Counted from the stretch's first letter, positions 1 to 64,000 are shown. The stretch: 64,000 nucleotides of DNA from Lachnospiraceae bacterium (GCA_024403515.1 JAKSRS010000002.1:86388-150387), one strand, 5' to 3'. The notes: a model not told the origin generated them from the letters alone. A program made the numbers and translations.

Positions 1-150
1 CATGACTTGGGTGCGGATGAAAACATCGGAAAAATTGTTCTTACTGAGTATGAAGATGGTGATGATTCTATTGTAAGCCCCTGGTCAGTTGGCGCTTCAA
101 GTTACGGAATAAGACCTGCAATTACGGTTGATATAAAGAAACTGCCTTAA
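1..150 (+). CDS. C-terminal fragment of a DUF6273-type protein
   Basis: The reading frame is open from base 1 to a TAA at 148-150, so only the last 49 residues are seen. The tail reads SSYGIRPAITVDIKK. This matches the end of DUF6273 domains, where a GVRPAL- or GIRPAI-type strand closes the fold, and it parallels GVIPALVLDLSN in the complete DUF6273 protein at 20143-21828. Function is unknown; such proteins are usually secreted and repeat-rich. The N-terminus lies outside the window, so signal peptide and other domains cannot be judged. Confidence 0.6.
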   Translation, partial: HDLGADENIGKIVLTEYEDGDDSIVSPWSVGASSYGIRPAITVDIKKLP

Positions 151-177
151 AAGCGGGCAGTAGACAGGTAAAGTATT

Positions 178-1815
178 ATGACAAAAGAAAAGAAGCATTT
201 AATGAAGAGAATATTCGAAGATAATCCTGTAAGAAAGATAGTTATGTTAACTGTCTTTAGTTTTGTTGCTTCTTTCATGTTTTTTGCCGGTAATGCTTTT
301 GACACATTGGATGTCGTTTCTTTGTTTTCTATTGGCATTATAGGAAAATACGTATTATATGCTGTACTAATCTGGCTTGTTTGCTTTCTTTTGATAGTTT
401 TATATAAATTAGTGGAAGCAAAAGCCCAGACGTTTTTTAATAACCGTTCTTTTTCGGAACCTAAAACCTGGCAGGTTGTTGTATTTCCTCTTATTTGCTA
501 TGTCCTTTCATGGATGTCTATATTTCCGGGAATTTTTTCTTATGACTGCTGGCAGGAATGGCAGATGATGGTGACAGGTAAGTTAACCAGCCATCATCCG
601 GTACTTCATGTACTTCTTGCGGGTGGGCTAAGTAAATTATCTAACGACTGGTTTGGAAACGGTAACGCAGGAATTGCGCTGTATGTGGCTTTACAGATAG
701 CCTTTCTTTTGGCTGTACTGGTAAAAATCTTTGCTTATATGAGAAAGTTAAAGGTTAAGCCTATATACCAGTGGCTGGCTCTTATATTTATGTGCTTATC
801 TCCTATGATAAATCTTTATAATATCGTGGTTTCCAAAGATAGCCTCTTTGCAATATTCGCACTTTTATTTATATTCGAGTGCGTTAAGGTGCATAACGAA
901 AATGATTATTTAAAGTCTCCTAAAGCTATTATTTCATTTATTCTTTCTGCTTTAGGAACAATGATTTTTAGAAATAACGGTCTTTATGTTGTCGCCCTTT
1001 CTTTAGTATTTTTACTCATAATCAATAAAAGAGAGTGGAAGAGACTTTTAGGGTCTTATCTGATTATTGCTGCGATATATTTTGTGTATGTCGGTCCATT
1101 TTATTCTTTATTAAATGTTCAGCCTTCAAGCCAGCGCGAACTGTATTCGGTTCCGATCCAGCAGCTTGCGAGAGTAAACAGATTTAACCACGAAGATCTT
1201 TCACAGGAAGATCTTGATATAATGTACAAGGTAATAAAAGAGCAGAATTGGAATGCATATATTCCTACATGTGCGGACGCGGTAAAGAATGGCTTTGATG
1301 ATGAGGCCTTTGCAATTTATAAAAAGGACTTTTTAAAGGTCTGGTTAAGGCAGGGAATCAAACATCCTGTTGGATATGTAAATGCCTTTTTGGTTAATAC
1401 GGTCGACTTTTGGTATCCGCTTTCCTGCAACGACTCATATGACTGGCTTTACGGAAAGGATCCTGATACAGGCGACTTTTTGGATTACAGAGTTGCAGAA
1501 CCCGGAGTTGAAGTGGTTATAATAAAACCTCTTCATGATTTATATTACTATTTCGCGACAGATCTTACCGTGACTACTAAGGTGCTTCCGGCAATGCTAT
1601 TAAATCCGGGCTTTTACCTTCTTTTATGGCTTGCCATCCTATCTTATGATATAGCTAATAAGAACAAATCAAGAAGCATGATTCATGTTGTTTTGCTTTG
1701 GACATTTGCAACTGTTATGCTTGGACCGATGGTTCAGGTAAGATATCTGGTTATCTTATATTATGTTTTTCCCTTATGGTTTATAGGCACCAAAAAGACC
1801 TTAAAAACCCTGTAA
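178..1815 (+). CDS. DUF6020 family polytopic membrane protein
   Basis: This 545-residue protein has about ten to twelve hydrophobic segments spread over its length and no signal peptide. The stretch FSYDCWQEWQMM followed by SHHPVLHVLLAGGL (roughly residues 118-150) lies just after the second or third membrane helix. It is typical of the DUF6020 family, which is thought to be related to GT-C-fold glycosyltransferases because of the acidic residue (here D122) in the first large loop. The family's substrate is unknown. It is followed by a hairpin terminator that overlaps its stop codon, so it is probably the last gene of its unit. Start is the ATG at 178 with a poor ribosome site (GGTAAAG). Confidence 0.65.
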   Translation: MTKEKKHLMKRIFEDNPVRKIVMLTVFSFVASFMFFAGNAFDTLDVVSLFSIGIIGKYVLYAVLIWLVCFLLIVLYKLVEAKAQTFFNNRSFSEPKTWQVVVFPLICYVLSWMSIFPGIFSYDCWQEWQMMVTGKLTSHHPVLHVLLAGGLSKLSNDWFGNGNAGIALYVALQIAFLLAVLVKIFAYMRKLKVKPIYQWLALIFMCLSPMINLYNIVVSKDSLFAIFALLFIFECVKVHNENDYLKSPKAIISFILSALGTMIFRNNGLYVVALSLVFLLIINKREWKRLLGSYLIIAAIYFVYVGPFYSLLNVQPSSQRELYSVPIQQLARVNRFNHEDLSQEDLDIMYKVIKEQNWNAYIPTCADAVKNGFDDEAFAIYKKDFLKVWLRQGIKHPVGYVNAFLVNTVDFWYPLSCNDSYDWLYGKDPDTGDFLDYRVAEPGVEVVIIKPLHDLYYYFATDLTVTTKVLPAMLLNPGFYLLLWLAILSYDIANKNKSRSMIHVVLLWTFATVMLGPMVQVRYLVILYYVFPLWFIGTKKTLKTL

Positions 1816-1840
1816 AACGGGGCTTTTAAGGTTTTTTTTT
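1798..1840 (+). terminator. Intrinsic terminator after the DUF6020 gene
   Basis: CCTTAAAA..CCC pairs with GGG..CTTTTAAGG and is followed directly by nine or more T. The stem includes the last codons and the stop codon of the DUF6020 gene. Confidence 0.85.
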
Positions 1841-1882
1841 ATGCCCCCAATTTATGGATTAAAAAATATTTTTTAAAAAGTG

Positions 1883-1911
1883 TTGACACTATACTGTTAT
1901 AGGTGTATATA
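1883..1911 (+). promoter_or_regulatory. Sigma-A promoter of the GntR/ABC operon
   Basis: A perfect -35 TTGACA (1883-1888) is followed after 17 bases by TATATA (1906-1911). It is the only strong promoter in the 153-base gap before the regulator gene and lies inside the palindromic operator region described at 1890-1942. Confidence 0.7.
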
Positions 1912-1942
1912 TAACACATAAACAGTTTATATGAACAGTATA
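1890..1942. promoter_or_regulatory. Palindromic operators for the YtrA-type regulator
   Basis: Three nested inverted repeats occupy the promoter: TGTTATA (1895-1901) with TATAACA (1910-1916); TATACTGTT (1890-1898) with AACAGTATA (1934-1942); and ATAAA-CAG-TTTAT around 1917-1929. GntR regulators of the YtrA type normally repress their own operon by binding such sites across the -10 region, so these are the expected autoregulatory operators. Which pair is really bound cannot be told from sequence. Confidence 0.6.
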
Positions 1943-1968
1943 TACAGCATGAACAGGGAGGGAATGAG

Positions 1969-2343
1969 TTGAAAATTTCACAAACATCCGGAGTTCCGAT
2001 TTATCAGCAGATAGCAGATGCCTTTAGAGCAGACATCCTGGCAGGTAAGTTTAAGGACGGTGAATACCTTCCGTCAATCAGGGAACTGGCAAGAGATTTA
2101 AAGATTAGCGTTATAACAACAATGAAGGCTTATGAACAGCTTGAGGCTGAAGGCCTTGTAACTGCAGTACAAGGTAAAGGCTTTTATGCTAACGCTCAGG
2201 ACAGTGAACTTTTAAAGGAACAGCACCTTAGAAAGGTTGAAGAAAGCTTGCAAAGCGCAATCTTCTCGGCTGATCTTGCAGGAATAACGGACAAAGAATT
2301 AATCGGAATGCTTGAAGCATTACTAAGAGTTAAAGATCTATAA
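1969..2343 (+). CDS. GntR family regulator, YtrA subfamily
   Basis: 124 residues. The N-terminal winged helix-turn-helix (residues 1-75) has the family hallmarks GVPIYQQIADAFR, LPSIRELARDL and VITTMKAYEQLEAEGL. The C-terminal part (about 76-124) is only a short helical dimerisation segment, which defines the YtrA type rather than the FadR or HutC types. The start is a TTG at 1969 served by a strong GGGAGGG site six bases upstream; the nearby ATG at 1964 is out of frame. It heads an operon with an ABC ATPase and two membrane proteins, the usual arrangement in which the regulator represses an exporter induced by cell-envelope stress. The inducer is unknown. Confidence 0.9.
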   Translation: MKISQTSGVPIYQQIADAFRADILAGKFKDGEYLPSIRELARDLKISVITTMKAYEQLEAEGLVTAVQGKGFYANAQDSELLKEQHLRKVEESLQSAIFSADLAGITDKELIGMLEALLRVKDL

Positions 2344-2370
2344 GATTTGATTAAATAAGGAGATTTGAAA

Positions 2371-3270
2371 ATGCAATATACAAATGCAATTGAAGGAAAG
2401 AACATAGTTAAAAAATATAAGAGTTTCACACTTGATGTGCCTGAGGTTAAAATCCCTGCCGGATTTGCTACAGCACTTATTGGTGAAAACGGAGCAGGTA
2501 AAACAACATTACTTAATATTCTTGCCGGTATCAGACTTGATTACAAGGGAGAACTTGAATACTTCGGTGAATACAAAGATGCCGATAGAGATAATAATCC
2601 TGTTGTAAAGGAAAATATGGGATACACAGGAACAGATAATTACTTTTTGCCTCACTGGACAGTTGAACAGGTTAAAAATCTTTCAAAACTTTTATTTGAT
2701 AACTTTGATGAAAAGAAGTTTATGGATATCTACGATGAACTTGCCATCTCAAGCAACGGAAGTTACGACGGAAAGAAGAAAGTATCAGAGCTTTCAGATG
2801 GTACTAAAACAAAACTTGCTCTTGCAAGCGTTCTTTCGAGAGATACAAAGCTTTTAATAATGGATGAGCCTGCTTCTCCCTTAGATCCTCTTATGAGAGA
2901 CAAGCTTTGTGAACTTATCAGAAACTACTTATCATCCGGTGAAAACAAGAGCGTATTCTTCTCAACACATAACATTTCAGATATGGAAACTGTTACAGAT
3001 TATGCAATCATCATGGAACACGGAAAGATTGTTGAAGAAGGCTTTGTAGAAGACCTTAAGGAAAAATACATCCTTGTAAAGGGTGAAGCTTCAGACGCCA
3101 AGGCTGCCAAGGAAGTTCTTTTTACAATGACAGAAAGCAAGTATGGTTTTGAAGGCATCTGTCTTAGTAAGGACTTAGATAAGCTCGCAGGAATGGATGT
3201 GGTAACTGAAACAGCATCACTTTTCCAGATAAGCGTTGCGGTTATGAAGAAAAATAGTCGTGTTAAGTAG
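2371..3270 (+). CDS. ABC transporter ATP-binding protein (Ytr/Bcr-like)
   Basis: About 299 residues. The nucleotide-binding domain fills residues 1-215: Walker A GENGAGKTT, a signature-like LSDGTKTK, Walker B LLIMDEPASPLD and the switch region FFSTHNISD. A C-terminal tail of about 80 residues follows, as in exporter ATPases. The signature has D where the usual C-loop has G (LSDGT instead of LSGGQ), a variant common in YtrB-like proteins. Start is placed at the ATG at 2371, with AAGGAG seven bases upstream, rather than the in-frame TTG at 2365. It should pair with the two following membrane proteins as an exporter controlled by the GntR regulator; the substrate is unknown. Confidence 0.88.
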   Translation: MQYTNAIEGKNIVKKYKSFTLDVPEVKIPAGFATALIGENGAGKTTLLNILAGIRLDYKGELEYFGEYKDADRDNNPVVKENMGYTGTDNYFLPHWTVEQVKNLSKLLFDNFDEKKFMDIYDELAISSNGSYDGKKKVSELSDGTKTKLALASVLSRDTKLLIMDEPASPLDPLMRDKLCELIRNYLSSGENKSVFFSTHNISDMETVTDYAIIMEHGKIVEEGFVEDLKEKYILVKGEASDAKAAKEVLFTMTESKYGFEGICLSKDLDKLAGMDVVTETASLFQISVAVMKKNSRVK

Positions 3271-3287
3271 GCTGATTGGAGTGTGTG

Positions 3288-3947
3288 ATGGTTAATTGTT
3301 ATAAGATATTTGTAAATAAAAAGATCGTACTGATTAAAGGGCTGCTTGCAATAACTATGCTGGTGCTTCCTTTAATTCTGGCTACAGGCGTACCTATGGG
3401 AATCTTAGTGGGGGCGTTAATGGTAGCAAGCTTTTCTATCTTGATTGAACTTATCATGGACTTCTTTACCTTTGGCGGAATTGCGGCTAAGAAAGAAAAG
3501 GTAATGGAGTACTGCAGAAGTTCCATAAAAGGCCCCAGGGTTGTTGAAAAGGGACTTACAGGGGATGTAGTGGTTAAGTTCTTGAAAATGTTTCTGATTG
3601 TAATAATCAGTTATGTTTCGACTACCCTTTACTTAAATGAAAAGATTACTGCAATATCAATCTTGTTTATGCTTAGCCTGGTATTTGCAGCATTAGTATT
3701 AATATACGGTGGACTTATGATTACAAGAAGATTTTGCAAGACTTTTTCAATTCACGTAATTGTCATTTATTTGGTGATGGCGATTGGAACAGGATTATTT
3801 GTTCCGTTGTTTTATTTTTACATATGTGGAGCGTTAATAGGAATGATTACTTTTACTTTAGTCAGTGGTTGCCTTTCAGGGCTTTTTGGATACTTACTCG
3901 TACGCGAAGGCGTAAACGGTTTTAAAAGCGGTTATTACGATATATAG
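3288..3947 (+). CDS. Membrane protein of the GntR-regulated ABC transporter
   Basis: About 219 residues with five to six hydrophobic helices (for example IVLIKGLLAITMLVLPLIL near the N-terminus and paired helices at about residues 105-190). There is no signal peptide or catalytic motif. A basic cytoplasmic loop lies at about residues 75-95 (KKEKVMEYCRSSIKGPRVVEKG). The ATG at 3288 follows GGAG at 3278-3281; the earlier in-frame TTG and GTG are less likely. Its place directly after the ATPase and before a second membrane protein of similar size suggests that the two form a heteromeric permease. No specific family was recognised. Confidence 0.6.
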   Translation: MVNCYKIFVNKKIVLIKGLLAITMLVLPLILATGVPMGILVGALMVASFSILIELIMDFFTFGGIAAKKEKVMEYCRSSIKGPRVVEKGLTGDVVVKFLKMFLIVIISYVSTTLYLNEKITAISILFMLSLVFAALVLIYGGLMITRRFCKTFSIHVIVIYLVMAIGTGLFVPLFYFYICGALIGMITFTLVSGCLSGLFGYLLVREGVNGFKSGYYDI

Positions 3948-3960
3948 GATGGGATCAATT

Positions 3961-4629
3961 ATGAAAGATTTAAAAAAAGGTATAAAATTAATGGCATATG
4001 GACTTCAGTTCAAGACAATGATTGGAATGTTCGCCTTCTTTCTTGTATTTGGAGTTTTGATGGAAATCTTCCTGAATGATGAAATGGGAAATATGGGTGG
4101 ATTTTATTTTGTGATATGTGGTTCGTTCATCTACCAGTTAATCATTACATCATCAGTTGCATCATATATAAGTTCATCTCCTTTAAAGAAGAAAATTCAG
4201 ACAACCTTACCGTCTGTATTATCATTTCTTACTGTAGCTATCTTCTTCACAGTTTTTGTTGTTATGAGAAGCATTAGATTAAGCGTAGCAAACTATGATG
4301 CAAAAGTAATCATGAGTGGATACAAAGGAATTTTACTTGTAGCAATTTTAGCTATGGTCATTCAGATTTACAATTCATTTGCATACAAGTTCTTCTGGGC
4401 ATCAACTATTGGTTTGCTTGTTGTAATGGTTCCGATAATGATTATTGGAATGCGTGGATATAGACTTGTTGTATTTAAACCTTTTGCAAGTAACATTGCA
4501 TATGTGGCACTTGGATATGTTCTTTTGATAGTAGGTGTGCTTCTTTCAGTTATCATAGGTAAAGCAATATACAAACGTGAAATCGATCCTATGTCAACAA
4601 GAACAGCACTTGCAAGAGCTGGAAGATAA
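3961..4629 (+). CDS. Second membrane protein of the GntR-regulated ABC transporter
   Basis: About 222 residues with six predicted helices, the last around residues 175-200 (a VALGYVLLIVGVLLSVIIG-type segment), ending in a basic tail (STRTALARAGR). It resembles ABC-2-type exporter permeases in size and spacing but no signature was recognised. ATG 3961 has GGATGGGA six bases upstream and is preferred over the ATG at 3949. It is the last gene of the operon; a hairpin follows at 4696-4740. Confidence 0.6.
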   Translation: MKDLKKGIKLMAYGLQFKTMIGMFAFFLVFGVLMEIFLNDEMGNMGGFYFVICGSFIYQLIITSSVASYISSSPLKKKIQTTLPSVLSFLTVAIFFTVFVVMRSIRLSVANYDAKVIMSGYKGILLVAILAMVIQIYNSFAYKFFWASTIGLLVVMVPIMIIGMRGYRLVVFKPFASNIAYVALGYVLLIVGVLLSVIIGKAIYKREIDPMSTRTALARAGR

Positions 4630-4695
4630 AAGTAGATTAAGGACGATAAAGAACTTTAATAGAAATAAAAAGTGCAGAAAAATGGATAGAAAATT

Positions 4696-4748
4696 AAGGC
4701 GTTGCACCGGCAAGTTTAAATACTTCCAAAGCAACGCCTTATTATTTT
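4696..4748. terminator. Hairpin between convergent genes, probably bidirectional
   Basis: A perfect 10-bp stem, AAGGCGTTGC (4696-4705) and GCAACGCCTT (4731-4740), encloses a 25-base loop. ATTATTTT follows on the plus side. On the minus side the flank reads AATTTTC and a further T run. It sits between the end of the ABC operon and the 3' end of the GH43 gene, so it can serve both. Confidence 0.65.
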
Positions 4749-4795
4749 AATTAAAATGTCTGAATTAATAATATTACTAAGTCAAAAGAACGAGA

Positions 4796-6217
4796 CTATG
4801 CAAATACCCAGTCTCTAATCTGACTGTCTTTAGCAAGATCAAAGACGAAGAATAAATCAGCTTTTCCTTCAGCGCCTTTAACATCAGCTGCGAATGCTGT
4901 CATTTCGGATGCCTTAGTAACCTTAACTGTAGCAAGAAGTTCTCCGTCAGGGGCATTCTTAAATACTTTAATTTCACCGTCTGAAGAAGGGGCTGCTGTA
5001 ATTGTAACCTTTGAAGCTGTCTTAGTAAATTCAACGCCCTTAACCTGAGTGAAGTCTCCGGCATTGTTTACCATGATGTTCATGTTACCTACACCGTATT
5101 TGCGTGAAACTTCATCGGCTGCAACGGGAGTAACACCTGCCATCTGAGCTACGCATGAAGCAGGATATGCCTTGAAAGGATCAACTGACTTTATCTGCTT
5201 ACGATCTGTGAAGCTTTGCTTAATTGTTCCAATCTTTCCATCTTCAGCGATTGTAAATTCATCTACGTGAGTTACACGGTAACCGTGCTTGATATCCATA
5301 AAGCCTTCAAGACTTCTTGAGTGATATGTCATGTACCACTGGCCTTTAAAAGAAAATACGCAGTGGTGGTTGTTTCCGTAAAGACCACAGTAATCTCCGG
5401 GGTTTTCAAGAATTCTTTCTTTGTACTCGAAAGGTCCCATGGGAGAATCGCTTTCCATTACACAAATTTCACCGTTCTTAAAACCAAACTTTTCTGTAGC
5501 TTCTTCAGTAACGTTGAAGTTAGAGCAGTATGTGTAGTAGTACTTGTTGTTAAACTTGTGAATTCCTGAATCTTCGAAAAGATAAGGAACTGTGGGGATT
5601 GCAACGGGATCGCCGTCAAGGCTTACCATATCGGCACCAAGCTTGCAAACTCTTGCTGTACCGGGACAATCTGCCTTACCCATAGGAACACCGCCACCAA
5701 AGTAGATGTAACCTGTTCCGTCATCATCGACTAAAACTGCGGGATCAAAAAGCCATGTAACTTCAGCACATGTAGGAACGTCTCTTGTGATAAGTCCCTT
5801 TCCAATAGGATCTGTGAAGGGACCGATAGGAGAATCGGCAGATAAAACTCCGATTCCACCGCCGTTATCGGCAAAGTAAAGGAAGAACTTATCCTTTCCG
5901 TCAATGTTTTTCCAGCATGCAGCGGGTGCCCATGAATTGTGGGCCCACTTGGCAGCAGCATCGCAGGCTACAGTAACTTCACCGTGGTCTGTAAAGTTGG
6001 CCATATCATCTGTTGATACAACGTAGAGTGATTTGATCTTGCTATAAGTATTCTCAGCAATTTCACCCTTCTCGTCGTATTCGTACTTGTCCGCTGTCAT
6101 ATAAAAATAAACGCGACCATCATATTCCATAGCATAAGGATCGGCTCCGTAATGCTGTGTAATGATGGGATTCATGTAATCAAACTTCTTAAAATGTTTT
6201 GTAAGAGTATTACTCAT
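4796..6217 (-). CDS. GH43 family glycosidase with C-terminal CBM6-like domain
   Basis: 473 residues without signal peptide, hence cytoplasmic. The five-bladed propeller covers about 15-330 with the three expected carboxylates: D26 in YGADPYAM (base), D158 in WLFDPAVLVDDDG (pKa modulator) and E215 in PYLFEDSGIHK (acid). Residues 375-473 look like a CBM6-type beta sandwich (NNAGDFTQVKGVEF ... ADLFFVFD). GH43 enzymes release arabinose or xylose from xylan or arabinan fragments; which one cannot be said. A GGAGGA site stands seven bases before the ATG. Together with GH115 and GH3 further on, it fits intracellular processing of imported arabinoxylo-oligosaccharides. Confidence 0.88.
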   Translation of the reverse strand: MSNTLTKHFKKFDYMNPIITQHYGADPYAMEYDGRVYFYMTADKYEYDEKGEIAENTYSKIKSLYVVSTDDMANFTDHGEVTVACDAAAKWAHNSWAPAACWKNIDGKDKFFLYFADNGGGIGVLSADSPIGPFTDPIGKGLITRDVPTCAEVTWLFDPAVLVDDDGTGYIYFGGGVPMGKADCPGTARVCKLGADMVSLDGDPVAIPTVPYLFEDSGIHKFNNKYYYTYCSNFNVTEEATEKFGFKNGEICVMESDSPMGPFEYKERILENPGDYCGLYGNNHHCVFSFKGQWYMTYHSRSLEGFMDIKHGYRVTHVDEFTIAEDGKIGTIKQSFTDRKQIKSVDPFKAYPASCVAQMAGVTPVAADEVSRKYGVGNMNIMVNNAGDFTQVKGVEFTKTASKVTITAAPSSDGEIKVFKNAPDGELLATVKVTKASEMTAFAADVKGAEGKADLFFVFDLAKDSQIRDWVFA

Positions 6218-6247
6218 ACTAATTCCTCCGATATACTTGATAAGTTG

Positions 6248-6256
6248 AATATAGCA
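6248..6256 (-). promoter_or_regulatory. Possible extended -10 element for the GH43 gene
   Basis: Reading the minus strand, TGCTATATT (TG-n-TATATT) lies about 30 bases upstream of the GH43 start codon. No good -35 hexamer is present, which is tolerated for extended -10 promoters. Confidence 0.35.
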
Positions 6257-6380
6257 CGATGAAATCTCTTAAACTATTGATTGTTTGCTATTTTTTTGTA
6301 AAGAAATTGCTATTTGGGCCTATAGTTATTAAATAAGGTCTTAAAATATGCTTCAAAGTGGGCAAATGAAAAGCAGTGGT

Positions 6381-6779
6381 TTAATAGTCAAGCCCAAGAA
6401 ATTCATAGTAATGCACAAGATATTTTGGATTCCTTTGAAAGATATCATCCGACTTTTTAAGTATAAAGCCGTAACTTTGCAATCCTTCAAAGATGATTTC
6501 TTTTAGTACATCAAGACTGTATAGCCCAATCAATTTTAAAAGTTCTGATGTTGTGTAGGAAATTCCATCCGATAGTGTGTCAGAAAAGTTCTTTAGAACC
6601 ATGCACTGCATGGGTTTTCGACTCGGAAAAACTATAAGTTTTCCGGTTAAATCGTAACACTCTTTGATTCGAAGAGAGTATTTGTAGACTTCGTTTTCGA
6701 TAATTTCTTTCATTTCCTTACCCTCGATAGTAAGGTATATACCGCCCCGGTAGTGCAGATGACTGCAAACCTCACTCAT
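6381..6779 (-). CDS. Small hypothetical protein
   Basis: 132 residues if started at the ATG at 6779, or 110 residues (MKEIIENEVYK...) if started at 6713. The second start has GAGGG eight bases upstream and is at least as likely. The protein is soluble and helical, ends in PKYLVHYYEFLGLDY, and carries no motif I can assign. It is divergent from the XRE-like regulator at 6920 across a 140-base gap, so it may be regulated together with that gene. Function unknown. Confidence 0.45.
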   Translation of the reverse strand: MSEVCSHLHYRGGIYLTIEGKEMKEIIENEVYKYSLRIKECYDLTGKLIVFPSRKPMQCMVLKNFSDTLSDGISYTTSELLKLIGLYSLDVLKEIIFEGLQSYGFILKKSDDIFQRNPKYLVHYYEFLGLDY

Positions 6780-6919
6780 TATATTTCAATGAAAAATCCT
6801 TAAAAGATACAAGACGACAATTCTCTGAAGTGCAGATAAAATAATCGCCAGTGCAGACCGAAACTTTCCCTTGGATTTGTAGAATTGTTTCATGAAAACA
6901 AAGTGAAAGAGGATCGGCT

Positions 6920-7276
6920 ATGAGTAGAGAAAGAAAAATCGAGAACATTGAAATCGGAAGAAGACTTTCCGCAGTTCAGGCAATGCATGAAAAAAGCGAT
7001 GAGTACATGGCTTATCTTACAGGCTACTCTGTTCATACCTATCAGTGCGTCTGCAATGGCGACCATGGCATCAGTTTAAAAAGACTTGCAAAACTCGCCG
7101 AGGATGACCTCTTTGCTTCAGATATTGTTTATATTCTTACAGGCAAAAGAACGAACTTTGACTATTCTATTGATGGAAACTTTGCCTATCTTGAAACTCT
7201 TTCAGAAAGCGAGAGAAGCAACTATTTATCGAAACTTGCTCTCATTCTGTCGAGGGAACTATCCAGGAAAAATTAA
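6920..7276 (+). CDS. XRE/Cro-type DNA-binding protein
   Basis: 118 residues. Residues 10-75 have the helix-turn-helix layout of the Cro/CI family: IGRRLSAVQAM, then LTGYSVHTYQCVCNGDHGIS, LKRLAKLAEDDLFASD and IVYILTGKR. The last phrase (yiLtG) is typical of the end of such domains. The remaining 40 residues form an acidic/basic helix (LSESERSNYLSKLALILSREL). AAAGAGGA precedes the ATG by seven bases. The cytoplasmic regulator's targets are unknown; the divergent small gene at 6381-6779 is the obvious candidate. Confidence 0.6.
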   Translation: MSRERKIENIEIGRRLSAVQAMHEKSDEYMAYLTGYSVHTYQCVCNGDHGISLKRLAKLAEDDLFASDIVYILTGKRTNFDYSIDGNFAYLETLSESERSNYLSKLALILSRELSRKN

Positions 7277-7375
7277 TATTTAAATAGTTCGCTTTCCTTG
7301 TTTTTTGTCCGGTTCGTGCTATACTTACAAGGTCGTATAATAACTAAAAAAGTATAGTATACAGAAAGAGGAAGT

Positions 7376-7771
7376 ATGAACAGAAAAAAATTAACCGCGG
7401 TAGTTTTGACACTTCTTGCTGCTCTTGTTGTAGTCTTCGGATGCATTTTCTTTTTCCTGAGTGCTAAGCCTACAGGCGGAAGCAAAAGAATAACAATCGA
7501 AGTTGTAAATATGGAAGAAAAAAGCACAGTCTATAAGGTTCAAACCGACGCTGAGTTTTTAAGACAGGCCATGGAAGAGGCTAAGGGCCTTGAATTTTCG
7601 GGTACTGAAGGTTCTTATGGAATGATGGTTGAAACCATAAACGGTGAGACCGCAGACTATAATGCAACAGGAAACTACTGGGCTTTTTACGTAAATGACA
7701 AATACTGCAACTACGGCGTAGATTCACAGCCTGTAACAGATGGCGATCAGTTTAAAATTGTTTATGAATAA
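7376..7771 (+). CDS. DUF4430 domain membrane-anchored protein
   Basis: 131 residues: a short basic start (MNRKKLTAV), one hydrophobic helix (about 8-30) and an extracellular domain of about 95 residues. That domain has the DUF4430 pattern, including NYWAFYVNDKYCNYGVD and PVTDGDQFKIVYE. DUF4430 is related to the C-terminal domain of transcobalamin-like proteins and often stands beside ECF transporter S components, as here, where the next gene overlaps it. It probably captures the ligand or assists the S component at the outer face. No lipobox was recognised (the single Cys is in the membrane helix). A possible -10 TATAAT lies at 7336-7341. Confidence 0.75.
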   Translation: MNRKKLTAVVLTLLAALVVVFGCIFFFLSAKPTGGSKRITIEVVNMEEKSTVYKVQTDAEFLRQAMEEAKGLEFSGTEGSYGMMVETINGETADYNATGNYWAFYVNDKYCNYGVDSQPVTDGDQFKIVYE

Positions 7772-8285
7772 GCGTTTTAGTATCACTGCAAAAGACATAG
7801 TAACACTTGGCGCGATGGTCGCAATTATTGAGGCCAGTAAGGCCGCACTGTCTTTTTTGCCAAACATAGAGCTTACATCATTCTGGCTTATTGTATTTAC
7901 ACTTGTTTTTGGCTGGAAGATAGCCCTTGTTGTGCCGGCTTTCATCTTAGTTGAGGGCCTTATATACGGCATGGGACTATGGTGGATTATGTATCTTTAC
8001 GTCTGGCCCCTTCTTGTGCTGGTGGCATGGCTTTTAAGAAAGATGGAATCTTCAGTTCTTTGGGCAGCAGTTTCGGGATTTTTTGGTCTTTTATTTGGCT
8101 TTTTGTGTTCTTTTGTCTACCTTGTAACCGGAAACTTTGAAACGCAGATTGCATGGTGGATTGCCGGCATTCCCTGGGATATAGTTCACTGTATAGGAAA
8201 CTTCGTTCTTATGCTTGTCCTTTATAAGCCCGTAATGGCTGCGATGAAGAAGCTTTGTGTCGGGAAATACTCTATCGGATCTTAG
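7764..8285 (+). CDS. ECF transporter S component (substrate unknown)
   Basis: About 173 residues with five to six membrane helices. The N-terminal part reads ITAKDIVTLGAMVAIIEASKA, with the small-residue face typical of S components that dock to EcfT. The proposed ATG at 7764 overlaps the end of the DUF4430 gene by eight bases (translational coupling); the upstream ATG at 7740 lacks a ribosome site. No EcfA or EcfT genes are adjacent, so it would be a group II system sharing a general ECF module encoded elsewhere. The DUF4430 partner hints at a cobalamin-like or tetrapyrrole-like ligand, but this is only inference. Confidence 0.7.
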   Translation: MNKRFSITAKDIVTLGAMVAIIEASKAALSFLPNIELTSFWLIVFTLVFGWKIALVVPAFILVEGLIYGMGLWWIMYLYVWPLLVLVAWLLRKMESSVLWAAVSGFFGLLFGFLCSFVYLVTGNFETQIAWWIAGIPWDIVHCIGNFVLMLVLYKPVMAAMKKLCVGKYSIGS

Positions 8286-8334
8286 ACTGAAGTCTTACTT
8301 TTTGGCGGTAAAAAGAATGAATAACTGAAATTGA

Positions 8335-8373
8335 GAAGACATTACCTTTTTTTTGCGGTTAATGTCTTCTTTT
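8335..8373 (+). terminator. Intrinsic terminator after the ECF-S gene
   Basis: GAAGACATTA-CC (8335-8346) pairs with GG-TTAATGTCTTC (8357-8369) with one bulge. TTTTAT follows. Confidence 0.75.
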
Positions 8374-8386
8374 ATCGTTATTTTCC

Positions 8387-8415
8387 TTTAAAAAATTGGG
8401 AAAATAAGGTATAAT
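8387..8415 (+). promoter_or_regulatory. Promoter of the chemoreceptor gene
   Basis: TTTAAA (8387-8392), 17 bases, TATAAT (8410-8415). It lies about 50 bases before the receptor start codon and reads as a sigma-A promoter. The TAAA at its -35 also resembles sigma-28, but the -10 does not. Confidence 0.5.
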
Positions 8416-8465
8416 TCACTCATACTATTTTTGGTGGATTGGTATAAATTATGGAGGGCGTGCGG

Positions 8466-10520
8466 ATGAAGAAATTTAGTATCCGAAACAAGCTTATTGT
8501 TTGCTTCCTCATTCCGATTGCATTTATGGTCGTTATTGGAATTGCGGCGTACACCAGTGCGGAAAAGGGATTAAGCAGTAAGTATGAGCAGTCTACTCGA
8601 GAAACCATCAGTATGGCTGCTGAATATGTCGATATGGCATGTTCCTTCGTTAAAAGCGAAGCAACCAAGTATGCGTATGACGAGAACGTCGACGCGATCG
8701 TTCTAGGGGTGTACAAAAAAGATCCTGCTTCAAGAAATAAAGCAAGATCAGGCATTGAACGCGCTGTATTAGCCAGTGAAGCTACCAACAGCTTCATTGA
8801 AAACGTTCACATCATTACCAAAGATAGTAATAAGATGATTTCTACGAAAAGCAACTCTGTTGACGGTATCTTTGATCAGTACTACGAAGGGCTTGAAAAG
8901 GACGCAAGAGGCGCCATTCCTGAATGGACTGATTCACATGCAATGATCGACGAGGCACTTAAACTGTCAGCTTCTGATAAGTATATTCTTTCTTATCAGA
9001 CTCTTTGCAACAACAGAATCACAGCTGTTGCTGTTGACGTTTCTGCCAAGGCTATGCAGGAATTCATTGATACAATCGATGTGGGTAAGGGCTCTGTAGT
9101 AGCACTTATTACACCTGGCGGTAAGGAAATTTTTCACGAGCCGTTAAAGCTTGATGAGACAGGTATTTACAATGAGGAATCCGTAGTTTTTGCCGATAAG
9201 GACTTTTACCTTGCAGCTCTTGACAAAATTGCAGAAGGTGAAGTATCAGGCTCACAGACTGTACGTGTTAACGGAATCGAGCAGATGTTCATTTATGCAT
9301 ACTGTGATGTATCAGGTTCTGTTATCTGTGCAATGGTTCCGCTTGAAACTATTGTAGCTCAGGCAATTGAAATTAAGAACATGACTGTTGCAGTAGTAAT
9401 TGTTGCGATTATCTTTGTTCTTATTCTTGCAATTGTGCTTACAACAGGAATCGAGAAGAACATGAAGCGTATCTCCAAGAAACTTGGAGAGGTTGCCAAG
9501 GGTGACTTAACAGTTGCTGTTAAGGCCAAGGGCAAGGATGAATTCCAGCTTCTCGCAGGAAGTGCCAACGACATGATTTCCAATACCAAGAAACTTGTTG
9601 GTAAGGTTAATCAGGCGACCGATACTCTCGAAATGAGTGCTATAGGTGTTAAGGAAGCTTCTTCAACACTTAGCGATTGTTCGGTTGAAATCGGTGAAGC
9701 TATTAATGATATCAATGCAGGTATTGAAAGACAGTCAAGACACGCCAAGTCATGTGTTGAAACAACTGATAAGCTTTCTGATGAAATCAAGAACGTTACT
9801 GAGATGATTGTCAAGGTAAATGAACTTGTTAGCGAGACAAGCAACAAGATTGCAGAAGGTGTTGAACTTGTTCAGACACTTGGTTCAAGAACCAGTGAGA
9901 CTACCAAAGTAACCGGACAGGTTGGCGAAAGCATCATGTCATTAAAGTCTGAATCCGAAAAGATTAATTCCTTTGTAGGAGTTATCACTAATATCTCAGC
10001 TCAGACAAACCTTCTTTCGCTTAATGCTTCTATTGAAGCAGCACGTGCCGGAGATTTTGGACGTGGATTTGCTGTTGTTGCTGAAGAAATCAGAGTTCTT
10101 GCTGATCAGTCATCTACTGCAGCCGGGGAAATCAATAAGCTTGTAGAAGTGATTAACGAGCAGACCAATGCAACCGTTAAGGATGCCAAGAGAGCTCAGG
10201 AAATCGTTGAACTTCAGGCCGCTATGGTTTCCAAGTCAGTTGAAGTCTTCAGAAGCATGAAAGAAATGCTTGATGAACTTAGTGCTTCAATTGAAGAAAT
10301 CAGATCTGCTACAGATGCTGCTGATTCAAGAAGACTTGAAGCTGTGGATGCTGTTAGAAGCATCTCTGAAATTATTGGTGAAACTGCTACCAATGCACAG
10401 AAGGTTATTTCAGTTTCCAACGAACTTGGTGACTATGTAAATAATCTTAACAGTACTGCCGAATCACTCGGATATAATATGGATGATTTAAAGACTGAAA
10501 TTGCAGTATTTAAAGTTTGA
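8466..10520 (+). CDS. Methyl-accepting chemotaxis protein
   Basis: About 684 residues: a first membrane helix at roughly 9-31, an extracellular sensor of about 270 residues (Cache-like in length), a second helix at about 305-328, a HAMP domain (KNMKRISKKLGEVAKGDL), then the long coiled-coil signalling domain. Its hairpin tip reads ISAQTNLLSLNASIEAARAG with GRGFAVVAEEIRVLADQS. It senses an unknown extracellular ligand and signals through CheA/CheW to the flagella, which fits the flagellar operon at 62 kb. The start is set at ATG 8466 because GGAGGG lies seven bases upstream; the ATG at 8451 precedes that site. There is no C-terminal CheR-binding pentapeptide. Confidence 0.95.
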   Translation: MKKFSIRNKLIVCFLIPIAFMVVIGIAAYTSAEKGLSSKYEQSTRETISMAAEYVDMACSFVKSEATKYAYDENVDAIVLGVYKKDPASRNKARSGIERAVLASEATNSFIENVHIITKDSNKMISTKSNSVDGIFDQYYEGLEKDARGAIPEWTDSHAMIDEALKLSASDKYILSYQTLCNNRITAVAVDVSAKAMQEFIDTIDVGKGSVVALITPGGKEIFHEPLKLDETGIYNEESVVFADKDFYLAALDKIAEGEVSGSQTVRVNGIEQMFIYAYCDVSGSVICAMVPLETIVAQAIEIKNMTVAVVIVAIIFVLILAIVLTTGIEKNMKRISKKLGEVAKGDLTVAVKAKGKDEFQLLAGSANDMISNTKKLVGKVNQATDTLEMSAIGVKEASSTLSDCSVEIGEAINDINAGIERQSRHAKSCVETTDKLSDEIKNVTEMIVKVNELVSETSNKIAEGVELVQTLGSRTSETTKVTGQVGESIMSLKSESEKINSFVGVITNISAQTNLLSLNASIEAARAGDFGRGFAVVAEEIRVLADQSSTAAGEINKLVEVINEQTNATVKDAKRAQEIVELQAAMVSKSVEVFRSMKEMLDELSASIEEIRSATDAADSRRLEAVDAVRSISEIIGETATNAQKVISVSNELGDYVNNLNSTAESLGYNMDDLKTEIAVFKV

Positions 10521-10541
10521 TAAGAGCGGAGTATAGATTTA

Positions 10542-11882
10542 ATGAAGGAATTAGTAGAAGAAGTGATATCTGCAGAAAGTTTAGATGCAGGTAAGAAGAT
10601 ATATGAATTTGCGGACCTGATTTTCCCAATCTGCCGTAGTATAAGTGGAGACGGGGTTCGTGAAACTTTGAAACTAATTTCAGAGAAGATAAAAAATGAT
10701 ACCGAAAGAGACCTCAAGATTTTTGAGGTCCCTTCCGGTTCTTCTGTTTTTGACTGGACAGTTCCTAAGGAGTGGAAGATTAGGGACGCCTACATTGAAA
10801 ACGAAAACCATGAAAAGATTATTGATTTTAAAAACAACAACCTTCATGTACTTGGATATTCTACTCCGGTAGATGAATGGGTTGATCTTGAAGAACTGAA
10901 AACACATATATATACCGAACCCTCACAGCCCGATGCTATTCCTTACGTTACAAGTTATTACAAGGAACGCTTCGGCTTTTGTATGAGTGAGAATATGAAA
11001 AATGGCTTAAAGCCTGGAAAGTATCACATGTACATTGACAGTGAACTTTTCGACGGAAGCCTTTCTTATGCCGAACTTAAAATTAAGGGAAAGAGTGAAG
11101 AGGAAGTCTTTCTTTCGACTTATACCTGTCACCCTTCCATGGCTAATAATGAATGTTCCGGTCCTGCGCTTATGACTGAACTTATAAAGTTTGTTTCAGA
11201 CATGGCTAAAAGCGAAAAGGGCCTTAGATATTCCTATAGATTTATTTTTATTCCTGAAACAATCGGCTCGATTACATATTTAAGCCGTAATCTTCCTGAA
11301 ATGAAGAAGAATGTCATAGCGGGTTTTAACCTTTCCTGCGTTGGAGATGACAGGGCATATTCAATTGTTCACTCAAGATATGCCAACACCTTTTCAGATA
11401 AGGTTCTTATGAATGTTTTAAAATTCATGGGTGAATATAAAAGCTACTCTTTCTTAAAAAGAGGTTCTGATGAAAGACAGTACAATGCACCCGGCGTTGA
11501 CCTTCCGGTTGTGACCTTCTGCAGGTCCAAGTACTGTGAATATCCTGAGTATCATACTTCGCTTGATACAATGGACCTTGTAAGTGAAAGAGGTTTTGCC
11601 GGTGCTTACGAGGTAATGACCCAGTGCATTAAGGCTATAGAAGCCAACTACAAATACAAGATGAATGTTCTTTGCGAGCCTCAGCTTGGAAAACGTGGCC
11701 TTTATCCTTCAATAAGCCGAAAGGGTACATATGACGCGGTAAAATCGCTTACTGATTTCATTGCATACTCAGATGGAAGTAATGATCTTTTTGATATAAG
11801 TAAGATCATCGAGGTTCCGGTTAAGGAGCTTATCCCCATAGCCGATAAACTTTTTGAAAACGACCTGATTTCCAGGGTTTAG
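10542..11882 (+). CDS. DUF4910/DUF2172 M28-like aminopeptidase-fold protein
   Basis: 446 residues, no signal peptide. It has the layout of the DUF2172/DUF4910 proteins: an N-terminal beta domain (GSSVFDWTVPKEW), an M28-like zinc peptidase fold (FLSTYTCHPSMANNECSGPA, later GSDERQYNAPGVDLP and YPEYHTSLDTMD) and a C-terminal winged-helix part. Candidate metal ligands are the His of TCHPS, the Glu/Asp of that region and the His of YHTS. As I recall, a homologue (Cj1295) in the Campylobacter jejuni flagellin glycan locus is needed for a di-O-methylglyceric acid modification of pseudaminic acid. It heads the acylation module that continues to 17504. Confidence 0.75.
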   Translation: MKELVEEVISAESLDAGKKIYEFADLIFPICRSISGDGVRETLKLISEKIKNDTERDLKIFEVPSGSSVFDWTVPKEWKIRDAYIENENHEKIIDFKNNNLHVLGYSTPVDEWVDLEELKTHIYTEPSQPDAIPYVTSYYKERFGFCMSENMKNGLKPGKYHMYIDSELFDGSLSYAELKIKGKSEEEVFLSTYTCHPSMANNECSGPALMTELIKFVSDMAKSEKGLRYSYRFIFIPETIGSITYLSRNLPEMKKNVIAGFNLSCVGDDRAYSIVHSRYANTFSDKVLMNVLKFMGEYKSYSFLKRGSDERQYNAPGVDLPVVTFCRSKYCEYPEYHTSLDTMDLVSERGFAGAYEVMTQCIKAIEANYKYKMNVLCEPQLGKRGLYPSISRKGTYDAVKSLTDFIAYSDGSNDLFDISKIIEVPVKELIPIADKLFENDLISRV

Positions 11883-11909
11883 TAAAACACTTTCCAAAGA
11901 GGAAAAAGA

Positions 11910-12761
11910 ATGAGCAACAAACTGATTGAAAATATCATTGAAAATGCAAGGGGACTTGGGATAGAAAAGGGTGACATTTTATATGTTGCCAGTGATATTA
12001 CAAGACTTGTGTTTGCACTTATGGATAAATATGGTGTAGAAGGAAAAGCCGGACAGAAGGAAGCACTAAATCAGCTGACTGATGGCCTTAAAGACCTTGT
12101 TGGAGAAGAGGGAACTTTGCTTATTCCTACTTTTTCATGGGCTTTTTGTGCAGGTAAAGGCTTTGACAGAAGTAAAACTAAAAGTGAGGTCGGAGCTTAT
12201 TCCAATTTCATTTTAAAGAACAGGGATGACTTTAGAAGAACGCGTCACGCGATGTATTCTTTTGCCGTATGGGGAAAAGACGCTGAAATGTTACTTAACA
12301 TGGATAACCAGGATGCCTGGGGAGAAAAGTCTGTCTTTACATACTTAAGAGACAATAATGCCAAGGAATTAAACATTGACTGCGAACCATTCCAGGGAAT
12401 GACCTTTGTACACTACGTCGAGCAGTGTGTTGATGTTCCCTACAGACACCTTAAATATTTCTTTGGTAACTACACAGACTATGACGGAACTAGTGAGTTT
12501 AGAATGTACTCCATGAACGTAAGGGATATGGATGTTTCAACGGGTGTCAGCACTACTGATGAATATCTTATTTCCAAAAACCTTGCTAAGAAGGTATTAG
12601 TTGACGGAATAGGACTTACCCTTATTGATCTTACTGCGTCATATCCTGTAATTGTTGATGATTTAAAGAACAACAATGGTGCCAATAATATTTATTTTAA
12701 GACCGGTGGCCTTGACTGGACTAAGGAAAAGACTCTTCCTTATGAGATTGGAAAGATCTAA
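11910..12761 (+). CDS. AAC(3)-family acyltransferase of the acylation module
   Basis: 283 residues matching the antibiotic N3-acetyltransferase fold: KGDILYVASDITRLVF at the N-terminus, EGTLLIPTFSWAFC, RTRHAMYSFAVWGKDAE and FQGMTFVHYVEQ. The family uses acyl-CoA, or in some clusters acyl-ACP, to acylate amino groups. Beside FkbH and ACP genes the likely acceptor is an amino sugar or a small intermediate, not an aminoglycoside drug. AGAGGAAAAAGA precedes the ATG. It sits 27 bases after the DUF4910 gene in the same operon. A resistance role should not be assumed. Confidence 0.8.
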   Translation: MSNKLIENIIENARGLGIEKGDILYVASDITRLVFALMDKYGVEGKAGQKEALNQLTDGLKDLVGEEGTLLIPTFSWAFCAGKGFDRSKTKSEVGAYSNFILKNRDDFRRTRHAMYSFAVWGKDAEMLLNMDNQDAWGEKSVFTYLRDNNAKELNIDCEPFQGMTFVHYVEQCVDVPYRHLKYFFGNYTDYDGTSEFRMYSMNVRDMDVSTGVSTTDEYLISKNLAKKVLVDGIGLTLIDLTASYPVIVDDLKNNNGANNIYFKTGGLDWTKEKTLPYEIGKI

Positions 12762-12803
12762 GACAGTGTTTTTAGGCTAAAGAAATAACAGTGGAGATAT
12801 TTT

Positions 12804-14582
12804 ATGATTAACGAGCTTAATTATCCTTTTGATGCCGAATATATAATGGCCAAAAAGAAAAAAATAAAGAAGACCCTGCTTGAAAATACAGCAGGAATGG
12901 TTCCTAAAAAGATTGCTATTTTAGGTGGTTCTACCACAAATGATATCAAACTTGTGATGGAACTTTTTCTTTTAAATTACGGAATTATTCCTGAGTTTTA
13001 TGAATCAGAGTACAACCGTTACTATCAGGATGCAATGTTTGAAAACGCTGAGCTTGAAAAGTTTGCTCCTGATGTAATTTACATTCACACAAGCAATAGA
13101 AATATTACAACATATCCAAATCTTTCTTCTTCCAAAGAAGATGTTGAAGCCTTGCTAAAGGCTGAAATGGATAAGTTTAGCGGAATGTGGAAGCACCTTA
13201 AAGAGAAGTACAAATGCCCCATTATTCAGAACAACTTTGACTATCCTTATTATCGATTAATGGGTAACAAGGATTCTTATGATTTTCACGGACACACATA
13301 TTTTGTAAACAGATTAAATCAGGCTTTTACTGAATTTGCAGCTGATTTTGAAGGTCTTTACATATGTGATTTAAACTACATTTCTGCTGATTACGGTCTT
13401 AAAGCATGGGCAGATCCTTTTTACTGGTACATGTACAAGTATGCACTTTGCGTACCTGCAATTCCCTATCTTTCATTTAATGTTGCCAATATAATCAAGT
13501 CATTATTTGGAAAGAACAAGAAGGGATTTGTACTTGATCTTGACAATACTTTGTGGGGCGGCGTTATCGGAGACGATGGCGTTGATAACATAGCATTAGG
13601 ACCGGAAGAGTCTGAAGGCCAGGCTTATCTTGAATTCCAACGCTATATTAAAGAGCACAAGCAGTTAGGTATTATCTTAAATGTTGATTCCAAAAACGAT
13701 TATGAAAATGCCATTGCAGGTTTAAATCACCCTGATAGTGAGTTAAAGCCTGATGAATTTATTGAAATCAAGGCCAACTGGGATCCTAAGGATCGAAATT
13801 TCGCCCAGATTGCATCATCACTTACCCTGCTTCCTGAAAGTCTTGTTTTTGTTGATGACAATCCCGCAGAAAGAGCGATTGTAACCGGTCAGCTTCCGGG
13901 CGTATGTGCTCCTGAAATCCACAAGGCCGAAGAGTACATTGGTATAATCGACAGATCCGGATTTTTTGAAGTGACCAACTTATCCAAAGATGACCTTAAC
14001 AGAAATGCAATGTACAAAGAAAATGCTTTAAGAGCATCACTACAGGCCAGCTTTGAAAATTATGAAGATTACTTATTAAGCCTTGAGATGAAGGCCGTGA
14101 TTCGTTCTTTTGAACCTATCTATATGGCCAGAATCGCTCAGCTTACAAATAAGAGCAACCAGTTTAACCTTACAACCAAAAGATTTACTCAGGAAGAAAT
14201 CGAGGCTGTTGCAGCGGATGATTCATATATTACTTTGTATGGTAAGCTTGAGGATAAATTTGGCGATAATGGTGTTGTAAGCGTTGTTATCGGTCACATT
14301 CAGGGTGATGTATGCCACATAGAACTCTGGCTTATGAGCTGCCGTGTCTTAAAACGTGACATGGAAGTTGCGATGATGGATGAACTTGTAAAGATTTGTA
14401 GCAGCAAGAACATCAAGACTGTGGTCGGACACTACTATCCTACAGCCAAGAATCACATGGTTAGTGAATTTTATGATAACTTTGGCTTTGTGCTTGAAAG
14501 CGAAGACGAGGATGGAAACAAGGAGTATTCACAGAGGGTAGCTGACTACGAATACAAGAATAAAGTTATTGTTTTAGTTTAG
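12804..14582 (+). CDS. FkbH-like HAD-IIIC protein (glyceryl-ACP loading)
   Basis: 592 residues with three parts: an N-terminal SGNH-like region (about 35-235, AILGGSTTND), a HAD-IIIC phosphatase core (about 238-390; D245 and D247 in VLDLDNTLWGGVIGDDG, then VFVDDNPAERAIV), and a C-terminal GNAT-like domain (about 425-590; NQFNLTTKRFTQEEI, ELWLMSCRVLKRDMEVAMMDEL). FkbH family proteins dephosphorylate 1,3-bisphosphoglycerate and load the D-glyceryl group onto an acyl carrier protein. All HAD catalytic residues visible here are intact, and an ACP gene follows 57 bases later. Glyceryl as the actual acyl group is inferred from the family. Confidence 0.88.
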   Translation: MINELNYPFDAEYIMAKKKKIKKTLLENTAGMVPKKIAILGGSTTNDIKLVMELFLLNYGIIPEFYESEYNRYYQDAMFENAELEKFAPDVIYIHTSNRNITTYPNLSSSKEDVEALLKAEMDKFSGMWKHLKEKYKCPIIQNNFDYPYYRLMGNKDSYDFHGHTYFVNRLNQAFTEFAADFEGLYICDLNYISADYGLKAWADPFYWYMYKYALCVPAIPYLSFNVANIIKSLFGKNKKGFVLDLDNTLWGGVIGDDGVDNIALGPEESEGQAYLEFQRYIKEHKQLGIILNVDSKNDYENAIAGLNHPDSELKPDEFIEIKANWDPKDRNFAQIASSLTLLPESLVFVDDNPAERAIVTGQLPGVCAPEIHKAEEYIGIIDRSGFFEVTNLSKDDLNRNAMYKENALRASLQASFENYEDYLLSLEMKAVIRSFEPIYMARIAQLTNKSNQFNLTTKRFTQEEIEAVAADDSYITLYGKLEDKFGDNGVVSVVIGHIQGDVCHIELWLMSCRVLKRDMEVAMMDELVKICSSKNIKTVVGHYYPTAKNHMVSEFYDNFGFVLESEDEDGNKEYSQRVADYEYKNKVIVLV

Positions 14583-14639
14583 AATATGGGAATTTTCTTT
14601 TGCCTTTAATGAGAGAAATGTTTGAAAGGTGTTTTATAA

Positions 14640-14879
14640 ATGAGCAGATTAGAAGTATTTGAAAAATTGCAGGAAATTTTTGCGGATGTGTTTGATGACG
14701 ATACAATCGAACTTACTGATGAAACAAACTCCAACGATATCGAAGATTGGGACAGCCTCGAGCAGATTAACCTCATCGTTGCCATCGAAACAGAATTTTC
14801 AATCAAGTTTCAGATGGGTGAAGTAAGTAAGATTAAAAATGTCGGCGAAATGGCTGATTTAATCCTCGAAAGAATTTAA
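14640..14879 (+). CDS. Acyl carrier protein
   Basis: 79 residues, acidic and helical, with the phosphopantetheine attachment site D38-S39-L40 in EDWDSLEQINLIVAIE. It is the expected acceptor for the FkbH-like protein and the donor for the MBOAT protein encoded next, so it holds the position of DltC in a Dlt-like pathway. The ribosome site is a modest AAAGGTG. Its 3' end is partly duplicated in the following intergenic gap. Confidence 0.9.
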   Translation: MSRLEVFEKLQEIFADVFDDDTIELTDETNSNDIEDWDSLEQINLIVAIETEFSIKFQMGEVSKIKNVGEMADLILERI

Positions 14880-14940
14880 CTATAGAAAAGATTTAACTAT
14901 AGAGAGATTTAATCCTTGAAAGAATTTAATTATAGAAAGA
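14857..14940 (+). repeat. Direct duplication of the 3' end of the ACP gene
   Basis: The 34 bases 14857-14890 (end of the ACP gene plus about 11 bases) recur at 14907-14940 with three differences, offset by exactly 50 bases. A half unit, GATTTAACTATAGAGA (14891-14906), lies between. The copy is non-coding and fills the gap before the MBOAT gene. Confidence 0.85.
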
Positions 14941-14954
14941 CTGAGAATTAGTAC

Positions 14955-16427
14955 ATGTTATTCAACTCATATGTATTTTTGCTTCTTTTCTTTCCACTCA
15001 CACTGATTGGTTACTATGTCCTCAAGCATTTCAAGCAGGCTACACTCATGAAAGTATGGCTGATTGGAATGTCTTTGTGGTTTTATGGATATTTTAATCC
15101 ATGGTACCTTCTTATCATCATAAGCAGTATCATAGTCAACTATGGTCTTTGCATACTGATGAATAAGGTGGCATCGGGTGAAGAAAAGAAAAAGCTGCGT
15201 AAGTTAATAATGATCATAGGTATAGTATTTAACGTAGGAATTCTTTTCTACTACAAGTACTTTAACTTCTTCATCGACAATATTAACTGGATTTTTAAAT
15301 CTGATATTTTAATTGAAAAAATCCTGCTTCCTTTGGGTATAAGCTTCTTTACCTTCCAGGAAATAGGTTTCATGGTGGATTCATATAAGGGAGACGTTAA
15401 GAATCTTTCTTTTGTTGACTTCTTCCTTTTTGTAACTTTCTTCCCACAGCTTATCGCGGGACCGATTGTTACTCAGGATGAAATGCTTCCACAGTTTAAA
15501 GAACTTGCAAACAAAAAGTTCGATAAAGATCAGTTCGCGCGAGGACTCGCCCTTTTTATTATGGGCCTTATGAAAAAGGTACTTATTGCTGATGTGTTTG
15601 GCGGTGCTGTTGACTGGGCGTATGCAAACCATTTGGCGCTCAACTCGACTGGTTCAATTCTTGCCTTACTTTTCGCTAATTTACAGATGTATTTCGATTT
15701 TTCCGGATACTGTGATATGGCCAGAGGTATCGGTGGAATGTTCTTAATAGACATCGTCGTTAACTTCAATTCGCCCTACAAGGCCAAATCTGTCCTTGAA
15801 TTCTGGTCAAGATGGCAGGTTACCATGTCAAGATTTTTGACAAGATACATATATATTCCTTTAGGCGGAAGCAGAAGGGGAGAACTGAGAACCTGCATTA
15901 ATACCTTTATTGTTTTCACTATCAGTGGTATCTGGCATGGCTCAGGCTGGAAATATATGATCTGGGGTATGCTGTACGGTATTTTAAATATCTGTTCAAG
16001 ACAGTTAAGACCAATTAAAAAGAAAATCCCTGCAGTTATAAACAATATAGAATGTTTTATCTTTGTCTGCCTCATGGGATCACTGTTTAGGGCTGAAACC
16101 TTAAAACAGTTTGGACAGATGCTTTCTAAGGTATTTACTTTAAATTATGGTGCGATTCCTCTTGAGATGGCACAGGCTTTTAATAGAACTGAGTATCTTT
16201 TTATTCAGGATTGTTTCCACATCTCAAGCCTTTCTTTTGCACCATATATAATGATTGTTTTATTTATGGTACTGGCATTTTTCTTATGCTTTATCACAAG
16301 AAATGCCTGCGAAATCGCAGCACAGCTTAAATTTAAGGTAAGCTCAGCTATACTTCTTGCAGTCGGACTGATTTGGTCTGTTATATCGCTTTCAGAAGTT
16401 AGTACATTTTTATATTTCAATTTCTAA
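14955..16427 (+). CDS. MBOAT family membrane O-acyltransferase (DltB/AlgI-like)
   Basis: 490 residues, about eleven membrane helices. Family hallmarks are visible: LPLGISFFTFQEIGFMVD, FFPQLIAGPI, YFDFSGYCDMARGIGGMFLI, FNSPYKAKSVLEFWSRWQVTMSRF and GIWHGSGWKYMIWG with the catalytic H328. MBOAT proteins of this class pass an acyl group from a carrier through the membrane to an extracellular polymer. Here the neighbours supply an ACP and a glyceryl-loading enzyme instead of the DltA adenylating enzyme. The ATG has only a weak ribosome site in the duplicated AT-rich spacer, so expression may be limited or coupled. Confidence 0.92.
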   Translation: MLFNSYVFLLLFFPLTLIGYYVLKHFKQATLMKVWLIGMSLWFYGYFNPWYLLIIISSIIVNYGLCILMNKVASGEEKKKLRKLIMIIGIVFNVGILFYYKYFNFFIDNINWIFKSDILIEKILLPLGISFFTFQEIGFMVDSYKGDVKNLSFVDFFLFVTFFPQLIAGPIVTQDEMLPQFKELANKKFDKDQFARGLALFIMGLMKKVLIADVFGGAVDWAYANHLALNSTGSILALLFANLQMYFDFSGYCDMARGIGGMFLIDIVVNFNSPYKAKSVLEFWSRWQVTMSRFLTRYIYIPLGGSRRGELRTCINTFIVFTISGIWHGSGWKYMIWGMLYGILNICSRQLRPIKKKIPAVINNIECFIFVCLMGSLFRAETLKQFGQMLSKVFTLNYGAIPLEMAQAFNRTEYLFIQDCFHISSLSFAPYIMIVLFMVLAFFLCFITRNACEIAAQLKFKVSSAILLAVGLIWSVISLSEVSTFLYFNF

Positions 16428-16436
16428 GGATTAGTT

Positions 16437-17504
16437 ATGGACGAAAACAAGCAGATATCAAAATGGATAAAAGCTATTGTTATTGCCATTGCTCTATTGA
16501 TGCTTTTATGCATGGGAATGGTTATAGTGGTAGATCCGTTTTTTCAATATCATAAGCCGTTAAAAGGATTTCCTTACAAAGTTGATAACCAGTTGTCAAA
16601 TAATGCCGGAATGGCCAAAACATTCGATTACGACAGTATATTAACCGGCTCTTCAATGGTATCCAATTTTGATCTTGATTCATTAAAATTTAAGACAGGT
16701 TCAAACACAATAAAGGTTAACTATAACGGCGCTTATCCTAAGGATATTGCCAATATCCTCGAATATGTTTTTGCTGAACATAAGGATTTAAAAACAGTAT
16801 ATTTTGGAATGGATATTTACTCTTATAACTCAGAGACTGAGGAAGTAAAATATCCTTTTCCTGCACATCTTTATGATGACAATCTTATAAACGACGTATC
16901 ATATCTGTTTAATAAAGACGTACTGGTTCAGTATATTATTGAACCCCTTCGTTTTCCTTCTCAGAAAACAGATTTATCCAGAGTTTATATGATGGAATAC
17001 GATGATTCCCAGTACAGCAGGGATTGGGTTTTAACTAACTATAAGATTGCTGACAAGGTTACTCTTACAGAAGATGAAGTTGCACAAAAGTATCAGCTTT
17101 TAGATGAAAACCTTGAAAAGAACCTTATTCCTTTTATCGAGGAACATAAGGATACGAAGTTTGTTGTATTCTACCCACCTTACAGCATTCTTTACTGGCA
17201 TAACAAGAATCTTGAGGGCTGGTACGATATCATATTAAACGAATACAAAATAGTAACTGAAAGACTTTTAGAATACGATAATGTTGAAGTTTACTGTTTT
17301 TCAGATGCATGGGACCAGGTAACAGACCTTGATAACTATGTTGATTACATTCATCAGCATGCAAGAGTAAATGAATATATTATGGATTGCTTTTCAAATG
17401 GCAGCCACAGGATAACAAAAGAAAACGTCGATGAGGTTACAGAATCACTTAAAGCATATTTAGATGAGTTTGATTATGGTAAGGAATTTGGCCTGACCGA
17501 ATAA
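16437..17504 (+). CDS. Membrane-anchored SGNH-type protein, DltD-like partner of MBOAT
   Basis: 355 residues. One N-terminal membrane helix (about 10-33) is followed by an extracellular SGNH-fold domain. Block I is ILTGSSMVSNFD with candidate nucleophile S72; block V is DYIHQH with D303 and H306, so a full Ser-Asp-His set is present, as in DltD. In the Dlt system the equivalent protein transfers the acyl group to the polymer outside the cell. It begins ten bases after the MBOAT stop, with AAGGA seven bases before the ATG. The sequence is too divergent to be called DltD itself. Confidence 0.75.
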   Translation: MDENKQISKWIKAIVIAIALLMLLCMGMVIVVDPFFQYHKPLKGFPYKVDNQLSNNAGMAKTFDYDSILTGSSMVSNFDLDSLKFKTGSNTIKVNYNGAYPKDIANILEYVFAEHKDLKTVYFGMDIYSYNSETEEVKYPFPAHLYDDNLINDVSYLFNKDVLVQYIIEPLRFPSQKTDLSRVYMMEYDDSQYSRDWVLTNYKIADKVTLTEDEVAQKYQLLDENLEKNLIPFIEEHKDTKFVVFYPPYSILYWHNKNLEGWYDIILNEYKIVTERLLEYDNVEVYCFSDAWDQVTDLDNYVDYIHQHARVNEYIMDCFSNGSHRITKENVDEVTESLKAYLDEFDYGKEFGLTE

Positions 17505-17578
17505 GAAAACAAGATATGAAGCAAATATCTTAATCGTGTTTAGACAGATGAGACAAGATGAGGAGTAGGGGCTTGTTG

Positions 17579-20059
17579 ATGAAAAGAAAAATTGTTAAAT
17601 CTACATTAACTATTTTGTTGGCGCTATTAATGGTTATGATAGTGCCCGCAAGCATATATGCTGAGGAAACACCAACAGAAAACGAAGGCGATGTTTCCGG
17701 AAATGATCCGGGAGAATCTGATGATCCGGGCTGGCCTGATGTGCCTTCACCCAGACCTTCTAACGGATTTGAAATAAATTTTATTGGAAATGCTCCCGAG
17801 GGATGCCCTTTGGACATTGCAAGGCAATTATCCGGAAGCATGGAACATCAGTCGGTAGAGTTTTCAGACGTAACCGCTGGCTCTGCAAGACTTAACGCTA
17901 ACCAGTATGTGCTTCCGTACTACGAATTTAAGGAATGGAAGCTGGGAGAACCGTATGATTTAACTTTTGCTGATAACGCAAGTTTAAGCGAATTAGATGG
18001 CCGGGTGACTAAAGATTACATATTAAACCTTGAAGCAATCTGGGAACCAAAGGTAGTTAAGGTTATATATATCCTCGACGAAGGAATTAATAGTGCGTCA
18101 AACCTTTCAGAGTATACAGTAGAAAACTTCTGTGGTGTGGATAAAAGAACAAAGCCGGTTACGCTAGCCGCAGGTAAAAAGACCGGTCTTGTTTTTGGAG
18201 GATGGTTCAAAGACGCTGAGTTTACTCAGCCTGCCGATACACTTGAATTGAGCGATATAACGGAAGCATTAGATAAGCAGGTGCTTGACGGAAGTGAAGA
18301 GGCAACAATAGAACTTTATGCCAGATGGGATAATGTAAATTATAATATTAAGTTTAATGCCAACGGCGGACAGGGAAGTATGACTGGAATAAATAACATT
18401 GGTTATGAAAATCCTGTTAACCTTCCTGCGGCATCATTTACAAGAAAAGGAATGTCTTTTTCTTCCTGGAATACTAAAGCAGATGGAACAGGATTAAAAA
18501 TTGCTAATAAGGCAACAGTTTCAAAGCTTGCTACTAAAGATGGTGCTACAGTGACCTTGTACGCACAGTGGAAATACACTTCTTACAAGATTACATATAA
18601 AAACATGAGCGGTGCCAAGAATAATTCGGCTAACCCTTCAAAGTATACAATGCAGTCCAAAAAGATTACCTTTAAAGATCCTAAAAGAACAGGATACATA
18701 TTTAAAGGCTGGTACAAAGACAGTGCATTTAAGAAAGCAATCAAGTCAATTGCTTCCGGTTCAACCGGTAACGTTACAATTTATGCCAAGTGGGAACCGA
18801 TTAAGTATAATGTTGCTTTTAACGCCAATGGCGGAAAGGGCAAGATGCAAAAGATAAGTGGTATTGCTTATAATAAGAAGTTCAAACTTACTAAAAATAA
18901 GTTTACTAAAGAAGGATATTATTTTGCCGGATGGAATACCAAGAAAAACGGAAGTGGAGAATCTTATGCAGATGGAAGTAAGGTAAGCGGACTCACTTCT
19001 AAAAATAAAGGTACTAAGACCCTTTATGCTCAGTGGGAGCCAGTTACATATAAGATTAAGTTCAATGGTAACGGAGCTACATCAGGAAAGATGAGTACTC
19101 TTACAAAACTTCAGTACTCGAAGACCTACAAGCTTACTCCTAACGCTTTCAAGAGAACCGGCTACAAGTTTATGGGCTGGAATACCCAAAAAGACGGAAA
19201 GGGAATCGGCTTTAAGGATGGTGCAAAGGTTACAAAACTTTGTTCAGAAAACGGTAAGACCATAACTTTATATGCTAAATGGCTTAAGGTAAGTGGAAAC
19301 AACTATTCTGCAGAGCAGGTATTTAATATTCTTATAAATAATGGCTCTATGACAGCACAGGGTGCTGCCGGACTTTTAGGTAATCTTAAGGCCGAATCAG
19401 ATTTAAGATCAAATAACTTACAGAATACCTATAATGAATCATTAAGAATGACCGATGAAGAATATACAGATGCCGTTGACAGTGGCGAGTATACAAACTT
19501 TGTATATGATTCAGCTGGTTATGGACTCGCACAGTGGACATCAGCAGGCCGTAAACAAAAACTATTGGAATATGCTCAGGCCAAAGAAGTTTCAATAGGC
19601 GACTATGATATGCAGCTGGAGTTTTTGATTGACGAACTTGCATACAGCTATTCTTCAGTATACGAAGTTTTAAAAACAACAAAGAGTGTAAAAGCGGCGT
19701 CAAATTCTGTGCTTATCGGCTTTGAGAAGCCCAGAGATCAGAGTAAGGCGGCACAGGAGAGACGAGCTGCGATTGGTACAAAATATTTCAAGCAGTTTAG
19801 ACCAAACGAAAATCCGGAACCAACACTTACAATGAATGAAGAAGACTGTCCTTTCATTGTAGTAACTTCAACCGCAGTAAGGGTTAGAAAAGGACCCGGA
19901 ACAAATAATGACCAGATAGGAACCATCGGACAGGGCGAAAGATGTAAGATTATCCATGTAAGCGCCGGTGGCGGTTCATCTAAGGGCTGGGGCCAGGTTG
20001 AATCAAATGGAAGTGCCTGGGGCTGGGTAGCTTTGGACTTTGTCACAAGAGTAGAATAA
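17579..20059 (+). CDS. Secreted protein with InlB-type repeats, lysozyme-like domain and SH3b domain
   Basis: About 826 residues. A signal peptide (cleavage near PASIYA-EE) leads into an acidic Pro/Gly-rich linker. About six Flg_new/InlB B-type repeats follow (residues 50-565), each of the form F-N-GG ... GY-F-GW ... LYAxW. Residues 573-742 match phage-tail-lysozyme-like domains (AAGLLGNLKAESDL with candidate catalytic E606, then YGLAQWTSAGRK). Residues 755-826 form a bacterial SH3b domain (VRVRKGPGTNNDQIGTI). It probably binds and perhaps cleaves peptidoglycan at the cell surface. No LPXTG is present; the SH3b domain would give wall attachment. The start is set at ATG 17579 with AGGAG/AGGGG upstream; ATG 17558 would add seven residues. 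Confidence 0.85.
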   Translation: MKRKIVKSTLTILLALLMVMIVPASIYAEETPTENEGDVSGNDPGESDDPGWPDVPSPRPSNGFEINFIGNAPEGCPLDIARQLSGSMEHQSVEFSDVTAGSARLNANQYVLPYYEFKEWKLGEPYDLTFADNASLSELDGRVTKDYILNLEAIWEPKVVKVIYILDEGINSASNLSEYTVENFCGVDKRTKPVTLAAGKKTGLVFGGWFKDAEFTQPADTLELSDITEALDKQVLDGSEEATIELYARWDNVNYNIKFNANGGQGSMTGINNIGYENPVNLPAASFTRKGMSFSSWNTKADGTGLKIANKATVSKLATKDGATVTLYAQWKYTSYKITYKNMSGAKNNSANPSKYTMQSKKITFKDPKRTGYIFKGWYKDSAFKKAIKSIASGSTGNVTIYAKWEPIKYNVAFNANGGKGKMQKISGIAYNKKFKLTKNKFTKEGYYFAGWNTKKNGSGESYADGSKVSGLTSKNKGTKTLYAQWEPVTYKIKFNGNGATSGKMSTLTKLQYSKTYKLTPNAFKRTGYKFMGWNTQKDGKGIGFKDGAKVTKLCSENGKTITLYAKWLKVSGNNYSAEQVFNILINNGSMTAQGAAGLLGNLKAESDLRSNNLQNTYNESLRMTDEEYTDAVDSGEYTNFVYDSAGYGLAQWTSAGRKQKLLEYAQAKEVSIGDYDMQLEFLIDELAYSYSSVYEVLKTTKSVKAASNSVLIGFEKPRDQSKAAQERRAAIGTKYFKQFRPNENPEPTLTMNEEDCPFIVVTSTAVRVRKGPGTNNDQIGTIGQGERCKIIHVSAGGGSSKGWGQVESNGSAWGWVALDFVTRVE

Positions 20060-20120
20060 AGAAAAATCGGTATTTGGTATCCTTGACCTTTGCCACAAGA
20101 ATTGAATGGAGTATAAACGG
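20033..20120 (+). repeat. Diverged duplication of the 3' end of the lysozyme-like gene
   Basis: The stretch 20033-20070, covering the last codons and stop of the gene, recurs at 20083-20120, again at an offset of exactly 50 bases. TTTG-CACAAGA and -GAAT- cores are shared and about 70 percent of bases agree by eye. The second copy is non-coding. Confidence 0.6.
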
Positions 20121-20142
20121 GATATAAAGAAGGGAGAAGACT

Positions 20143-21828
20143 ATGAATAATAAGAATAAAAAGATATATACTATTATATTTTCATTATTGGTTATTTTGA
20201 TGCTTCCGGTTTGTGTAAAGAGCCAGGCTCACGCTCACACCCTTTCTAATCCCAAGAAGAATACAGTTGGAACCTATGATCCATATACCTGGAATTATGT
20301 CTATTTTGGCTCATATCCTCAGACTGAGGTTAAAGATAAGGCTACGATAGCAGCTATAGAAAAAGAACTTGGTAAGGCTGGAATGTCTGTAGGAGATATA
20401 CGTGTTGGAAACTACAGATATCGAAAGGTTAATAAAGTGAGAAAACACTTTATTTCGGATGATGAGTCCGTTTTCAGATATGTAAATGAGGTGCACTACT
20501 ACAAGTGGGAAAGAATAAAGTGGAGAGTGCTGAATGTCAGTAGCAATAAAGCGCTTCTTTTAGCAGATAAAGCATTGTTTGCATACTCACATTCTGCAAG
20601 CAGCCGAAGCAATCTTGAATGGAGCAATAGTGATTTAAGACAGTATTTAAACAAAGATTTTTATAAAGAAGCATTTTCCGAAACGGAAAGAAAAGCGATT
20701 AAAACATCCACAGTAAAGAATGCAGAGTATTCTCCATTGTATGGAAATCCTTTAAGATTTGTAAGAACAACCGCGACTACTGACGATAAAATATATATTC
20801 TGGGCACAGAAGAATATATGAATGAAAACTACGGTTTTGGACTTGGATATGGTAGTGGTTTAAAAACTCATGAAAACAGAATAGTAAAAATAACAGATTA
20901 TCTGTCGGGCGATGAGGAAGCCTTTGCCGGAGCAGCAGATAGAACTGCAAAGTTCTGGTTAAGAACAAACTACGGAAATAACAAGATGTACTGGTGCTGG
21001 AATGGAAGATATCAGTACGGCAAAGAGTCAAAATGCCATCTTGGAGTAATTCCTGCGTTGGTTCTTGATTTATCAAACGAAAAAGTGTTTGTTAAAACTA
21101 CATTTGACAATAAAGATACAGGGAACAAGTTGGATGGAAATGACCGTTTTACCATAAAATACGTTTTAAATGGTGGAAAGAACTCATCTAAAAACCCTTC
21201 AGAATACTTTGTGGGAAAAGGCGTCAATAAGTTCTATGAGCCAACCAGAAAAGGCTATGATTTCCTTGGCTGGTATGCAGACAAAAACTTTAAAAAGCCG
21301 ATTAAAGGCGTATCTGCATCATCTAAAGCTAACTTGACCGTATATGCCAAATGGGAAAAATACTATGATCCAAACAAGCTTAGAACCGTTACTACAACGA
21401 TAAGTGGGTTAAAGTACAAGATTACGATTAAGGGAAAGCATGATATAAAGAGTGTTGTGCTGATTAAGCAGACTGATAAGAAGGCTAGTGTTTCTATTCC
21501 TTCGTATATAAAGTATGATAATCAAAAACCTTTGGTAACTGCCATAGCTGATAATGCTTTTACCGGGAAAAAGAATATAAAAACAGTTGTTATTGGAAAG
21601 AATATATCAAGCATAGGAAAAGAGGCTTTCAAGGATTGCATTAACTTACGCGTGGTAAATATCAAGACTATATTACTTAAAGAAAAGACCGTGAAAGCGG
21701 ATGCGTTTGAAAATATCAGCCCACGTGCAGAGATTACAATCCCTGCAAAGGTGGGATACAGATATACAGAAATGCTGAAAAAACGCGGCATTGATCCAAC
21801 TAAGGGACAGACAATCATAACTAAATAG
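20143..21828 (+). CDS. Secreted DUF6273 protein with InlB-type repeat and LRR_5-type repeats
   Basis: 561 residues. The signal peptide ends near SQAHA. A DUF6273 domain covers about 45-310 (VYFGSYPQTEV, YKWERIKWRVL, WSNSDLRQYLNKDFY, AKFWLRTNYG, GVIPALVLDLSN). One Flg_new/InlB-type repeat follows (about 335-405, GYDFLGWYADKNF ... LTVYAKW), and then leucine-rich repeats of the BspA/LRR_5 type (about 450-530, KTVVIGKNISSIGKEAFKDC). The surface protein is of unknown function, probably adhesive or ligand-binding. AAGGGAG precedes the ATG. The fragment at 1-150 is a relative. Confidence 0.8.
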   Translation: MNNKNKKIYTIIFSLLVILMLPVCVKSQAHAHTLSNPKKNTVGTYDPYTWNYVYFGSYPQTEVKDKATIAAIEKELGKAGMSVGDIRVGNYRYRKVNKVRKHFISDDESVFRYVNEVHYYKWERIKWRVLNVSSNKALLLADKALFAYSHSASSRSNLEWSNSDLRQYLNKDFYKEAFSETERKAIKTSTVKNAEYSPLYGNPLRFVRTTATTDDKIYILGTEEYMNENYGFGLGYGSGLKTHENRIVKITDYLSGDEEAFAGAADRTAKFWLRTNYGNNKMYWCWNGRYQYGKESKCHLGVIPALVLDLSNEKVFVKTTFDNKDTGNKLDGNDRFTIKYVLNGGKNSSKNPSEYFVGKGVNKFYEPTRKGYDFLGWYADKNFKKPIKGVSASSKANLTVYAKWEKYYDPNKLRTVTTTISGLKYKITIKGKHDIKSVVLIKQTDKKASVSIPSYIKYDNQKPLVTAIADNAFTGKKNIKTVVIGKNISSIGKEAFKDCINLRVVNIKTILLKEKTVKADAFENISPRAEITIPAKVGYRYTEMLKKRGIDPTKGQTIITK

Positions 21829-21839
21829 AAATGTTAAAT

Positions 21840-23153
21840 CTAGTTTTTTCTAAGTCCTTTGGGATAGTGGTTTTTCATTATTCCGCCGGCACACTTTCCC
21901 CATCCTATGGAGAAACCGTCGACAGTAATTATGTACCAGCCCTTGTTTCCATCGTGGTTAAAGCTCTGACCGCTTAGGAATAAAGCCACTTCTCGAGAAG
22001 TAGAATCTAAATTTAACACGTTTTTACATATTGATAAATTACCGCTTAGGGCCAAAGCATGCGATGGTTCGAAGCGGTTTTTCTTTATTGTACCAAGATG
22101 TAATCCCGGACGAAGAACTTTAAGCCCAGAAAGAGCAGGACAATTTTTAGGAAGAAGGTATAACTGATCACCAAAGGCAGTTATCTGACCTTTATATTCA
22201 TCGGGATTTTTAAAAGTATCGTTTAAGAAGGAGTAATAGTCACCAAGATCCTTATCAGATACTAATCTATTGTTTCCTAGTGATGACGCATCTTGTGTGT
22301 CTTTTTGTGGCCCTTTTGTAAGTACCGAAAGAAAATGTCCTTCGCCCTTATCGATGTGTGGCCAGATTCTATGTGACTTAAGAAGAATCATATCGGAATG
22401 TCTGCTAATAAATCTTTCCATACATTCTTCATCTTCTAAAGGGGCAAAGGTACAGGTTGAGTATACAAGGCGTCCGCCTGTTTTAAGCATACTATATGCA
22501 TTGTCAAGAATCTCATCCTGTCTTTGGGCACAAAGTTTTACGTTGTCAGCACTCCATTCATCTATAGCTTCAGGATTTTTTCTAAACATTCCTTCGCCTG
22601 AACATGGAGCATCTACAAGAATTTTGTCGAAAAATTCATAGAATCTTTCAGCAAGCTTTCCTGATGATTCGTTAGTTACAATCGCATTCTTTATTCCCAT
22701 ACGCTCGATGTTTTCAGACAGATTTTTGGCGCGTTGAGGATTAATTTCATTGGATACAAGAATTCCCTTGCCATTCATGTAGGAGGCAATCTGAGTAGAC
22801 TTTCCGCCGGGAGAGGCGCATAAATCTAAAATAACATCGCCTTCTTTTATCTCTAATAAAGGAACAGGAGCCATTGCACTTGGCTCCTGTATATAATACA
22901 TTCCGGCTTCATGATAAGGATGCTTACCAGGTTCGTCACTGGCTTCGTAGTAGTATCCGTTTTCAGCCCAACTTATGGGGCTTAAATGAAAAGGAAGCAT
23001 GGACGGATTTAAGGAAGTTAAATTAACGTCTTTTTTCAAAGGGTTAATTCTAAGTCCTTTATAAGCAGGTAAGTCGTATGATTTGAAAAAACCTTCTGCA
23101 TCGTCATTAAGTTGTGTTCTGATTCGCTCCTTGAATTCTTCGGGCAGGAACAT
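21840..23153 (-). CDS. rsmF: 16S rRNA m5C methyltransferase, RsmF/NOP2-Sun family
   Basis: 437 residues. The Rossmann methyltransferase core has all NOP2/Sun motifs: DLCASPGGKSTQIASYM (SAM site), DAPCSGEGMFRKNP (releasing Cys) and YSTCTFAPLEDEE (catalytic Cys). The C-terminal third carries the RsmF-type domain (LHLGTIKKNRFEPSHALA). It methylates a cytosine in 16S rRNA. The gene lies 17 bases downstream of the zinc-ribbon gene in the same direction. It converges with the DUF6273 gene only 11 bases away; no clear terminator is seen between them. Confidence 0.92.
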   Translation of the reverse strand: MFLPEEFKERIRTQLNDDAEGFFKSYDLPAYKGLRINPLKKDVNLTSLNPSMLPFHLSPISWAENGYYYEASDEPGKHPYHEAGMYYIQEPSAMAPVPLLEIKEGDVILDLCASPGGKSTQIASYMNGKGILVSNEINPQRAKNLSENIERMGIKNAIVTNESSGKLAERFYEFFDKILVDAPCSGEGMFRKNPEAIDEWSADNVKLCAQRQDEILDNAYSMLKTGGRLVYSTCTFAPLEDEECMERFISRHSDMILLKSHRIWPHIDKGEGHFLSVLTKGPQKDTQDASSLGNNRLVSDKDLGDYYSFLNDTFKNPDEYKGQITAFGDQLYLLPKNCPALSGLKVLRPGLHLGTIKKNRFEPSHALALSGNLSICKNVLNLDSTSREVALFLSGQSFNHDGNKGWYIITVDGFSIGWGKCAGGIMKNHYPKGLRKN

Positions 23154-23170
23154 AATTTTATCCTTTCAAA

Positions 23171-24004
23171 CTAGTTAATCTTGAAAGATTCAATAAACTT
23201 GATTACCTGATCATCTGATACAGCAAGTGTTTTATCAGCAAGTTCAATAGTAGCTATTGAGTATAATACGCCATCAACCTTGATTGCACGTCTTGTATCC
23301 ATGATTTCGTAACCCTGGTTAGTGTACTTAAACTGGAATTCGTAAACTGTCTTATCACCCTGCTCAAATTTAACGAGGTTTTCTAATAAATCAAAATTAT
23401 CATCGGAGTAGGATTTGGCAAATGCTGAATGTCTGTCCTGTAAAAACTCGACTTCATCGTTAAACTCTTCGATTTTGTTGATAACCATGCAAGGAATTGT
23501 ATAAGATCCGTCATCTGATAAATCAGAGCAGACATATAAATTGTCTGAAGACATACAAACTTTAAAGTTTTCAGGAATTAATGCTTTAAAACCAAGTTCG
23601 TTACTGCTGTATAAATTGTAACCCTTAACCTTGGAACTATAAGTTGTTCCAAGAGCATCTTCACTTAATACCTTGGCTGATGAGTCATTAGTAACTGTTG
23701 TAAGACTCTCGATTACAGATGAATTAAGGTTATCTGTAATTCCTTTATTATCTTTAATCTTTCCGGATAAAGAAAGACATATGTAAACACATAAAACAAT
23801 TAACAGGGCTGCAACGAGAAAAATAAGTGCAGCAATCCATTTTCCTAAAGGTAAACCAAGAATAAGATGTCTGCCTTTTTGAGGTTTATAGCGTCTCTCT
23901 CTGACAGGCGCTAATCTGATGCTTGATTCCTCACCGCAATATGGACAAAACTGTTCATCTTCATTATAGAGTTCTTTACAATGTGAACATTCAATTATAG
24001 CCAT
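23171..24004 (-). CDS. Zinc-ribbon membrane protein
   Basis: 277 residues. The N-terminal zinc ribbon has two CxxC pairs (CSHC at 6-9 and CPYC at 21-24, counting from the ATG). A basic stretch (RERRYKPQKGRH) and one membrane helix (about 53-77) follow, then an extracellular domain of about 190 residues without a recognised family. The topology, with zinc ribbon inside and a sensor-like domain outside, is common among Firmicute proteins of unknown function. A strong AAGGAGGG site precedes the ATG. It is probably cotranscribed with rsmF. Confidence 0.7.
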   Translation of the reverse strand: MAIIECSHCKELYNEDEQFCPYCGEESSIRLAPVRERRYKPQKGRHLILGLPLGKWIAALIFLVAALLIVLCVYICLSLSGKIKDNKGITDNLNSSVIESLTTVTNDSSAKVLSEDALGTTYSSKVKGYNLYSSNELGFKALIPENFKVCMSSDNLYVCSDLSDDGSYTIPCMVINKIEEFNDEVEFLQDRHSAFAKSYSDDNFDLLENLVKFEQGDKTVYEFQFKYTNQGYEIMDTRRAIKVDGVLYSIATIELADKTLAVSDDQVIKFIESFKIN

Positions 24005-24021
24005 TTTGTACCCTCCTTAAA

Positions 24022-24038
24022 TGTGCACAATTTGCACA
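24022..24038. promoter_or_regulatory. Inverted repeat in the leader of the zinc-ribbon gene
   Basis: TGTGCA-N5-TGCACA lies 18 bases upstream of the zinc-ribbon start codon, just before its ribosome site. It could be an operator; the protein that binds is unknown. Confidence 0.35.
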
Positions 24039-24079
24039 CATCAAGGCTAATTTTATCACAGTTTAATCTTTTGTGCTAC

Positions 24080-24107
24080 TTGATTTTGATGGGGTATAGT
24101 TTATAAT
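24080..24107 (+). promoter_or_regulatory. Promoter of the DUF805 gene
   Basis: TTGATT (24080-24085), 16 bases, perfect TATAAT (24102-24107), about 40 bases before the DUF805 start codon. Confidence 0.6.
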
Positions 24108-24149
24108 AAAACTAGTTTCTAAAGACACGTTTTTTAGAAAGGATTAGTT

Positions 24150-24704
24150 ATGGAAAAATCTATGAATTTGCCGGGCGCAGTTAAAGAATTTTGGAATAAA
24201 ACATTTGACTACAAATCCTGTACAAGTAGAAGAGAGTACTGGCTCGCGGTACTATTTCAGTTGATCGTTTCAGCAGTTGGATTTTTGGTTTATTTTATTG
24301 GAGTTATTTTATTCAATTGTGAAGTAGTTAATTCCAATAAAGCGTTTTCTTTTGTTGCTATAATAATTAGTGCATATCTTTTAGTAAGCATTATTCCATG
24401 GATTTCACTTACGGTAAGAAGACTTCACGACACCGGTAAAAGCGGTTGGTGGACACTCATTCTTGCTATAGTTGGAATCGGATTAGCGATTTTATTGTTT
24501 TTGTGTGCATCAAGACGTTCATCCGGCAGATTTATGCCTGAAGAGAATGCGGCGATTACAGTATATGGACCTCCTGAGTTTTTCTATGATGCTGATGATC
24601 CCGACTTTGAGATTGTCACACCTGAGGATATTGAAATCCCGGTAGAAGTATATGGTCCACCGGAATATTTTGAAAACGAAGATGAGAAAAGCGATGACCA
24701 ATAA
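24150..24704 (+). CDS. DUF805 membrane protein
   Basis: 184 residues. Residues 1-130 match DUF805: FWNKTFDYKSCTSRREYW, paired helices, then WISLTVRRLHDTGKSGWWTL and a further helix. The C-terminal 45 residues are acidic and contain two copies of a VYGPPE(F/Y)F phrase (ITVYGPPEFFYD and VEVYGPPEYFEN), an internal duplication that is not part of the usual domain. DUF805 function is unknown. The radical SAM gene overlaps its 3' end. Confidence 0.85.
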   Translation: MEKSMNLPGAVKEFWNKTFDYKSCTSRREYWLAVLFQLIVSAVGFLVYFIGVILFNCEVVNSNKAFSFVAIIISAYLLVSIIPWISLTVRRLHDTGKSGWWTLILAIVGIGLAILLFLCASRRSSGRFMPEENAAITVYGPPEFFYDADDPDFEIVTPEDIEIPVEVYGPPEYFENEDEKSDDQ

Positions 24705-25800
24705 TTCAGGCCTTACGAAATATACCAAGAAAAAGAATCTTAAAGAACTGGCACGATACAGGGACGATGTACTTCGTCCCCATCCCGTGCTACGTTCTTT
24801 TTTTATTGAAATGACGTCGGCCTGCAATGAACACTGCAGGCACTGCGGATCAAGATGCGGTGACAGCAAGGAAGAAAACGCTCTTTCAACTGAAGAAATA
24901 AAGGCTTTGCTCGATCAGATTAAAGAAGATTTTGATATAAGCAATTTAAGGCTAAACATTACCGGCGGAGAACCGCTTCTTCGTAAAGACTTTTTTGAGA
25001 TAATGAATTATGCGAACTTCCTTGGTTACAGGTGGGGAATGACATCTAACGGAACGCTTATAACGCCTGAAGTTGCAGGAAAACTTCATGAGGCAGGGAT
25101 GCAAACTGTTTCAATAAGCTTAGACGGGCTTGAAAAAACGCATGACTGGTTCAGAGAGTCCGAGGGAAGCTATAAAAAGACTCTTGAAGGAATCCACAAT
25201 CTTATTAACGAGGGCGGTTTTAATCATATTCAGATTACAACAGTCGTTCATGCCCAAAATTACGATGAACTTGAAGATATGTACGCAACCTTTTCAACTA
25301 TAGGCGTAAGATCCTGGAGAGTTATTAACATTGAGCCTATCGGAAGAGCCAAGGATGATCCAAATCTTTTGCTCACAAATGCTCAACTTAGAGGGATGTT
25401 TGACTTTATAGAAAAGCACAGGTTTATGGGGCCTATGGAGGTTACATACGGTTGCAGTCATTACCTTGGTATAGAACATGAAAAAGAAAGCAGACCCTGG
25501 TATTTTATTTGTAATGCAGGTGTTTATACTGCAAGCGTCATGTATAATGGAGATGTAACTGCCTGCCTTGATATAGAAAGGCGGCCGGAACTTATACAGG
25601 GAAATATCAGAAAGACTCCCTTCAGGCAGATTTGGGAGAACGGTTTTAAGATATATCGAAGTGACTACAGAAAATGTGGGAAGTGTGCAGACTGCAAAGA
25701 GTACGAATTTTGTAAAGGCGATTCTTTCCATACCTGGAATTTTGATGACATGGAACCTTATATCTGCATGAGAGATGTACTAAAAGGAAAAATAAAGTAA
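24682..25800 (+). CDS. Radical SAM/SPASM protein of unknown substrate
   Basis: About 372 residues. The radical SAM motif is CNEHCRHC (C-x3-C-x2-C) in FIEMTSACNEHCRHCG. Downstream come NITGGEPLLR (SAM binding), MTSNGTLI and SISLDGLEKTHDWFR. The C-terminal SPASM region has the cysteines for auxiliary clusters (FICNAGVYTASVMYNGDVTACLD, then KCGKCADCKEYEFCKG and YICM). SPASM enzymes mature ribosomal peptides or act as anaerobic sulfatase activators; no precursor peptide or sulfatase is adjacent. The start is uncertain: ATG 24682 or 24694, both inside the DUF805 gene with weak ribosome sites. Confidence 0.85.
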   Translation: MRKAMTNNSGLTKYTKKKNLKELARYRDDVLRPHPVLRSFFIEMTSACNEHCRHCGSRCGDSKEENALSTEEIKALLDQIKEDFDISNLRLNITGGEPLLRKDFFEIMNYANFLGYRWGMTSNGTLITPEVAGKLHEAGMQTVSISLDGLEKTHDWFRESEGSYKKTLEGIHNLINEGGFNHIQITTVVHAQNYDELEDMYATFSTIGVRSWRVINIEPIGRAKDDPNLLLTNAQLRGMFDFIEKHRFMGPMEVTYGCSHYLGIEHEKESRPWYFICNAGVYTASVMYNGDVTACLDIERRPELIQGNIRKTPFRQIWENGFKIYRSDYRKCGKCADCKEYEFCKGDSFHTWNFDDMEPYICMRDVLKGKIK

Positions 25801-25850
25801 CAAAAGATGTTACTAAATATAAAAGTGAAATTAAAAATCGGAGACAAACT

Positions 25851-28580
25851 ATGAACATTACGCTATTTGACAAGAAAACCAAAACATCATTTTACGTTGA
25901 AAACAGCGCTTTAAGCGGCATCGTAAAAACAGCTGCCAAGGTTGTTGGTGATTTTAACAAAGTAACCAAAGCATCCAAGGAACTTATAATGCTTGATGAA
26001 GACGATACTATTTCTTCTGACATAGCAGTGTTATTTGCAACTGTAGATAACAGTCTTATCCTTACAGAACTTGAAAACAATGGAATACTTGATTTTTCAC
26101 AGATTAGAGGAAAGTGGGAGGTTTACGGACAGTTTATAGTTGATATTCCTGTAAAGAAGGGAACCGTAAAGACTCTTGTTATCGCGGGAAGCGATAAAAG
26201 GGGTACCATCTACGGAATGTACAACCTTTCCGAGAAGATGGGTATTTCTCCTCTTACATATTGGGCAGACAGTACAATTCCTACCGTTGAGACTCTTAAC
26301 ATCGATTTTCCTGAAACATATGTATCTAAAGAACCTTCAGTTAAGTACAGAGGTTTCTTTATAAATGATGAGTGGCCCTGCTACGGTAACTGGACTATGG
26401 ACCACTTTGGTGGGTTCAATGCTGAAATGTATGAGCATGTGTTTGACCTTCTTTTGAGACTTAAAGGAAACTACTTATGGCCTGCGATGTGGTCATCAAG
26501 TTTTGCATGGGACGGTCCCGGATTAGAGTCATATGAACTCGCGGATGAATACGGTGTTGTAATCGGTAACTCACATCATGAGCCCTGCTTAAGAGCCGGT
26601 GAAGAATACAGTCATGTACGCGGAAAAGACAGCGTATATGGCGATGCATGGAACTATCACGCTAATCCTCAGGGAATTGAAAGATTCTGGAAGGATTCAC
26701 TTGATGAACGTGCCCATCTTGAAAGCGTTGTAACAATCGGTATGCGTGGTGAAGCTGATTCTACAATCTTAGGTGCTGATGCAACACTTAAAGACAATAT
26801 CGATTTACTTAGGGATGTTATTACCTGCCAGAAGAGACTTTTGAGGGAGCAGGAAGAAAGACTTGGAAGAAAGCTTCCTACTATGCTTGCTCTTTACAAG
26901 GAAGTTGAGCCTTTCTTCTATGGCGATGAAACTACAGAAGGCTTATGCGGCTGGTCAGAACTTGACGATACAATTTTAATGCTTTGTGAAGACAATCATG
27001 GATACATGAGAACACTTCCTACAGAAGAGATGAGAAACCATCCGGCAGGATATGGTATGTACTACCATGTTGATTATCATGGAGATCCCATTTCATATGA
27101 ATGGATCAACTCAACTCCCATTAAGCTTATGAGAAAAGAAATGTCCAGAGCCTACGAAAGCGGTGTTTCTTCTCTTTGGATTTTAAATGTCGGTGATCTT
27201 AAGAATAATGAATTTCCTTTATCATTCTTCCTTAACATGGCTTATGACTATGAAAAGTGGGGAAAAGAAGACTTATGCGATAAGTACACCAAAGAATTCA
27301 TGAAGCTTCACTTTGGTAATTCAATTTCAGAGGAACTTTCTGATAAGGTTGCTGATGTACTTACAAGAAACGTTGACATGCTTCACTTAAGAAGACCTGA
27401 AGCTTTGAATTCATCAATTTATCATCCATGCCACTATTACGAAGCAGACAGAATGCTTTCAATGGCTGAAAATATCTTAAAGGATGCAGATGCTATCTGG
27501 GAGGAACTTCCTGATGAAGCTAAGGATGCTTACTACAGTCTTATTTACTTCCAGATTAAGGCGGCAGTAAACCTTGTAAAGATGCATTTATACGCAGGAA
27601 AGAACGCATTATACGCAAGCCAGGGCCGTAAGATGGCCAACGACATGGCTGATCAGGTAACTCTTGCAATTGAAAGAGATAAGGCTATTGCCAAGGAGTT
27701 TGGTGAGTTTAAAGAAGGTAAGTGGAAGGGCATGGAACTTGCACCTCATATCGGCTTTACAAAGTGGAATGAAGATGGCTGCAGATATCCAATCCGCATG
27801 AGAGTTGAGCCTATCGATGCTCCCAGAATGTTTGTTGTAAGAGATGATGAAGAAAAGGTTTACGACAAGAAGTACGGACCTGCAATGAAGATTGTACTTG
27901 ACGACTTTATGTACGATAACCGCACAAAGGTTTCAGTTACTATCTGCAATACCGGTACAGGTTCATTTAACTATACAATTACAATGCCCGAAAACAAGTG
28001 GTTCAGCGCAAGCTTAATGAGCGGAACCGTATCGGACGAAGAAACAATTTCTTTTTACTGTGACAAGGCAAATGTGCCTTCAGAAGGTGCAACAGTGGTT
28101 GCAAGAATTTCAGACGGAAGCACAAATATCGATGTAGAAGCAAGAGCTTTACCTAACTCAGGAAAGAGTGAAATCACTGCTCAGAAGTTTGGTTACCTTT
28201 GCCTTCCTGAAAACGTTACAGAAGGAAAGAAAAACAGCTGGAAGATTGATGTCGCTGAAGACGGTGAATACACAGTAGAAACCTGGCTCTTCCCCATGAA
28301 CCCTCCTAAGAGAGACGGTATATTAAATTATGCGGTAACTATTGATGGAGAAAGCCCTGTATTTACAAACACAGTTCCCGATGTTTATGTTGTCGGATTT
28401 ACAAAAGAATGGGCTGACGGTGTATTAAATCACAGACATGTCTGCAAGAAGACCGTGACATTAACAAAGGGTGTTCATGAACTTAGCGTTCTTGATGAAG
28501 GAACTGCTATCGATGTGTTAAGAGTCATGGTTTATAATGAAAAACAGACACCTATGGAAAGTTATTTGGGACCACAGTAG
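25851..28580 (+). CDS. GH115 alpha-glucuronidase
   Basis: 909 residues without signal peptide, so cytoplasmic. The GH115 hallmark stretches are present: KYRGFFINDEWPCYGNWT, GGFNAEMYEHVFDLLLRLKG, YLWPAMWSSSFAWDGP and GNSHHEPCLRAGEEY. It has a C-terminal beta-rich extension (about 640-909) as in characterised enzymes. GH115 removes (4-O-methyl-)glucuronic acid from xylan chains. A CGGAGA site precedes the ATG. Read together with the GH3 gene 32 bases downstream, it points to complete breakdown of glucuronoxylan oligomers inside the cell. Confidence 0.93.
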   Translation: MNITLFDKKTKTSFYVENSALSGIVKTAAKVVGDFNKVTKASKELIMLDEDDTISSDIAVLFATVDNSLILTELENNGILDFSQIRGKWEVYGQFIVDIPVKKGTVKTLVIAGSDKRGTIYGMYNLSEKMGISPLTYWADSTIPTVETLNIDFPETYVSKEPSVKYRGFFINDEWPCYGNWTMDHFGGFNAEMYEHVFDLLLRLKGNYLWPAMWSSSFAWDGPGLESYELADEYGVVIGNSHHEPCLRAGEEYSHVRGKDSVYGDAWNYHANPQGIERFWKDSLDERAHLESVVTIGMRGEADSTILGADATLKDNIDLLRDVITCQKRLLREQEERLGRKLPTMLALYKEVEPFFYGDETTEGLCGWSELDDTILMLCEDNHGYMRTLPTEEMRNHPAGYGMYYHVDYHGDPISYEWINSTPIKLMRKEMSRAYESGVSSLWILNVGDLKNNEFPLSFFLNMAYDYEKWGKEDLCDKYTKEFMKLHFGNSISEELSDKVADVLTRNVDMLHLRRPEALNSSIYHPCHYYEADRMLSMAENILKDADAIWEELPDEAKDAYYSLIYFQIKAAVNLVKMHLYAGKNALYASQGRKMANDMADQVTLAIERDKAIAKEFGEFKEGKWKGMELAPHIGFTKWNEDGCRYPIRMRVEPIDAPRMFVVRDDEEKVYDKKYGPAMKIVLDDFMYDNRTKVSVTICNTGTGSFNYTITMPENKWFSASLMSGTVSDEETISFYCDKANVPSEGATVVARISDGSTNIDVEARALPNSGKSEITAQKFGYLCLPENVTEGKKNSWKIDVAEDGEYTVETWLFPMNPPKRDGILNYAVTIDGESPVFTNTVPDVYVVGFTKEWADGVLNHRHVCKKTVTLTKGVHELSVLDEGTAIDVLRVMVYNEKQTPMESYLGPQ

Positions 28581-28612
28581 TAAAAACTATATAAATATTC
28601 GGAGGAAACAAA

Positions 28613-30778
28613 ATGGAAATCACAGAAAACGCTGCCCTTTGTGAGCAGTACAGAGAAAAAGCAAGAAAGCTTGTTTCTCAGATGACACTTGAAGAGAAGG
28701 TATCGCAGACTCTTCATGGTGCACCTGCAATTGAAAGACTTGGAATCAAGGCCTATAACTGGTGGAACGAAGCTCTTCACGGGGTTGCAAGAGCAGGTAT
28801 CGCAACAATTTTCCCTCAGTCAATCGGACTTGCTGCTACATTTGATGAGGACTTACTTGAGAAGGTTGCTGATGCAATTTCAACAGAAGGCCGTGCAAAG
28901 TTCAATATGCAGCAGGAATATGATGATACAGATATTTATAAAGGACTTACTTTCTGGTCTCCTAACGTAAATATTTTCCGCGATCCCAGATGGGGACGTG
29001 GCCATGAAACATTTGGTGAAGATCCTTATCTTACTTCAAGACTTGGCGTAAGATTTGTAAATGGTATTCAGGGACACGATGAAAAGCACCTTAAGGCAGC
29101 TGCATGCGCTAAGCATTTTGCAGTTCATTCAGGCCCTGAAGATGTTCGTCATGAGTTTGACGCTGTTGCAAGCAAGCAGGATATGTATGAAACATACTTA
29201 CCCGCTTTCAAGGCTCTTGTACAGGAAGCTCACGTAGAAGCTGTAATGGGTGCATATAACCGTACAAACGGAGAGCCTTGCTGCGGTAGTAAGACATTGC
29301 TTAAAGACATATTGAGAGATGAATGGGGCTTTAAGGGCCACGTAACAAGTGACTGTTGGGCAATCAAGGATTTCCATGAAGGACATCATGTAACTGAAAC
29401 TCCCGTAGACAGCGTAGCAATGGCTATGAACAACGGATGCGACTTAAACTGCGGTAACATCTTTGTATACCTTACAGAAGCAGTTAAACAGGGCAAGGTT
29501 GACGAAAGCCGTCTCGATGAAGCTTTAGTAAACTTATATACAACAAGAATGAAACTTGGAGTTATGGACGTTAAGGAAGAAAACGAATTTGATAAGATTC
29601 CTTATTCAGTAGTTGATTCTAGGGCAATGCACGAACTCAACAGAGAAGTAGCTTCCAAGTGCGTCGTTCTTTTGAAAAATGAAAATGATATTCTTCCTTT
29701 GTCAAAAGAAAAAATCAAGACTCTTGCAGTTGTTGGCCCTAATGCAAACAACAGAAGAGCGCTTGTCGGTAACTATGAAGGAACAGCTTCAAGATACGTA
29801 ACAATCCTTGAAGGTCTCCAGGATTATCTTGGCGATGATGTAAGAATTATGACATCTGAAGGATGCCACTTATATAAAGACAGAGTTGAACCTTTGGCAG
29901 TTGCAAAGGACAGATTTGCAGAAACCAAGGCAGTATGCAAGGAAAGCGATGCAGTAATCTGCTGTATAGGTCTTGATTCAGGACTTGAAGGTGAAGAAGG
30001 TGATGAAGGAAATGCATATGCATCAGGAGATAAGCCTTCACTTGAACTTCCCGGTGTACAGCTCGACTTGGTAAAGGCCTGTGTAGAAACAGGAAAGCCT
30101 GTAATTGTAGTTGTTCTTTCAGGTAGCGCCCTTAATCTTTGCTATGCACAGGAAAATGCGGCAGCAGTACTTCAGGGCTGGTATCCCGGTGCTGAAGGCG
30201 GTAGAGCGATTGCTGAATTATTATTTGGCGACAGAGTTCCTGAGGGTAAACTTCCCGTAACCTTCTACAAGAACACAGATGATCTTCCTGCATTTACAGA
30301 CTATTCGATGGAAAATCGTACTTACAGATACATGAAGACTGAACCTTTATATCCTTTTGGATACGGCCTTTCTTACACAAAATTTGAATTCAGCGGATTG
30401 GAAATCTCATCAGAAAACCTTACTGATGATGGTGTGGAGGTATCTTTCTTTGTTGCGAACGACGGAAAATGCGACGCTACAGCAACTGTTGAAATTTATA
30501 TTCGCGCACGTGCAAACCAGTGTCTGTCACATTGCCCTAACTTCTCATTAAAGGGAATTGAAAAGGTTGAACTTAAGGCAGGCGAAAGAAAGAGAATGAG
30601 CGTACACCTTCCTGTCGAAAAGTTTGGTCTTTTTGATGAAGATGGTAAGCTTATGATACATGAAGGCTGCTACGATATCTTTGTCGGAGACTCACAGCCC
30701 GATGAAAGAAGCGTAGAACTTACAAAGAGAGCGCCTCTTACAGGAATTGTATGCGCTAAAGAAACCAAAGCAATCTAA
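28613..30778 (+). CDS. GH3 beta-glycosidase, probably beta-xylosidase
   Basis: 721 residues without signal peptide. The N-terminal TIM barrel shows SPNVNIFRDPRWGRGHETFGEDP, AACAKHFAVHSGPE and the nucleophile D247 in HVTSDCWAI. The second alpha/beta domain has VCCIGLDSGLEGEEGDEG in the acid/base loop region and VVVLSGSAL. A C-terminal fibronectin-III-like domain (YPFGYGLSYTKFEF onward) completes the common GH3 architecture. The ETFGEDP and HSGPE patterns are typical of the xylosidase/arabinosidase branch. GGAGGAAAC precedes the ATG. It forms a xylan-processing pair with GH115. Confidence 0.92.
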   Translation: MEITENAALCEQYREKARKLVSQMTLEEKVSQTLHGAPAIERLGIKAYNWWNEALHGVARAGIATIFPQSIGLAATFDEDLLEKVADAISTEGRAKFNMQQEYDDTDIYKGLTFWSPNVNIFRDPRWGRGHETFGEDPYLTSRLGVRFVNGIQGHDEKHLKAAACAKHFAVHSGPEDVRHEFDAVASKQDMYETYLPAFKALVQEAHVEAVMGAYNRTNGEPCCGSKTLLKDILRDEWGFKGHVTSDCWAIKDFHEGHHVTETPVDSVAMAMNNGCDLNCGNIFVYLTEAVKQGKVDESRLDEALVNLYTTRMKLGVMDVKEENEFDKIPYSVVDSRAMHELNREVASKCVVLLKNENDILPLSKEKIKTLAVVGPNANNRRALVGNYEGTASRYVTILEGLQDYLGDDVRIMTSEGCHLYKDRVEPLAVAKDRFAETKAVCKESDAVICCIGLDSGLEGEEGDEGNAYASGDKPSLELPGVQLDLVKACVETGKPVIVVVLSGSALNLCYAQENAAAVLQGWYPGAEGGRAIAELLFGDRVPEGKLPVTFYKNTDDLPAFTDYSMENRTYRYMKTEPLYPFGYGLSYTKFEFSGLEISSENLTDDGVEVSFFVANDGKCDATATVEIYIRARANQCLSHCPNFSLKGIEKVELKAGERKRMSVHLPVEKFGLFDEDGKLMIHEGCYDIFVGDSQPDERSVELTKRAPLTGIVCAKETKAI

Positions 30779-30797
30779 AATCTTAATACATGATTTG

Positions 30798-30832
30798 AAT
30801 ATGCACTTGTCTACCCGCAAGTGCATATTTAC
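30798..30832 (+). terminator. Hairpin after the GH3 gene
   Basis: A perfect 12-bp stem, AATATGCACTTG (30798-30809) and CAAGTGCATATT (30818-30829), has an 8-base loop. The T tract is poor (TTACTT), so termination may be partial. Confidence 0.6.
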
Positions 30833-30857
30833 TTCATTAGGGAAAGAAGGAATATAA

Positions 30858-31574
30858 ATGAGCCTACTTATGGAACTTGATATTGATTTGTATCTGGATT
30901 TTACATTAAGACTTGTACTTGCATGCGCCTGCGGAGCCTTGATTGGCTTTGAAAGAACCAAAAGGTTTAAAGAAGCAGGACTTAGAACACATATCATTGT
31001 ATGTCTGGCAGCAGCATTAATGATGATTGTTTCCAAATACGGTTTTGCGGATTTGGCAAATGGTACAAACTTTATTTATGGAACGCACGGTACGGACCCT
31101 GCCAGAATAGCGGCACAGGTTATAAGCGGAATTTCATTTTTAGGAGCCGGTATTATTTTCCATAACAATAATTCAGTCAGAGGTCTTACTACAGCTGCGG
31201 GAATCTGGGCAACAGCAGGAATCGGCCTGGCGCTCGGTGCAGGAATGTATTACCTTGGAATATTTGTAACAATCGTTGTGGCTGTAGTTCAGCTTTTCTT
31301 ATATAAGTATTTAATCGGAGCAGATGGTCTTAAGACAAATCAGATAACCTTTAGCGTTATTAACTCTGAAGAGGTACGAAAAGCAGTTAAAGACTTCTTT
31401 GATTCTTTAAATGTTGAAGTGATGGAAACAAAGATTGAATATGATGCTAACGGATATGCAAATTACAACATTACAGTTAGAACAAATAAACAAATCACTA
31501 TAGATGAAGTAAACGAAATGCTCATGGCTAAGGGTGAAGTAAAGCAGATTAGTGTTGTGGTTTTAAAGTCTTAA
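30858..31574 (+). CDS. MgtC/SapB family membrane protein
   Basis: 238 residues. The N-terminal membrane domain (four to five helices, residues 12-140) has the family signatures LACACGALIGFERTKRFKEAGLRTHIIVCLAAALMM, with the conserved Arg-rich loop, and ISFLGAGIIFHNNNSVRGLTTAAGIWATAGIG. A C-terminal ACT-like domain (about 155-238) follows. MgtC proteins affect magnesium homeostasis and ATP synthase in pathogens; in commensals the role is unclear. AAGGAAT precedes the ATG. It appears to be a separate unit after the GH3 hairpin. Confidence 0.92.
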   Translation: MSLLMELDIDLYLDFTLRLVLACACGALIGFERTKRFKEAGLRTHIIVCLAAALMMIVSKYGFADLANGTNFIYGTHGTDPARIAAQVISGISFLGAGIIFHNNNSVRGLTTAAGIWATAGIGLALGAGMYYLGIFVTIVVAVVQLFLYKYLIGADGLKTNQITFSVINSEEVRKAVKDFFDSLNVEVMETKIEYDANGYANYNITVRTNKQITIDEVNEMLMAKGEVKQISVVVLKS

Positions 31575-31625
31575 CACTATGTTGACAAGAAACTAAAACT
31601 ATTATAACGAAAAAACTCGAAACTA

Positions 31626-31637
31626 AAAACCGGTTTT
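31626..31637. promoter_or_regulatory. Perfect 12-bp palindrome before the pel operon
   Basis: AAAACCGGTTTT lies in the 236-base gap between mgtC and the PqqD-like gene. It could be an operator; no binding protein can be assigned. Confidence 0.3.
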
Positions 31638-31730
31638 CTCACTTCTAGTTAGATTTACACTAAAGCAGTTTCTCATAAATCCACCATAATATCATTATTT
31701 ACAAACTTTACATTGTGAAAGTATTTTTCG

Positions 31731-31758
31731 TTGAAACCATAAAAAGTATCGTGATAAA
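31731..31758 (+). promoter_or_regulatory. Possible promoter of the PqqD/pel operon
   Basis: TTGAAA (31731-31736), 16 bases, GATAAA (31753-31758), about 50 bases before the PqqD-like start codon. A second candidate, TTGACA at 31582-31587 with TATAAC 15 bases on, lies further upstream. Confidence 0.35.
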
Positions 31759-31810
31759 CTAAAATGTAAAAAGTTTGGGGTAAATATTCTTTTTACAAAA
31801 GGGTGATCGG

Positions 31811-32089
31811 ATGAAAAATACAAATTATGAGGCATTTTATCTATGTAAGGCAGCCAATATGTTTAGTCTTTACAACATAGGATGCCCTCACATGCCATAC
31901 ATGGAACCGTTAAAAATTAATGCAACGGGTGCCATGATTTATGAAAAGTTAAGGGATGGATATTCGATTTCTGAGATATCAGATTATATATCACAAAAGT
32001 ATGAAATAGGAATTAACGAATCATCAAATGATGTAAATGCATTTGTAGATAAATTAAGAACATTTGGCGTAGCAGTAGCACACGAATAA
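31811..32089 (+). CDS. PqqD-like (RRE-type) protein at the head of the pel locus
   Basis: 92 residues of the PqqD fold: an N-terminal beta part, then the helical part INATGAMIYEKLRDGYSISEISDYISQKY and NDVNAFVDKLRTFGVA. PqqD-like domains act as RiPP recognition elements, which bind the leader of a precursor peptide. Here the gene stands 29 bases before pelD. The second PqqD domain of the window is fused to a kinase-like domain 20 kb downstream, with the candidate substrate between them. Cys residues (LCKAANMFSLYNIGC) add nothing diagnostic. AAAGGGTG precedes the ATG. A structural role in the Pel complex is also possible. Confidence 0.75.
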   Translation: MKNTNYEAFYLCKAANMFSLYNIGCPHMPYMEPLKINATGAMIYEKLRDGYSISEISDYISQKYEIGINESSNDVNAFVDKLRTFGVAVAHE

Positions 32090-32118
32090 AGTTTATTAGA
32101 GAATGAAAGGGAAGAATA

Positions 32119-34302
32119 ATGAATATACTGGTAATCGGTGGTGCAGGAACATTTTTAAATAACTTGCTTATTAAGTGTCGTAAAGAAGGCCATAAGGTAT
32201 CTGTCCTTACAGGAAGCAGATTTTCCAAGAAGGAAGACTACCAGAAGTGCTTTGAAGTTTATAAGTTTCCTTATGATGCAGGCTGCATCAATGAGATATA
32301 TGAAAGTGTAGCTCCTGATGTGACAATTTATATGGGTGCATATGATACTAACTATACTTGGAAGAATGAAGAAGATGATTCGGTTAAGTATATTGCATCA
32401 ATGGCAAATATTATTATGGGCTATATTATGAGCGGAAAGGGAAGATTTATTTATCTTTCATCTGAAAGTGTATTTAGTGAGTCCTTTGCTGAAGCTATCA
32501 CAGAGGGTACACCTACTTCACCTAACGGCTTTAGAGCGCAAGCAATTTACCAGGGCGAGAACCTTTGCGAAAACTACAGAAGGAACCGTGATATGGATAT
32601 TGTCACAGTGCGCTTTGACCACCTCTATGGCATTCCTGAAAATCGTTCTGATGTTAACGACATCGTTAACATGATGTGTCTTGAATCCTTATCGGAAAAG
32701 ATTATTCATTATACTAAGGATTCTGTTATTTCTCCATTATATGAAAAAGATGGTGTGGAGGCTATACACCGTTTAATCGTCGCTAATAGTCATGAGCATG
32801 ATTTGTACCAGATTTCTTCCGGTGTTGCCTATGAAGAAGAGGAAATCGCTAACATCGTGCGAAATTATATGAATCCTGAAATCGATGTTGTAAGTGTTCC
32901 CGGAAGATCAGGTGCACAAAGCATTCTTTCAGGCGAATTGTTTGAAAGTGAATTCGGCAAGATGACTTATAACGATTTGTCTGACAGGATAAAGAAAATT
33001 GTTCTTCAGATGAAGAAGAATGAGTACATTTTCCTTTCTGACGAAGAAGCTGCAGTTCCACTTAGTAAGCGATTAAAGAAGAATTTAGGCTGGTTTGTAA
33101 GAGCGATAGTTCCTTTTATCGAAAGTGTAATTGTTTTTATCCCTGTATTTTTATTGTATAACCAGACACTTACAAGTAATTATTTTGCGAAACTTGATAT
33201 TTATCTTCTTTATGTTTTGCTTTTCGCAGTGGTTTTTGGTCAGCAACAGGCAACCTTTTCAGCCTTACTTGCAGTAATCGGTTTCTTTATCAGGCAAACT
33301 AATGATAGAACCGGTTTTGAAATTCTTCTTGATGGAAATACTTATGTATGGGTTGCTCAGTTATTCATCGTAGGCTTATCTGTAGGATACATGCGTGACC
33401 AGATTAGAAAATTGGTTACAGAAAGTCAGGAAGAGAAAGAATATCTCGAACAGCAGATAGATGATATTCAGGATATCAACTCTACAAACGTACGAGTTAA
33501 GGATATTCTTGAAAATCAGGTAGTTAACCAGGCGGATTCAATAGGCAAAGTTTACAGTATTACATCAGCACTTGATCAGTATAGTCCTGAAGAAGTTCTT
33601 TTCTATGCAGCTGAAACAGTAAGCCGTCTAATGAAGACAGATGATGTAGCTATCTATACGGTTTCCAACTCTGATTATGCGCGTCTTTTCTCATCAACAT
33701 CAGCGAAATCGAGAAGCCTTGGAAACTCGCTTAAATACAGTGAAATGGGAGAAATGTACGAAGCAATTTCTTCTAATAACGTTTATATTAACCGTAAGAT
33801 GGATTCAAGATATCCACTTATGGCAACAGCGATTTTTGAAAATAATCAGATGCAGATGATTATCATGGTATGGGGTCTTTCATGGGAAAACATGACCTTA
33901 GGACAGGCCAATACACTTGTTATTGTCAGTGCACTTATTCAGAACGCTGTTTTACGTTCAAGCCGCTATCTTGCAGCACTTGAAGACAGAAGATATGTAG
34001 ATGGAACACAGATGCTTGAGTCAGAGAGCTTTAAAGCGCTTCTTGATGCATTCTCAATGGCTGAGACTAAGGGTCTTACAGAATGTACGATTCTTAAGAT
34101 TGCAAACGGAGAAGTTGCATTTGACGAAGCAGTACAGATCATCCAGAAGGGACTTCGTCAGACAGACTACTTCGGAAAACTTGGAGACGGTTTTATCTAT
34201 GCTCTTTTATCTAATACAAATCGTGAAGCAGCAGGATATGTTATTAACCGTTTTGCAGATAAAGGTCTTACATGTGAAATTACAGAGGAGTACGGATTAT
34301 AA
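32119..34302 (+). CDS. pelD: PelD-like c-di-GMP receptor fused to an SDR domain
   Basis: 727 residues. Residues 1-290 form an extended SDR/epimerase-like domain (MNILVIGGAGTFL nucleotide loop). Where active enzymes have YxxxK, this reads YQGEN, so the catalytic lysine is missing. Four membrane helices follow (about 330-430), a coiled coil (EEKEYLEQQIDDIQDIN), a GAF domain (about 480-620) and a degenerate GGDEF domain. In the last, GGDEF is LGDGF (688-692) and an intact inhibitory-site motif RQTD (680-683) lies just before it, as in PelD, which binds c-di-GMP with this site. PelD activates Pel polysaccharide synthesis with PelE, PelF and PelG. Fusion to an SDR domain is, I believe, known in Gram-positive Pel loci. 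Confidence 0.85.
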   Translation: MNILVIGGAGTFLNNLLIKCRKEGHKVSVLTGSRFSKKEDYQKCFEVYKFPYDAGCINEIYESVAPDVTIYMGAYDTNYTWKNEEDDSVKYIASMANIIMGYIMSGKGRFIYLSSESVFSESFAEAITEGTPTSPNGFRAQAIYQGENLCENYRRNRDMDIVTVRFDHLYGIPENRSDVNDIVNMMCLESLSEKIIHYTKDSVISPLYEKDGVEAIHRLIVANSHEHDLYQISSGVAYEEEEIANIVRNYMNPEIDVVSVPGRSGAQSILSGELFESEFGKMTYNDLSDRIKKIVLQMKKNEYIFLSDEEAAVPLSKRLKKNLGWFVRAIVPFIESVIVFIPVFLLYNQTLTSNYFAKLDIYLLYVLLFAVVFGQQQATFSALLAVIGFFIRQTNDRTGFEILLDGNTYVWVAQLFIVGLSVGYMRDQIRKLVTESQEEKEYLEQQIDDIQDINSTNVRVKDILENQVVNQADSIGKVYSITSALDQYSPEEVLFYAAETVSRLMKTDDVAIYTVSNSDYARLFSSTSAKSRSLGNSLKYSEMGEMYEAISSNNVYINRKMDSRYPLMATAIFENNQMQMIIMVWGLSWENMTLGQANTLVIVSALIQNAVLRSSRYLAALEDRRYVDGTQMLESESFKALLDAFSMAETKGLTECTILKIANGEVAFDEAVQIIQKGLRQTDYFGKLGDGFIYALLSNTNREAAGYVINRFADKGLTCEITEEYGL

Positions 34303-35210
34303 TGTCAAAGCAGATGTTGTGGTTTCTAATATTTATCGTTATTAACACGATTATTACAGTTGTATATTTCCTCTACGGCTTTTTTAAACAAAAGACCAAG
34401 ACACGACTCATCACAATTCGTTGTATCGTAATGCTTTGCGCGCCTGGCGTCGGACTGCTTCTTTTCTTTACAAGCTGGCTATGTTACCGAATCTTCTTTA
34501 GAGAAGATGTCGACCTTTCAGACGTTGTATTCAGTAAGGAAAGAGAACGTGAAATAATCAGAACAAACGAAGAAAGAGATAGAAATGTCGTTCCTCTTGA
34601 AGAAGCAATTGAAGTTGCGGGTAATGCTGCTTTGCGAGGCCTTGTAATGAATATTACTCAGGGTGATGTTGAACAGCTTCTTTCATCAATTTCTATGGCG
34701 CTTAATTCAGAAGATTCAGAAACTGCGCATTATGCAGCGAGCGTATTGCAGCAGACCTTAAGTGAGTTCAGGTTAAAAGTATCGAAGGATTATCAGGCAA
34801 TTCAGAGGCAGGATGAGTTCTTTATCGAGAGGTCACATGAACTCATCAATTATATGAACAGATTCCTTTCGCAGAAAGTTTTTAGTAGCACAGAGCAGAA
34901 AGCGTATGTTGGTGTGCTCGAAAATGTTGCAACTTTAATATATGAATTTGGTTTGGAAACATTTACCAGCGACCTTTACGAAACTGTGTGTTTGCGACTT
35001 CTTGAGGTTGAGGAATATGGTAAATGCAATATGTGGTGTGACAGGGCAATGAATCAGTTCCCTGAAGAACTTTCATCATATACGTGTAAACTTAAATTAT
35101 ATTTTAATACAGAGCAAAGAGATCGTTTCTTTGCGACAATGGAAGAACTTAAGCGTTCCGCTATTGTAATCGACAAGGAAACATTGAATCTTATAAGAAC
35201 ATTCCAGTAA
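34302..35210 (+). CDS. pelE: PelE-like membrane-anchored scaffold protein
   Basis: 302 residues. Two N-terminal membrane helices (about 5-25 and 38-62) are followed by a cytoplasmic helical domain. It contains VPLEEAIEVAGNAALRGLVMNITQGD, DSETAHYAASVLQQTLSEFR and a TPR-like C-terminal half, all as in PelE. The ATG overlaps the pelD stop codon (TAATG), so the two are translationally coupled. PelE links PelD to the synthase PelF and to PelG at the membrane. Assignment rests on position, topology and the AAxVLQQTLxE-type repeat segment. Confidence 0.78.
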   Translation: MSKQMLWFLIFIVINTIITVVYFLYGFFKQKTKTRLITIRCIVMLCAPGVGLLLFFTSWLCYRIFFREDVDLSDVVFSKEREREIIRTNEERDRNVVPLEEAIEVAGNAALRGLVMNITQGDVEQLLSSISMALNSEDSETAHYAASVLQQTLSEFRLKVSKDYQAIQRQDEFFIERSHELINYMNRFLSQKVFSSTEQKAYVGVLENVATLIYEFGLETFTSDLYETVCLRLLEVEEYGKCNMWCDRAMNQFPEELSSYTCKLKLYFNTEQRDRFFATMEELKRSAIVIDKETLNLIRTFQ

Positions 35211-35235
35211 AAATTAACGAGGAGGACAAGGGGAT

Positions 35236-37506
35236 ATGTCTATGGCTCTTATAACAATAAGACAGTTAATCTCCATATTTTTGGCATATCTTTGCATTTC
35301 TGTGCTTGTTCCCCACTTTGTGCTTGGAAAAACACTCAGATTAAGGAACCGCTACGAGAAATTTTTAATTTATACAATATTTGGCAATTTCTACGTTATA
35401 AATCTGGTGTATTTTTTGGAGATTTTCCACATATCATACAGATTTACACTGATTCTGTTGACTGTGATTCCGTGTATTTTGATAAAAATCAAGTTGGAGA
35501 GAATCCCGGTAGCAGCATTTTTAAAAGAAAAATGGGAAATTTTCAGAAGATTGACCGGAGGTCAGCTGGGAGTCAAAGCATACCGAGAGTCCAGAAAACC
35601 TTTACATAGACAGTGGAGAGACAACATCGTCAATCATCTATATGATGTTTATGTAACAAAATTTCTTGATGTCCTTGCAATAGTTATTCTCCTGGTAGGC
35701 CTTGTCTACATTTACGGCCAGGATTTGTTTAATATATATGGTTACAAGGCCTCAGATGTAGTTGTTCACAATTACTGGATTAACTCGATGATGGGTAACA
35801 AGATATTTGTTACGGGTATATATCCATACGGATTTCATAATGTAGTTTACTATTTGCGAGTTTTTTTTGGAATTGACATTATGGCAACGCTCAGACTGTT
35901 TTCTTTTGTGCAGGCAGTGTGGGTTCATGTTGAGTTACTATGTTTCCTTAAAATAATTTCCAAGACAAGATTTCTTCCTTATCTTGGGGCTTATACATAT
36001 TTATTTGCTGATTTTTATCGATTGAACACATATAGCCGTTTTACGGCTTCGCTTCCGCAGGAATTCGGAATGATTTTCATTCTTCCGACGGCTTATGCTT
36101 TGATGTCGTACTTTAGATTTCAGCAACGCGAAGATAGAGGCGATAAAACGGGAAAAACCAAGATGATTTTAGTTGCGTTTTGCATGGGTTTTTCATTGAC
36201 GTTTACAGTTCATTTTTACGGTGTAGCTATTATTGGCCTGTATTGTGTAGCTATAGCCATAGGATTTATTAAACTCTTTGTGAAGAAGAAATATTTCACG
36301 AGAATAATGCTAACGGGAATAATAAGTGTCTTTGTGACACTTTTGCCGATGATTATAGCTTTTGCCGGCGGTACAAGGTTGCAGGATTCAATTTATTGGG
36401 GCATGAGCGTTATCGAAGGTAATCCCCGTGAAAATGAAGATATTTCGCTCCCTCAGACCGACGGCGAGGAAGAAAAAGACCGTCTCGTTGAGGAATATGG
36501 CGCCGTAGTTGGTACTGCAGTATATGGCGCAAACAGCATAAAAAATAATATGGGAGCCAATATTATTGAAAACAAGTATAGCAATTTTGGATATTTGGTG
36601 ATTGTATTTCCGTTTATGCTGCTTCTTGTAGGAGGCATTGTATACGCCTTTACGAAAAAGAGAGATCAAATATATGCTTCTGTTCTTTTGTCGGGGGCGG
36701 TATTCACCTTACTAATGGTCTTCATGCTAAATGCCTCATTGTTTCACCTCCCATCTGTTATGGATATGAACCGAGGCGGAATTTATTATGCATATATTTC
36801 AACAATAAGTGTTGTGCTTATTGCTGATGGAATTATATATCTTATTACCCTTTGGGACAAAAGAAAGTGGGTTTCTAATGCCTGCTCATTTGTGTGTGTT
36901 GCAGCAATTGTTGCTTATGCATCAACTCATGGAGGGATTAAGTCCCCTGTGAAGTCGACACCACAGGAAATGAACGACGCTGTGGAGTGCCTTACGAATA
37001 TAATGATTAAGGACGAACCTCATATGTGGACGATTGTTTCGGCTAACGATGAGCGTCAGATGGCTAACGATAAAGGTTTCCATTATGAAAGCATAGATTT
37101 CTTATCAAATATGGAAAACTGGACTACTTATCATAAAGTCACAATACCAACACCAACTGTCTACTTTTTTGTTGAGAAGACACCACTTGCGTACAATGAG
37201 ATAGGATATGATTCGGAAGAAATGATTTCAGAAAAGTCGGCGAACAGTATTCTTCCGAATAAAATGGGTATTGAAACATACCAGGGACACAATCGATTGA
37301 CGGTTATGTCGAGACTATATTACTGGTGTGAGGCTTTTATGAAGTTATATCCCAACGAAATGACAGTTTTTTCTGAGTCCGACAATTTTATTTGCTACAG
37401 AGTTGAGCAGAATGCATACAGACTGTTCAATTTTGCTATAGATTACGATTATAACACACGAGATTACCCGGAGACCGCGGCTGATAGCGACGCCGCTAAC
37501 GGATAA
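35236..37506 (+). CDS. Large polytopic membrane protein, GT-C-like, in the pel locus
   Basis: 756 residues with about twelve membrane helices up to residue 560 and a C-terminal extracellular domain of about 190 residues. The loop after an early helix reads YKASDVVVHNYWINSMM and then GIYPYGFHNVVYYL. This resembles GT-C glycosyltransferases, where an acidic residue in the first large loop (here the D of SDVVVH) and a YP or YPxG motif follow. Such proteins use lipid-phosphate-linked sugars as donors. No counterpart exists in the classical pel operon, so it is an accessory gene of this lineage. GAGGAGGAC precedes the start. Donor and acceptor are unknown. Confidence 0.55.
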   Translation: MSMALITIRQLISIFLAYLCISVLVPHFVLGKTLRLRNRYEKFLIYTIFGNFYVINLVYFLEIFHISYRFTLILLTVIPCILIKIKLERIPVAAFLKEKWEIFRRLTGGQLGVKAYRESRKPLHRQWRDNIVNHLYDVYVTKFLDVLAIVILLVGLVYIYGQDLFNIYGYKASDVVVHNYWINSMMGNKIFVTGIYPYGFHNVVYYLRVFFGIDIMATLRLFSFVQAVWVHVELLCFLKIISKTRFLPYLGAYTYLFADFYRLNTYSRFTASLPQEFGMIFILPTAYALMSYFRFQQREDRGDKTGKTKMILVAFCMGFSLTFTVHFYGVAIIGLYCVAIAIGFIKLFVKKKYFTRIMLTGIISVFVTLLPMIIAFAGGTRLQDSIYWGMSVIEGNPRENEDISLPQTDGEEEKDRLVEEYGAVVGTAVYGANSIKNNMGANIIENKYSNFGYLVIVFPFMLLLVGGIVYAFTKKRDQIYASVLLSGAVFTLLMVFMLNASLFHLPSVMDMNRGGIYYAYISTISVVLIADGIIYLITLWDKRKWVSNACSFVCVAAIVAYASTHGGIKSPVKSTPQEMNDAVECLTNIMIKDEPHMWTIVSANDERQMANDKGFHYESIDFLSNMENWTTYHKVTIPTPTVYFFVEKTPLAYNEIGYDSEEMISEKSANSILPNKMGIETYQGHNRLTVMSRLYYWCEAFMKLYPNEMTVFSESDNFICYRVEQNAYRLFNFAIDYDYNTRDYPETAADSDAANG

Positions 37507-37526
37507 AGAAGATGGGGAAGATGAAC

Positions 37527-39365
37527 ATGATTTCTCGAAGAAATTTTGGAATTATTACAATACTTATGCTGATTGTTCTTGTAATCTTTCAGTTTAGTGA
37601 AGTGGCCAAGAATGCAGGCAATCATTATTCAGTGAATGAAAGCCTCGATGAAAAATATCCTGCCAATATGCAGTATCAGGCTAAAAACTTTTTACTTGGG
37701 ACAGATGCTGTGGCAGATTGGGAAAAGGATAATTACATCCTCTATGTGGGTGACAGCAAAACCAACATGGGAAGTGTTGTCAGCCAGTGGGTAACATACA
37801 CAAAGCGCAAGATGCTTGAATGTCACAGCCTTTCTGATTTTGAATTGGAAAAATTCGGCAGACCTGAATTTACTGTTATTGATTCGAAGTATGTCGACTT
37901 CGAAAAAGAAACAGACAAGCTCATAGAAATGGCCGATGAGGGAATGTCTATTGTTTTTTGCTCACTTCCTGATTCGGAAATTATTACACCTAATGAAAAG
38001 TTAAAAAAACTTATGGGTATTTCCTATCGCAAAGAGAAGAGCGTTACAGTAGAAGGAATCAAGCTTTTCTCGGGCTTCCTTTTTGGCGGAGAAACAATTT
38101 ACGAGCCTAAGAAGGCCAAAGAAGAGCGTCGTCAGGACCTTGAGCTTAATGTTCCCTGGTACATTACAGCAGGTGCAACTAAAACATATATGGTCGGTAT
38201 TCTTGATGAGTATTTTCAGGATTTCAAGGATAAGAATGACTTCTTTCCTGCACTTATTTGGAGAAACAGCTATAGCGCAGATTCACAGATTTTTTGTGTA
38301 GTAGGAGACTACATGGAAACGACAGCCGGAATCGGAATTCTTGCTTCTATGATTTATGAACTTTCCGATTATCAGATATATCCGGTCGTGAATGCGCAGA
38401 ATACTCTTTTGATTTCATATCCTTTGCTGGCAAACGAGAATGATGAAGAAATAAAGTCACTGTATACAAGATCATATGATGCGTTTCAAAATAATGTAAT
38501 CTGGTCATCTCTTGTTGCTGCTCAGGAAAAATATAAACTAAAATATACGGCCTTTTTGACACCAAAATACAACTATTCAGATGGAACCGAGCCTGAACTT
38601 GACACTTATGTTCCATATCTTACTAATTTTAAAGAAAAAGGAACTGAAGTAGGATATTCATTCATCCATGATTCTTCTGTTGATTTATTGGAAAAAGTAA
38701 ATAAAGATGAGGAATATCTGTTAGAACTTGAGAACAGATATCCTTCAACAAGTGCCTTTATGGATTTAAGTGAGAAGAATCAGTTACTCGATTCGTTAAA
38801 GGCGTCACACACTTCGAATATTAGAACAATAGCTTGCGATGAAGATGTTCAAGTTCCGATTTTAAGCTATCTTACAGATGATGTTACACTACAAAGTTTG
38901 ACAAGTAATACTGAAAACTTTACTTATTCGAGAGATCTGATGCTCAAGTCAGTCGAAACAGCGCTCGGATATGATAATGCAAAACTTGATTTTACTAAGG
39001 TGGCCTGGCCCCAAAATGAAAATGAGCATTGGGAAAAGATATATGAAGATATGTCAAGTTCTCTTGCTACATTTTGGAAACCTTTCAGAGTTTATGACAG
39101 AACGACACTTTCTGAAAGTGATAAGAGAGTAAGAACATTCTTAAATATCGAATCTGTATCTAAAAGAGACGGAGATGTTATTGAACTTGATATTACAGGC
39201 AGAGATAATGATACATGCTATTTTGTGCTGAGAACTCATGGCTATATTATTGATTCTGTAAGTGATCTTGTTTCTTACAAGGAAATTGAAGATTATGCAT
39301 ACTTACTCACAATTGATTGTGACAAGGTAACAATCAATCTTAAGAATGCATTGAACTTGAAATAG
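37527..39365 (+). CDS. DUF2194-like extracellular protein in the position of PelA
   Basis: About 612 residues. A single N-terminal helix (about 6-24) anchors a large extracellular domain. It has the layout of DUF2194 proteins that accompany pelF in Firmicutes: an N-terminal Rossmann-like part (DNYILYVGDSKTN, IVFCSLPDSE) and a later barrel-like part (SFIHDSSVDLLEKV). I see no NodB-type D-H-H metal triad (no HxxxH), so deacetylase activity, which PelA provides in other species, is not evident. The start is uncertain among ATGs at 37512, 37521 and 37527; the last has GGGGAAG at a proper distance. It may modify or guide nascent Pel polymer. Confidence 0.6.
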   Translation: MISRRNFGIITILMLIVLVIFQFSEVAKNAGNHYSVNESLDEKYPANMQYQAKNFLLGTDAVADWEKDNYILYVGDSKTNMGSVVSQWVTYTKRKMLECHSLSDFELEKFGRPEFTVIDSKYVDFEKETDKLIEMADEGMSIVFCSLPDSEIITPNEKLKKLMGISYRKEKSVTVEGIKLFSGFLFGGETIYEPKKAKEERRQDLELNVPWYITAGATKTYMVGILDEYFQDFKDKNDFFPALIWRNSYSADSQIFCVVGDYMETTAGIGILASMIYELSDYQIYPVVNAQNTLLISYPLLANENDEEIKSLYTRSYDAFQNNVIWSSLVAAQEKYKLKYTAFLTPKYNYSDGTEPELDTYVPYLTNFKEKGTEVGYSFIHDSSVDLLEKVNKDEEYLLELENRYPSTSAFMDLSEKNQLLDSLKASHTSNIRTIACDEDVQVPILSYLTDDVTLQSLTSNTENFTYSRDLMLKSVETALGYDNAKLDFTKVAWPQNENEHWEKIYEDMSSSLATFWKPFRVYDRTTLSESDKRVRTFLNIESVSKRDGDVIELDITGRDNDTCYFVLRTHGYIIDSVSDLVSYKEIEDYAYLLTIDCDKVTINLKNALNLK

Positions 39366-39381
39366 TAAGAGGAGAGTTAAC

Positions 39382-40806
39382 GTGAAAATTTGTATTGTGG
39401 CAGAAGGCTGCTATCCCTATGTAGTAGGCGGTGTATCCGGATGGATTCACAGTATGATTGAAGCTTTTCCGGAGCATGATTTCATCATTCTGGGAATGAT
39501 TCCAAATCGTAAACAAAGTGGTAAGTTTGCTTATGAATTGCCTAAAAATGTATCGGCTGTTTATGAAGCATATCTTGACGATTATGACTGGGTTAATACA
39601 AAAAAGGAAGGCAAAAGAACACACCTTAGCAAGAAGGAATATCGCGCCTTAAGAAGTCTTGTATTGAACAGACGTGTTGAATGGGACACTTTATTTGATA
39701 TGTTTCAAAGTGAAAAGTTTTCGACGGATGATATCCTTATGGGCGCAGACTTTTTAAAGATTGTTCAGGAATATTACAACGAGAATTATCCTCAGATTGT
39801 ATTTTCTGACTTCCTTTGGACACTGAGATCGATTTATTTAAATCTTTTCCTTGTTATGAAGACCCCCATCCCTGAAGCAGATGTATATCACTGTGTAGCA
39901 ACAGGTTATGCAGGCATTCTTGGTGCGATGGCGAACCACAAATATGGAAGTAAACTTCTCATTTCAGAGCATGGTATATATACACGCGAAAGAGAAGAAG
40001 AAATAATAAAGGCGAGCTGGGTTAAAGGAATTTACAAAACAATTTGGATAGAGCAGTTTAAGAAAATGTCACAGGTTGCATATGATAAAGCTGACCTTGT
40101 TACTAGCCTTTATAGCCATGCAAGAGAACTCCAGATTGAATTGGGTTGTCCTGAGATGAAAACCAGAGTTACTCCGAATGGTATCGATGAAAAGAGATTT
40201 GAAAACATACCGGGAAAACTTCCTGAAGATGAGGGAATGATCAATATCGGTGCTGTCTTACGAGTTGCACCGATTAAAGATGTAAAGACAATGATTCAGG
40301 CATTTTCTTTTGCCAAGCAGAGAGTATCTAACCTTAAACTTTGGATTATGGGGCCTATTGACGAGGACGAAGAATATGCTAATGAGTGTATTGAACTCGT
40401 TGATGCTTTAGGTATTTCTGATGTTGTATTTACAGGAAGAGTTGATGTTGCTCAGTATATTGGCAGGATGGATTACACAATACTTACAAGTATAAGTGAA
40501 GGCCAGCCACTCACAATTTTAGAGGGATTTGCGAACCATCTTCCTGCGATTGCGACAGATGTGGGTAACTGTAGAGGACTTATCTATGGAGACCACGAAG
40601 GTGACAACGAAGCAGCAGGTATCATCACTCACATTATGAATGTAGGTGAAATAGCCGATGCAATGGTTGATCTTGCAATTCATCCTGATAAGCGCAAAGC
40701 TATGGGTGAAGTTGGATATAAACGAGTAGTTGATTATTATGGAATAGATGAAATGAGAGAATGCTATGGTGAAATTTACGGAGACCTTAGCTTGAATAGG
40801 GATTAA
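39382..40806 (+). CDS. pelF: PelF glycosyltransferase (GT4)
   Basis: 474 residues, cytoplasmic. The N-terminal DUF3492 region is diagnostic: MKICIVAEGCYPYVVGGVSGW and HSMIEAFPEHDFIILGM. The C-terminal GT4 domain has ISEHGIYTRERE, TPNGIDEKRF and an E-x7-E motif in SEGQPLTILEGF. PelF polymerises the cationic amino-sugar polysaccharide Pel from UDP-activated N-acetyl hexosamine. The start codon is GTG at 39382 with AGAGGAGAG upstream. It is the most secure Pel gene and anchors the identity of the locus. Confidence 0.92.
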   Translation: MKICIVAEGCYPYVVGGVSGWIHSMIEAFPEHDFIILGMIPNRKQSGKFAYELPKNVSAVYEAYLDDYDWVNTKKEGKRTHLSKKEYRALRSLVLNRRVEWDTLFDMFQSEKFSTDDILMGADFLKIVQEYYNENYPQIVFSDFLWTLRSIYLNLFLVMKTPIPEADVYHCVATGYAGILGAMANHKYGSKLLISEHGIYTREREEEIIKASWVKGIYKTIWIEQFKKMSQVAYDKADLVTSLYSHARELQIELGCPEMKTRVTPNGIDEKRFENIPGKLPEDEGMINIGAVLRVAPIKDVKTMIQAFSFAKQRVSNLKLWIMGPIDEDEEYANECIELVDALGISDVVFTGRVDVAQYIGRMDYTILTSISEGQPLTILEGFANHLPAIATDVGNCRGLIYGDHEGDNEAAGIITHIMNVGEIADAMVDLAIHPDKRKAMGEVGYKRVVDYYGIDEMRECYGEIYGDLSLNRD

Positions 40807-40808
40807 TT

Positions 40809-42248
40809 ATGGCAGGAATTGGTATTAGACTAAATAAAATTTACAGTAAAGAATCAATTTTTACGAAACTGTTTGGATTTGGATATTCCGTAGTTGTTAC
40901 AATAGCTCCTATGTTAATTATTATCGCTGTAATCGTATTGATGCAGCTTGTGCTTGGCTTCTCCAGCCTTGACTATGTAACAAGGGAGTTGTATGCGTGT
41001 ACAGTTCTTTATATTTTCATATTTGCACTTCTGACTGCGTCACCGTTTAATGCGGTAATATCCAGATATATGTCCGATATTATTTATGAAGAAAAGTATG
41101 AAGATATTGCACCCTGCTTTTACACCGGATTAATTATGAATACTATATTTTCATTTATACCCGCTTTGCTTTTTTGCATTCATGAGTACAAAGTCGGCGG
41201 TGTTAACATATGGTATGTGTTTGCCGGATTTGCAGGTTATATGTGTCTGATGTTTACCTTTTACATAATGCTTTACCTTTCAATATGTAAAGATTATAAA
41301 AAGATATCACTTTTCTATATCATCGGAATGATAGTAACATTTTTGCTTGCGTGCATTCTTTACTTTTTCTTTGGCGTAAGATGTGACATAGCAATGCTTG
41401 TGGGTCTTGTTGTAGGCCTGTTTATCATAGCAATGCTTGAGTACGCACAGTTTAGACAGTATTTTAAAACTAATTCAGGCAACTATTTTGGCGTGCTTCC
41501 ATATTTTGCAAAATATTGGCAGCTTGTAGTTGCAAACTTCTTTTATATATTTGGTCTCTACGTTCATAACTTCGTATTTTGGAATACAGATATGAAGATG
41601 ATAGTAGTTAAGAGCTTTGTTTGCAATCAGCCATATGATATGGCAAGTTGTCTTGCTATGTTTACAAATATTACGTCAAGCGTTATTTTCCTTACTCGTG
41701 TTGAAATGTATTTCCACGACAGATATAAAAGATATTCAGAAGCAGTTATCGGTGGACGTGGAATGGATATAACAAGAGCTAAGCAGAGAATGTTCAGACA
41801 GCTTATGGAAGAAGTGATGACTCTTGCACGTGTACAGTTTATTGTTACAACAGTAATCTTTTTAATTGCCATGATCATTCTTCCGAGACTGGGCTTTGGT
41901 GGCACAACACTTAGAATTTATCCTTGTTTAGCGGCAGGTTATTATATTCTGTTTTTGATGTATGCGATTATTATTTTCCTTTACTATTTTAACGATTTAG
42001 CTGGTGCAGTAATGACTTCCGTTTCATTCTTCATCGCGACATTATTCTTTAGTATTTTAGCAACTAAACTTCCTGTTATCTGGTATGGCATCGGTATGGT
42101 TATTGGTGCATTTGTAGGATTTTCGATTGCCTACTATAGAATACGAAGAATGGAAAAAACGTTGGATATTCATGTTTTCTGTAGTGGAAGTATCCTTAAA
42201 AAAGGAAAAGGTCGAATGCCTTCAAATCTTGTGTATGAGAGGAATTAA
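40809..42248 (+). CDS. pelG: PelG membrane transporter
   Basis: 479 residues with about twelve helices of the MOP flippase superfamily. PelG features are visible: MAGIGIRLNKIYSKESIFTK at the start, SPFNAVISRYMSDIIYEEKYEDIAPCF, NYFGVLPYFAKYWQLVVANFFY and GLYVHNFVFW. PelG forms the membrane channel for the growing Pel chain with PelD and PelE. It starts two bases after the pelF stop codon. An outer-membrane exporter is not expected in this monoderm cell and none is present. Confidence 0.92.
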   Translation: MAGIGIRLNKIYSKESIFTKLFGFGYSVVVTIAPMLIIIAVIVLMQLVLGFSSLDYVTRELYACTVLYIFIFALLTASPFNAVISRYMSDIIYEEKYEDIAPCFYTGLIMNTIFSFIPALLFCIHEYKVGGVNIWYVFAGFAGYMCLMFTFYIMLYLSICKDYKKISLFYIIGMIVTFLLACILYFFFGVRCDIAMLVGLVVGLFIIAMLEYAQFRQYFKTNSGNYFGVLPYFAKYWQLVVANFFYIFGLYVHNFVFWNTDMKMIVVKSFVCNQPYDMASCLAMFTNITSSVIFLTRVEMYFHDRYKRYSEAVIGGRGMDITRAKQRMFRQLMEEVMTLARVQFIVTTVIFLIAMIILPRLGFGGTTLRIYPCLAAGYYILFLMYAIIIFLYYFNDLAGAVMTSVSFFIATLFFSILATKLPVIWYGIGMVIGAFVGFSIAYYRIRRMEKTLDIHVFCSGSILKKGKGRMPSNLVYERN

Positions 42249-42250
42249 TT

Positions 42251-42637
42251 ATGATTGATGCGGGAGATTTACTAAGAATTATTCTATTTGTAATGGGCGC
42301 AGTTATGTTATTTGTAACAGTTGCCAGCCTTGCAAAGCGAAAAATGAATGAGTCTTTTTGCCTGGTATGGGGAATTGTATCAGTTGCAACTATTTTGGCA
42401 GGATGCCTTTTAAGACCGTCAGAATGGACAAACTACATGTCAGGAGTGGGACTTGCGCTGGTATTGGTCATTATTTTTTGTGCATTATACTGCGTTTATT
42501 TTGTAAGTCTAAAAATATCCGAACTTACGCGTAAAAATCAGGAATTGGCTATTCAGGTTTCGCTTCTTAATCAGGAAAACGAAAAGATAATGAAAAGACT
42601 TTCTGATATGACAGGTCTTGATAAACGCGAAATATAA
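42251..42637 (+). CDS. DUF2304 membrane protein
   Basis: 128 residues with three membrane helices (about 6-25, 35-52, 62-85) and a C-terminal coiled coil (SELTRKNQELAIQVSLLNQENEKI). This is the DUF2304 pattern, a family almost always encoded beside a GT2 polyprenyl-phosphate sugar transferase, as here. It probably anchors or assists that enzyme. Start ATG 42251 is two bases after pelG. Confidence 0.82.
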   Translation: MIDAGDLLRIILFVMGAVMLFVTVASLAKRKMNESFCLVWGIVSVATILAGCLLRPSEWTNYMSGVGLALVLVIIFCALYCVYFVSLKISELTRKNQELAIQVSLLNQENEKIMKRLSDMTGLDKREI

Positions 42638-42648
42638 TGGGGGATAAA

Positions 42649-43452
42649 ATGGAAAGACAGAAGAAGGAAGTTCTTATAATTATTCCTGCTTATAACGAAG
42701 GTAAAACTATTGAAGCAGTTTTAAAGAAGTTGGAAGAGCCTGAGATAGCCTCATTCGCAGATGTGCTTGTAATGAATGATGCCTCGAAGGACGAAACAGA
42801 ATATGTTGTAAAGAAAAGAAACCACGCCGTTGTAACGCATATATTTAATTTGGGATATGGAAGTGGTCTTCAGGTCGGATACAAATATGCGCAGCGATAT
42901 GGTTATGAATATGTAATTCAGATGGACGCAGATGGGCAGCATGATCCGTCAAATGTTAGAAAATTGTATGATGCTTTAAAAACAAAAAACGAAAAAGGCG
43001 AGTACCCTGATATAGTAATAGGATCAAGATTTGTGGACGGAGCTATTTCTTTTCCTGTTCCTGTAACCAAGAAGATAGCTTTTGTTTTGTTTAGATTTTT
43101 GATAAAGGCTGCGACCGGACAAAAGTTAATGGATCCGACTTCGGGCTTACAAGGATTATCCAAAAGAACGGTATGGTATTACTCAAACTTTTCACATTTT
43201 GATGACAAATATCCTGATGCAAATATGCTGATGCAGATGTGTTTGTTAGGATATAATGTTGAAGAAATTCCTGCAGTCATGTACGCAAGAAATGAAGGTA
43301 CAAGTATGCATTCCGGAATCATTAAGCCGATGATTTATATGATTCGAATGATGTTTTCCATTATTGCAGTGTGGATGCGCGTGAAACTCTTTAAAGTAGA
43401 TATATCTTCAGTGGAGGATCATAAGAAACTTGAGTCGTTTGAAAAAGAGTAA
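42649..43452 (+). CDS. GT2 glycosyltransferase, polyprenyl-phosphate sugar synthase type
   Basis: About 267 residues. A GT-A fold with IIIPAYNEGKTIEAVL, the nucleotide-binding VLVMNDASKDE, the metal-binding QMDADGQHDP and MDPTSGLQGLSKR. It lacks the C-terminal membrane helices of larger family members and resembles DPM1-like enzymes, which make polyprenyl-phosphate sugars. Its product could be the donor for the GT-C-like protein at 35236-37506. The start is set at ATG 42649 because GGGGGA precedes it; ATG 42637 is also in frame. Confidence 0.88.
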   Translation: MERQKKEVLIIIPAYNEGKTIEAVLKKLEEPEIASFADVLVMNDASKDETEYVVKKRNHAVVTHIFNLGYGSGLQVGYKYAQRYGYEYVIQMDADGQHDPSNVRKLYDALKTKNEKGEYPDIVIGSRFVDGAISFPVPVTKKIAFVLFRFLIKAATGQKLMDPTSGLQGLSKRTVWYYSNFSHFDDKYPDANMLMQMCLLGYNVEEIPAVMYARNEGTSMHSGIIKPMIYMIRMMFSIIAVWMRVKLFKVDISSVEDHKKLESFEKE

Positions 43453-44749
43453 GTTTAAAGCAGCAAAATTAATTGAAATCGCAGATGAACTGAGAAACCC
43501 TGAAAGAGGTTGGTATCAGATTCATACCTTTGTGCTGTCTGATGATATTACTATGGTTGATAGAGAGTATACTCTCAATAATATGGATACTATAGCACTA
43601 TTACTTATTGATATATCAGACTATAAAAATGCTCCTTTAGATGATGAGGCTATAGACAAGCTCAGGATGATATTCTCATTTTTCAGAGATTACAGGTTGG
43701 GAATGATAGTGCGAGTAGTCTATGATACCAACGGACGTTGCATGGAAAATGAACCGTCAAATGAAGAGCAGATTATCGAGCATATGACTCAGGTGAGCAG
43801 GGTTCTTAAGGAATTTGAATCCGATATATATATTTGCCAGGGTATGCTGATTGGAAACTGGGGAGAGATGCATTCGTCTAAGTTTCTTTCGCCAAGCAGA
43901 CTCAAGAGGCTTTCAAATGCTTTTAGAGAAGAACTAAAAGATACAACTTTTATAGCGGTTAGAAGGCCTTCATATATTAGAATTCTTTTTCCACAAGGCG
44001 AGGATTTAAGGCAAAAAGAAGTTGGCTTATTTGATGATGCTATTATGGCGTCACCTACTCATCTTGGAACATTTGGTGATTTGTCGTCTAAGGAGACAAT
44101 ACGTGAGCATTCCTGGAAACCAAATGAAGAAATAGAATATGTTTCGAGACTGTGTGATAACGTTCCTTATGGCGGAGAAGCGCTTTGGCCGAATGAACCT
44201 GATTCTTTGGATAATGTTCGCGCATCGTTAAAAGAGATAGATAAGTATTTTGCGGTGTTACATATTTCATATCTAAACAGAATTCATGATGCAAGGTTTC
44301 TTGATCATCTTCATAGCCTTACCTGGAAAGAAAAAGGCCCTTTTAGAGGACTGGACGGATATGAATATGTTGGTAGACATTTAGGCTACAGATTTGTAGT
44401 AAGAAAAGCTGTATGCTCGTTACTGCCTAATGAAGATTCTATATTAAAGTGGGAAATTGAAATAGAAAATGTCGGATTTGCCAGATCTTATTTTGAATCA
44501 TCCGTATATATTGAGGCTGACGATGAATTCGGCGAAAGAAAGAAAATCGATGTAAGTGAATGGATTGATCTCACCAAAATAGCTTCTCGCTCAAAACACA
44601 AATTTACGTGTATGACTGAGAAACTATACGGGGACGTATATTTATCAGCAACGAAGGCATCAACTAAGGAATCTGTTTTCTTTGCCAATAAAGAATTGGG
44701 TAAGAATGTGGATGACTCTTACATTTATCTTGGTTATTTTAAAAAGTGA
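43430..44749 (+). CDS. DUF4874/DUF4832 protein, glycosidase-like barrel
   Basis: 439 residues without signal peptide. The N-terminal DUF4874 domain starts with the typical ELRNPERGWYQIH and continues with LLIDISDY, LGMIVRVVYD and MLIGNWGEMHSSKF. The C-terminal DUF4832 part has DGYEYVGRHLGYRFVVRKA and a beta-sandwich end. The fold is a TIM barrel with an extra sandwich, often suspected to be a glycoside hydrolase; the E of GNWGEMH is a possible catalytic residue. It overlaps the GT2 gene by 23 bases and would start at a TTG (43430) behind GGAGG. Because it lacks a signal peptide it would act on cytoplasmic glycan or lipid-linked intermediates. Confidence 0.72.
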   Translation: MSRLKKSKFKAAKLIEIADELRNPERGWYQIHTFVLSDDITMVDREYTLNNMDTIALLLIDISDYKNAPLDDEAIDKLRMIFSFFRDYRLGMIVRVVYDTNGRCMENEPSNEEQIIEHMTQVSRVLKEFESDIYICQGMLIGNWGEMHSSKFLSPSRLKRLSNAFREELKDTTFIAVRRPSYIRILFPQGEDLRQKEVGLFDDAIMASPTHLGTFGDLSSKETIREHSWKPNEEIEYVSRLCDNVPYGGEALWPNEPDSLDNVRASLKEIDKYFAVLHISYLNRIHDARFLDHLHSLTWKEKGPFRGLDGYEYVGRHLGYRFVVRKAVCSLLPNEDSILKWEIEIENVGFARSYFESSVYIEADDEFGERKKIDVSEWIDLTKIASRSKHKFTCMTEKLYGDVYLSATKASTKESVFFANKELGKNVDDSYIYLGYFKK

Positions 44750-44758
44750 TACTATAAT
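44730..44758 (+). promoter_or_regulatory. Internal promoter before the flippase gene
   Basis: TTGGTT (44730-44735), 17 bases, perfect TATAAT (44753-44758), overlapping the end of the DUF4874 gene. It would let the second half of the locus be transcribed independently of pel. Confidence 0.5.
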
Positions 44759-44787
44759 AAATAATTCTGTTACAAAGTGGAAAACAG

Positions 44788-46344
44788 ATGAACAGTAATA
44801 CTCAAAGCAGAACAGAACATTCAGCAAGAAATATTAAATATGCAACAGTCGGACGCGTGATAGCAATATTGGTAGGATATGTATCACGCGTTGTTTTCAC
44901 GCATACATTAAGCCAGGCGTATGTTGGAATTAATGGTCTTTTTACAGATATTCTCAATGTTCTTTCTGTTACGGAACTGGGATTTGGAACAGCTATTTCT
45001 TATGCTCTTTATAAGCCAATAGCTGAGGGAGATATAGAAAAACAGAAAGCTCTTATGAGCCTTTTTAAAAAGTTCTACATGATAGTTGCCTTAATCGTGG
45101 CAATTCTGGGCTTTTCTGTTTTGCCATTTTTGAAGTTTCTTATAAAGGGAAATACTGAAGTACAACATGTGCATATTATTTATTGTATGTATGTGCTTAT
45201 GACAGTATTTTCTTATTTCTGCATTTACAAAAGAACTCTGATGGATGCATATCAGATGAATTACATCGGAGAGCTTGTATTTTCGGTGGTTATATCTATT
45301 CAGTCTGTAATTCAGATTTTTGTACTCTATTTTACTCATAATTTCTATATTTACATAGCTTTATTCATCGCCGGTAATATATTAAACAATCTTATAGTTT
45401 CGATGGAAGCGGATAAACGCTATCCATTTTTGAAGGATAAAAATATAAGGCCGGTGACTAAAGAGGAAAAAGAAGGTATAAGCAAAAATGTTAAGGCTAT
45501 GCTTATGCATAAACTTGGTGATGTAGTTGTAAACAATACGGATAACCTTCTTTTGTCATCTGTAGTAGGAATTATTGCAGCAGGTCTTTATTCCAATTAT
45601 TTTCTGGTAGTAGAATCAGTTAAAATCGTGCTCAATCAGGCCTTTAACAGCATAACGGGAAGTGTCGGTAACCTAGGCGCAACATCAGATAAGGAGCGGG
45701 TAAAGAAAATATATGAGGCCCTGTTTTTTATGGGAAGCTGGGTTTATGGCTTGTGTGCTGTGTGCCTTTTGGAAGCGCTCGACATTTTTGTGGGAATAAG
45801 TTTTGGAGAGCAGTATATCTTTGATAGACCGGTTACTATAATGCTTTGTATAAACTTTTATATAGCCGGTATGAGAATGGCTACATTAACCTTCAGAAAT
45901 ACCCTGGGTTTATTTTACTACGACAGATATAAGTCAATTTTTACAGCAATCATCAATCTTGTCGCTTCTATTATTCTTGGAATGAAATTCGGCGCATTGG
46001 GCATTTTTATGGGAACCTTTGTAAGTACTATTCTCACTTCATTTTGGGTTGAGCCTTATGTGCTTTATAAGAAGTATTTTAAGGAGAATGTTTGGCCGTA
46101 CTTTGGGAAATATGCTGTATACACAATTACAACTGTTGTATTAGGGTTGGTTTGTGAGTTGCTTTGCAGTTGTATTCATTTGGGGAATTTTATATCTATG
46201 ATTATTAGGGCAGGACTTTCTTTTGCCATTATGAATCTGGGATATCTGCTTGTATTTCACAAAAGCAGGGAATTCAAACTTTTGTGGGAAAAAGGAATGT
46301 ACATTATAAATAAAAAGGGCAGGTTCATAAGGAATGGAAAATAA
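44788..46344 (+). CDS. Oligosaccharide flippase, MOP superfamily (Wzx-like)
   Basis: 518 residues with about fourteen helices. The N-terminus (ARNIKYATVGRVIAILVGYVSRVVFTHTLSQAYVGINGLF) and LSVTELGFGTAISYALYKPIAEGD are typical of polysaccharide exporters that flip lipid-linked repeat units. Together with the GT4-GT2 protein and the nucleotidyltransferase it suggests a second glycan made on a lipid carrier, distinct from the processive Pel route. A probable promoter lies just upstream. Confidence 0.9.
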   Translation: MNSNTQSRTEHSARNIKYATVGRVIAILVGYVSRVVFTHTLSQAYVGINGLFTDILNVLSVTELGFGTAISYALYKPIAEGDIEKQKALMSLFKKFYMIVALIVAILGFSVLPFLKFLIKGNTEVQHVHIIYCMYVLMTVFSYFCIYKRTLMDAYQMNYIGELVFSVVISIQSVIQIFVLYFTHNFYIYIALFIAGNILNNLIVSMEADKRYPFLKDKNIRPVTKEEKEGISKNVKAMLMHKLGDVVVNNTDNLLLSSVVGIIAAGLYSNYFLVVESVKIVLNQAFNSITGSVGNLGATSDKERVKKIYEALFFMGSWVYGLCAVCLLEALDIFVGISFGEQYIFDRPVTIMLCINFYIAGMRMATLTFRNTLGLFYYDRYKSIFTAIINLVASIILGMKFGALGIFMGTFVSTILTSFWVEPYVLYKKYFKENVWPYFGKYAVYTITTVVLGLVCELLCSCIHLGNFISMIIRAGLSFAIMNLGYLLVFHKSREFKLLWEKGMYIINKKGRFIRNGK

Positions 46345-47539
46345 AGATATTGTTCTTTTTGAAGAGCTATGTGATGCGCTGTCACAAGCCCTATATGGAA
46401 TAAAAGATAATAAAAAATCATACTCACAGGAATGTTTTAAGCTTGCAAATGAGCAGGGAGTATTGACGCTTTTGCAGCCTGTGAAGGACTGTTTTGAGGA
46501 AAATATCGCTACAGCAATCGAGAAGAGAGCACAGGCATGTGCTAATTCAAACATCAGACTGTCTTACTTAGCACGATATATTTTACATGCAATGAATGAA
46601 AATGAGATACCTGCATGTTTGCTAAAGGGTGCATCAATAGCTGCAGATTATCCGATTCCGGAACTTAGACATTTTTCGGATGTGGATGTTTATCTTTTGG
46701 ATATTTCGGATTTGGATGCCACAAAAGAATTACTCGAAAGCCTGGACTTTAAGATTTGTGAAAGGCAGGATTCAAGGCATCATATAGAATATGTTCACAG
46801 CACGGGGTTGAAACTTGAGCTGCATACCAAACCTACAAGAGCGTTTGAAGTAAGATTTGCCAACGACTATATTAATAAAGTGTTTGCGACTGCTAAAGAG
46901 AATATTGAGACAATTTCTGTATATGGAATGGAATTCAAGATACTTCCAAAGGGAATAAACGCTTTATACATTTTGCTTCATATACTTCAACACTACTTAA
47001 ATGCCGGATTTGGCCTAAACCTTATATGCGATTATAGTATGTACTGGAATTCGAACTCTTCGGAGGAACTGAAGAAAGAGTACAAAGAACATATTAAAAA
47101 TCTGGGACTTTCAGATTTTTCAGATATGCTTTCTAAATTGTCTTACGCTTATCTGGGTGGGGAAGTCAACTGCTATCCCTGGATAAATATTGAAGCAAAT
47201 GCTGTTAGTATAGATAAACTAAAGAAAGATGACCTTGTTCTTTCTTTTGTAAAAGAAATACTTGCGTCGGGAAGCTACGGAAGAAATGACACATCAAGAA
47301 TTGTGAATTTAAAAGACAACTCCATAATAGGGTTGGTTTCTCAGTTTCATCATCAGATGAAGGAAAATTTCCCTAAGGGCTCCAAAGTGTTTATTATTTG
47401 GCCGGGCCTGTGGATTGCAACTTTAATCATCTTTATCCGAAATAACTCTCGCGTGCGGAAAACATCCACTATGAAAGTTCTTAAAACTGCTTTTAAAAGA
47501 GGGGATGTAACCAGGCAGCTTCATTTATGGAAAAGATAA
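46334..47539 (+). CDS. Nucleotidyltransferase family protein (NTP_transf_5 type)
   Basis: 401 residues, soluble. The core around residues 95-135 reads ACLLKGASIAADYPIPELRHFSDVDVYLLD, with the Gly-Ser loop and DxD metal motif of the family. It continues with HHIEYVHSTGLKLELHTKP, which supplies the third acidic position. The family is widespread in capsule loci and in lasso-peptide clusters, where it occurs with HPr-kinase-like tailoring enzymes such as the one at 52185. It overlaps the flippase gene by 11 bases. The C-terminal 70 residues are basic with one hydrophobic stretch (IIWPGLWIATLIIFI). The substrate is unknown. Confidence 0.78.
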   Translation: MENKDIVLFEELCDALSQALYGIKDNKKSYSQECFKLANEQGVLTLLQPVKDCFEENIATAIEKRAQACANSNIRLSYLARYILHAMNENEIPACLLKGASIAADYPIPELRHFSDVDVYLLDISDLDATKELLESLDFKICERQDSRHHIEYVHSTGLKLELHTKPTRAFEVRFANDYINKVFATAKENIETISVYGMEFKILPKGINALYILLHILQHYLNAGFGLNLICDYSMYWNSNSSEELKKEYKEHIKNLGLSDFSDMLSKLSYAYLGGEVNCYPWINIEANAVSIDKLKKDDLVLSFVKEILASGSYGRNDTSRIVNLKDNSIIGLVSQFHHQMKENFPKGSKVFIIWPGLWIATLIIFIRNNSRVRKTSTMKVLKTAFKRGDVTRQLHLWKR

Positions 47540-47560
47540 ATATATTAAAGGAATATATGT

Positions 47561-49753
47561 ATGAAGAGAGTTTTATTGGTTATTAATACTCTTGGAACGG
47601 CCGGGGCCGAGAAAGCTCTTGTTGAACTAATCAATAGATTTGATAAAAACGAATATGAGATTGATCTGGAGGTAATATTAAATCAAGGGGAGTTAATTGC
47701 CAAGATTCCGACTTGGGTTAATGTTATTAACACTAAATTCGATTCTACAGAAATCGCTGGGAAAAAGGGTAGGCTGCATTTATGTAAAAACACTATAGTG
47801 ACACTTTTTAGAAGGGCAGCAGTAATAAGAACTTTGCCATATCTGATTAAAGAAAGCATAAATATGCTAAGAAAAGGCACTTTTCGTAAGGAACGTATTC
47901 TGTGGCAAACCCTGGCTATGGGAGCGAAACGTAGTAAAAAGGAATATGACCTCGCTATCGCTTTTACGGAAGGCGCTGCAACATACTATGTAAGCCGCTA
48001 TGTGAAAGCACTAAAGAAAGCTTCTTTTGTTCATATAGCATACGCAGATGCAGGCTACAGCCGAAGCCTTGATAATGATTGTTACAAGAATATAGATAAG
48101 ATTTTTTGTGTTTCCAGAGAAGTGCTATCGCATTTTTTGGATGTTTATCCGGAATTTGAAACAAAAACCGAGATATTTCATAACATAGTAGACGTTGGAA
48201 CGATCAACAGACTAAGTAAAAGCGGTGTCGGTTTCGATGACGAGTTTGATGGGACAAGAATCCTTACAGTTGGTCGTCTGACCAAACAGAAAACTATCGA
48301 AAAAGCGATAGAAAGTCTGGCTTTATTAAAAGAACAGAATATTAATGTACGCTGGTACGTAATAGGAGATGGTGAGCAACGTCAGACGCTTAAAAATGAG
48401 ATTTGCAGAAGAAATCTTTCAAAAGATTTTATATTGCTAGGGTTTAAGGAGAATCCCTACCCATACTTAGAAATGTGCGATATATATGTGAACGTTTCGG
48501 AGTATGAAGGCAAGTCAATTGCAATTCAGGAGGCTCAGGCATTCGGAAAAGCAGTTGTAGCGACGAATTGCAAAGGTAATTTAGAGCAGATTCGAGGCGG
48601 AGAGGACGGTATACTTTGCGATTATGATGCCCAAAGTATTGCAAATAGTGTACGATGGCTTATTGATAATCCTGAAGAAAAAGTCAAAATGGGTAAAAAG
48701 GCTCAAGATAAGATTTACCGTTACTGCAGTAACAGCGATGAGTTTGAAAGAATTTTGAGCCTGTTTGAAGATGAATATGATTTGCCGGGTGAGCAGCCAC
48801 TAATCAGCGTTTTGGTCCCTTTTTATAATGCCGAGAAGTACCTAAAGCGATGTGTTGATTCGATAATCGGGCAGTCATATAAAAATCTCGATATAGTTTT
48901 ACTTAACAATGCGTCAAATGATGGAAGCGAAGAAATCGCTAAAAGTCTAATGGAGAAAGACCAAAGGATTACTCTTCACTATCTTCAAAAGCCCGGATTA
49001 GCAGGAGCGAGAAATGAACTTTTGAGACTAGCAAATGGTGAGTATATTATATTTGTGGATAGCGATGATGAGTTGGAGAGGGATGCTATCGTACGATTAT
49101 TGAAGAATGCGATAAAAGTTGGGGCTGACCTCACATGTGGTTCTCATATTTATAGAACAGAAACGTCAGATAAAAGGCGGATAATGCCGCAAAAAGTAAT
49201 AACAACTAAAGTTGACATCCATAAATATTTCCTGACTGAAGGAAGAGATTTTAACCATGCGTGGGGAAAACTTTATAAAAGAGATCTTTTTGAAGGACTA
49301 TCTTATCCCGAAGGAAAGTATTATGAAGATATATATATGCTCCCAAAGGTTTTGGACAGGTGTATGAAAATTGTTACTTTGTCAGAACCGGTATACATAT
49401 ATTATAAAAATGAGCAAAGTATATCTTTCGATGAAAATGCCGGTACACACATGGATGGACTCGAGGCAAGAATGGGGAATTTAGAGTTCTATAAAGCGAA
49501 TTATCCGGAATTAGAAAACGAAGCTGGCTCAGCAGCAAATGATTTTGCGCTTTTTCTTTTAGGCAAAATACAAACTTGCGGGAAAAAGGCTAATGTCCAA
49601 TCTGTTGAGAAAGTAAATGATATACTCAAGAAATTGCCTCTGCCAAGAGGTAAAGAATATAAATTAATTGCTTTGGCGAGAAAACTTTACGTCTTTTGTC
49701 CCTCATTAACGATGTTTCTTTTGAGCAAATATTCAATAATAAAGAATAGGTAA
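47561..49753 (+). CDS. Bifunctional GT4-GT2 glycosyltransferase
   Basis: 730 residues. Residues 1-410 are a GT4 domain: LVINTLGTAGAEKALVELINRF, ILTVGRLTKQKTIEKAIESL, and an E-x7-E in SEYEGKSIAIQEAQAFG. Residues 415-730 are a GT2 domain: ISVLVPFYNAEKYLKRCVDSI, LLNNASNDGSEE, LAGARNELLRLANGEY and the metal motif VDSDDE. The two domains are joined by a short linker and would add two different sugars in turn to the same lipid-linked acceptor. AAAGGA precedes the ATG. It is the last gene before the leader-bearing protein's own promoter. Confidence 0.9.
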   Translation: MKRVLLVINTLGTAGAEKALVELINRFDKNEYEIDLEVILNQGELIAKIPTWVNVINTKFDSTEIAGKKGRLHLCKNTIVTLFRRAAVIRTLPYLIKESINMLRKGTFRKERILWQTLAMGAKRSKKEYDLAIAFTEGAATYYVSRYVKALKKASFVHIAYADAGYSRSLDNDCYKNIDKIFCVSREVLSHFLDVYPEFETKTEIFHNIVDVGTINRLSKSGVGFDDEFDGTRILTVGRLTKQKTIEKAIESLALLKEQNINVRWYVIGDGEQRQTLKNEICRRNLSKDFILLGFKENPYPYLEMCDIYVNVSEYEGKSIAIQEAQAFGKAVVATNCKGNLEQIRGGEDGILCDYDAQSIANSVRWLIDNPEEKVKMGKKAQDKIYRYCSNSDEFERILSLFEDEYDLPGEQPLISVLVPFYNAEKYLKRCVDSIIGQSYKNLDIVLLNNASNDGSEEIAKSLMEKDQRITLHYLQKPGLAGARNELLRLANGEYIIFVDSDDELERDAIVRLLKNAIKVGADLTCGSHIYRTETSDKRRIMPQKVITTKVDIHKYFLTEGRDFNHAWGKLYKRDLFEGLSYPEGKYYEDIYMLPKVLDRCMKIVTLSEPVYIYYKNEQSISFDENAGTHMDGLEARMGNLEFYKANYPELENEAGSAANDFALFLLGKIQTCGKKANVQSVEKVNDILKKLPLPRGKEYKLIALARKLYVFCPSLTMFLLSKYSIIKNR

Positions 49754-49790
49754 AAATGAAAACTGATAGAATCGTCAAGGGTGGATTTTA

Positions 49791-49819
49791 TTGACAAATA
49801 AAGAACATTAGAATACACT
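49791..49819 (+). promoter_or_regulatory. Dedicated promoter of the 160-aa leader-bearing protein
   Basis: A perfect TTGACA (49791-49796), 17 bases, TACACT (49814-49819). With the terminator at 50361-50387 it makes the following gene a monocistronic unit. Confidence 0.65.
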
Positions 49820-49832
49820 AGTAGTAGTATTC
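49811..49832. promoter_or_regulatory. Inverted repeat over the -10 region and start site
   Basis: GAATAC (49811-49816) and GTATTC (49827-49832), ten bases apart, straddle the -10 and expected transcription start, an ideal operator position. The regulator is unknown. Confidence 0.35.
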
Positions 49833-49863
49833 TTCATAGAAAATGCGTGAGGAGAGAGTAAAT

Positions 49864-50346
49864 ATGAAATATGAAAAACCAGTTGTTTTAAATAATGATG
49901 ATATTTTTGAAGGAGTTTATGCTCAGAGTAACGAAGGCGGGTATGAGTCTCATTTTAAGGTAGTGAATAATGACTCCGGTTCTCTTTCAGTTGTGGAAAT
50001 TGCATTTGAGCTTGCATTAGACCATCCTGGTGAAAGAATTAAAGTTACCATCGCTTACAATGGCCCTGGATATATTGAGAAGATTAATGATGTATCAGGT
50101 TTTGAATTTAGTTTAGCAGCAGATGGAAAGAGCTTTACATTTGATCGTAAAAACCATTATAACGCGAATGAGAGGATAGTGTTTAATGTAAACGAAATGA
50201 AGTTTTCAGAAAGAGCAGACGGCACTCCCGATGGTACTCTGAATGATGGAGTTAATAATGGTAATCATGGCTCATTATATCAGCATGCGACAAACGATCA
50301 GAATGTAGATCATCTTTTTGCTATTACAAGTATTGAGTTTTTATAA
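49864..50346 (+). CDS. Probable leader-bearing exported beta-sandwich protein
   Basis: 160 residues. It begins MKYEKPVVLNNDDIFEGVYA-QSNEGG: a short polar leader with no hydrophobic core, ending in VYA, which fits the -3/-1 rule of signal-peptidase-like cleavage. The remaining 140 residues alternate in a beta-sandwich pattern (SLSVVEIAFELAL, RIKVTIAYNGPGY, SFTFDRKNHYN, ERIVFNVNEM) and lack cysteine. The downstream genes encode an ABC exporter, a PqqD/kinase fusion and an S24/S26 peptidase, so I infer that this is their substrate, possibly a matrix or carbohydrate-binding protein. Its own promoter and terminator suggest high expression. The start is ATG 49864 with GAGGAGAG upstream. No family was recognised. 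Confidence 0.6.
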   Translation: MKYEKPVVLNNDDIFEGVYAQSNEGGYESHFKVVNNDSGSLSVVEIAFELALDHPGERIKVTIAYNGPGYIEKINDVSGFEFSLAADGKSFTFDRKNHYNANERIVFNVNEMKFSERADGTPDGTLNDGVNNGNHGSLYQHATNDQNVDHLFAITSIEFL

Positions 50347-50360
50347 GATACAATGTAAAG

Positions 50361-50387
50361 GGCTTCGCGAAAGCGAAGCCTTTTTTT
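50361..50387 (+). terminator. Strong intrinsic terminator after the leader-bearing gene
   Basis: GGCTTCGC-GAAA-GCGAAGCC with seven T: a GNRA-loop hairpin with a perfect 8-bp stem and U tract. Confidence 0.95.
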
Positions 50388-50423
50388 AATGACAAGTTTA
50401 ATTGTCTTTGGTACTATAACATT

Positions 50424-52160
50424 ATGAAAATGACTAAAGAAGAATTTATAACTAAAACGAAGGCAGCACTTTCAGACCTTAAGTGGCTGTTTCCTTTCGC
50501 TAAAAGACATATATGGGCTATTGCTTTATATACACTTCTTGGAATGACAGGAACTGTAGTGGGCCTTGTTAGCGGGCTCGTTTCCAAGGATATGGTAGAT
50601 ATTGTTACCGGGCATAAGACCGGTGAACTTATTACAACATTTCTTACCATGATAGGAATTCAGGTTATTATTATTTCTATCAATAGTATTTCAGGATATT
50701 TTAATACTTTGATAACTACTAAAGTAGATTTAAGCGTTAAAGCTGAAACCTATGATAAGATTCTTTCATCTGATTGGGAAGCTTTGGCTCAATTTCATTC
50801 CGGAGATATTATGTCAAGGTGGCAGGGGGACTCATCAAGTATCGCAAGTGGTATGCTGTCAATAGTGCCCTCTGTCGTAACCAATTTGTTTCGTTTTGTA
50901 TCTTCATTACTATTAATAGTCAGGTATGATGCTTCTTTTGCTGTTTTTTCTTTAATCAGTGTGCCTATCAGTTATGCAACATCGAGAATTAGTATGAGGA
51001 AAATGCGCGAAGCAGGAATGGATTCAATGAAAGTAAACTCCGAACTAAACGCACTTTCTCAGGATTCGTTTTCAGACATCCAGAATGTTAAAGCGCTGGA
51101 CTTATTAAAACTTTATAAGGCTCGTCTACGTGAAATACAGAAGAAATCTTTAGATGCAAAAATGAAGTATCAAAAACAGGTAGTGATTAACTCAATTATT
51201 TTAATACTGGTATCCCAGACAATAACCTATGCAACTTATGGTTGGGGAGTTTATCGTGTTTGGAGTGGAGTAATTACTTATGGAACTATGACAATGTTTT
51301 TGGGAATGTCAAGTTCGCTTTCAAGTACGGCACAAAGTCTGTTTAATGTTGTTCCCAGCACTATTACATTGCTGAATGCCACAAAGAGACTTAGAAGCAT
51401 AGTTGACCTACCTAAAGAAGATTATTCAATGGGTGAAGAAGCGTTGAATTTCATTGAAATGAATCGTGATGAGGGCATTGGAATTGCGTTGAATAATGTG
51501 TCCTTTAACTATAAGGATAAAGATAATGTGTTTGCAGATTCATATATGGTAGCAAGACCTCACGAAATTGTTGGATTAATTGGTCCATCGGGAGGTGGAA
51601 AAACGACAACTCTTAGAATGATTCTTGCCATTATAAACTCAAGAACCGGGTATAGTAATATTTTTTCAGTAAAGAATGAAAGCAACACAATGCCTATTAC
51701 AGCATCGACGAGACAGCTAATGGCTTATGTTCCTCAGGGAAGTTCAATGTTTGCAGGAACTATAGCAGAAAATATGAGAAATGTTAAAGTTGACGCAAGT
51801 GATGACGAAATAATAGAGGCTTTAAAGCTTGCAGAAGCCTGGGAATTTGTATCAAAGCTTCCTGAGGGTATTAATACAAAACTTGGGGAACGTGGAGCGG
51901 GTTTTTCGGAAGGACAGAGCCAGAGATTATCGATTGCAAGAGCTTTGCTTAGAAAATCACCTATTCTCCTTTTGGATGAAGCAACATCAGCACTTGATGT
52001 GAAAACTGCCAATAAAGTTCTTTCAAATATTACAGACGATACTTATCCAAGAACCTGCATTTTAACTACTCATAAACCTGAGGTTATGAAACTTTGCGAC
52101 AGAATCTATATTATAGATGAATGTAGAATCGCAGAAGGTTCTTATGAAGATGTTATTTAA
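50424..52160 (+). CDS. ABC exporter, fused membrane and ATPase domains
   Basis: 578 residues. Residues 25-310 form a six-helix exporter membrane domain; residues 350-578 an ATPase with Walker A IGPSGGGKTTT, signature FSEGQSQRLSIARALL, Walker B ILLLDEATSALD and H-loop ILTTHKPE. There is no N-terminal C39 peptidase domain, so leader removal would need another enzyme, which the S24/S26 peptidase two genes on could supply. The ATG at 50424 (or 50430) has no ribosome site; a TATAAC at 50415-50420 lies so close that the mRNA may be leaderless. It probably exports the product of 49864-50346. Confidence 0.88.
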   Translation: MKMTKEEFITKTKAALSDLKWLFPFAKRHIWAIALYTLLGMTGTVVGLVSGLVSKDMVDIVTGHKTGELITTFLTMIGIQVIIISINSISGYFNTLITTKVDLSVKAETYDKILSSDWEALAQFHSGDIMSRWQGDSSSIASGMLSIVPSVVTNLFRFVSSLLLIVRYDASFAVFSLISVPISYATSRISMRKMREAGMDSMKVNSELNALSQDSFSDIQNVKALDLLKLYKARLREIQKKSLDAKMKYQKQVVINSIILILVSQTITYATYGWGVYRVWSGVITYGTMTMFLGMSSSLSSTAQSLFNVVPSTITLLNATKRLRSIVDLPKEDYSMGEEALNFIEMNRDEGIGIALNNVSFNYKDKDNVFADSYMVARPHEIVGLIGPSGGGKTTTLRMILAIINSRTGYSNIFSVKNESNTMPITASTRQLMAYVPQGSSMFAGTIAENMRNVKVDASDDEIIEALKLAEAWEFVSKLPEGINTKLGERGAGFSEGQSQRLSIARALLRKSPILLLDEATSALDVKTANKVLSNITDDTYPRTCILTTHKPEVMKLCDRIYIIDECRIAEGSYEDVI

Positions 52161-52184
52161 CGATTTCTTTATCATGGTGAGCAT

Positions 52185-53363
52185 ATGATTCGAAACGAGT
52201 CTTATTTATTAAGAAAAATTGAAGATAGAACCTTTCTTTTGCCAACCGGACAAGAAATAAACTGGGGCCGAGGAAGCGTCGAGTTAAGCAACATAGGTGA
52301 GATTATCTGGGAAAAGCTTAAAGAGAATTGTTCGACGGACGATGTGGCACTTGCAGTGTATAACGCTGTTACAGAAGATTGTGCTGTAGAAAATGAAATT
52401 GTTGAAGTTGCAAAGGATAGCAAATTATACAGACAAATATATTGTGATGTAAAGACATATATTGAAGATTTAGCTGCCAAAGGAGTCGTAAATTATGGCG
52501 CTATAATTTCGGATAATTCAGAGTATAAATATTACAAAATAGCAGGAATAATACTCAAAATTTGTGATGAAAAAAATTTCATTGGTAGTTTTTTGGATGA
52601 TTTCAAAGTTTTGGGCAATAACAACGGAGAAGAAACAGTTTCGGTCTACATACATGAGACTTATCAACCTGTTGAATATGGAAATGGAAATATTATTGTA
52701 GATTCCAGCGATGTGAGAATTTTGGAAAAAGAGCATGCTTATGAGATGAGCTTTAAGACTTTATCTGATATTAATTCAGCGCTAGTGTATAAGGAAAAGA
52801 AAATTATATACTTGAATGTAAGCAATAATTCAACTGCGGAGAATATTCTTTTTGCTATGCGCTTAGGATATACTTTGTACGCGCTTGAAGAAAGTAAACT
52901 GCTAATACATTCCGCCTCATTTTTATATAAAGGCAAAATATGGTTGGTTTCAGCACCTTCCGGAACCGGAAAGAGTACACATGCTTCTTTATGGGAAAAA
53001 TATGAAGGAGTCAGACTGATTAACGGTGACTCAAATCTGCTTGATGTTGATTCACAAACTGTGCAAGGTGTTCCATGGTGTGGCACAAGCAAAATTTGTG
53101 AAAATGAGGATTATAAGCTTGGTGGAATATTCTTGCTTGAAAGAGGAACAAAGCCGGAAGTTTGTGAACTTTCTTTTCCCGATAAAGTTCTAAAGGTTAC
53201 AAGACGAATTCTTTCACCTACTTGGGACAAAAAAATGATGCTTCATGTAACTGATCTCGTTGAAAAAAGCTGTCGTGATGTAGTTGTCGCGAAACTTGTA
53301 TGTGATATGAACAAAGAAAGTTATATGGTACTAAAAGAATATATTGATCGTCTATCGGAATAA
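52185..53363 (+). CDS. PqqD/RRE domain fused to an HPr-kinase-like domain
   Basis: 392 residues. Residues 1-105 have the PqqD fold (LSNIGEIIWEKLKENCSTDDVALAVYNAV, IYCDVKTYIEDLAAKGVVN). Residues 110-392 resemble HPr kinase/phosphorylase: LIHSASFLYKGKIWLV, Walker A SAPSGTGKST (256-265), then VRLINGDSNLL and VQGVPWCGTSKICEN, which match the kinase's GD and GxPWxG strands. Related stand-alone kinases phosphorylate precursor peptides in some lasso-peptide clusters. Fusion to a leader-binding domain suggests a modifying enzyme that recognises the leader of a partner protein. The ribosome site is weak (GGTGAG). It lies between the exporter and the peptidase. Confidence 0.78.
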   Translation: MIRNESYLLRKIEDRTFLLPTGQEINWGRGSVELSNIGEIIWEKLKENCSTDDVALAVYNAVTEDCAVENEIVEVAKDSKLYRQIYCDVKTYIEDLAAKGVVNYGAIISDNSEYKYYKIAGIILKICDEKNFIGSFLDDFKVLGNNNGEETVSVYIHETYQPVEYGNGNIIVDSSDVRILEKEHAYEMSFKTLSDINSALVYKEKKIIYLNVSNNSTAENILFAMRLGYTLYALEESKLLIHSASFLYKGKIWLVSAPSGTGKSTHASLWEKYEGVRLINGDSNLLDVDSQTVQGVPWCGTSKICENEDYKLGGIFLLERGTKPEVCELSFPDKVLKVTRRILSPTWDKKMMLHVTDLVEKSCRDVVVAKLVCDMNKESYMVLKEYIDRLSE

Positions 53364-53373
53364 GGGGGAATAA

Positions 53374-53814
53374 ATGCAGGAGAAAGTTAATATTGAAAAC
53401 CTGCTGTCAGAAGGGAATTCGGTTTCGATTGAACCAATCGGCACAAGTATGTATCCTCTGTTTGTTGAAAGAAATGACAGGGCAATAATAGTTTCTTTTG
53501 GCAAGTTTACGAGGAGAGTTCGACGAGGCGATGTTTGCGTATACAGAAGACCTGATGGTGGACTTGTAATACATAGAATCTATAAGGCCAACTCTAAAGA
53601 AGTCTATTTTGTCGGAGATCATCAGACTGAAATAGAAGGCCCGCTTTCTTTAGATTGTATTATAGGTGTGATGGTTGCGTTCAGAAGAAAAAGCAAGGAA
53701 TATTCAGTATCGAATCCGATATACATTATTCTTTCGCGCATATGGCTATTTATACGTCCAATACGCCTGAAATTGATAAAAATGGGCAGCATTGTTAAAA
53801 AATGCATAAATTAA
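53374..53814 (+). CDS. S24/S26 family signal-peptidase-like protein
   Basis: 146 residues. The catalytic box is IGTSMYPLF with S25. The second box is RGDVCVYRRPDGGLVIHRIY, in which H67 stands where bacterial leader peptidases have Lys; this Ser-His type is found in the archaeal/ER branch and in many small Firmicute S26 proteins. YFVGDHQTE gives the third strand. There is a C-terminal hydrophobic segment (about 115-135, PIYIILSRIWLFI) instead of an N-terminal anchor. It starts ten bases after the kinase gene with AAGGGGGAA. Likely task: cleavage of the leader after VYA in the protein at 49864. Confidence 0.82.
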   Translation: MQEKVNIENLLSEGNSVSIEPIGTSMYPLFVERNDRAIIVSFGKFTRRVRRGDVCVYRRPDGGLVIHRIYKANSKEVYFVGDHQTEIEGPLSLDCIIGVMVAFRRKSKEYSVSNPIYIILSRIWLFIRPIRLKLIKMGSIVKKCIN

Positions 53815-53838
53815 TATGCAAAAATATGCATATTTTAT
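53813..53838 (+). terminator. Weak terminator after the S24/S26 peptidase gene
   Basis: AATATGCA (53813-53820), six-base loop, TGCATATT (53827-53834), then TTATT. The stem is AT-rich and covers the stop codon region. Confidence 0.45.
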
Positions 53839-53849
53839 TCATAAATATA

Positions 53850-53879
53850 TTGCTAAGTAAAAAATACGGTGCTATAATT
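53850..53879 (+). promoter_or_regulatory. Promoter of the amino-acid ABC importer
   Basis: TTGCTA (53850-53855), 18 bases, perfect TATAAT (53874-53879), about 45 bases before the binding-protein start. Confidence 0.65.
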
Positions 53880-53931
53880 TCTCCATCAAACAGTTAGTTA
53901 GACTTCTTAGAAAGTCGGAAAGAGTGAGAAA

Positions 53932-54723
53932 ATGAAAAAAGTTATCAGTATCGTACTTGCGGCAGCATTAACACTTTCTTTGGCTGCATGCGGAAGCAAA
54001 GTTGGCCCCAGCCCTGTTAAGTCAGCAGATGATCTTGCAGGAAAGGTTATCGGAGTTCAGTTAGGAACAACCGGTGATATTTATGCTTCAGATTATGAAG
54101 AAGAAGGTTCAACAATTGAAAGATATTCAAAGGGTTCTGACGCAGTTCAGTCTCTTATTCAGGGAAAGGTTGACTGTGTAATTATTGACGAGCAGCCTGC
54201 TAAGGCTTTCGTTGCCAAGAATGCAGACAAGCTTGAAATTCTTTCAGATCCTTTTGCACTTGAAGAATATGCAATTTGTGTAGCCAAGGAAAATGCAGAT
54301 CTTACAGCTAAGATTAACGAAGCACTTGCTACATTAAAGGCTAACGGAACAATCGACCAGATTGTTAAAAACTACATTGGCGATGATACAAAGGGAACAT
54401 GCCCTTATGTTAAAGATGCAAACAATACAGGAGCCAACGGTGTACTTAAGATGGCTACAAATGCTTACTTCGAGCCTTATGAGTTCTATGAAAGCGGTGT
54501 TGTAGTTGGTATCGACCCTTCAATTATGCAGGCTGTATGCGATATTCTTGGAATGACACTTGAAATTGAAGATATGGAATTCGATTCTATTATCGCTGCT
54601 GTACAGACAGGAAAGGTTAGCGTTGGTGCAGCCGGAATGACAGTTACTGAAGAAAGACTTAAGAACATCGACTTTACAGATTCATACGCAACTGCTACTC
54701 AGGTAATCATTGTTCGTAAATAA
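53932..54723 (+). CDS. Circularly permuted amino-acid-binding lipoprotein
   Basis: 263 residues. The lipoprotein signal ends in LAAC (Cys20). The solute-binding fold is permuted: residues 30-150 (SADDLAGKVIGVQLGTTGD ... IDQIVKNYIGDD) correspond to the second half of normal family 3 binding proteins. Residues 171-262 (VLKMATNAYFEPYEFYES ... TATQVIIVR) correspond to their first half. A linker (TKGTCPYVKDANNTGANG) joins them. Ligand residues seem kept: R242 in TVTEERLKN for the carboxylate and D86 in VIIDEQPA for the amino group. It would capture a polar amino acid and deliver it to the permease/ATPase encoded next. Confidence 0.88.
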   Translation: MKKVISIVLAAALTLSLAACGSKVGPSPVKSADDLAGKVIGVQLGTTGDIYASDYEEEGSTIERYSKGSDAVQSLIQGKVDCVIIDEQPAKAFVAKNADKLEILSDPFALEEYAICVAKENADLTAKINEALATLKANGTIDQIVKNYIGDDTKGTCPYVKDANNTGANGVLKMATNAYFEPYEFYESGVVVGIDPSIMQAVCDILGMTLEIEDMEFDSIIAAVQTGKVSVGAAGMTVTEERLKNIDFTDSYATATQVIIVRK

Positions 54724-54763
54724 TATATTTGAAAAAATATAGAATAATTATTAACAATAACAG

Positions 54764-54794
54764 ACCGTCTGCTTGAATAAAGCAGGCGGTTTTG
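54764..54794 (+). terminator. Hairpin between binding-protein and permease genes
   Basis: ACCGTCTGCTT (54764-54774) and AAGCAGGCGGT (54780-54790), loop GAATA, then TTTT. It is probably an attenuating terminator that keeps binding-protein mRNA above permease mRNA. Confidence 0.75.
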
Positions 54795-54836
54795 CTATGA
54801 TACAGAAAGAAATTATGCAAAAGAAGGGAGATTGGC

Positions 54837-55523
54837 ATGGCTTCTTTTCAGGAGAAATTTATACAATGCTTTGTTACTGAAGATAGATATTTATTCTTCA
54901 TAAAGGGTCTATCAAATACCTTAATTATCACTATAATGGCGGCAATATTTGGTATTTTAATAGGCTTTCTTGTAGCTATTGTAAAGACAACACACGACAG
55001 AACCGGGAAACTAAAAATACTAAATGCGGTTTGCAATGTATACCTTACAGTAATACGTGGTACACCTACAACAGTACAGCTGCTTATCATGTACTACATT
55101 ATTATGTCAGGAAGTACAAATAAGATTCTTATAGCAATAATGACCTTTGCGATTAATTCGGGCGCTTACGTTGCCGAAATAGTCCGCTCAGGTATTATGT
55201 CTATAGATAACGGACAGTTTGAAGCAGGGAGAAGTCTTGGATTTAACTATGTTCAGACAATGTGGTTCATAATTGTGCCACAGGCTTTCAAGAACGTTCT
55301 TCCGGCACTTGTAAACGAATTTATTACACTACTTAAGGAAACATCAATTTCCGGATATATAGCATTAAACGACCTTACAAGAGGCGGAGATATTGTAAGA
55401 AGTATTACATATGAAACCTTCTTCCCTCTCTTTACGGTTGCTTTAATCTATCTGATTATCGTAATGGTACTTACTCACTTTGTTGGTAAACTCGAAAGGA
55501 GGTTGAGAGCCGGTGATCGCTAA
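54837..55523 (+). CDS. Amino-acid ABC transporter permease
   Basis: 228 residues with five helices of the HisM/GlnP type. The family motifs are visible: [76 protein letters not shown] (the EAA loop that docks with the ATPase) and [19 protein letters not shown] homodimer is expected. AAGAAGGGAG precedes the ATG. It overlaps the ATPase gene by 11 bases. Confidence 0.94.
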
Positions 55524-56256
55524 AGGAGAAACATTATTTAAAATCAACGATCTTAAGAAGTCTTTTGGTGATGTGGATGTTCTTAAAGGCATATCTACCG
55601 AAATCAAGTCCGGAGAGGTTCTTGTTATTATCGGACCTTCAGGTTCCGGTAAGTCAACTTTTTTAAGATGCTTAAACTTACTTGAAGAACCAACAGACGG
55701 AGAAATATTCTTTGAAGGAAATAAGATAAATGATAAAGGCTGCGATGTTAACCTTTTAAGACAGAAGATGGGGATGGTATTTCAGCAGTTTAATCTTTTT
55801 CCGCACATGACAGTTAAGAAAAATATTGAACTTGCACCTTTGAAGTTATTAAAGATTTCGCAGGATGAGGCTGAAAAGTCAGCACAGTCACTTCTTGAAA
55901 GAGTAGGTCTTCCTGATAAGGCGACTTCGTACCCGGCTCAACTTTCCGGTGGTCAGAAGCAAAGAATTGCTATAGCAAGAAGTCTTGCAATGAATCCGGA
56001 TGTAATGCTTTTTGATGAACCAACATCGGCTCTTGATCCTGAAATGGTCGGAGAAGTTTTGGAACTTATGAAAGAACTTGCCCGTTCAGGAATGACAATG
56101 GTTGTTGTTACTCACGAAATGGGATTTGCCAGAGAAGTGGCAACAAGAATTGCATTTATTGATGAAGGCCGAATAATGGTGGATAAGCCGGCAAAAGAGT
56201 TTTTCGAAAACCCTGATAATCCAAGGCTTAAAGAGTTTTTGTCCAAGGTATTGTAA
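55513..56256 (+). CDS. Amino-acid ABC transporter ATP-binding protein
   Basis: 247 residues. Walker [18 protein letters not shown]-loop [13 protein letters not shown], signature [16 protein letters not shown], Walker [17 protein letters not shown] and H-loop [13 protein letters not shown]: a canonical GlnQ/HisP-type ATPase for polar amino acids. The GTG start at 55513 is served by AGGAGG nine bases upstream, inside the permease gene. A strong terminator follows at 56293. Confidence 0.95.
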
Positions 56257-56292
56257 GATTTCAATCGGTTTCGTAAAAATGTATATACAAGT

Positions 56293-56324
56293 AAAAGTCT
56301 ATGCAGTTGCATAGACTTTTTTTA
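56293..56324 (+). terminator. Strong terminator of the amino-acid importer operon
   Basis: AAAAGTCTATGCA (56293-56305) and TGCATAGACTTTT (56308-56320), followed by more T. It is the near end of a 364-base gap before the sugar importer. Confidence 0.9.
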
Positions 56325-56373
56325 CTTTTTTCCGTAAAGATGGCAAATTTTAGTAAAAAAAGTGCTTAACAAG

Positions 56374-56486
56374 TTTCGGGGTCCGAAAGTTTCGTAAACG
56401 TTTAAGGGCTTAAGTTGGTAAAACCATAGGTAAAATCAGGGTTTTATCTGTAAATGTGTACAAAAAGGGTACTAGTAAAACTAGTA
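56374..56486. promoter_or_regulatory. Cluster of palindromes in the long gap before the sugar importer
   Basis: Within the gap 56257-56620 there are three symmetric sites: TTTCGG-GGT-CCGAAA (56374-56388), TAAACGTTTA (56395-56404) and TACTAGT-AAA-ACTAGTA (56470-56486). The second has the central CG of LacI/CcpA-type operators; a related AAAACGATTA lies at 56573-56582. They are plausible regulator sites for sugar-responsive control. A weak promoter (TTGCGT 56535, TATATT 56556) lies downstream of them. No gene is seen in the gap. Confidence 0.4.
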
Positions 56487-56620
56487 TGAATAACCAAAAG
56501 TGTAAAAAGTGTACAACAAAAAATCAAAAAACTATTGCGTTAGTATAAAAAATGTTATATTCTTTACTTGCGAAAACGATTAAGTACATTTTTCGACGAG
56601 AAAACATTGGAGGATGCTTT

Positions 56621-57526
56621 ATGAAGGATTTCCTTAGAAATACCTGGAAACACAGAGCACACGTAGTAATGGCTCTCCCAGTCTTTTTAGTTCTACTTTT
56701 TATCATGTATGTACCTATGACGGGTCTTGTTCTTGCTTTTAAGAAATATGATTTTAACCTTGGTATGTACAAGAGCCCATTCTGTGGATTGGATAACTTC
56801 AAGTTTATCATCGCTTCCAAAGATATATTCCAGAGAATGACCAAGAACACAATTTTGTACTACTTGGTATTCACAGCAATTGGAACATTCTTAAATGTCG
56901 TACTTGCGATTGCAATCGACCAGTTCTTCTTTAAGAGACTTTCCAAGACAATGCAGACAATTATGATTCTTCCCGTATTCATTTCTTATGCGGCAGTTCA
57001 GTTCATTGTATTTGCATTCATCAGTTCCGATACAGGTATCATTAACCACGTTTTAGGAACACGAATCAGATTTTACTCTGATGCTAAGCTTTGGCCTTAC
57101 ATCTTAACAACAGTTAAGATTTGGAAAGATACAGGTTACGGTTCGGTTCTTTATATGTCAGTACTTGCCGGTATTGACTCAGAACTTTACGAAGCAGCTG
57201 ATATCGACGGCGCTAACAAGTGGAAGAAGATTAAGCACATTACAATCCCTTCACTTATCCCTATGGTAACAGTTATGTTACTTCTTTCAGTAGGTAACGT
57301 AATGAGATCTGACACAGGTCTTTTCTATCAGGTAACAAGAAATAACGGTAGCCTTTACTCAACAACACAGGTTATCGACTCATACGTACTTAACTCTATT
57401 TTGAGTAATGCGAACTTCGGTTACACGGCTGCGGCTTCTTTCTTCCAGTCGGTTATCGGTTTGGCACTAATGTTATTTGCTAACTGGGCGGTTCGAAAGA
57501 TTGAACCCGATAATGCATTGTTCTAA
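56621..57526 (+). CDS. Sugar ABC transporter permease, LplB type
   Basis: About 301 residues, six helices. It has the LplB/UgpA-type start (HVVMALPVFLVLLFIMYVPMTGLVLAFKKYDF), GLDNFKFI and the EAA loop YEAADIDGANKWKKIKHITIPSL. It pairs with the next permease. The start is ATG 56621 with GGAGGA seven bases upstream; an upstream ATG at 56552 lies in the promoter and lacks a ribosome site. No ATPase gene is present; a shared MsmK-type ATPase encoded elsewhere would power it. Confidence 0.92.
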   Translation: MKDFLRNTWKHRAHVVMALPVFLVLLFIMYVPMTGLVLAFKKYDFNLGMYKSPFCGLDNFKFIIASKDIFQRMTKNTILYYLVFTAIGTFLNVVLAIAIDQFFFKRLSKTMQTIMILPVFISYAAVQFIVFAFISSDTGIINHVLGTRIRFYSDAKLWPYILTTVKIWKDTGYGSVLYMSVLAGIDSELYEAADIDGANKWKKIKHITIPSLIPMVTVMLLLSVGNVMRSDTGLFYQVTRNNGSLYSTTQVIDSYVLNSILSNANFGYTAAASFFQSVIGLALMLFANWAVRKIEPDNALF

Positions 57527-57537
57527 GGAGGAAAGTT

Positions 57538-58470
57538 ATGGGTAAGAAAAAAGACAGTGCATTAGACATTGCACCTTCAAAAAGAGAAAAATTCGGCTTC
57601 GGCCAGGTTATATTAGGTATTTGCTTACTTGCATACACACTCTTTTGTTTACTTCCTGTATGGATCGTGTTTGCAGCAGCATTTACAGATGAAAAAGCTA
57701 TTACACAGAACGGCTTCGCATTTATCCCTTCAAAGTTTTCATTAAACGGTGTTAATGCGGTTTTGAAATATGGTAAGCAGCTTGCGGTATCATACGGCGT
57801 AACAATCTTCGTTACTGTAGTAGGTACACTCTTCGGACTTCTTATTATGAGTATGTTCGCTTACTCAATTAGCCGTAAAGATTTCAGATTATCAAGATTT
57901 TTATCAATATATTTATTGATTCCCATGCTTTTCAATGGTGGTCAGCTTTCAGGTTACATTATCTTTACAGGTTACTACCATTTGAAAGACAGTATTTTAC
58001 TTTTGATTTTGCCTTTGTGTGTTACAACAATGAACGTAATCATTTTAAGAACATACATTGCAAACAGTATTCCAAACGAGCTTATGGAAGCTGCTAAGAT
58101 CGATGGTGCCGGAGAATACAGAACATTCTTCCAGATTACACTTCCTCTTTTGAAGCCTTCACTTGCAGCCGTTGGTTTCATGATGGCTACAGCTTACTGG
58201 AATGACTGGCAGAACGCTATGATGTATATCACATCAAACAAGAAACAGCCTCTTCAGTTATTACTTATCAAGATTCAGAAGAGTATCGAATTCTTGCTTA
58301 ACAACAATAACGTTCCTTCATCTGCAAGAGCAGCCATGGGTGGTACAATCCCTCAGTACTCTTCAACAATGGCAACAGTTATTGTCGTAATCGGACCTAT
58401 TATGATTGCATATCCCTTCTTCCAGAAGTACTTCATTAAAGGTCTTACAGTTGGTTCCGTAAAGGGCTAA
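57538..58470 (+). CDS. Sugar ABC transporter permease, LplC/YtcP type
   Basis: 310 residues, six helices. LLPVWIVFAAAFTDEKAIT at the start, then ISRKDFRLSRFLSIYLLIPMLFNGGQLSGYI, a stretch typical of the YtcP/LplC branch, and the EAA loop NELMEAAKIDGAGEYRTFFQITLPLLKP. AGGAGG stands just before the ATG, 12 bases after the LplB-type gene. It forms the heterodimeric channel for oligosaccharide uptake. Confidence 0.93.
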   Translation: MGKKKDSALDIAPSKREKFGFGQVILGICLLAYTLFCLLPVWIVFAAAFTDEKAITQNGFAFIPSKFSLNGVNAVLKYGKQLAVSYGVTIFVTVVGTLFGLLIMSMFAYSISRKDFRLSRFLSIYLLIPMLFNGGQLSGYIIFTGYYHLKDSILLLILPLCVTTMNVIILRTYIANSIPNELMEAAKIDGAGEYRTFFQITLPLLKPSLAAVGFMMATAYWNDWQNAMMYITSNKKQPLQLLLIKIQKSIEFLLNNNNVPSSARAAMGGTIPQYSSTMATVIVVIGPIMIAYPFFQKYFIKGLTVGSVKG

Positions 58471-58554
58471 AAACTTACAACTTAATATTGGTTTCAAGCT
58501 GTGACATAGTGTTACAGCTTAGAAATATAAAAAATCTTTTAGGAGGAATTTTTT

Positions 58555-60102
58555 ATGAAAAAGTTCAACAAAATTGTTGCGCTCGGTTTAGCAGCAGCTA
58601 TGACTCTTGGATTAGCAGCTTGTGGCGAGACAACACCTGCAGCTAGCACAGAAGCACCTGCAGCTAGCACAGAAGCACCTGCAGCAAATACAGATGCTCC
58701 TTCTACTGACGCTCCTGCAGCATCAGCAGACAAGACACACATCAACGTTTACAGAGCATTATTCAACTGCGCATCACCTGATGAAGCAGAAGTTAAGGCT
58801 GTTGAAGATGCAATCAACGCTTACATCGGCGACAAGATCAACGTTGAAATCTCTCTTACAGAAGTTGGTTCTGGTGAATACACAGAAAAGGCTAACCTTG
58901 CTCTTAACAACAAGGAAATCAACCTTCTTTGGACAGCTTCATGGGAAAGCACAATTGGTACAAACGACTTAGTACCTCTTAACGCAGTTTACGACATCAC
59001 AAACCTTCTTCCCGGTACAGACCTTTACGCATCAATGGATGCTGGTCAGTGGGAAGCTTCTAAGTATGATGGAAAGAACTTCTTCGTTCCTGTATACAAG
59101 GACAACGTAGAAGGTTACGATTTCATGTTCCGTCAGGATCTTGTAGACAAGTTCGGTTGGGATCTTTCATCTGTTAAGTCACTTGCTGACTTAGCTCCTA
59201 TGCTCGAAGATGCTAAGAACGATGGTCTTAAGTATCCCCTTCTTCTTCAGAAGACAGCTATGTTCTACAGATGGTACATCAATGATTTCGATTTCTTTAC
59301 AGGCGATGTAAAGGGTAACTTCGTATCAGTTGATCGTGCTACAAACGAAGTAGTTGATACAATTCTTACACCTCAGTACGCTGAATTCTGTAAGTTAATG
59401 GCAGAATACGCTGACAAGGGTTACATTTCAGAAGACGAAGTAAACAAAGTTACAACAGATACAACAACTCAGACACAGGATTGGGCTATCTCATGGTGGA
59501 CAGACCTTCCTAACAACGATGAAGCTGATGGACGTTACGGCCAGGATGTTACAATGGTACCCGCTACAGACAGATGGGCACACTCAACATCTAACCTTGG
59601 TTCATGCTACTGTGTAACAGCTAACTCTACAGAAGAAGAAGCTAAGGCTTGTATCGCATTCCTTGGTCTCCTCTTCACAGATACAAAGCTTGCTGATATG
59701 TACACATACGGTATCGAAGGTACAGATTGGAACTACGATGCTAACGGCCTTGTTGCTAAGGTTGAAGGTGCTACATACAACCACTCAATGTGGGAATCTG
59801 CATCAGCTACATGTGTAACAGCTGAAAGCACATCTCCTTACACATCAGATATGTATCTTGCATTCAACGGTGGTGCTAAGGCTTCTTGCGCAGCTGGTTT
59901 CCGTTTCAACAGAGAGCCCGTTGCTGATAAGTTCGCAGCATGCCAGACAGTATTTGATGAATTCGGTTTCGTTCTTGAAACAGGTGGATTCTCAGCTGAT
60001 CAGGTTGAAGCTAAGATCGCTGAATACCAGGCAGCACTTGATGCAGCTGGTTACCAGGACGTTCTTGCTGAGTTCCAGAGCCAGTACAACGCTTGGAAAT
60101 AA
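58555..60102 (+). CDS. Sugar-binding lipoprotein of the LplA/DUF3502-like type
   Basis: 515 residues. Lipoprotein signal with LAAC-G, then a Pro/Ala/Thr/Ser-rich spacer made of near-identical 7-residue units (TEAPAAS), and a cluster B extracellular binding domain: INVYRALFNCASPDEAEVKAVEDAINAYIG, LLWTASWESTIGTNDLVPL, MFRQDLVDKFGWD. Codon choice is very restricted (CTT, AAC, AAG, ACA, GGT, TTC), more than in neighbouring genes, as expected for one of the most abundant proteins of the cell. AGGAGGAAT precedes the ATG. The sugar is unknown; a xylan or pectin oligomer would fit the glycosidases in the window. Confidence 0.9.
   Translation: MKKFNKIVALGLAAAMTLGLAACGETTPAASTEAPAASTEAPAANTDAPSTDAPAASADKTHINVYRALFNCASPDEAEVKAVEDAINAYIGDKINVEISLTEVGSGEYTEKANLALNNKEINLLWTASWESTIGTNDLVPLNAVYDITNLLPGTDLYASMDAGQWEASKYDGKNFFVPVYKDNVEGYDFMFRQDLVDKFGWDLSSVKSLADLAPMLEDAKNDGLKYPLLLQKTAMFYRWYINDFDFFTGDVKGNFVSVDRATNEVVDTILTPQYAEFCKLMAEYADKGYISEDEVNKVTTDTTTQTQDWAISWWTDLPNNDEADGRYGQDVTMVPATDRWAHSTSNLGSCYCVTANSTEEEAKACIAFLGLLFTDTKLADMYTYGIEGTDWNYDANGLVAKVEGATYNHSMWESASATCVTAESTSPYTSDMYLAFNGGAKASCAAGFRFNREPVADKFAACQTVFDEFGFVLETGGFSADQVEAKIAEYQAALDAAGYQDVLAEFQSQYNAWK
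58634..58685 (+). repeat. In-frame 21-bp tandem repeat in the lipoprotein spacer
   Basis: Two identical 21-base units (58634-58654, 58655-58675) and ten bases of a third encode the TEAPAAS linker. The perfect identity suggests recent copy-number change of the spacer. Confidence 0.9.
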
Positions 60103-60134
60103 GTTTTAGCTTATATCTAAATAGTTGATTTAAG

Positions 60135-60169
60135 ACCCCGGTCGATTATTCGACCGGGGTTTATTTTTT
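60135..60169 (+). terminator. Strong terminator of the sugar importer operon
   Basis: ACCCCGGTCGA (60135-60145), TTAT loop, TCGACCGGGGT (60150-60160), then TTATTTTTT. Confidence 0.95.
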
Positions 60170-60223
60170 GGTTAACCAGCCCCTTGTATACTTTTTGTAA
60201 TATTCGAATAATATGGAGGAATA

Positions 60224-61876
60224 ATGAAAAAAATCGGATATAGCAGAATTATATATGGAGCCATTTTTGTTCTTACTCTTTTGATGATTCTACTTGCCTT
60301 CTTTATTGAAAGTAGGGAAGATACATTAATAAAACTTAATAGAACTTTAAAACCAATACCGGATTTAGTTTTTGACGGAAATCAGGCAGGGGATAAATAT
60401 AAATGCCCTAAAGCAGATGTCGGAACAGTTCATCATCTAGAGGGATCTATTCCAAGCGATGCAACTAACCTTGATTATCTTACATTGAAAACGATGTACT
60501 GTGATGTTTCGGTTACGATTGATGGCGAAGAAAGATACACTTATCCCAGGATGAAACACCTTGGTTTTACAAAGATAACAGGAAATGTTCGAATTGTTAT
60601 ACCGCTTACTGAAGCGGATGCCGGTAAAAGCCTTGATATTATCTTTGTAAGAAGGTTTAGCCAGGCAATAGATCTTGAAAGACCCTGCTATGATTCATAT
60701 GAGAAGATTAGTAATTATGTAATTGGAAAAGAACATTTTAAACTGATTATTATGGTTATTCTTTTTACGGTCTTTGTGCTTGCTCTGATTATCAATACAT
60801 TTGCTGTAGGAAAAGGATCCGGAATAAATAAGAAACTTGTATACTACTATGTTGGCTTTGTGTTTACAGTTGCTGTATGGGTATTTTGCAGTTCAGAACT
60901 TCCGCAACTTATAACGGACGCCAACTCATCAATAAGCGTAATGTCTTTTCTTACGCTTAGTCTGATGTGTCCGATTTTTTGCGGATTTTGCATGGAAATA
61001 TTTGAAACAAACAGAAAGTACCTTGGCTTCATTCAGGATGTGGGATGGCTTGTGGCACTTATGAATATTCTTGTGCCGACGTTAAGAATTTCAGACTTTC
61101 CCGATATTCTTATCTGCACTCATATTGTGATGGTTGTGACTATTATATCTGTTTTTGCCATTTCAATTAAAGGCAGTAAGCATGACGCGGAGTCAAGATA
61201 TCTTGCTTTTTCAATCTGTATAATGGGAATAAGCGGGGTACTGGGCCTGTATGCATATTACAAGGCACCTTCATCGGGACTTGATGGAATTGTTCTTGGA
61301 ACAGGCCTTGTTCTTTTGACATTAGCTCTTTTTTGCCTGATTTTATATAAGCAGATATCCTTCATTGAGGAGAGAAAGTACCTTGAAACATATAAGGTTT
61401 TGGCATATACGGATATGCTTACTGAAGTGGGAAACAGAAAAGCCTTTGATGAGGCCAAAGAAAGCATTTCGGACAAATTAAGCGAATACCACAAGATTAC
61501 ACTTGCGATATTTGATGTTAATTTCTTAAAAGAAATGAATGACATGTATGGCCACAGAAGCGGGGACGAACTTCTTGTTGATACTGCAAACTGCATCAAA
61601 GCAGTGTTTGAAAAAGCGGGAACTGCATACAGGCTTGGAGGAGATGAGTTTGCGGTAATTCTTACTGATTGTGATAAAGATGATTCAAGTATTGTCAATG
61701 AATTTGATTCATATATGGAGGAATTTAACCAAAAACGGGACAAAAAGCTGTCAGTCGCCATAGGAGTACAATCAGTTGAACTTAATAAAGGCTCTCTTGA
61801 CTGGGCTAAACTTTTCCAGACAGCCGACGATAAGATGTACGCCAACAAAAAGATCAAACATGAAATGAACCAATAA
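60224..61876 (+). CDS. Membrane diguanylate cyclase
   Basis: 550 residues. One N-terminal helix (about 7-28), an extracellular domain of about 150 residues, seven or so helices (about 180-370) and a C-terminal GGDEF domain (about 385-545). The active site GGDEF (472-476) is intact in YRLGGDEFAVIL, and the metal/base-binding part IFDVNFLKEMNDMYGHRSGDELL is complete. The upstream EKAG in place of RxxD means the product-inhibition site is absent. It makes c-di-GMP in response to an unknown outside signal. The PelD-like receptor 26 kb upstream and the flagellar genes just downstream are natural targets. GGAGGAATA precedes the ATG. Confidence 0.92.
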   Translation: MKKIGYSRIIYGAIFVLTLLMILLAFFIESREDTLIKLNRTLKPIPDLVFDGNQAGDKYKCPKADVGTVHHLEGSIPSDATNLDYLTLKTMYCDVSVTIDGEERYTYPRMKHLGFTKITGNVRIVIPLTEADAGKSLDIIFVRRFSQAIDLERPCYDSYEKISNYVIGKEHFKLIIMVILFTVFVLALIINTFAVGKGSGINKKLVYYYVGFVFTVAVWVFCSSELPQLITDANSSISVMSFLTLSLMCPIFCGFCMEIFETNRKYLGFIQDVGWLVALMNILVPTLRISDFPDILICTHIVMVVTIISVFAISIKGSKHDAESRYLAFSICIMGISGVLGLYAYYKAPSSGLDGIVLGTGLVLLTLALFCLILYKQISFIEERKYLETYKVLAYTDMLTEVGNRKAFDEAKESISDKLSEYHKITLAIFDVNFLKEMNDMYGHRSGDELLVDTANCIKAVFEKAGTAYRLGGDEFAVILTDCDKDDSSIVNEFDSYMEEFNQKRDKKLSVAIGVQSVELNKGSLDWAKLFQTADDKMYANKKIKHEMNQ

Positions 61877-61885
61877 AAAATGAGC

Positions 61886-61946
61886 AAAACTTCTGCGATT
61901 TTGAGAGTAAAAATATATACTTTCGCCAAAATGTGCAGAAGTTTTT
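61886..61946 (+). terminator. Long hairpin terminator after the diguanylate cyclase gene
   Basis: AAAACTTCTGC (61886-61896) pairs with GCAGAAGTTTT (61935-61945), with an inner ATTTTG/CAAAAT pair (61898-61903, 61927-61932). TTTCTTTT follows. Confidence 0.75.
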
Positions 61947-62029
61947 CTTTTGCTATAATTTTTAAAAGCCAATGTGTCGATACAAATAACGCTAGAGGAA
62001 AACTGCATCAAAAATTATGTATATTATTC

Positions 62030-62056
62030 TAAAGGTTTTGGGGTTTAAGCCGATAA
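62030..62056 (+). promoter_or_regulatory. Sigma-28 (SigD/FliA) promoter of the flgM operon
   Basis: TAAA (62030-62033), 15 bases, GCCGATAA (62049-62056). This matches the flagellar sigma-28 consensus TAAA-N15-GCCGATAT at all but one base of the hexamer region. It lies 68 bases before flgM, whose product is the anti-sigma-28 factor, giving a feedback loop. Confidence 0.88.
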
Positions 62057-62123
62057 TATATATAAGTGCAAGTGACTCTATTAACAATTGCACCATGGCA
62101 TCATTTGCCGGGAAGGAGTATAT

Positions 62124-62399
62124 ATGCGTATTGAAGCATATACACAGATTCAGCAACTTTATAACACTAACAAAGTTACTAAAGGAAGTAGCGTTGCTAA
62201 ACAGGGCCGCTTAGATGAAGTTCAGATTTCATCTGTTGGTCTTAACATTCAGAACGCTAAAGCGGCTGTAAATGCAAGCCCTGACATCAGATATGATGTT
62301 GTAGAGCCTTTAAAGAAAGCCGTACAGGATGGTACCTATGAAGTTAGCGGCGAAAGCTTCGCTGAAAAATTAATGAAGAAGTATGAAGAAATGAGGTAA
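62124..62399 (+). CDS. flgM: FlgM anti-sigma-28 factor
   Basis: 91 residues. The N-terminal part is disordered and basic (QQLYNTNKVTKGSSVAKQGRLDEVQISSVG). The C-terminal sigma-binding half has VNASPDIRYDVVEPLKKAVQDGTYEVSGESFAEKLMKKY, which matches the Firmicute FlgM pattern (R-x-x-x-V-x-x-(L/I)-K-x-x-(I/V)-x-x-G-x-Y). It holds sigma-28 inactive until the hook is finished. The start is ATG 62124 with AAGGAG seven bases upstream. Confidence 0.9.
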   Translation: MRIEAYTQIQQLYNTNKVTKGSSVAKQGRLDEVQISSVGLNIQNAKAAVNASPDIRYDVVEPLKKAVQDGTYEVSGESFAEKLMKKYEEMR

Positions 62400-62404
62400 C
62401 TTAA

Positions 62405-62923
62405 GTGGCTAGTCTGGTAGAAAACCTGGTTGAAACTTTAGAGGGTGAAAATTCAGAATACCAGATGCTTCTTGAGTTATCTCGAAGCAAAACACAGATT
62501 ATTGTCAACGCTGATTTGGAAAAGCTACAAAAAGTCACGGATGACGAGCAGATTATCGTTGACAGGATTAATAATCTGGAAAGACGTCGAATTCAGATAA
62601 TGAATGACGTTGCTAAGATTCTCAACACGGATGTTGAAGGACTTAAGCTGGAAACCTTGATTTCGCTGCTTGATAAAGCACCTAAGGATCAGAAAAATCT
62701 GTCTTTGGTTCATGACAAACTAAAGGCTACTCTTAGGGAAATGAAACTATTAAATGAAAGAAATGAGTCTTTGTTAAATAGCGCGATTGAAATGGTTGAG
62801 TTTGATTTGAGCCTTATTCAGGCAATGAAGACGGCGCCGGAAACGGCGAACTATAATAAGGGAGCTTATAACACAGGAAGCGTTCTTATGAGTTCATCCG
62901 GCAGCTTTGATGCCAAACAGTAA
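62405..62923 (+). CDS. flgN: FlgN family flagellar export chaperone
   Basis: 172 residues, almost entirely helical. ENLVETLEGENSEYQMLLELSRSKTQIIVNADLEKLQKVTDDEQIIVDRINNLERRR is typical of FlgN, followed by a second long helix and a disordered tail rich in Gly and Ser. FlgN keeps the hook-filament junction proteins FlgK and FlgL ready for export. The start is a GTG at 62405, five bases after the flgM stop, with GAGG overlapping the flgM end. flgK follows 23 bases later. Confidence 0.85.
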   Translation: MASLVENLVETLEGENSEYQMLLELSRSKTQIIVNADLEKLQKVTDDEQIIVDRINNLERRRIQIMNDVAKILNTDVEGLKLETLISLLDKAPKDQKNLSLVHDKLKATLREMKLLNERNESLLNSAIEMVEFDLSLIQAMKTAPETANYNKGAYNTGSVLMSSSGSFDAKQ

Positions 62924-62946
62924 CATTACGTAAGAGGATTTAGATT

Positions 62947-64000
62947 ATGCCATTAATGGGAAGCTTTTATGTTGGAAATTCAGGATTGACCACAAGCCAG
63001 AACGCTCTCAATACAACTGCGCATAATCTAGCTAACATGGATACCGTAGGGTTTGTACGTCAGCAGGCCCTCCAAAGCGACAAAGTCTATACTAATATCA
63101 AACCATCATCAGCCGCGACTACAAGTCAGAAGGTTGGTCTTGGTGTCAACTATGCTAAAGTTCGACAGGTAAGAGACTATTTCCTGGATCAGTCATATCG
63201 TCGTGAATCTGGAAGAAGCGCATTCTATGATACTTCATACAATGCATTAACTGAAATTGAAGATTTACTTGATGAAATGAATGATGATGCGAGCTTTAAT
63301 CACGCAATGACACAGTTTTGGTCATCACTTCAGGAACTTGCCAAGACACCCGATGATACAACCGTGCAAAGATTGCTTGTACAGAATGCGCATGCTTTCC
63401 TAACAAATGCGCAGCAGGTTTATCAGGGTCTTGTCGACTATCAGAACGAAGTCAATTTCCAAATTTTCAACCAAGTAACAGAAATTAATAAAATCGGTCA
63501 GGAAATATACGATTTAAATAATAAAATAAGAGCCATCGAAGTAGGCGGAATTGAAACTGCCAACGACATCAGGGATGCGAGAAATGAAGCATTGGATAAA
63601 CTTTCAAACCTTGTTAGCATTTCCTACAGCGAAGATATATATGGTGCTGTAAATGTCATGATTGAAGGTGTCGATTTTGTTGCAGGCGATACGGTATATG
63701 GTATGAGTGTTGTAAGAGATTCACAAACAGGTTACTACACACCTTACTGGGATTTATATGCAACTTCAGCCACAAGTGAAGATGGTATCAACAAGTTTAG
63801 AGATAACGGAATTGTAGTTGATATTACAAATGCCAGAGTTTTTAACTTAACTGACACGATATCAACAGAAAAGAATACAGATATCGGTAAGTTAAGATCT
63901 TTAATGTATATAAGAGGCGATAGAAAGGCTAACTATACAGATATTCCTGTAAAGCCTGAAATCCCTGCAGCAAGTGATTATACTGATCCTGCAGATTATG
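62947..64000 (+). CDS. flgK: FlgK hook-filament junction protein, 5' part
   Basis: The frame is open to the window end (351 codons seen). The N-terminus MPLMGSFYVGNSGLTTSQNALNTTAHNLANMDTVGFVRQQ is the flagellar rod/hook-type start. VGLGVNYAKVRQVRDYFLDQSYRRE and FWSSLQELAKTPDDTTVQRLLVQNA identify FlgK (HAP1). FlgK joins hook and filament outside the cell. AGAGGA precedes the ATG. The gene runs off the window, so the C-terminal coiled-coil half is not seen. Confidence 0.93.
   Translation, partial: MPLMGSFYVGNSGLTTSQNALNTTAHNLANMDTVGFVRQQALQSDKVYTNIKPSSAATTSQKVGLGVNYAKVRQVRDYFLDQSYRRESGRSAFYDTSYNALTEIEDLLDEMNDDASFNHAMTQFWSSLQELAKTPDDTTVQRLLVQNAHAFLTNAQQVYQGLVDYQNEVNFQIFNQVTEINKIGQEIYDLNNKIRAIEVGGIETANDIRDARNEALDKLSNLVSISYSEDIYGAVNVMIEGVDFVAGDTVYGMSVVRDSQTGYYTPYWDLYATSATSEDGINKFRDNGIVVDITNARVFNLTDTISTEKNTDIGKLRSLMYIRGDRKANYTDIPVKPEIPAASDYTDPADY

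Follow-up and report, generated by a model that had tools for sequence, protein, structure and literature searches.

Which enzymes use the acyl group that an FkbH-like protein places on its carrier? The question is raised by six co-directional genes (gaps of 27, 42, 57, 75, and 9 bp) spanning 10542-17504 of the window, a 64,000-nucleotide stretch of DNA from a gut bacterium of the Lachnospiraceae. Their order, DUF4910, AAC(3)-like, FkbH, acyl carrier protein (ACP), MBOAT, and SGNH, was recognized in a first-pass annotation and is borne out by the open reading frames, by Pfam and NCBIfam matches, and, for SGNH, by an AlphaFold model (Table 1). The annotation read the last four genes as one pathway built like Dlt. 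The present analysis leans toward two blocks. In the first, the ACP loaded by FkbH would feed AAC3/DUF4910 in the cytoplasm; in the second, MBOAT and SGNH would work as a pair of their own, of the CoA type. We give this reading, drawn from sequence comparisons, a probability of about 0.55.

Table 1. The six genes, with coordinates in the window
Product	Coordinates	Strand	Basis
DUF4910 / DUF2172 protein (Cj1295 type), M28-like fold with winged HTH	10542..11882	+	PF16254 306 bits, PF09940, PF16221
AAC(3)-like (Antibiotic_NAT) acyltransferase	11910..12761	+	PF02522 87 bits
FkbH-like HAD-IIIC phosphatase / glyceryltransferase with FkbH_N domain	12804..14582	+	TIGR01686 247 bits
Acyl carrier protein (ACP), phosphopantetheine site S39	14640..14879	+	PF00550
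MBOAT; H328, Gln288, FLYFNF with Y487, 40-residue inter-His segment	14955..16427	+	PF03062 118 bits; best PDB fold DltB
Membrane-anchored SGNH transferase, DltD/PatB-like; S73, D303, H306	16437..17504	+	AlphaFold model, DltD match

FkbH, ACP, and their partners

By family and motifs, FkbH and ACP are probably a standard glyceryl-loading pair. The FkbH domain scores 100 bits over its cut-off of 146.65. Residues D245, D247, T249, S296, D351, D352, and C513 are each at least 98% conserved among 92 homologues, and the window protein retains nearly all positions conserved to that degree, including DxDxT and C513. The DxDxT nucleophile and this conserved cysteine are both hallmarks of FkbH enzymes that load glyceryl onto ACP. 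The DLDNT motif (D245/D247/T249) had rightly been called intact, and a count on the translation also places the ACP site at S39, as annotated. A stand-alone ACP served by FkbH, with 1,3-bisphosphoglycerate as donor, is established in tetronate and methoxymalonyl pathways (Mad7/Mad8; PMC7489565); the window differs in having no polyketide genes and in its surface-modification context. Against the DltC-type carrier model NF003464, the ACP reaches 16.5 bits, below the cut-off of 68.

Samples centered on different genes reveal the company that this pair keeps. Neighbors were called with HMMs built for this analysis, on contigs that may end early; the samples are small, and those drawn by genome search come from one family. 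Eighty FkbH loci were taken from genome contigs, and 71 of them have ACP nearby by these calls. Separately, 348 genomes of the family were searched with the window AAC3-like protein, yielding 10 other loci that were examined about 6 kb to each side where the contig allowed. A carrier protein accompanies AAC3/DUF4910 in eight of the ten. The loader at these eight loci varies: FkbH in three (L280, L285, L288); a DltA-like adenylation enzyme in three (L281, L287, L289); and none visible in two (L284, L286). AAC3 and DUF4910 are fused into one protein in L286. An MBOAT was found in none of the ten stretches.

The FkbH-centered sample adds five further DUF4910-AAC3-FkbH-ACP loci, four of them without MBOAT (L033, L054, L069, L090; L069 and L280 apparently are one locus). 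An AT3 acyltransferase follows the four genes in L033, and L036 has the order FkbH-VOC-ACP-DUF4910-AAC3 with an upstream MBOAT of another clade (clade b, described below). On the FkbH tree, the DUF4910-AAC3-FkbH-ACP arrangement has several origins. Because eight of ten AAC3 loci include a carrier, none includes an MBOAT, and one fuses AAC3 to DUF4910, the favored view is that these four genes would make a complete module by themselves, with the natural boundary after ACP. The AAC3-like enzyme then would be the user of the carrier-bound acyl group, and support for a partnership with the ACP appears strongest for DUF4910 and AAC3, ahead of MBOAT and SGNH.

The DUF4910 protein has a solved relative (3k9t, E 1e-106); the AAC3-like protein has no sequence relatives in the PDB, and its scores fall well short of the cut-offs for AAC(3) equivalogs.

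What might the module acylate? We take Cj1295 to belong to the DUF4910 family and Cj1296/7 to the AAC3-like family. In Campylobacter jejuni, deletion of cj1295 removes di-O-methylglyceric acid from flagellin pseudaminic acid, and both Cj1295 and the neighboring N-acetyltransferase gene (Cj1296/7) have been connected with pseudaminic and glyceric acids (PMC3068675). The earlier likening of the first two genes to this locus is apt: on these family assignments DUF4910 adjoins an AAC3-like gene in both, and this genome encodes PseI (467 bits; cut-off, 340) and flagellin. On the window's contig, 8-12 kb past the window end, a Maf-like gene is flanked by two flagellin genes. Moreover, NeuB, PseI, or PseG genes stand beside the DUF4910-AAC3 module in L036, L280, L281, and L289. 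The window differs from the C. jejuni locus in its Gram-positive host and in having FkbH-ACP adjacent in the same operon.

Block 1 (10542-14879) thus may be pictured as a self-contained carrier-protein acylation module. FkbH would move glyceryl from 1,3-bisphosphoglycerate onto ACP, as its family suggests; the AAC3-like enzyme and DUF4910 protein would then act in the cytoplasm, attaching the acyl group to the precursor of a surface glycan at an amino or hydroxyl position. The acceptor most likely would be a pseudaminic-acid-type sugar, as in the Cj1295 system.

The MBOAT-SGNH pair

The window resembles the Dlt D-alanylation pathway (DltA-C-B-X-D) in having a carrier protein, a DltB-fold MBOAT, a DltD-like SGNH protein, and an acyl-Tyr shuttle motif. 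However, the DltA adenylating ligase gives way to FkbH; the shuttle is carried by the MBOAT itself, where Dlt has the separate microprotein DltX; and a short segment is present where DltB has the DltC-docking helix. No gene in this genome exceeds the DltA cut-off (TIGR01734). The match of the MBOAT model to DltB is one of fold only, and its score against the DltB equivalog TIGR04091 is 123 bits versus a cut-off of 375.

H328, named at the outset as the MBOAT residue, is invariant in 115 of 115 MBOATs. Two features had escaped notice. One is the carboxyl-terminal FLYFNF, a fused DltX-type acyl-shuttle motif whose Y487 is kept in all 113 MBOAT rows having a letter there. The other is Gln288; the 107 other MBOATs in which the motif was read all have His. 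Q288 aligns with DltB His289, and H328 with DltB His336; DltC docks on the helix between these two histidines (PMC11035591). The inter-His segment comprises 40 residues in the window MBOAT and in 33 of 34 unlinked relatives. A length of 57 is found in all 19 adenylation-linked MBOATs, in six of seven FkbH-type clade-b rows from an MBOAT-drawn sample, and in 44 of 56 rows of a mixed FkbH-near set. We infer that the 40-residue segment would mean CoA use; if so, segment length may be predictive of carrier use among MBOATs.

The SGNH protein has no Pfam match and no sequence relatives in the PDB, so its assignment comes from the AlphaFold model (pLDDT 95.4). The model confirms that the protein folds as an SGNH enzyme, and its top PDB matches include PatB and DltD (DltD 6o93: Z 12.7 over 255 residues). 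The proposed triad of S72, D303, and H306 needs one correction: D303 and H306 are invariant in 45 of 45 sequences, and so is S73 (in G71-S72-S73), which is the nucleophile in place of S72.

Members of the window MBOAT clade pair with matching SGNH proteins, and in most of them the neighborhood contains neither loader nor carrier; the SGNH tree agrees with the MBOAT grouping. The pair groups largely with systems lacking FkbH, an outcome that the first-pass annotation itself had held to weigh against its proposal. Features of PatA/PatB and AlgI-type O-acetyltransferases are evident: the FLYFNF shuttle, catalytic H328, and an SGNH partner with Ser-Asp-His. The shuttle corresponds to the carboxyl-terminal FXYXXF fused to MBOAT in those systems, and carrier-free relatives are a further likeness (PMC12148441); the window has ACP and loader directly upstream. 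Block 2 (14955-17504) would be a pair of the PatA/AlgI kind whose Tyr shuttle (Y487) is built into the MBOAT. Most likely it would export an acyl group taken from CoA, probably an acetyl group, to a polymer of the surface, with no part played by the ACP.

Glyceryl transfer by the window MBOAT itself is possible, though less likely than not. On this alternative, a glyceryl counterpart of Dlt evolved separately from the C77-type operons described below, when a PatA/AlgI-type MBOAT captured the FkbH-loaded ACP; the product would be surface glyceryl esters, and the carrier would be shared with AAC3/DUF4910. The window MBOAT is altered at several conserved positions, with S330 and K333 shifted towards residues of the carrier-linked clade. 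(As proof of a new donor, window-specific active-site substitutions were rejected: the window has seven deviations at conserved columns, and FkbH-less relatives have 7 to 12.) An FkbH gene overlaps an MBOAT gene of the window's own subclade in L251, and window-type MBOATs also adjoin FkbH in L180 and L170. In L166 and L186-188, FkbH-ACP-SGNH lies opposite a divergent MBOAT that belongs to the broader clade and has a more basic segment of 44 residues; such remodeling suggests that the clade is able to adapt. On the MBOAT tree, FkbH linkage is scattered, requiring seven changes for nine rows.

The original proposal, in which glyceryl-ACP is the donor for the window MBOAT, Y487 and then SGNH pass the group to a surface polymer, and AAC3 and DUF4910 are accessory, draws on several of the same observations: the recurrence of FkbH beside MBOATs of the broad clade (L251, L180, L166, L186-188), the basic 44-residue segment of L166 and L186-188, and the unusual active-site changes, together with gene order and tight spacing. 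Only 75 bp separate the ACP and MBOAT genes, which share a strand, and no terminator-like site was detected between them. We nonetheless consider this proposal doubtful. The nearest MBOAT and SGNH relatives have neither FkbH nor carrier; the window MBOAT keeps the canonical short segment, without the long carrier-type form; the conserved His that corresponds to DltB His289 is Gln in the window protein; DUF4910 and AAC3 are recurrent partners of FkbH-ACP; and the exact six-gene combination was repeated at no other locus sampled. Two further lines of evidence were set aside: a promoter/terminator scan, which gave a chance-level result; and MBOAT strand bias relative to FkbH, which carries no information because co-directionality is the rule for other genes as well (89%).

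A second MBOAT-SGNH pair in this genome (L014:78-2763, contig C35) is of the L186-188 type, with a 44-residue basic segment and no adjacent FkbH or ACP; a carrier from another locus may serve it.

Carrier-linked MBOATs and the C77 operon

FkbH-ACP-MBOAT-SGNH neighborhoods, for which the first-pass annotation proposed a genome search, do exist, and by gene content they are widespread. Operons of this kind with the long segment number in the dozens in Lachnospiraceae, including one on contig C77 of this genome. In the FkbH-centered sample, MBOAT lies within 5 kb of FkbH in 49 of 80 loci, mostly in one clade (clade b). Forty-six of 47 sampled clade-b rows are FkbH-linked, although FkbH was the route by which most of these rows entered the sample. 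A less biased, MBOAT-drawn sample comprises 30 clade-b-like loci: 20 have adjacent genes for a DltA-like adenylation enzyme, a PLP-decarboxylase, and/or a DltC-like carrier; seven have FkbH or its ACP; and three have neither. Against DltA, for which the cut-off is 560 bits, these adenylation enzymes reach 239-315. Clade-b MBOATs thus appear to be carrier-linked, with FkbH and DltA-like loaders interchangeable.

In C77, a 40-type MBOAT also adjoins an FkbH-ACP already provided with a 57-type MBOAT of its own; adjacency alone therefore is no proof of coupling. The C77 FkbH-ACP-MBOAT-SGNH operon is the likelier candidate for the genuine Dlt-like pathway that FkbH drives in this genome.

Three Lachnospiraceae loci (L253, L255, L257) have an adenylation enzyme and an ornithine/DAP-type PLP decarboxylase beside MBOAT-SGNH, with a DltC-like carrier in L253 and L255; this suggests a decarboxylated amino acid as surface acyl donor. 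In L256:5042-8905, a phosphotransacetylase-like gene (identified by eye) directly precedes an FkbH-type ACP, MBOAT, and SGNH, with no FkbH in the stretch examined.

According to a 2025 paper (PMC12148441), MBOAT/SGNH pathways other than Dlt have no carrier protein; operons of the C77 type would seem to form a large exception. More generally, the loci point to a modular scheme in Lachnospiraceae in which carriers can be charged by different loaders (FkbH, or DltA-like adenylation enzymes that are sometimes accompanied by a PLP-decarboxylase gene) and can serve different outlets, namely MBOAT-SGNH on the outside and AAC3-DUF4910 on the inside. If so, surface glycans of common gut bacteria would bear glyceryl or related acids, seemingly never looked for. 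In open-licence literature searched by title, no FkbH pathway with MBOAT or polysaccharide is described, an absence that is no proof of novelty; one aeruginosin review contains all three terms of one search.

The acyl group and other observations

Two blocks remain the preferred reading. A further alternative concerns the acyl group itself: the FkbH-ACP product could be an acid other than glyceryl, or could be processed, for example to a lactyl-type acyl group, before transfer. MaoC genes occur near FkbH in 36 of 80 loci and SDR genes in 32 of 80, and a VOC epimerase-like gene also occurs; but all three are absent from the window operon and could act only in trans, which makes this alternative unlikely. 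That one acyl-ACP serves both AAC3/DUF4910 in the cytoplasm and MBOAT/SGNH outside is also improbable: each outlet occurs with FkbH-ACP elsewhere and L036 combines both, but its MBOAT is of clade b, not the window type, and no locus repeats the window combination.

At L024:12044-13194 and 30-odd other FkbH loci, a MaoC-like dehydratase and an SDR reductase immediately follow FkbH-ACP, and could convert glyceryl-ACP into a lactyl-type acyl group. A small VOC protein is encoded beside FkbH-ACP at L187:5493-5888, between ACP and SGNH, with similar sequences at L166:2905-3300 and L180:7240-7596 and in L188. The L187 protein is methylmalonyl-CoA-epimerase-like (57 bits; cut-off, 115); an epimerase for the alpha-carbon of the carrier-bound acid is a possible role.

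Among genes for surface structures, this 2.8 Mb genome contains 17 for MBOATs, seemingly a rich repertoire for surface acylation. PseI is fused to a formyltransferase domain at L290:8143-9792, which suggests an N-formyl nonulosonic acid. The gene between the two flagellin genes (L291:9201-10757, contig C44 beyond the window) is of the MptE/Maf-like flagellin modification type. Finally, positions 32119-46344 of the window hold a possible exopolysaccharide operon, which we take to resemble a pel-like set; its products include an NAD-epimerase protein and a DUF2194 protein (37512-39365).
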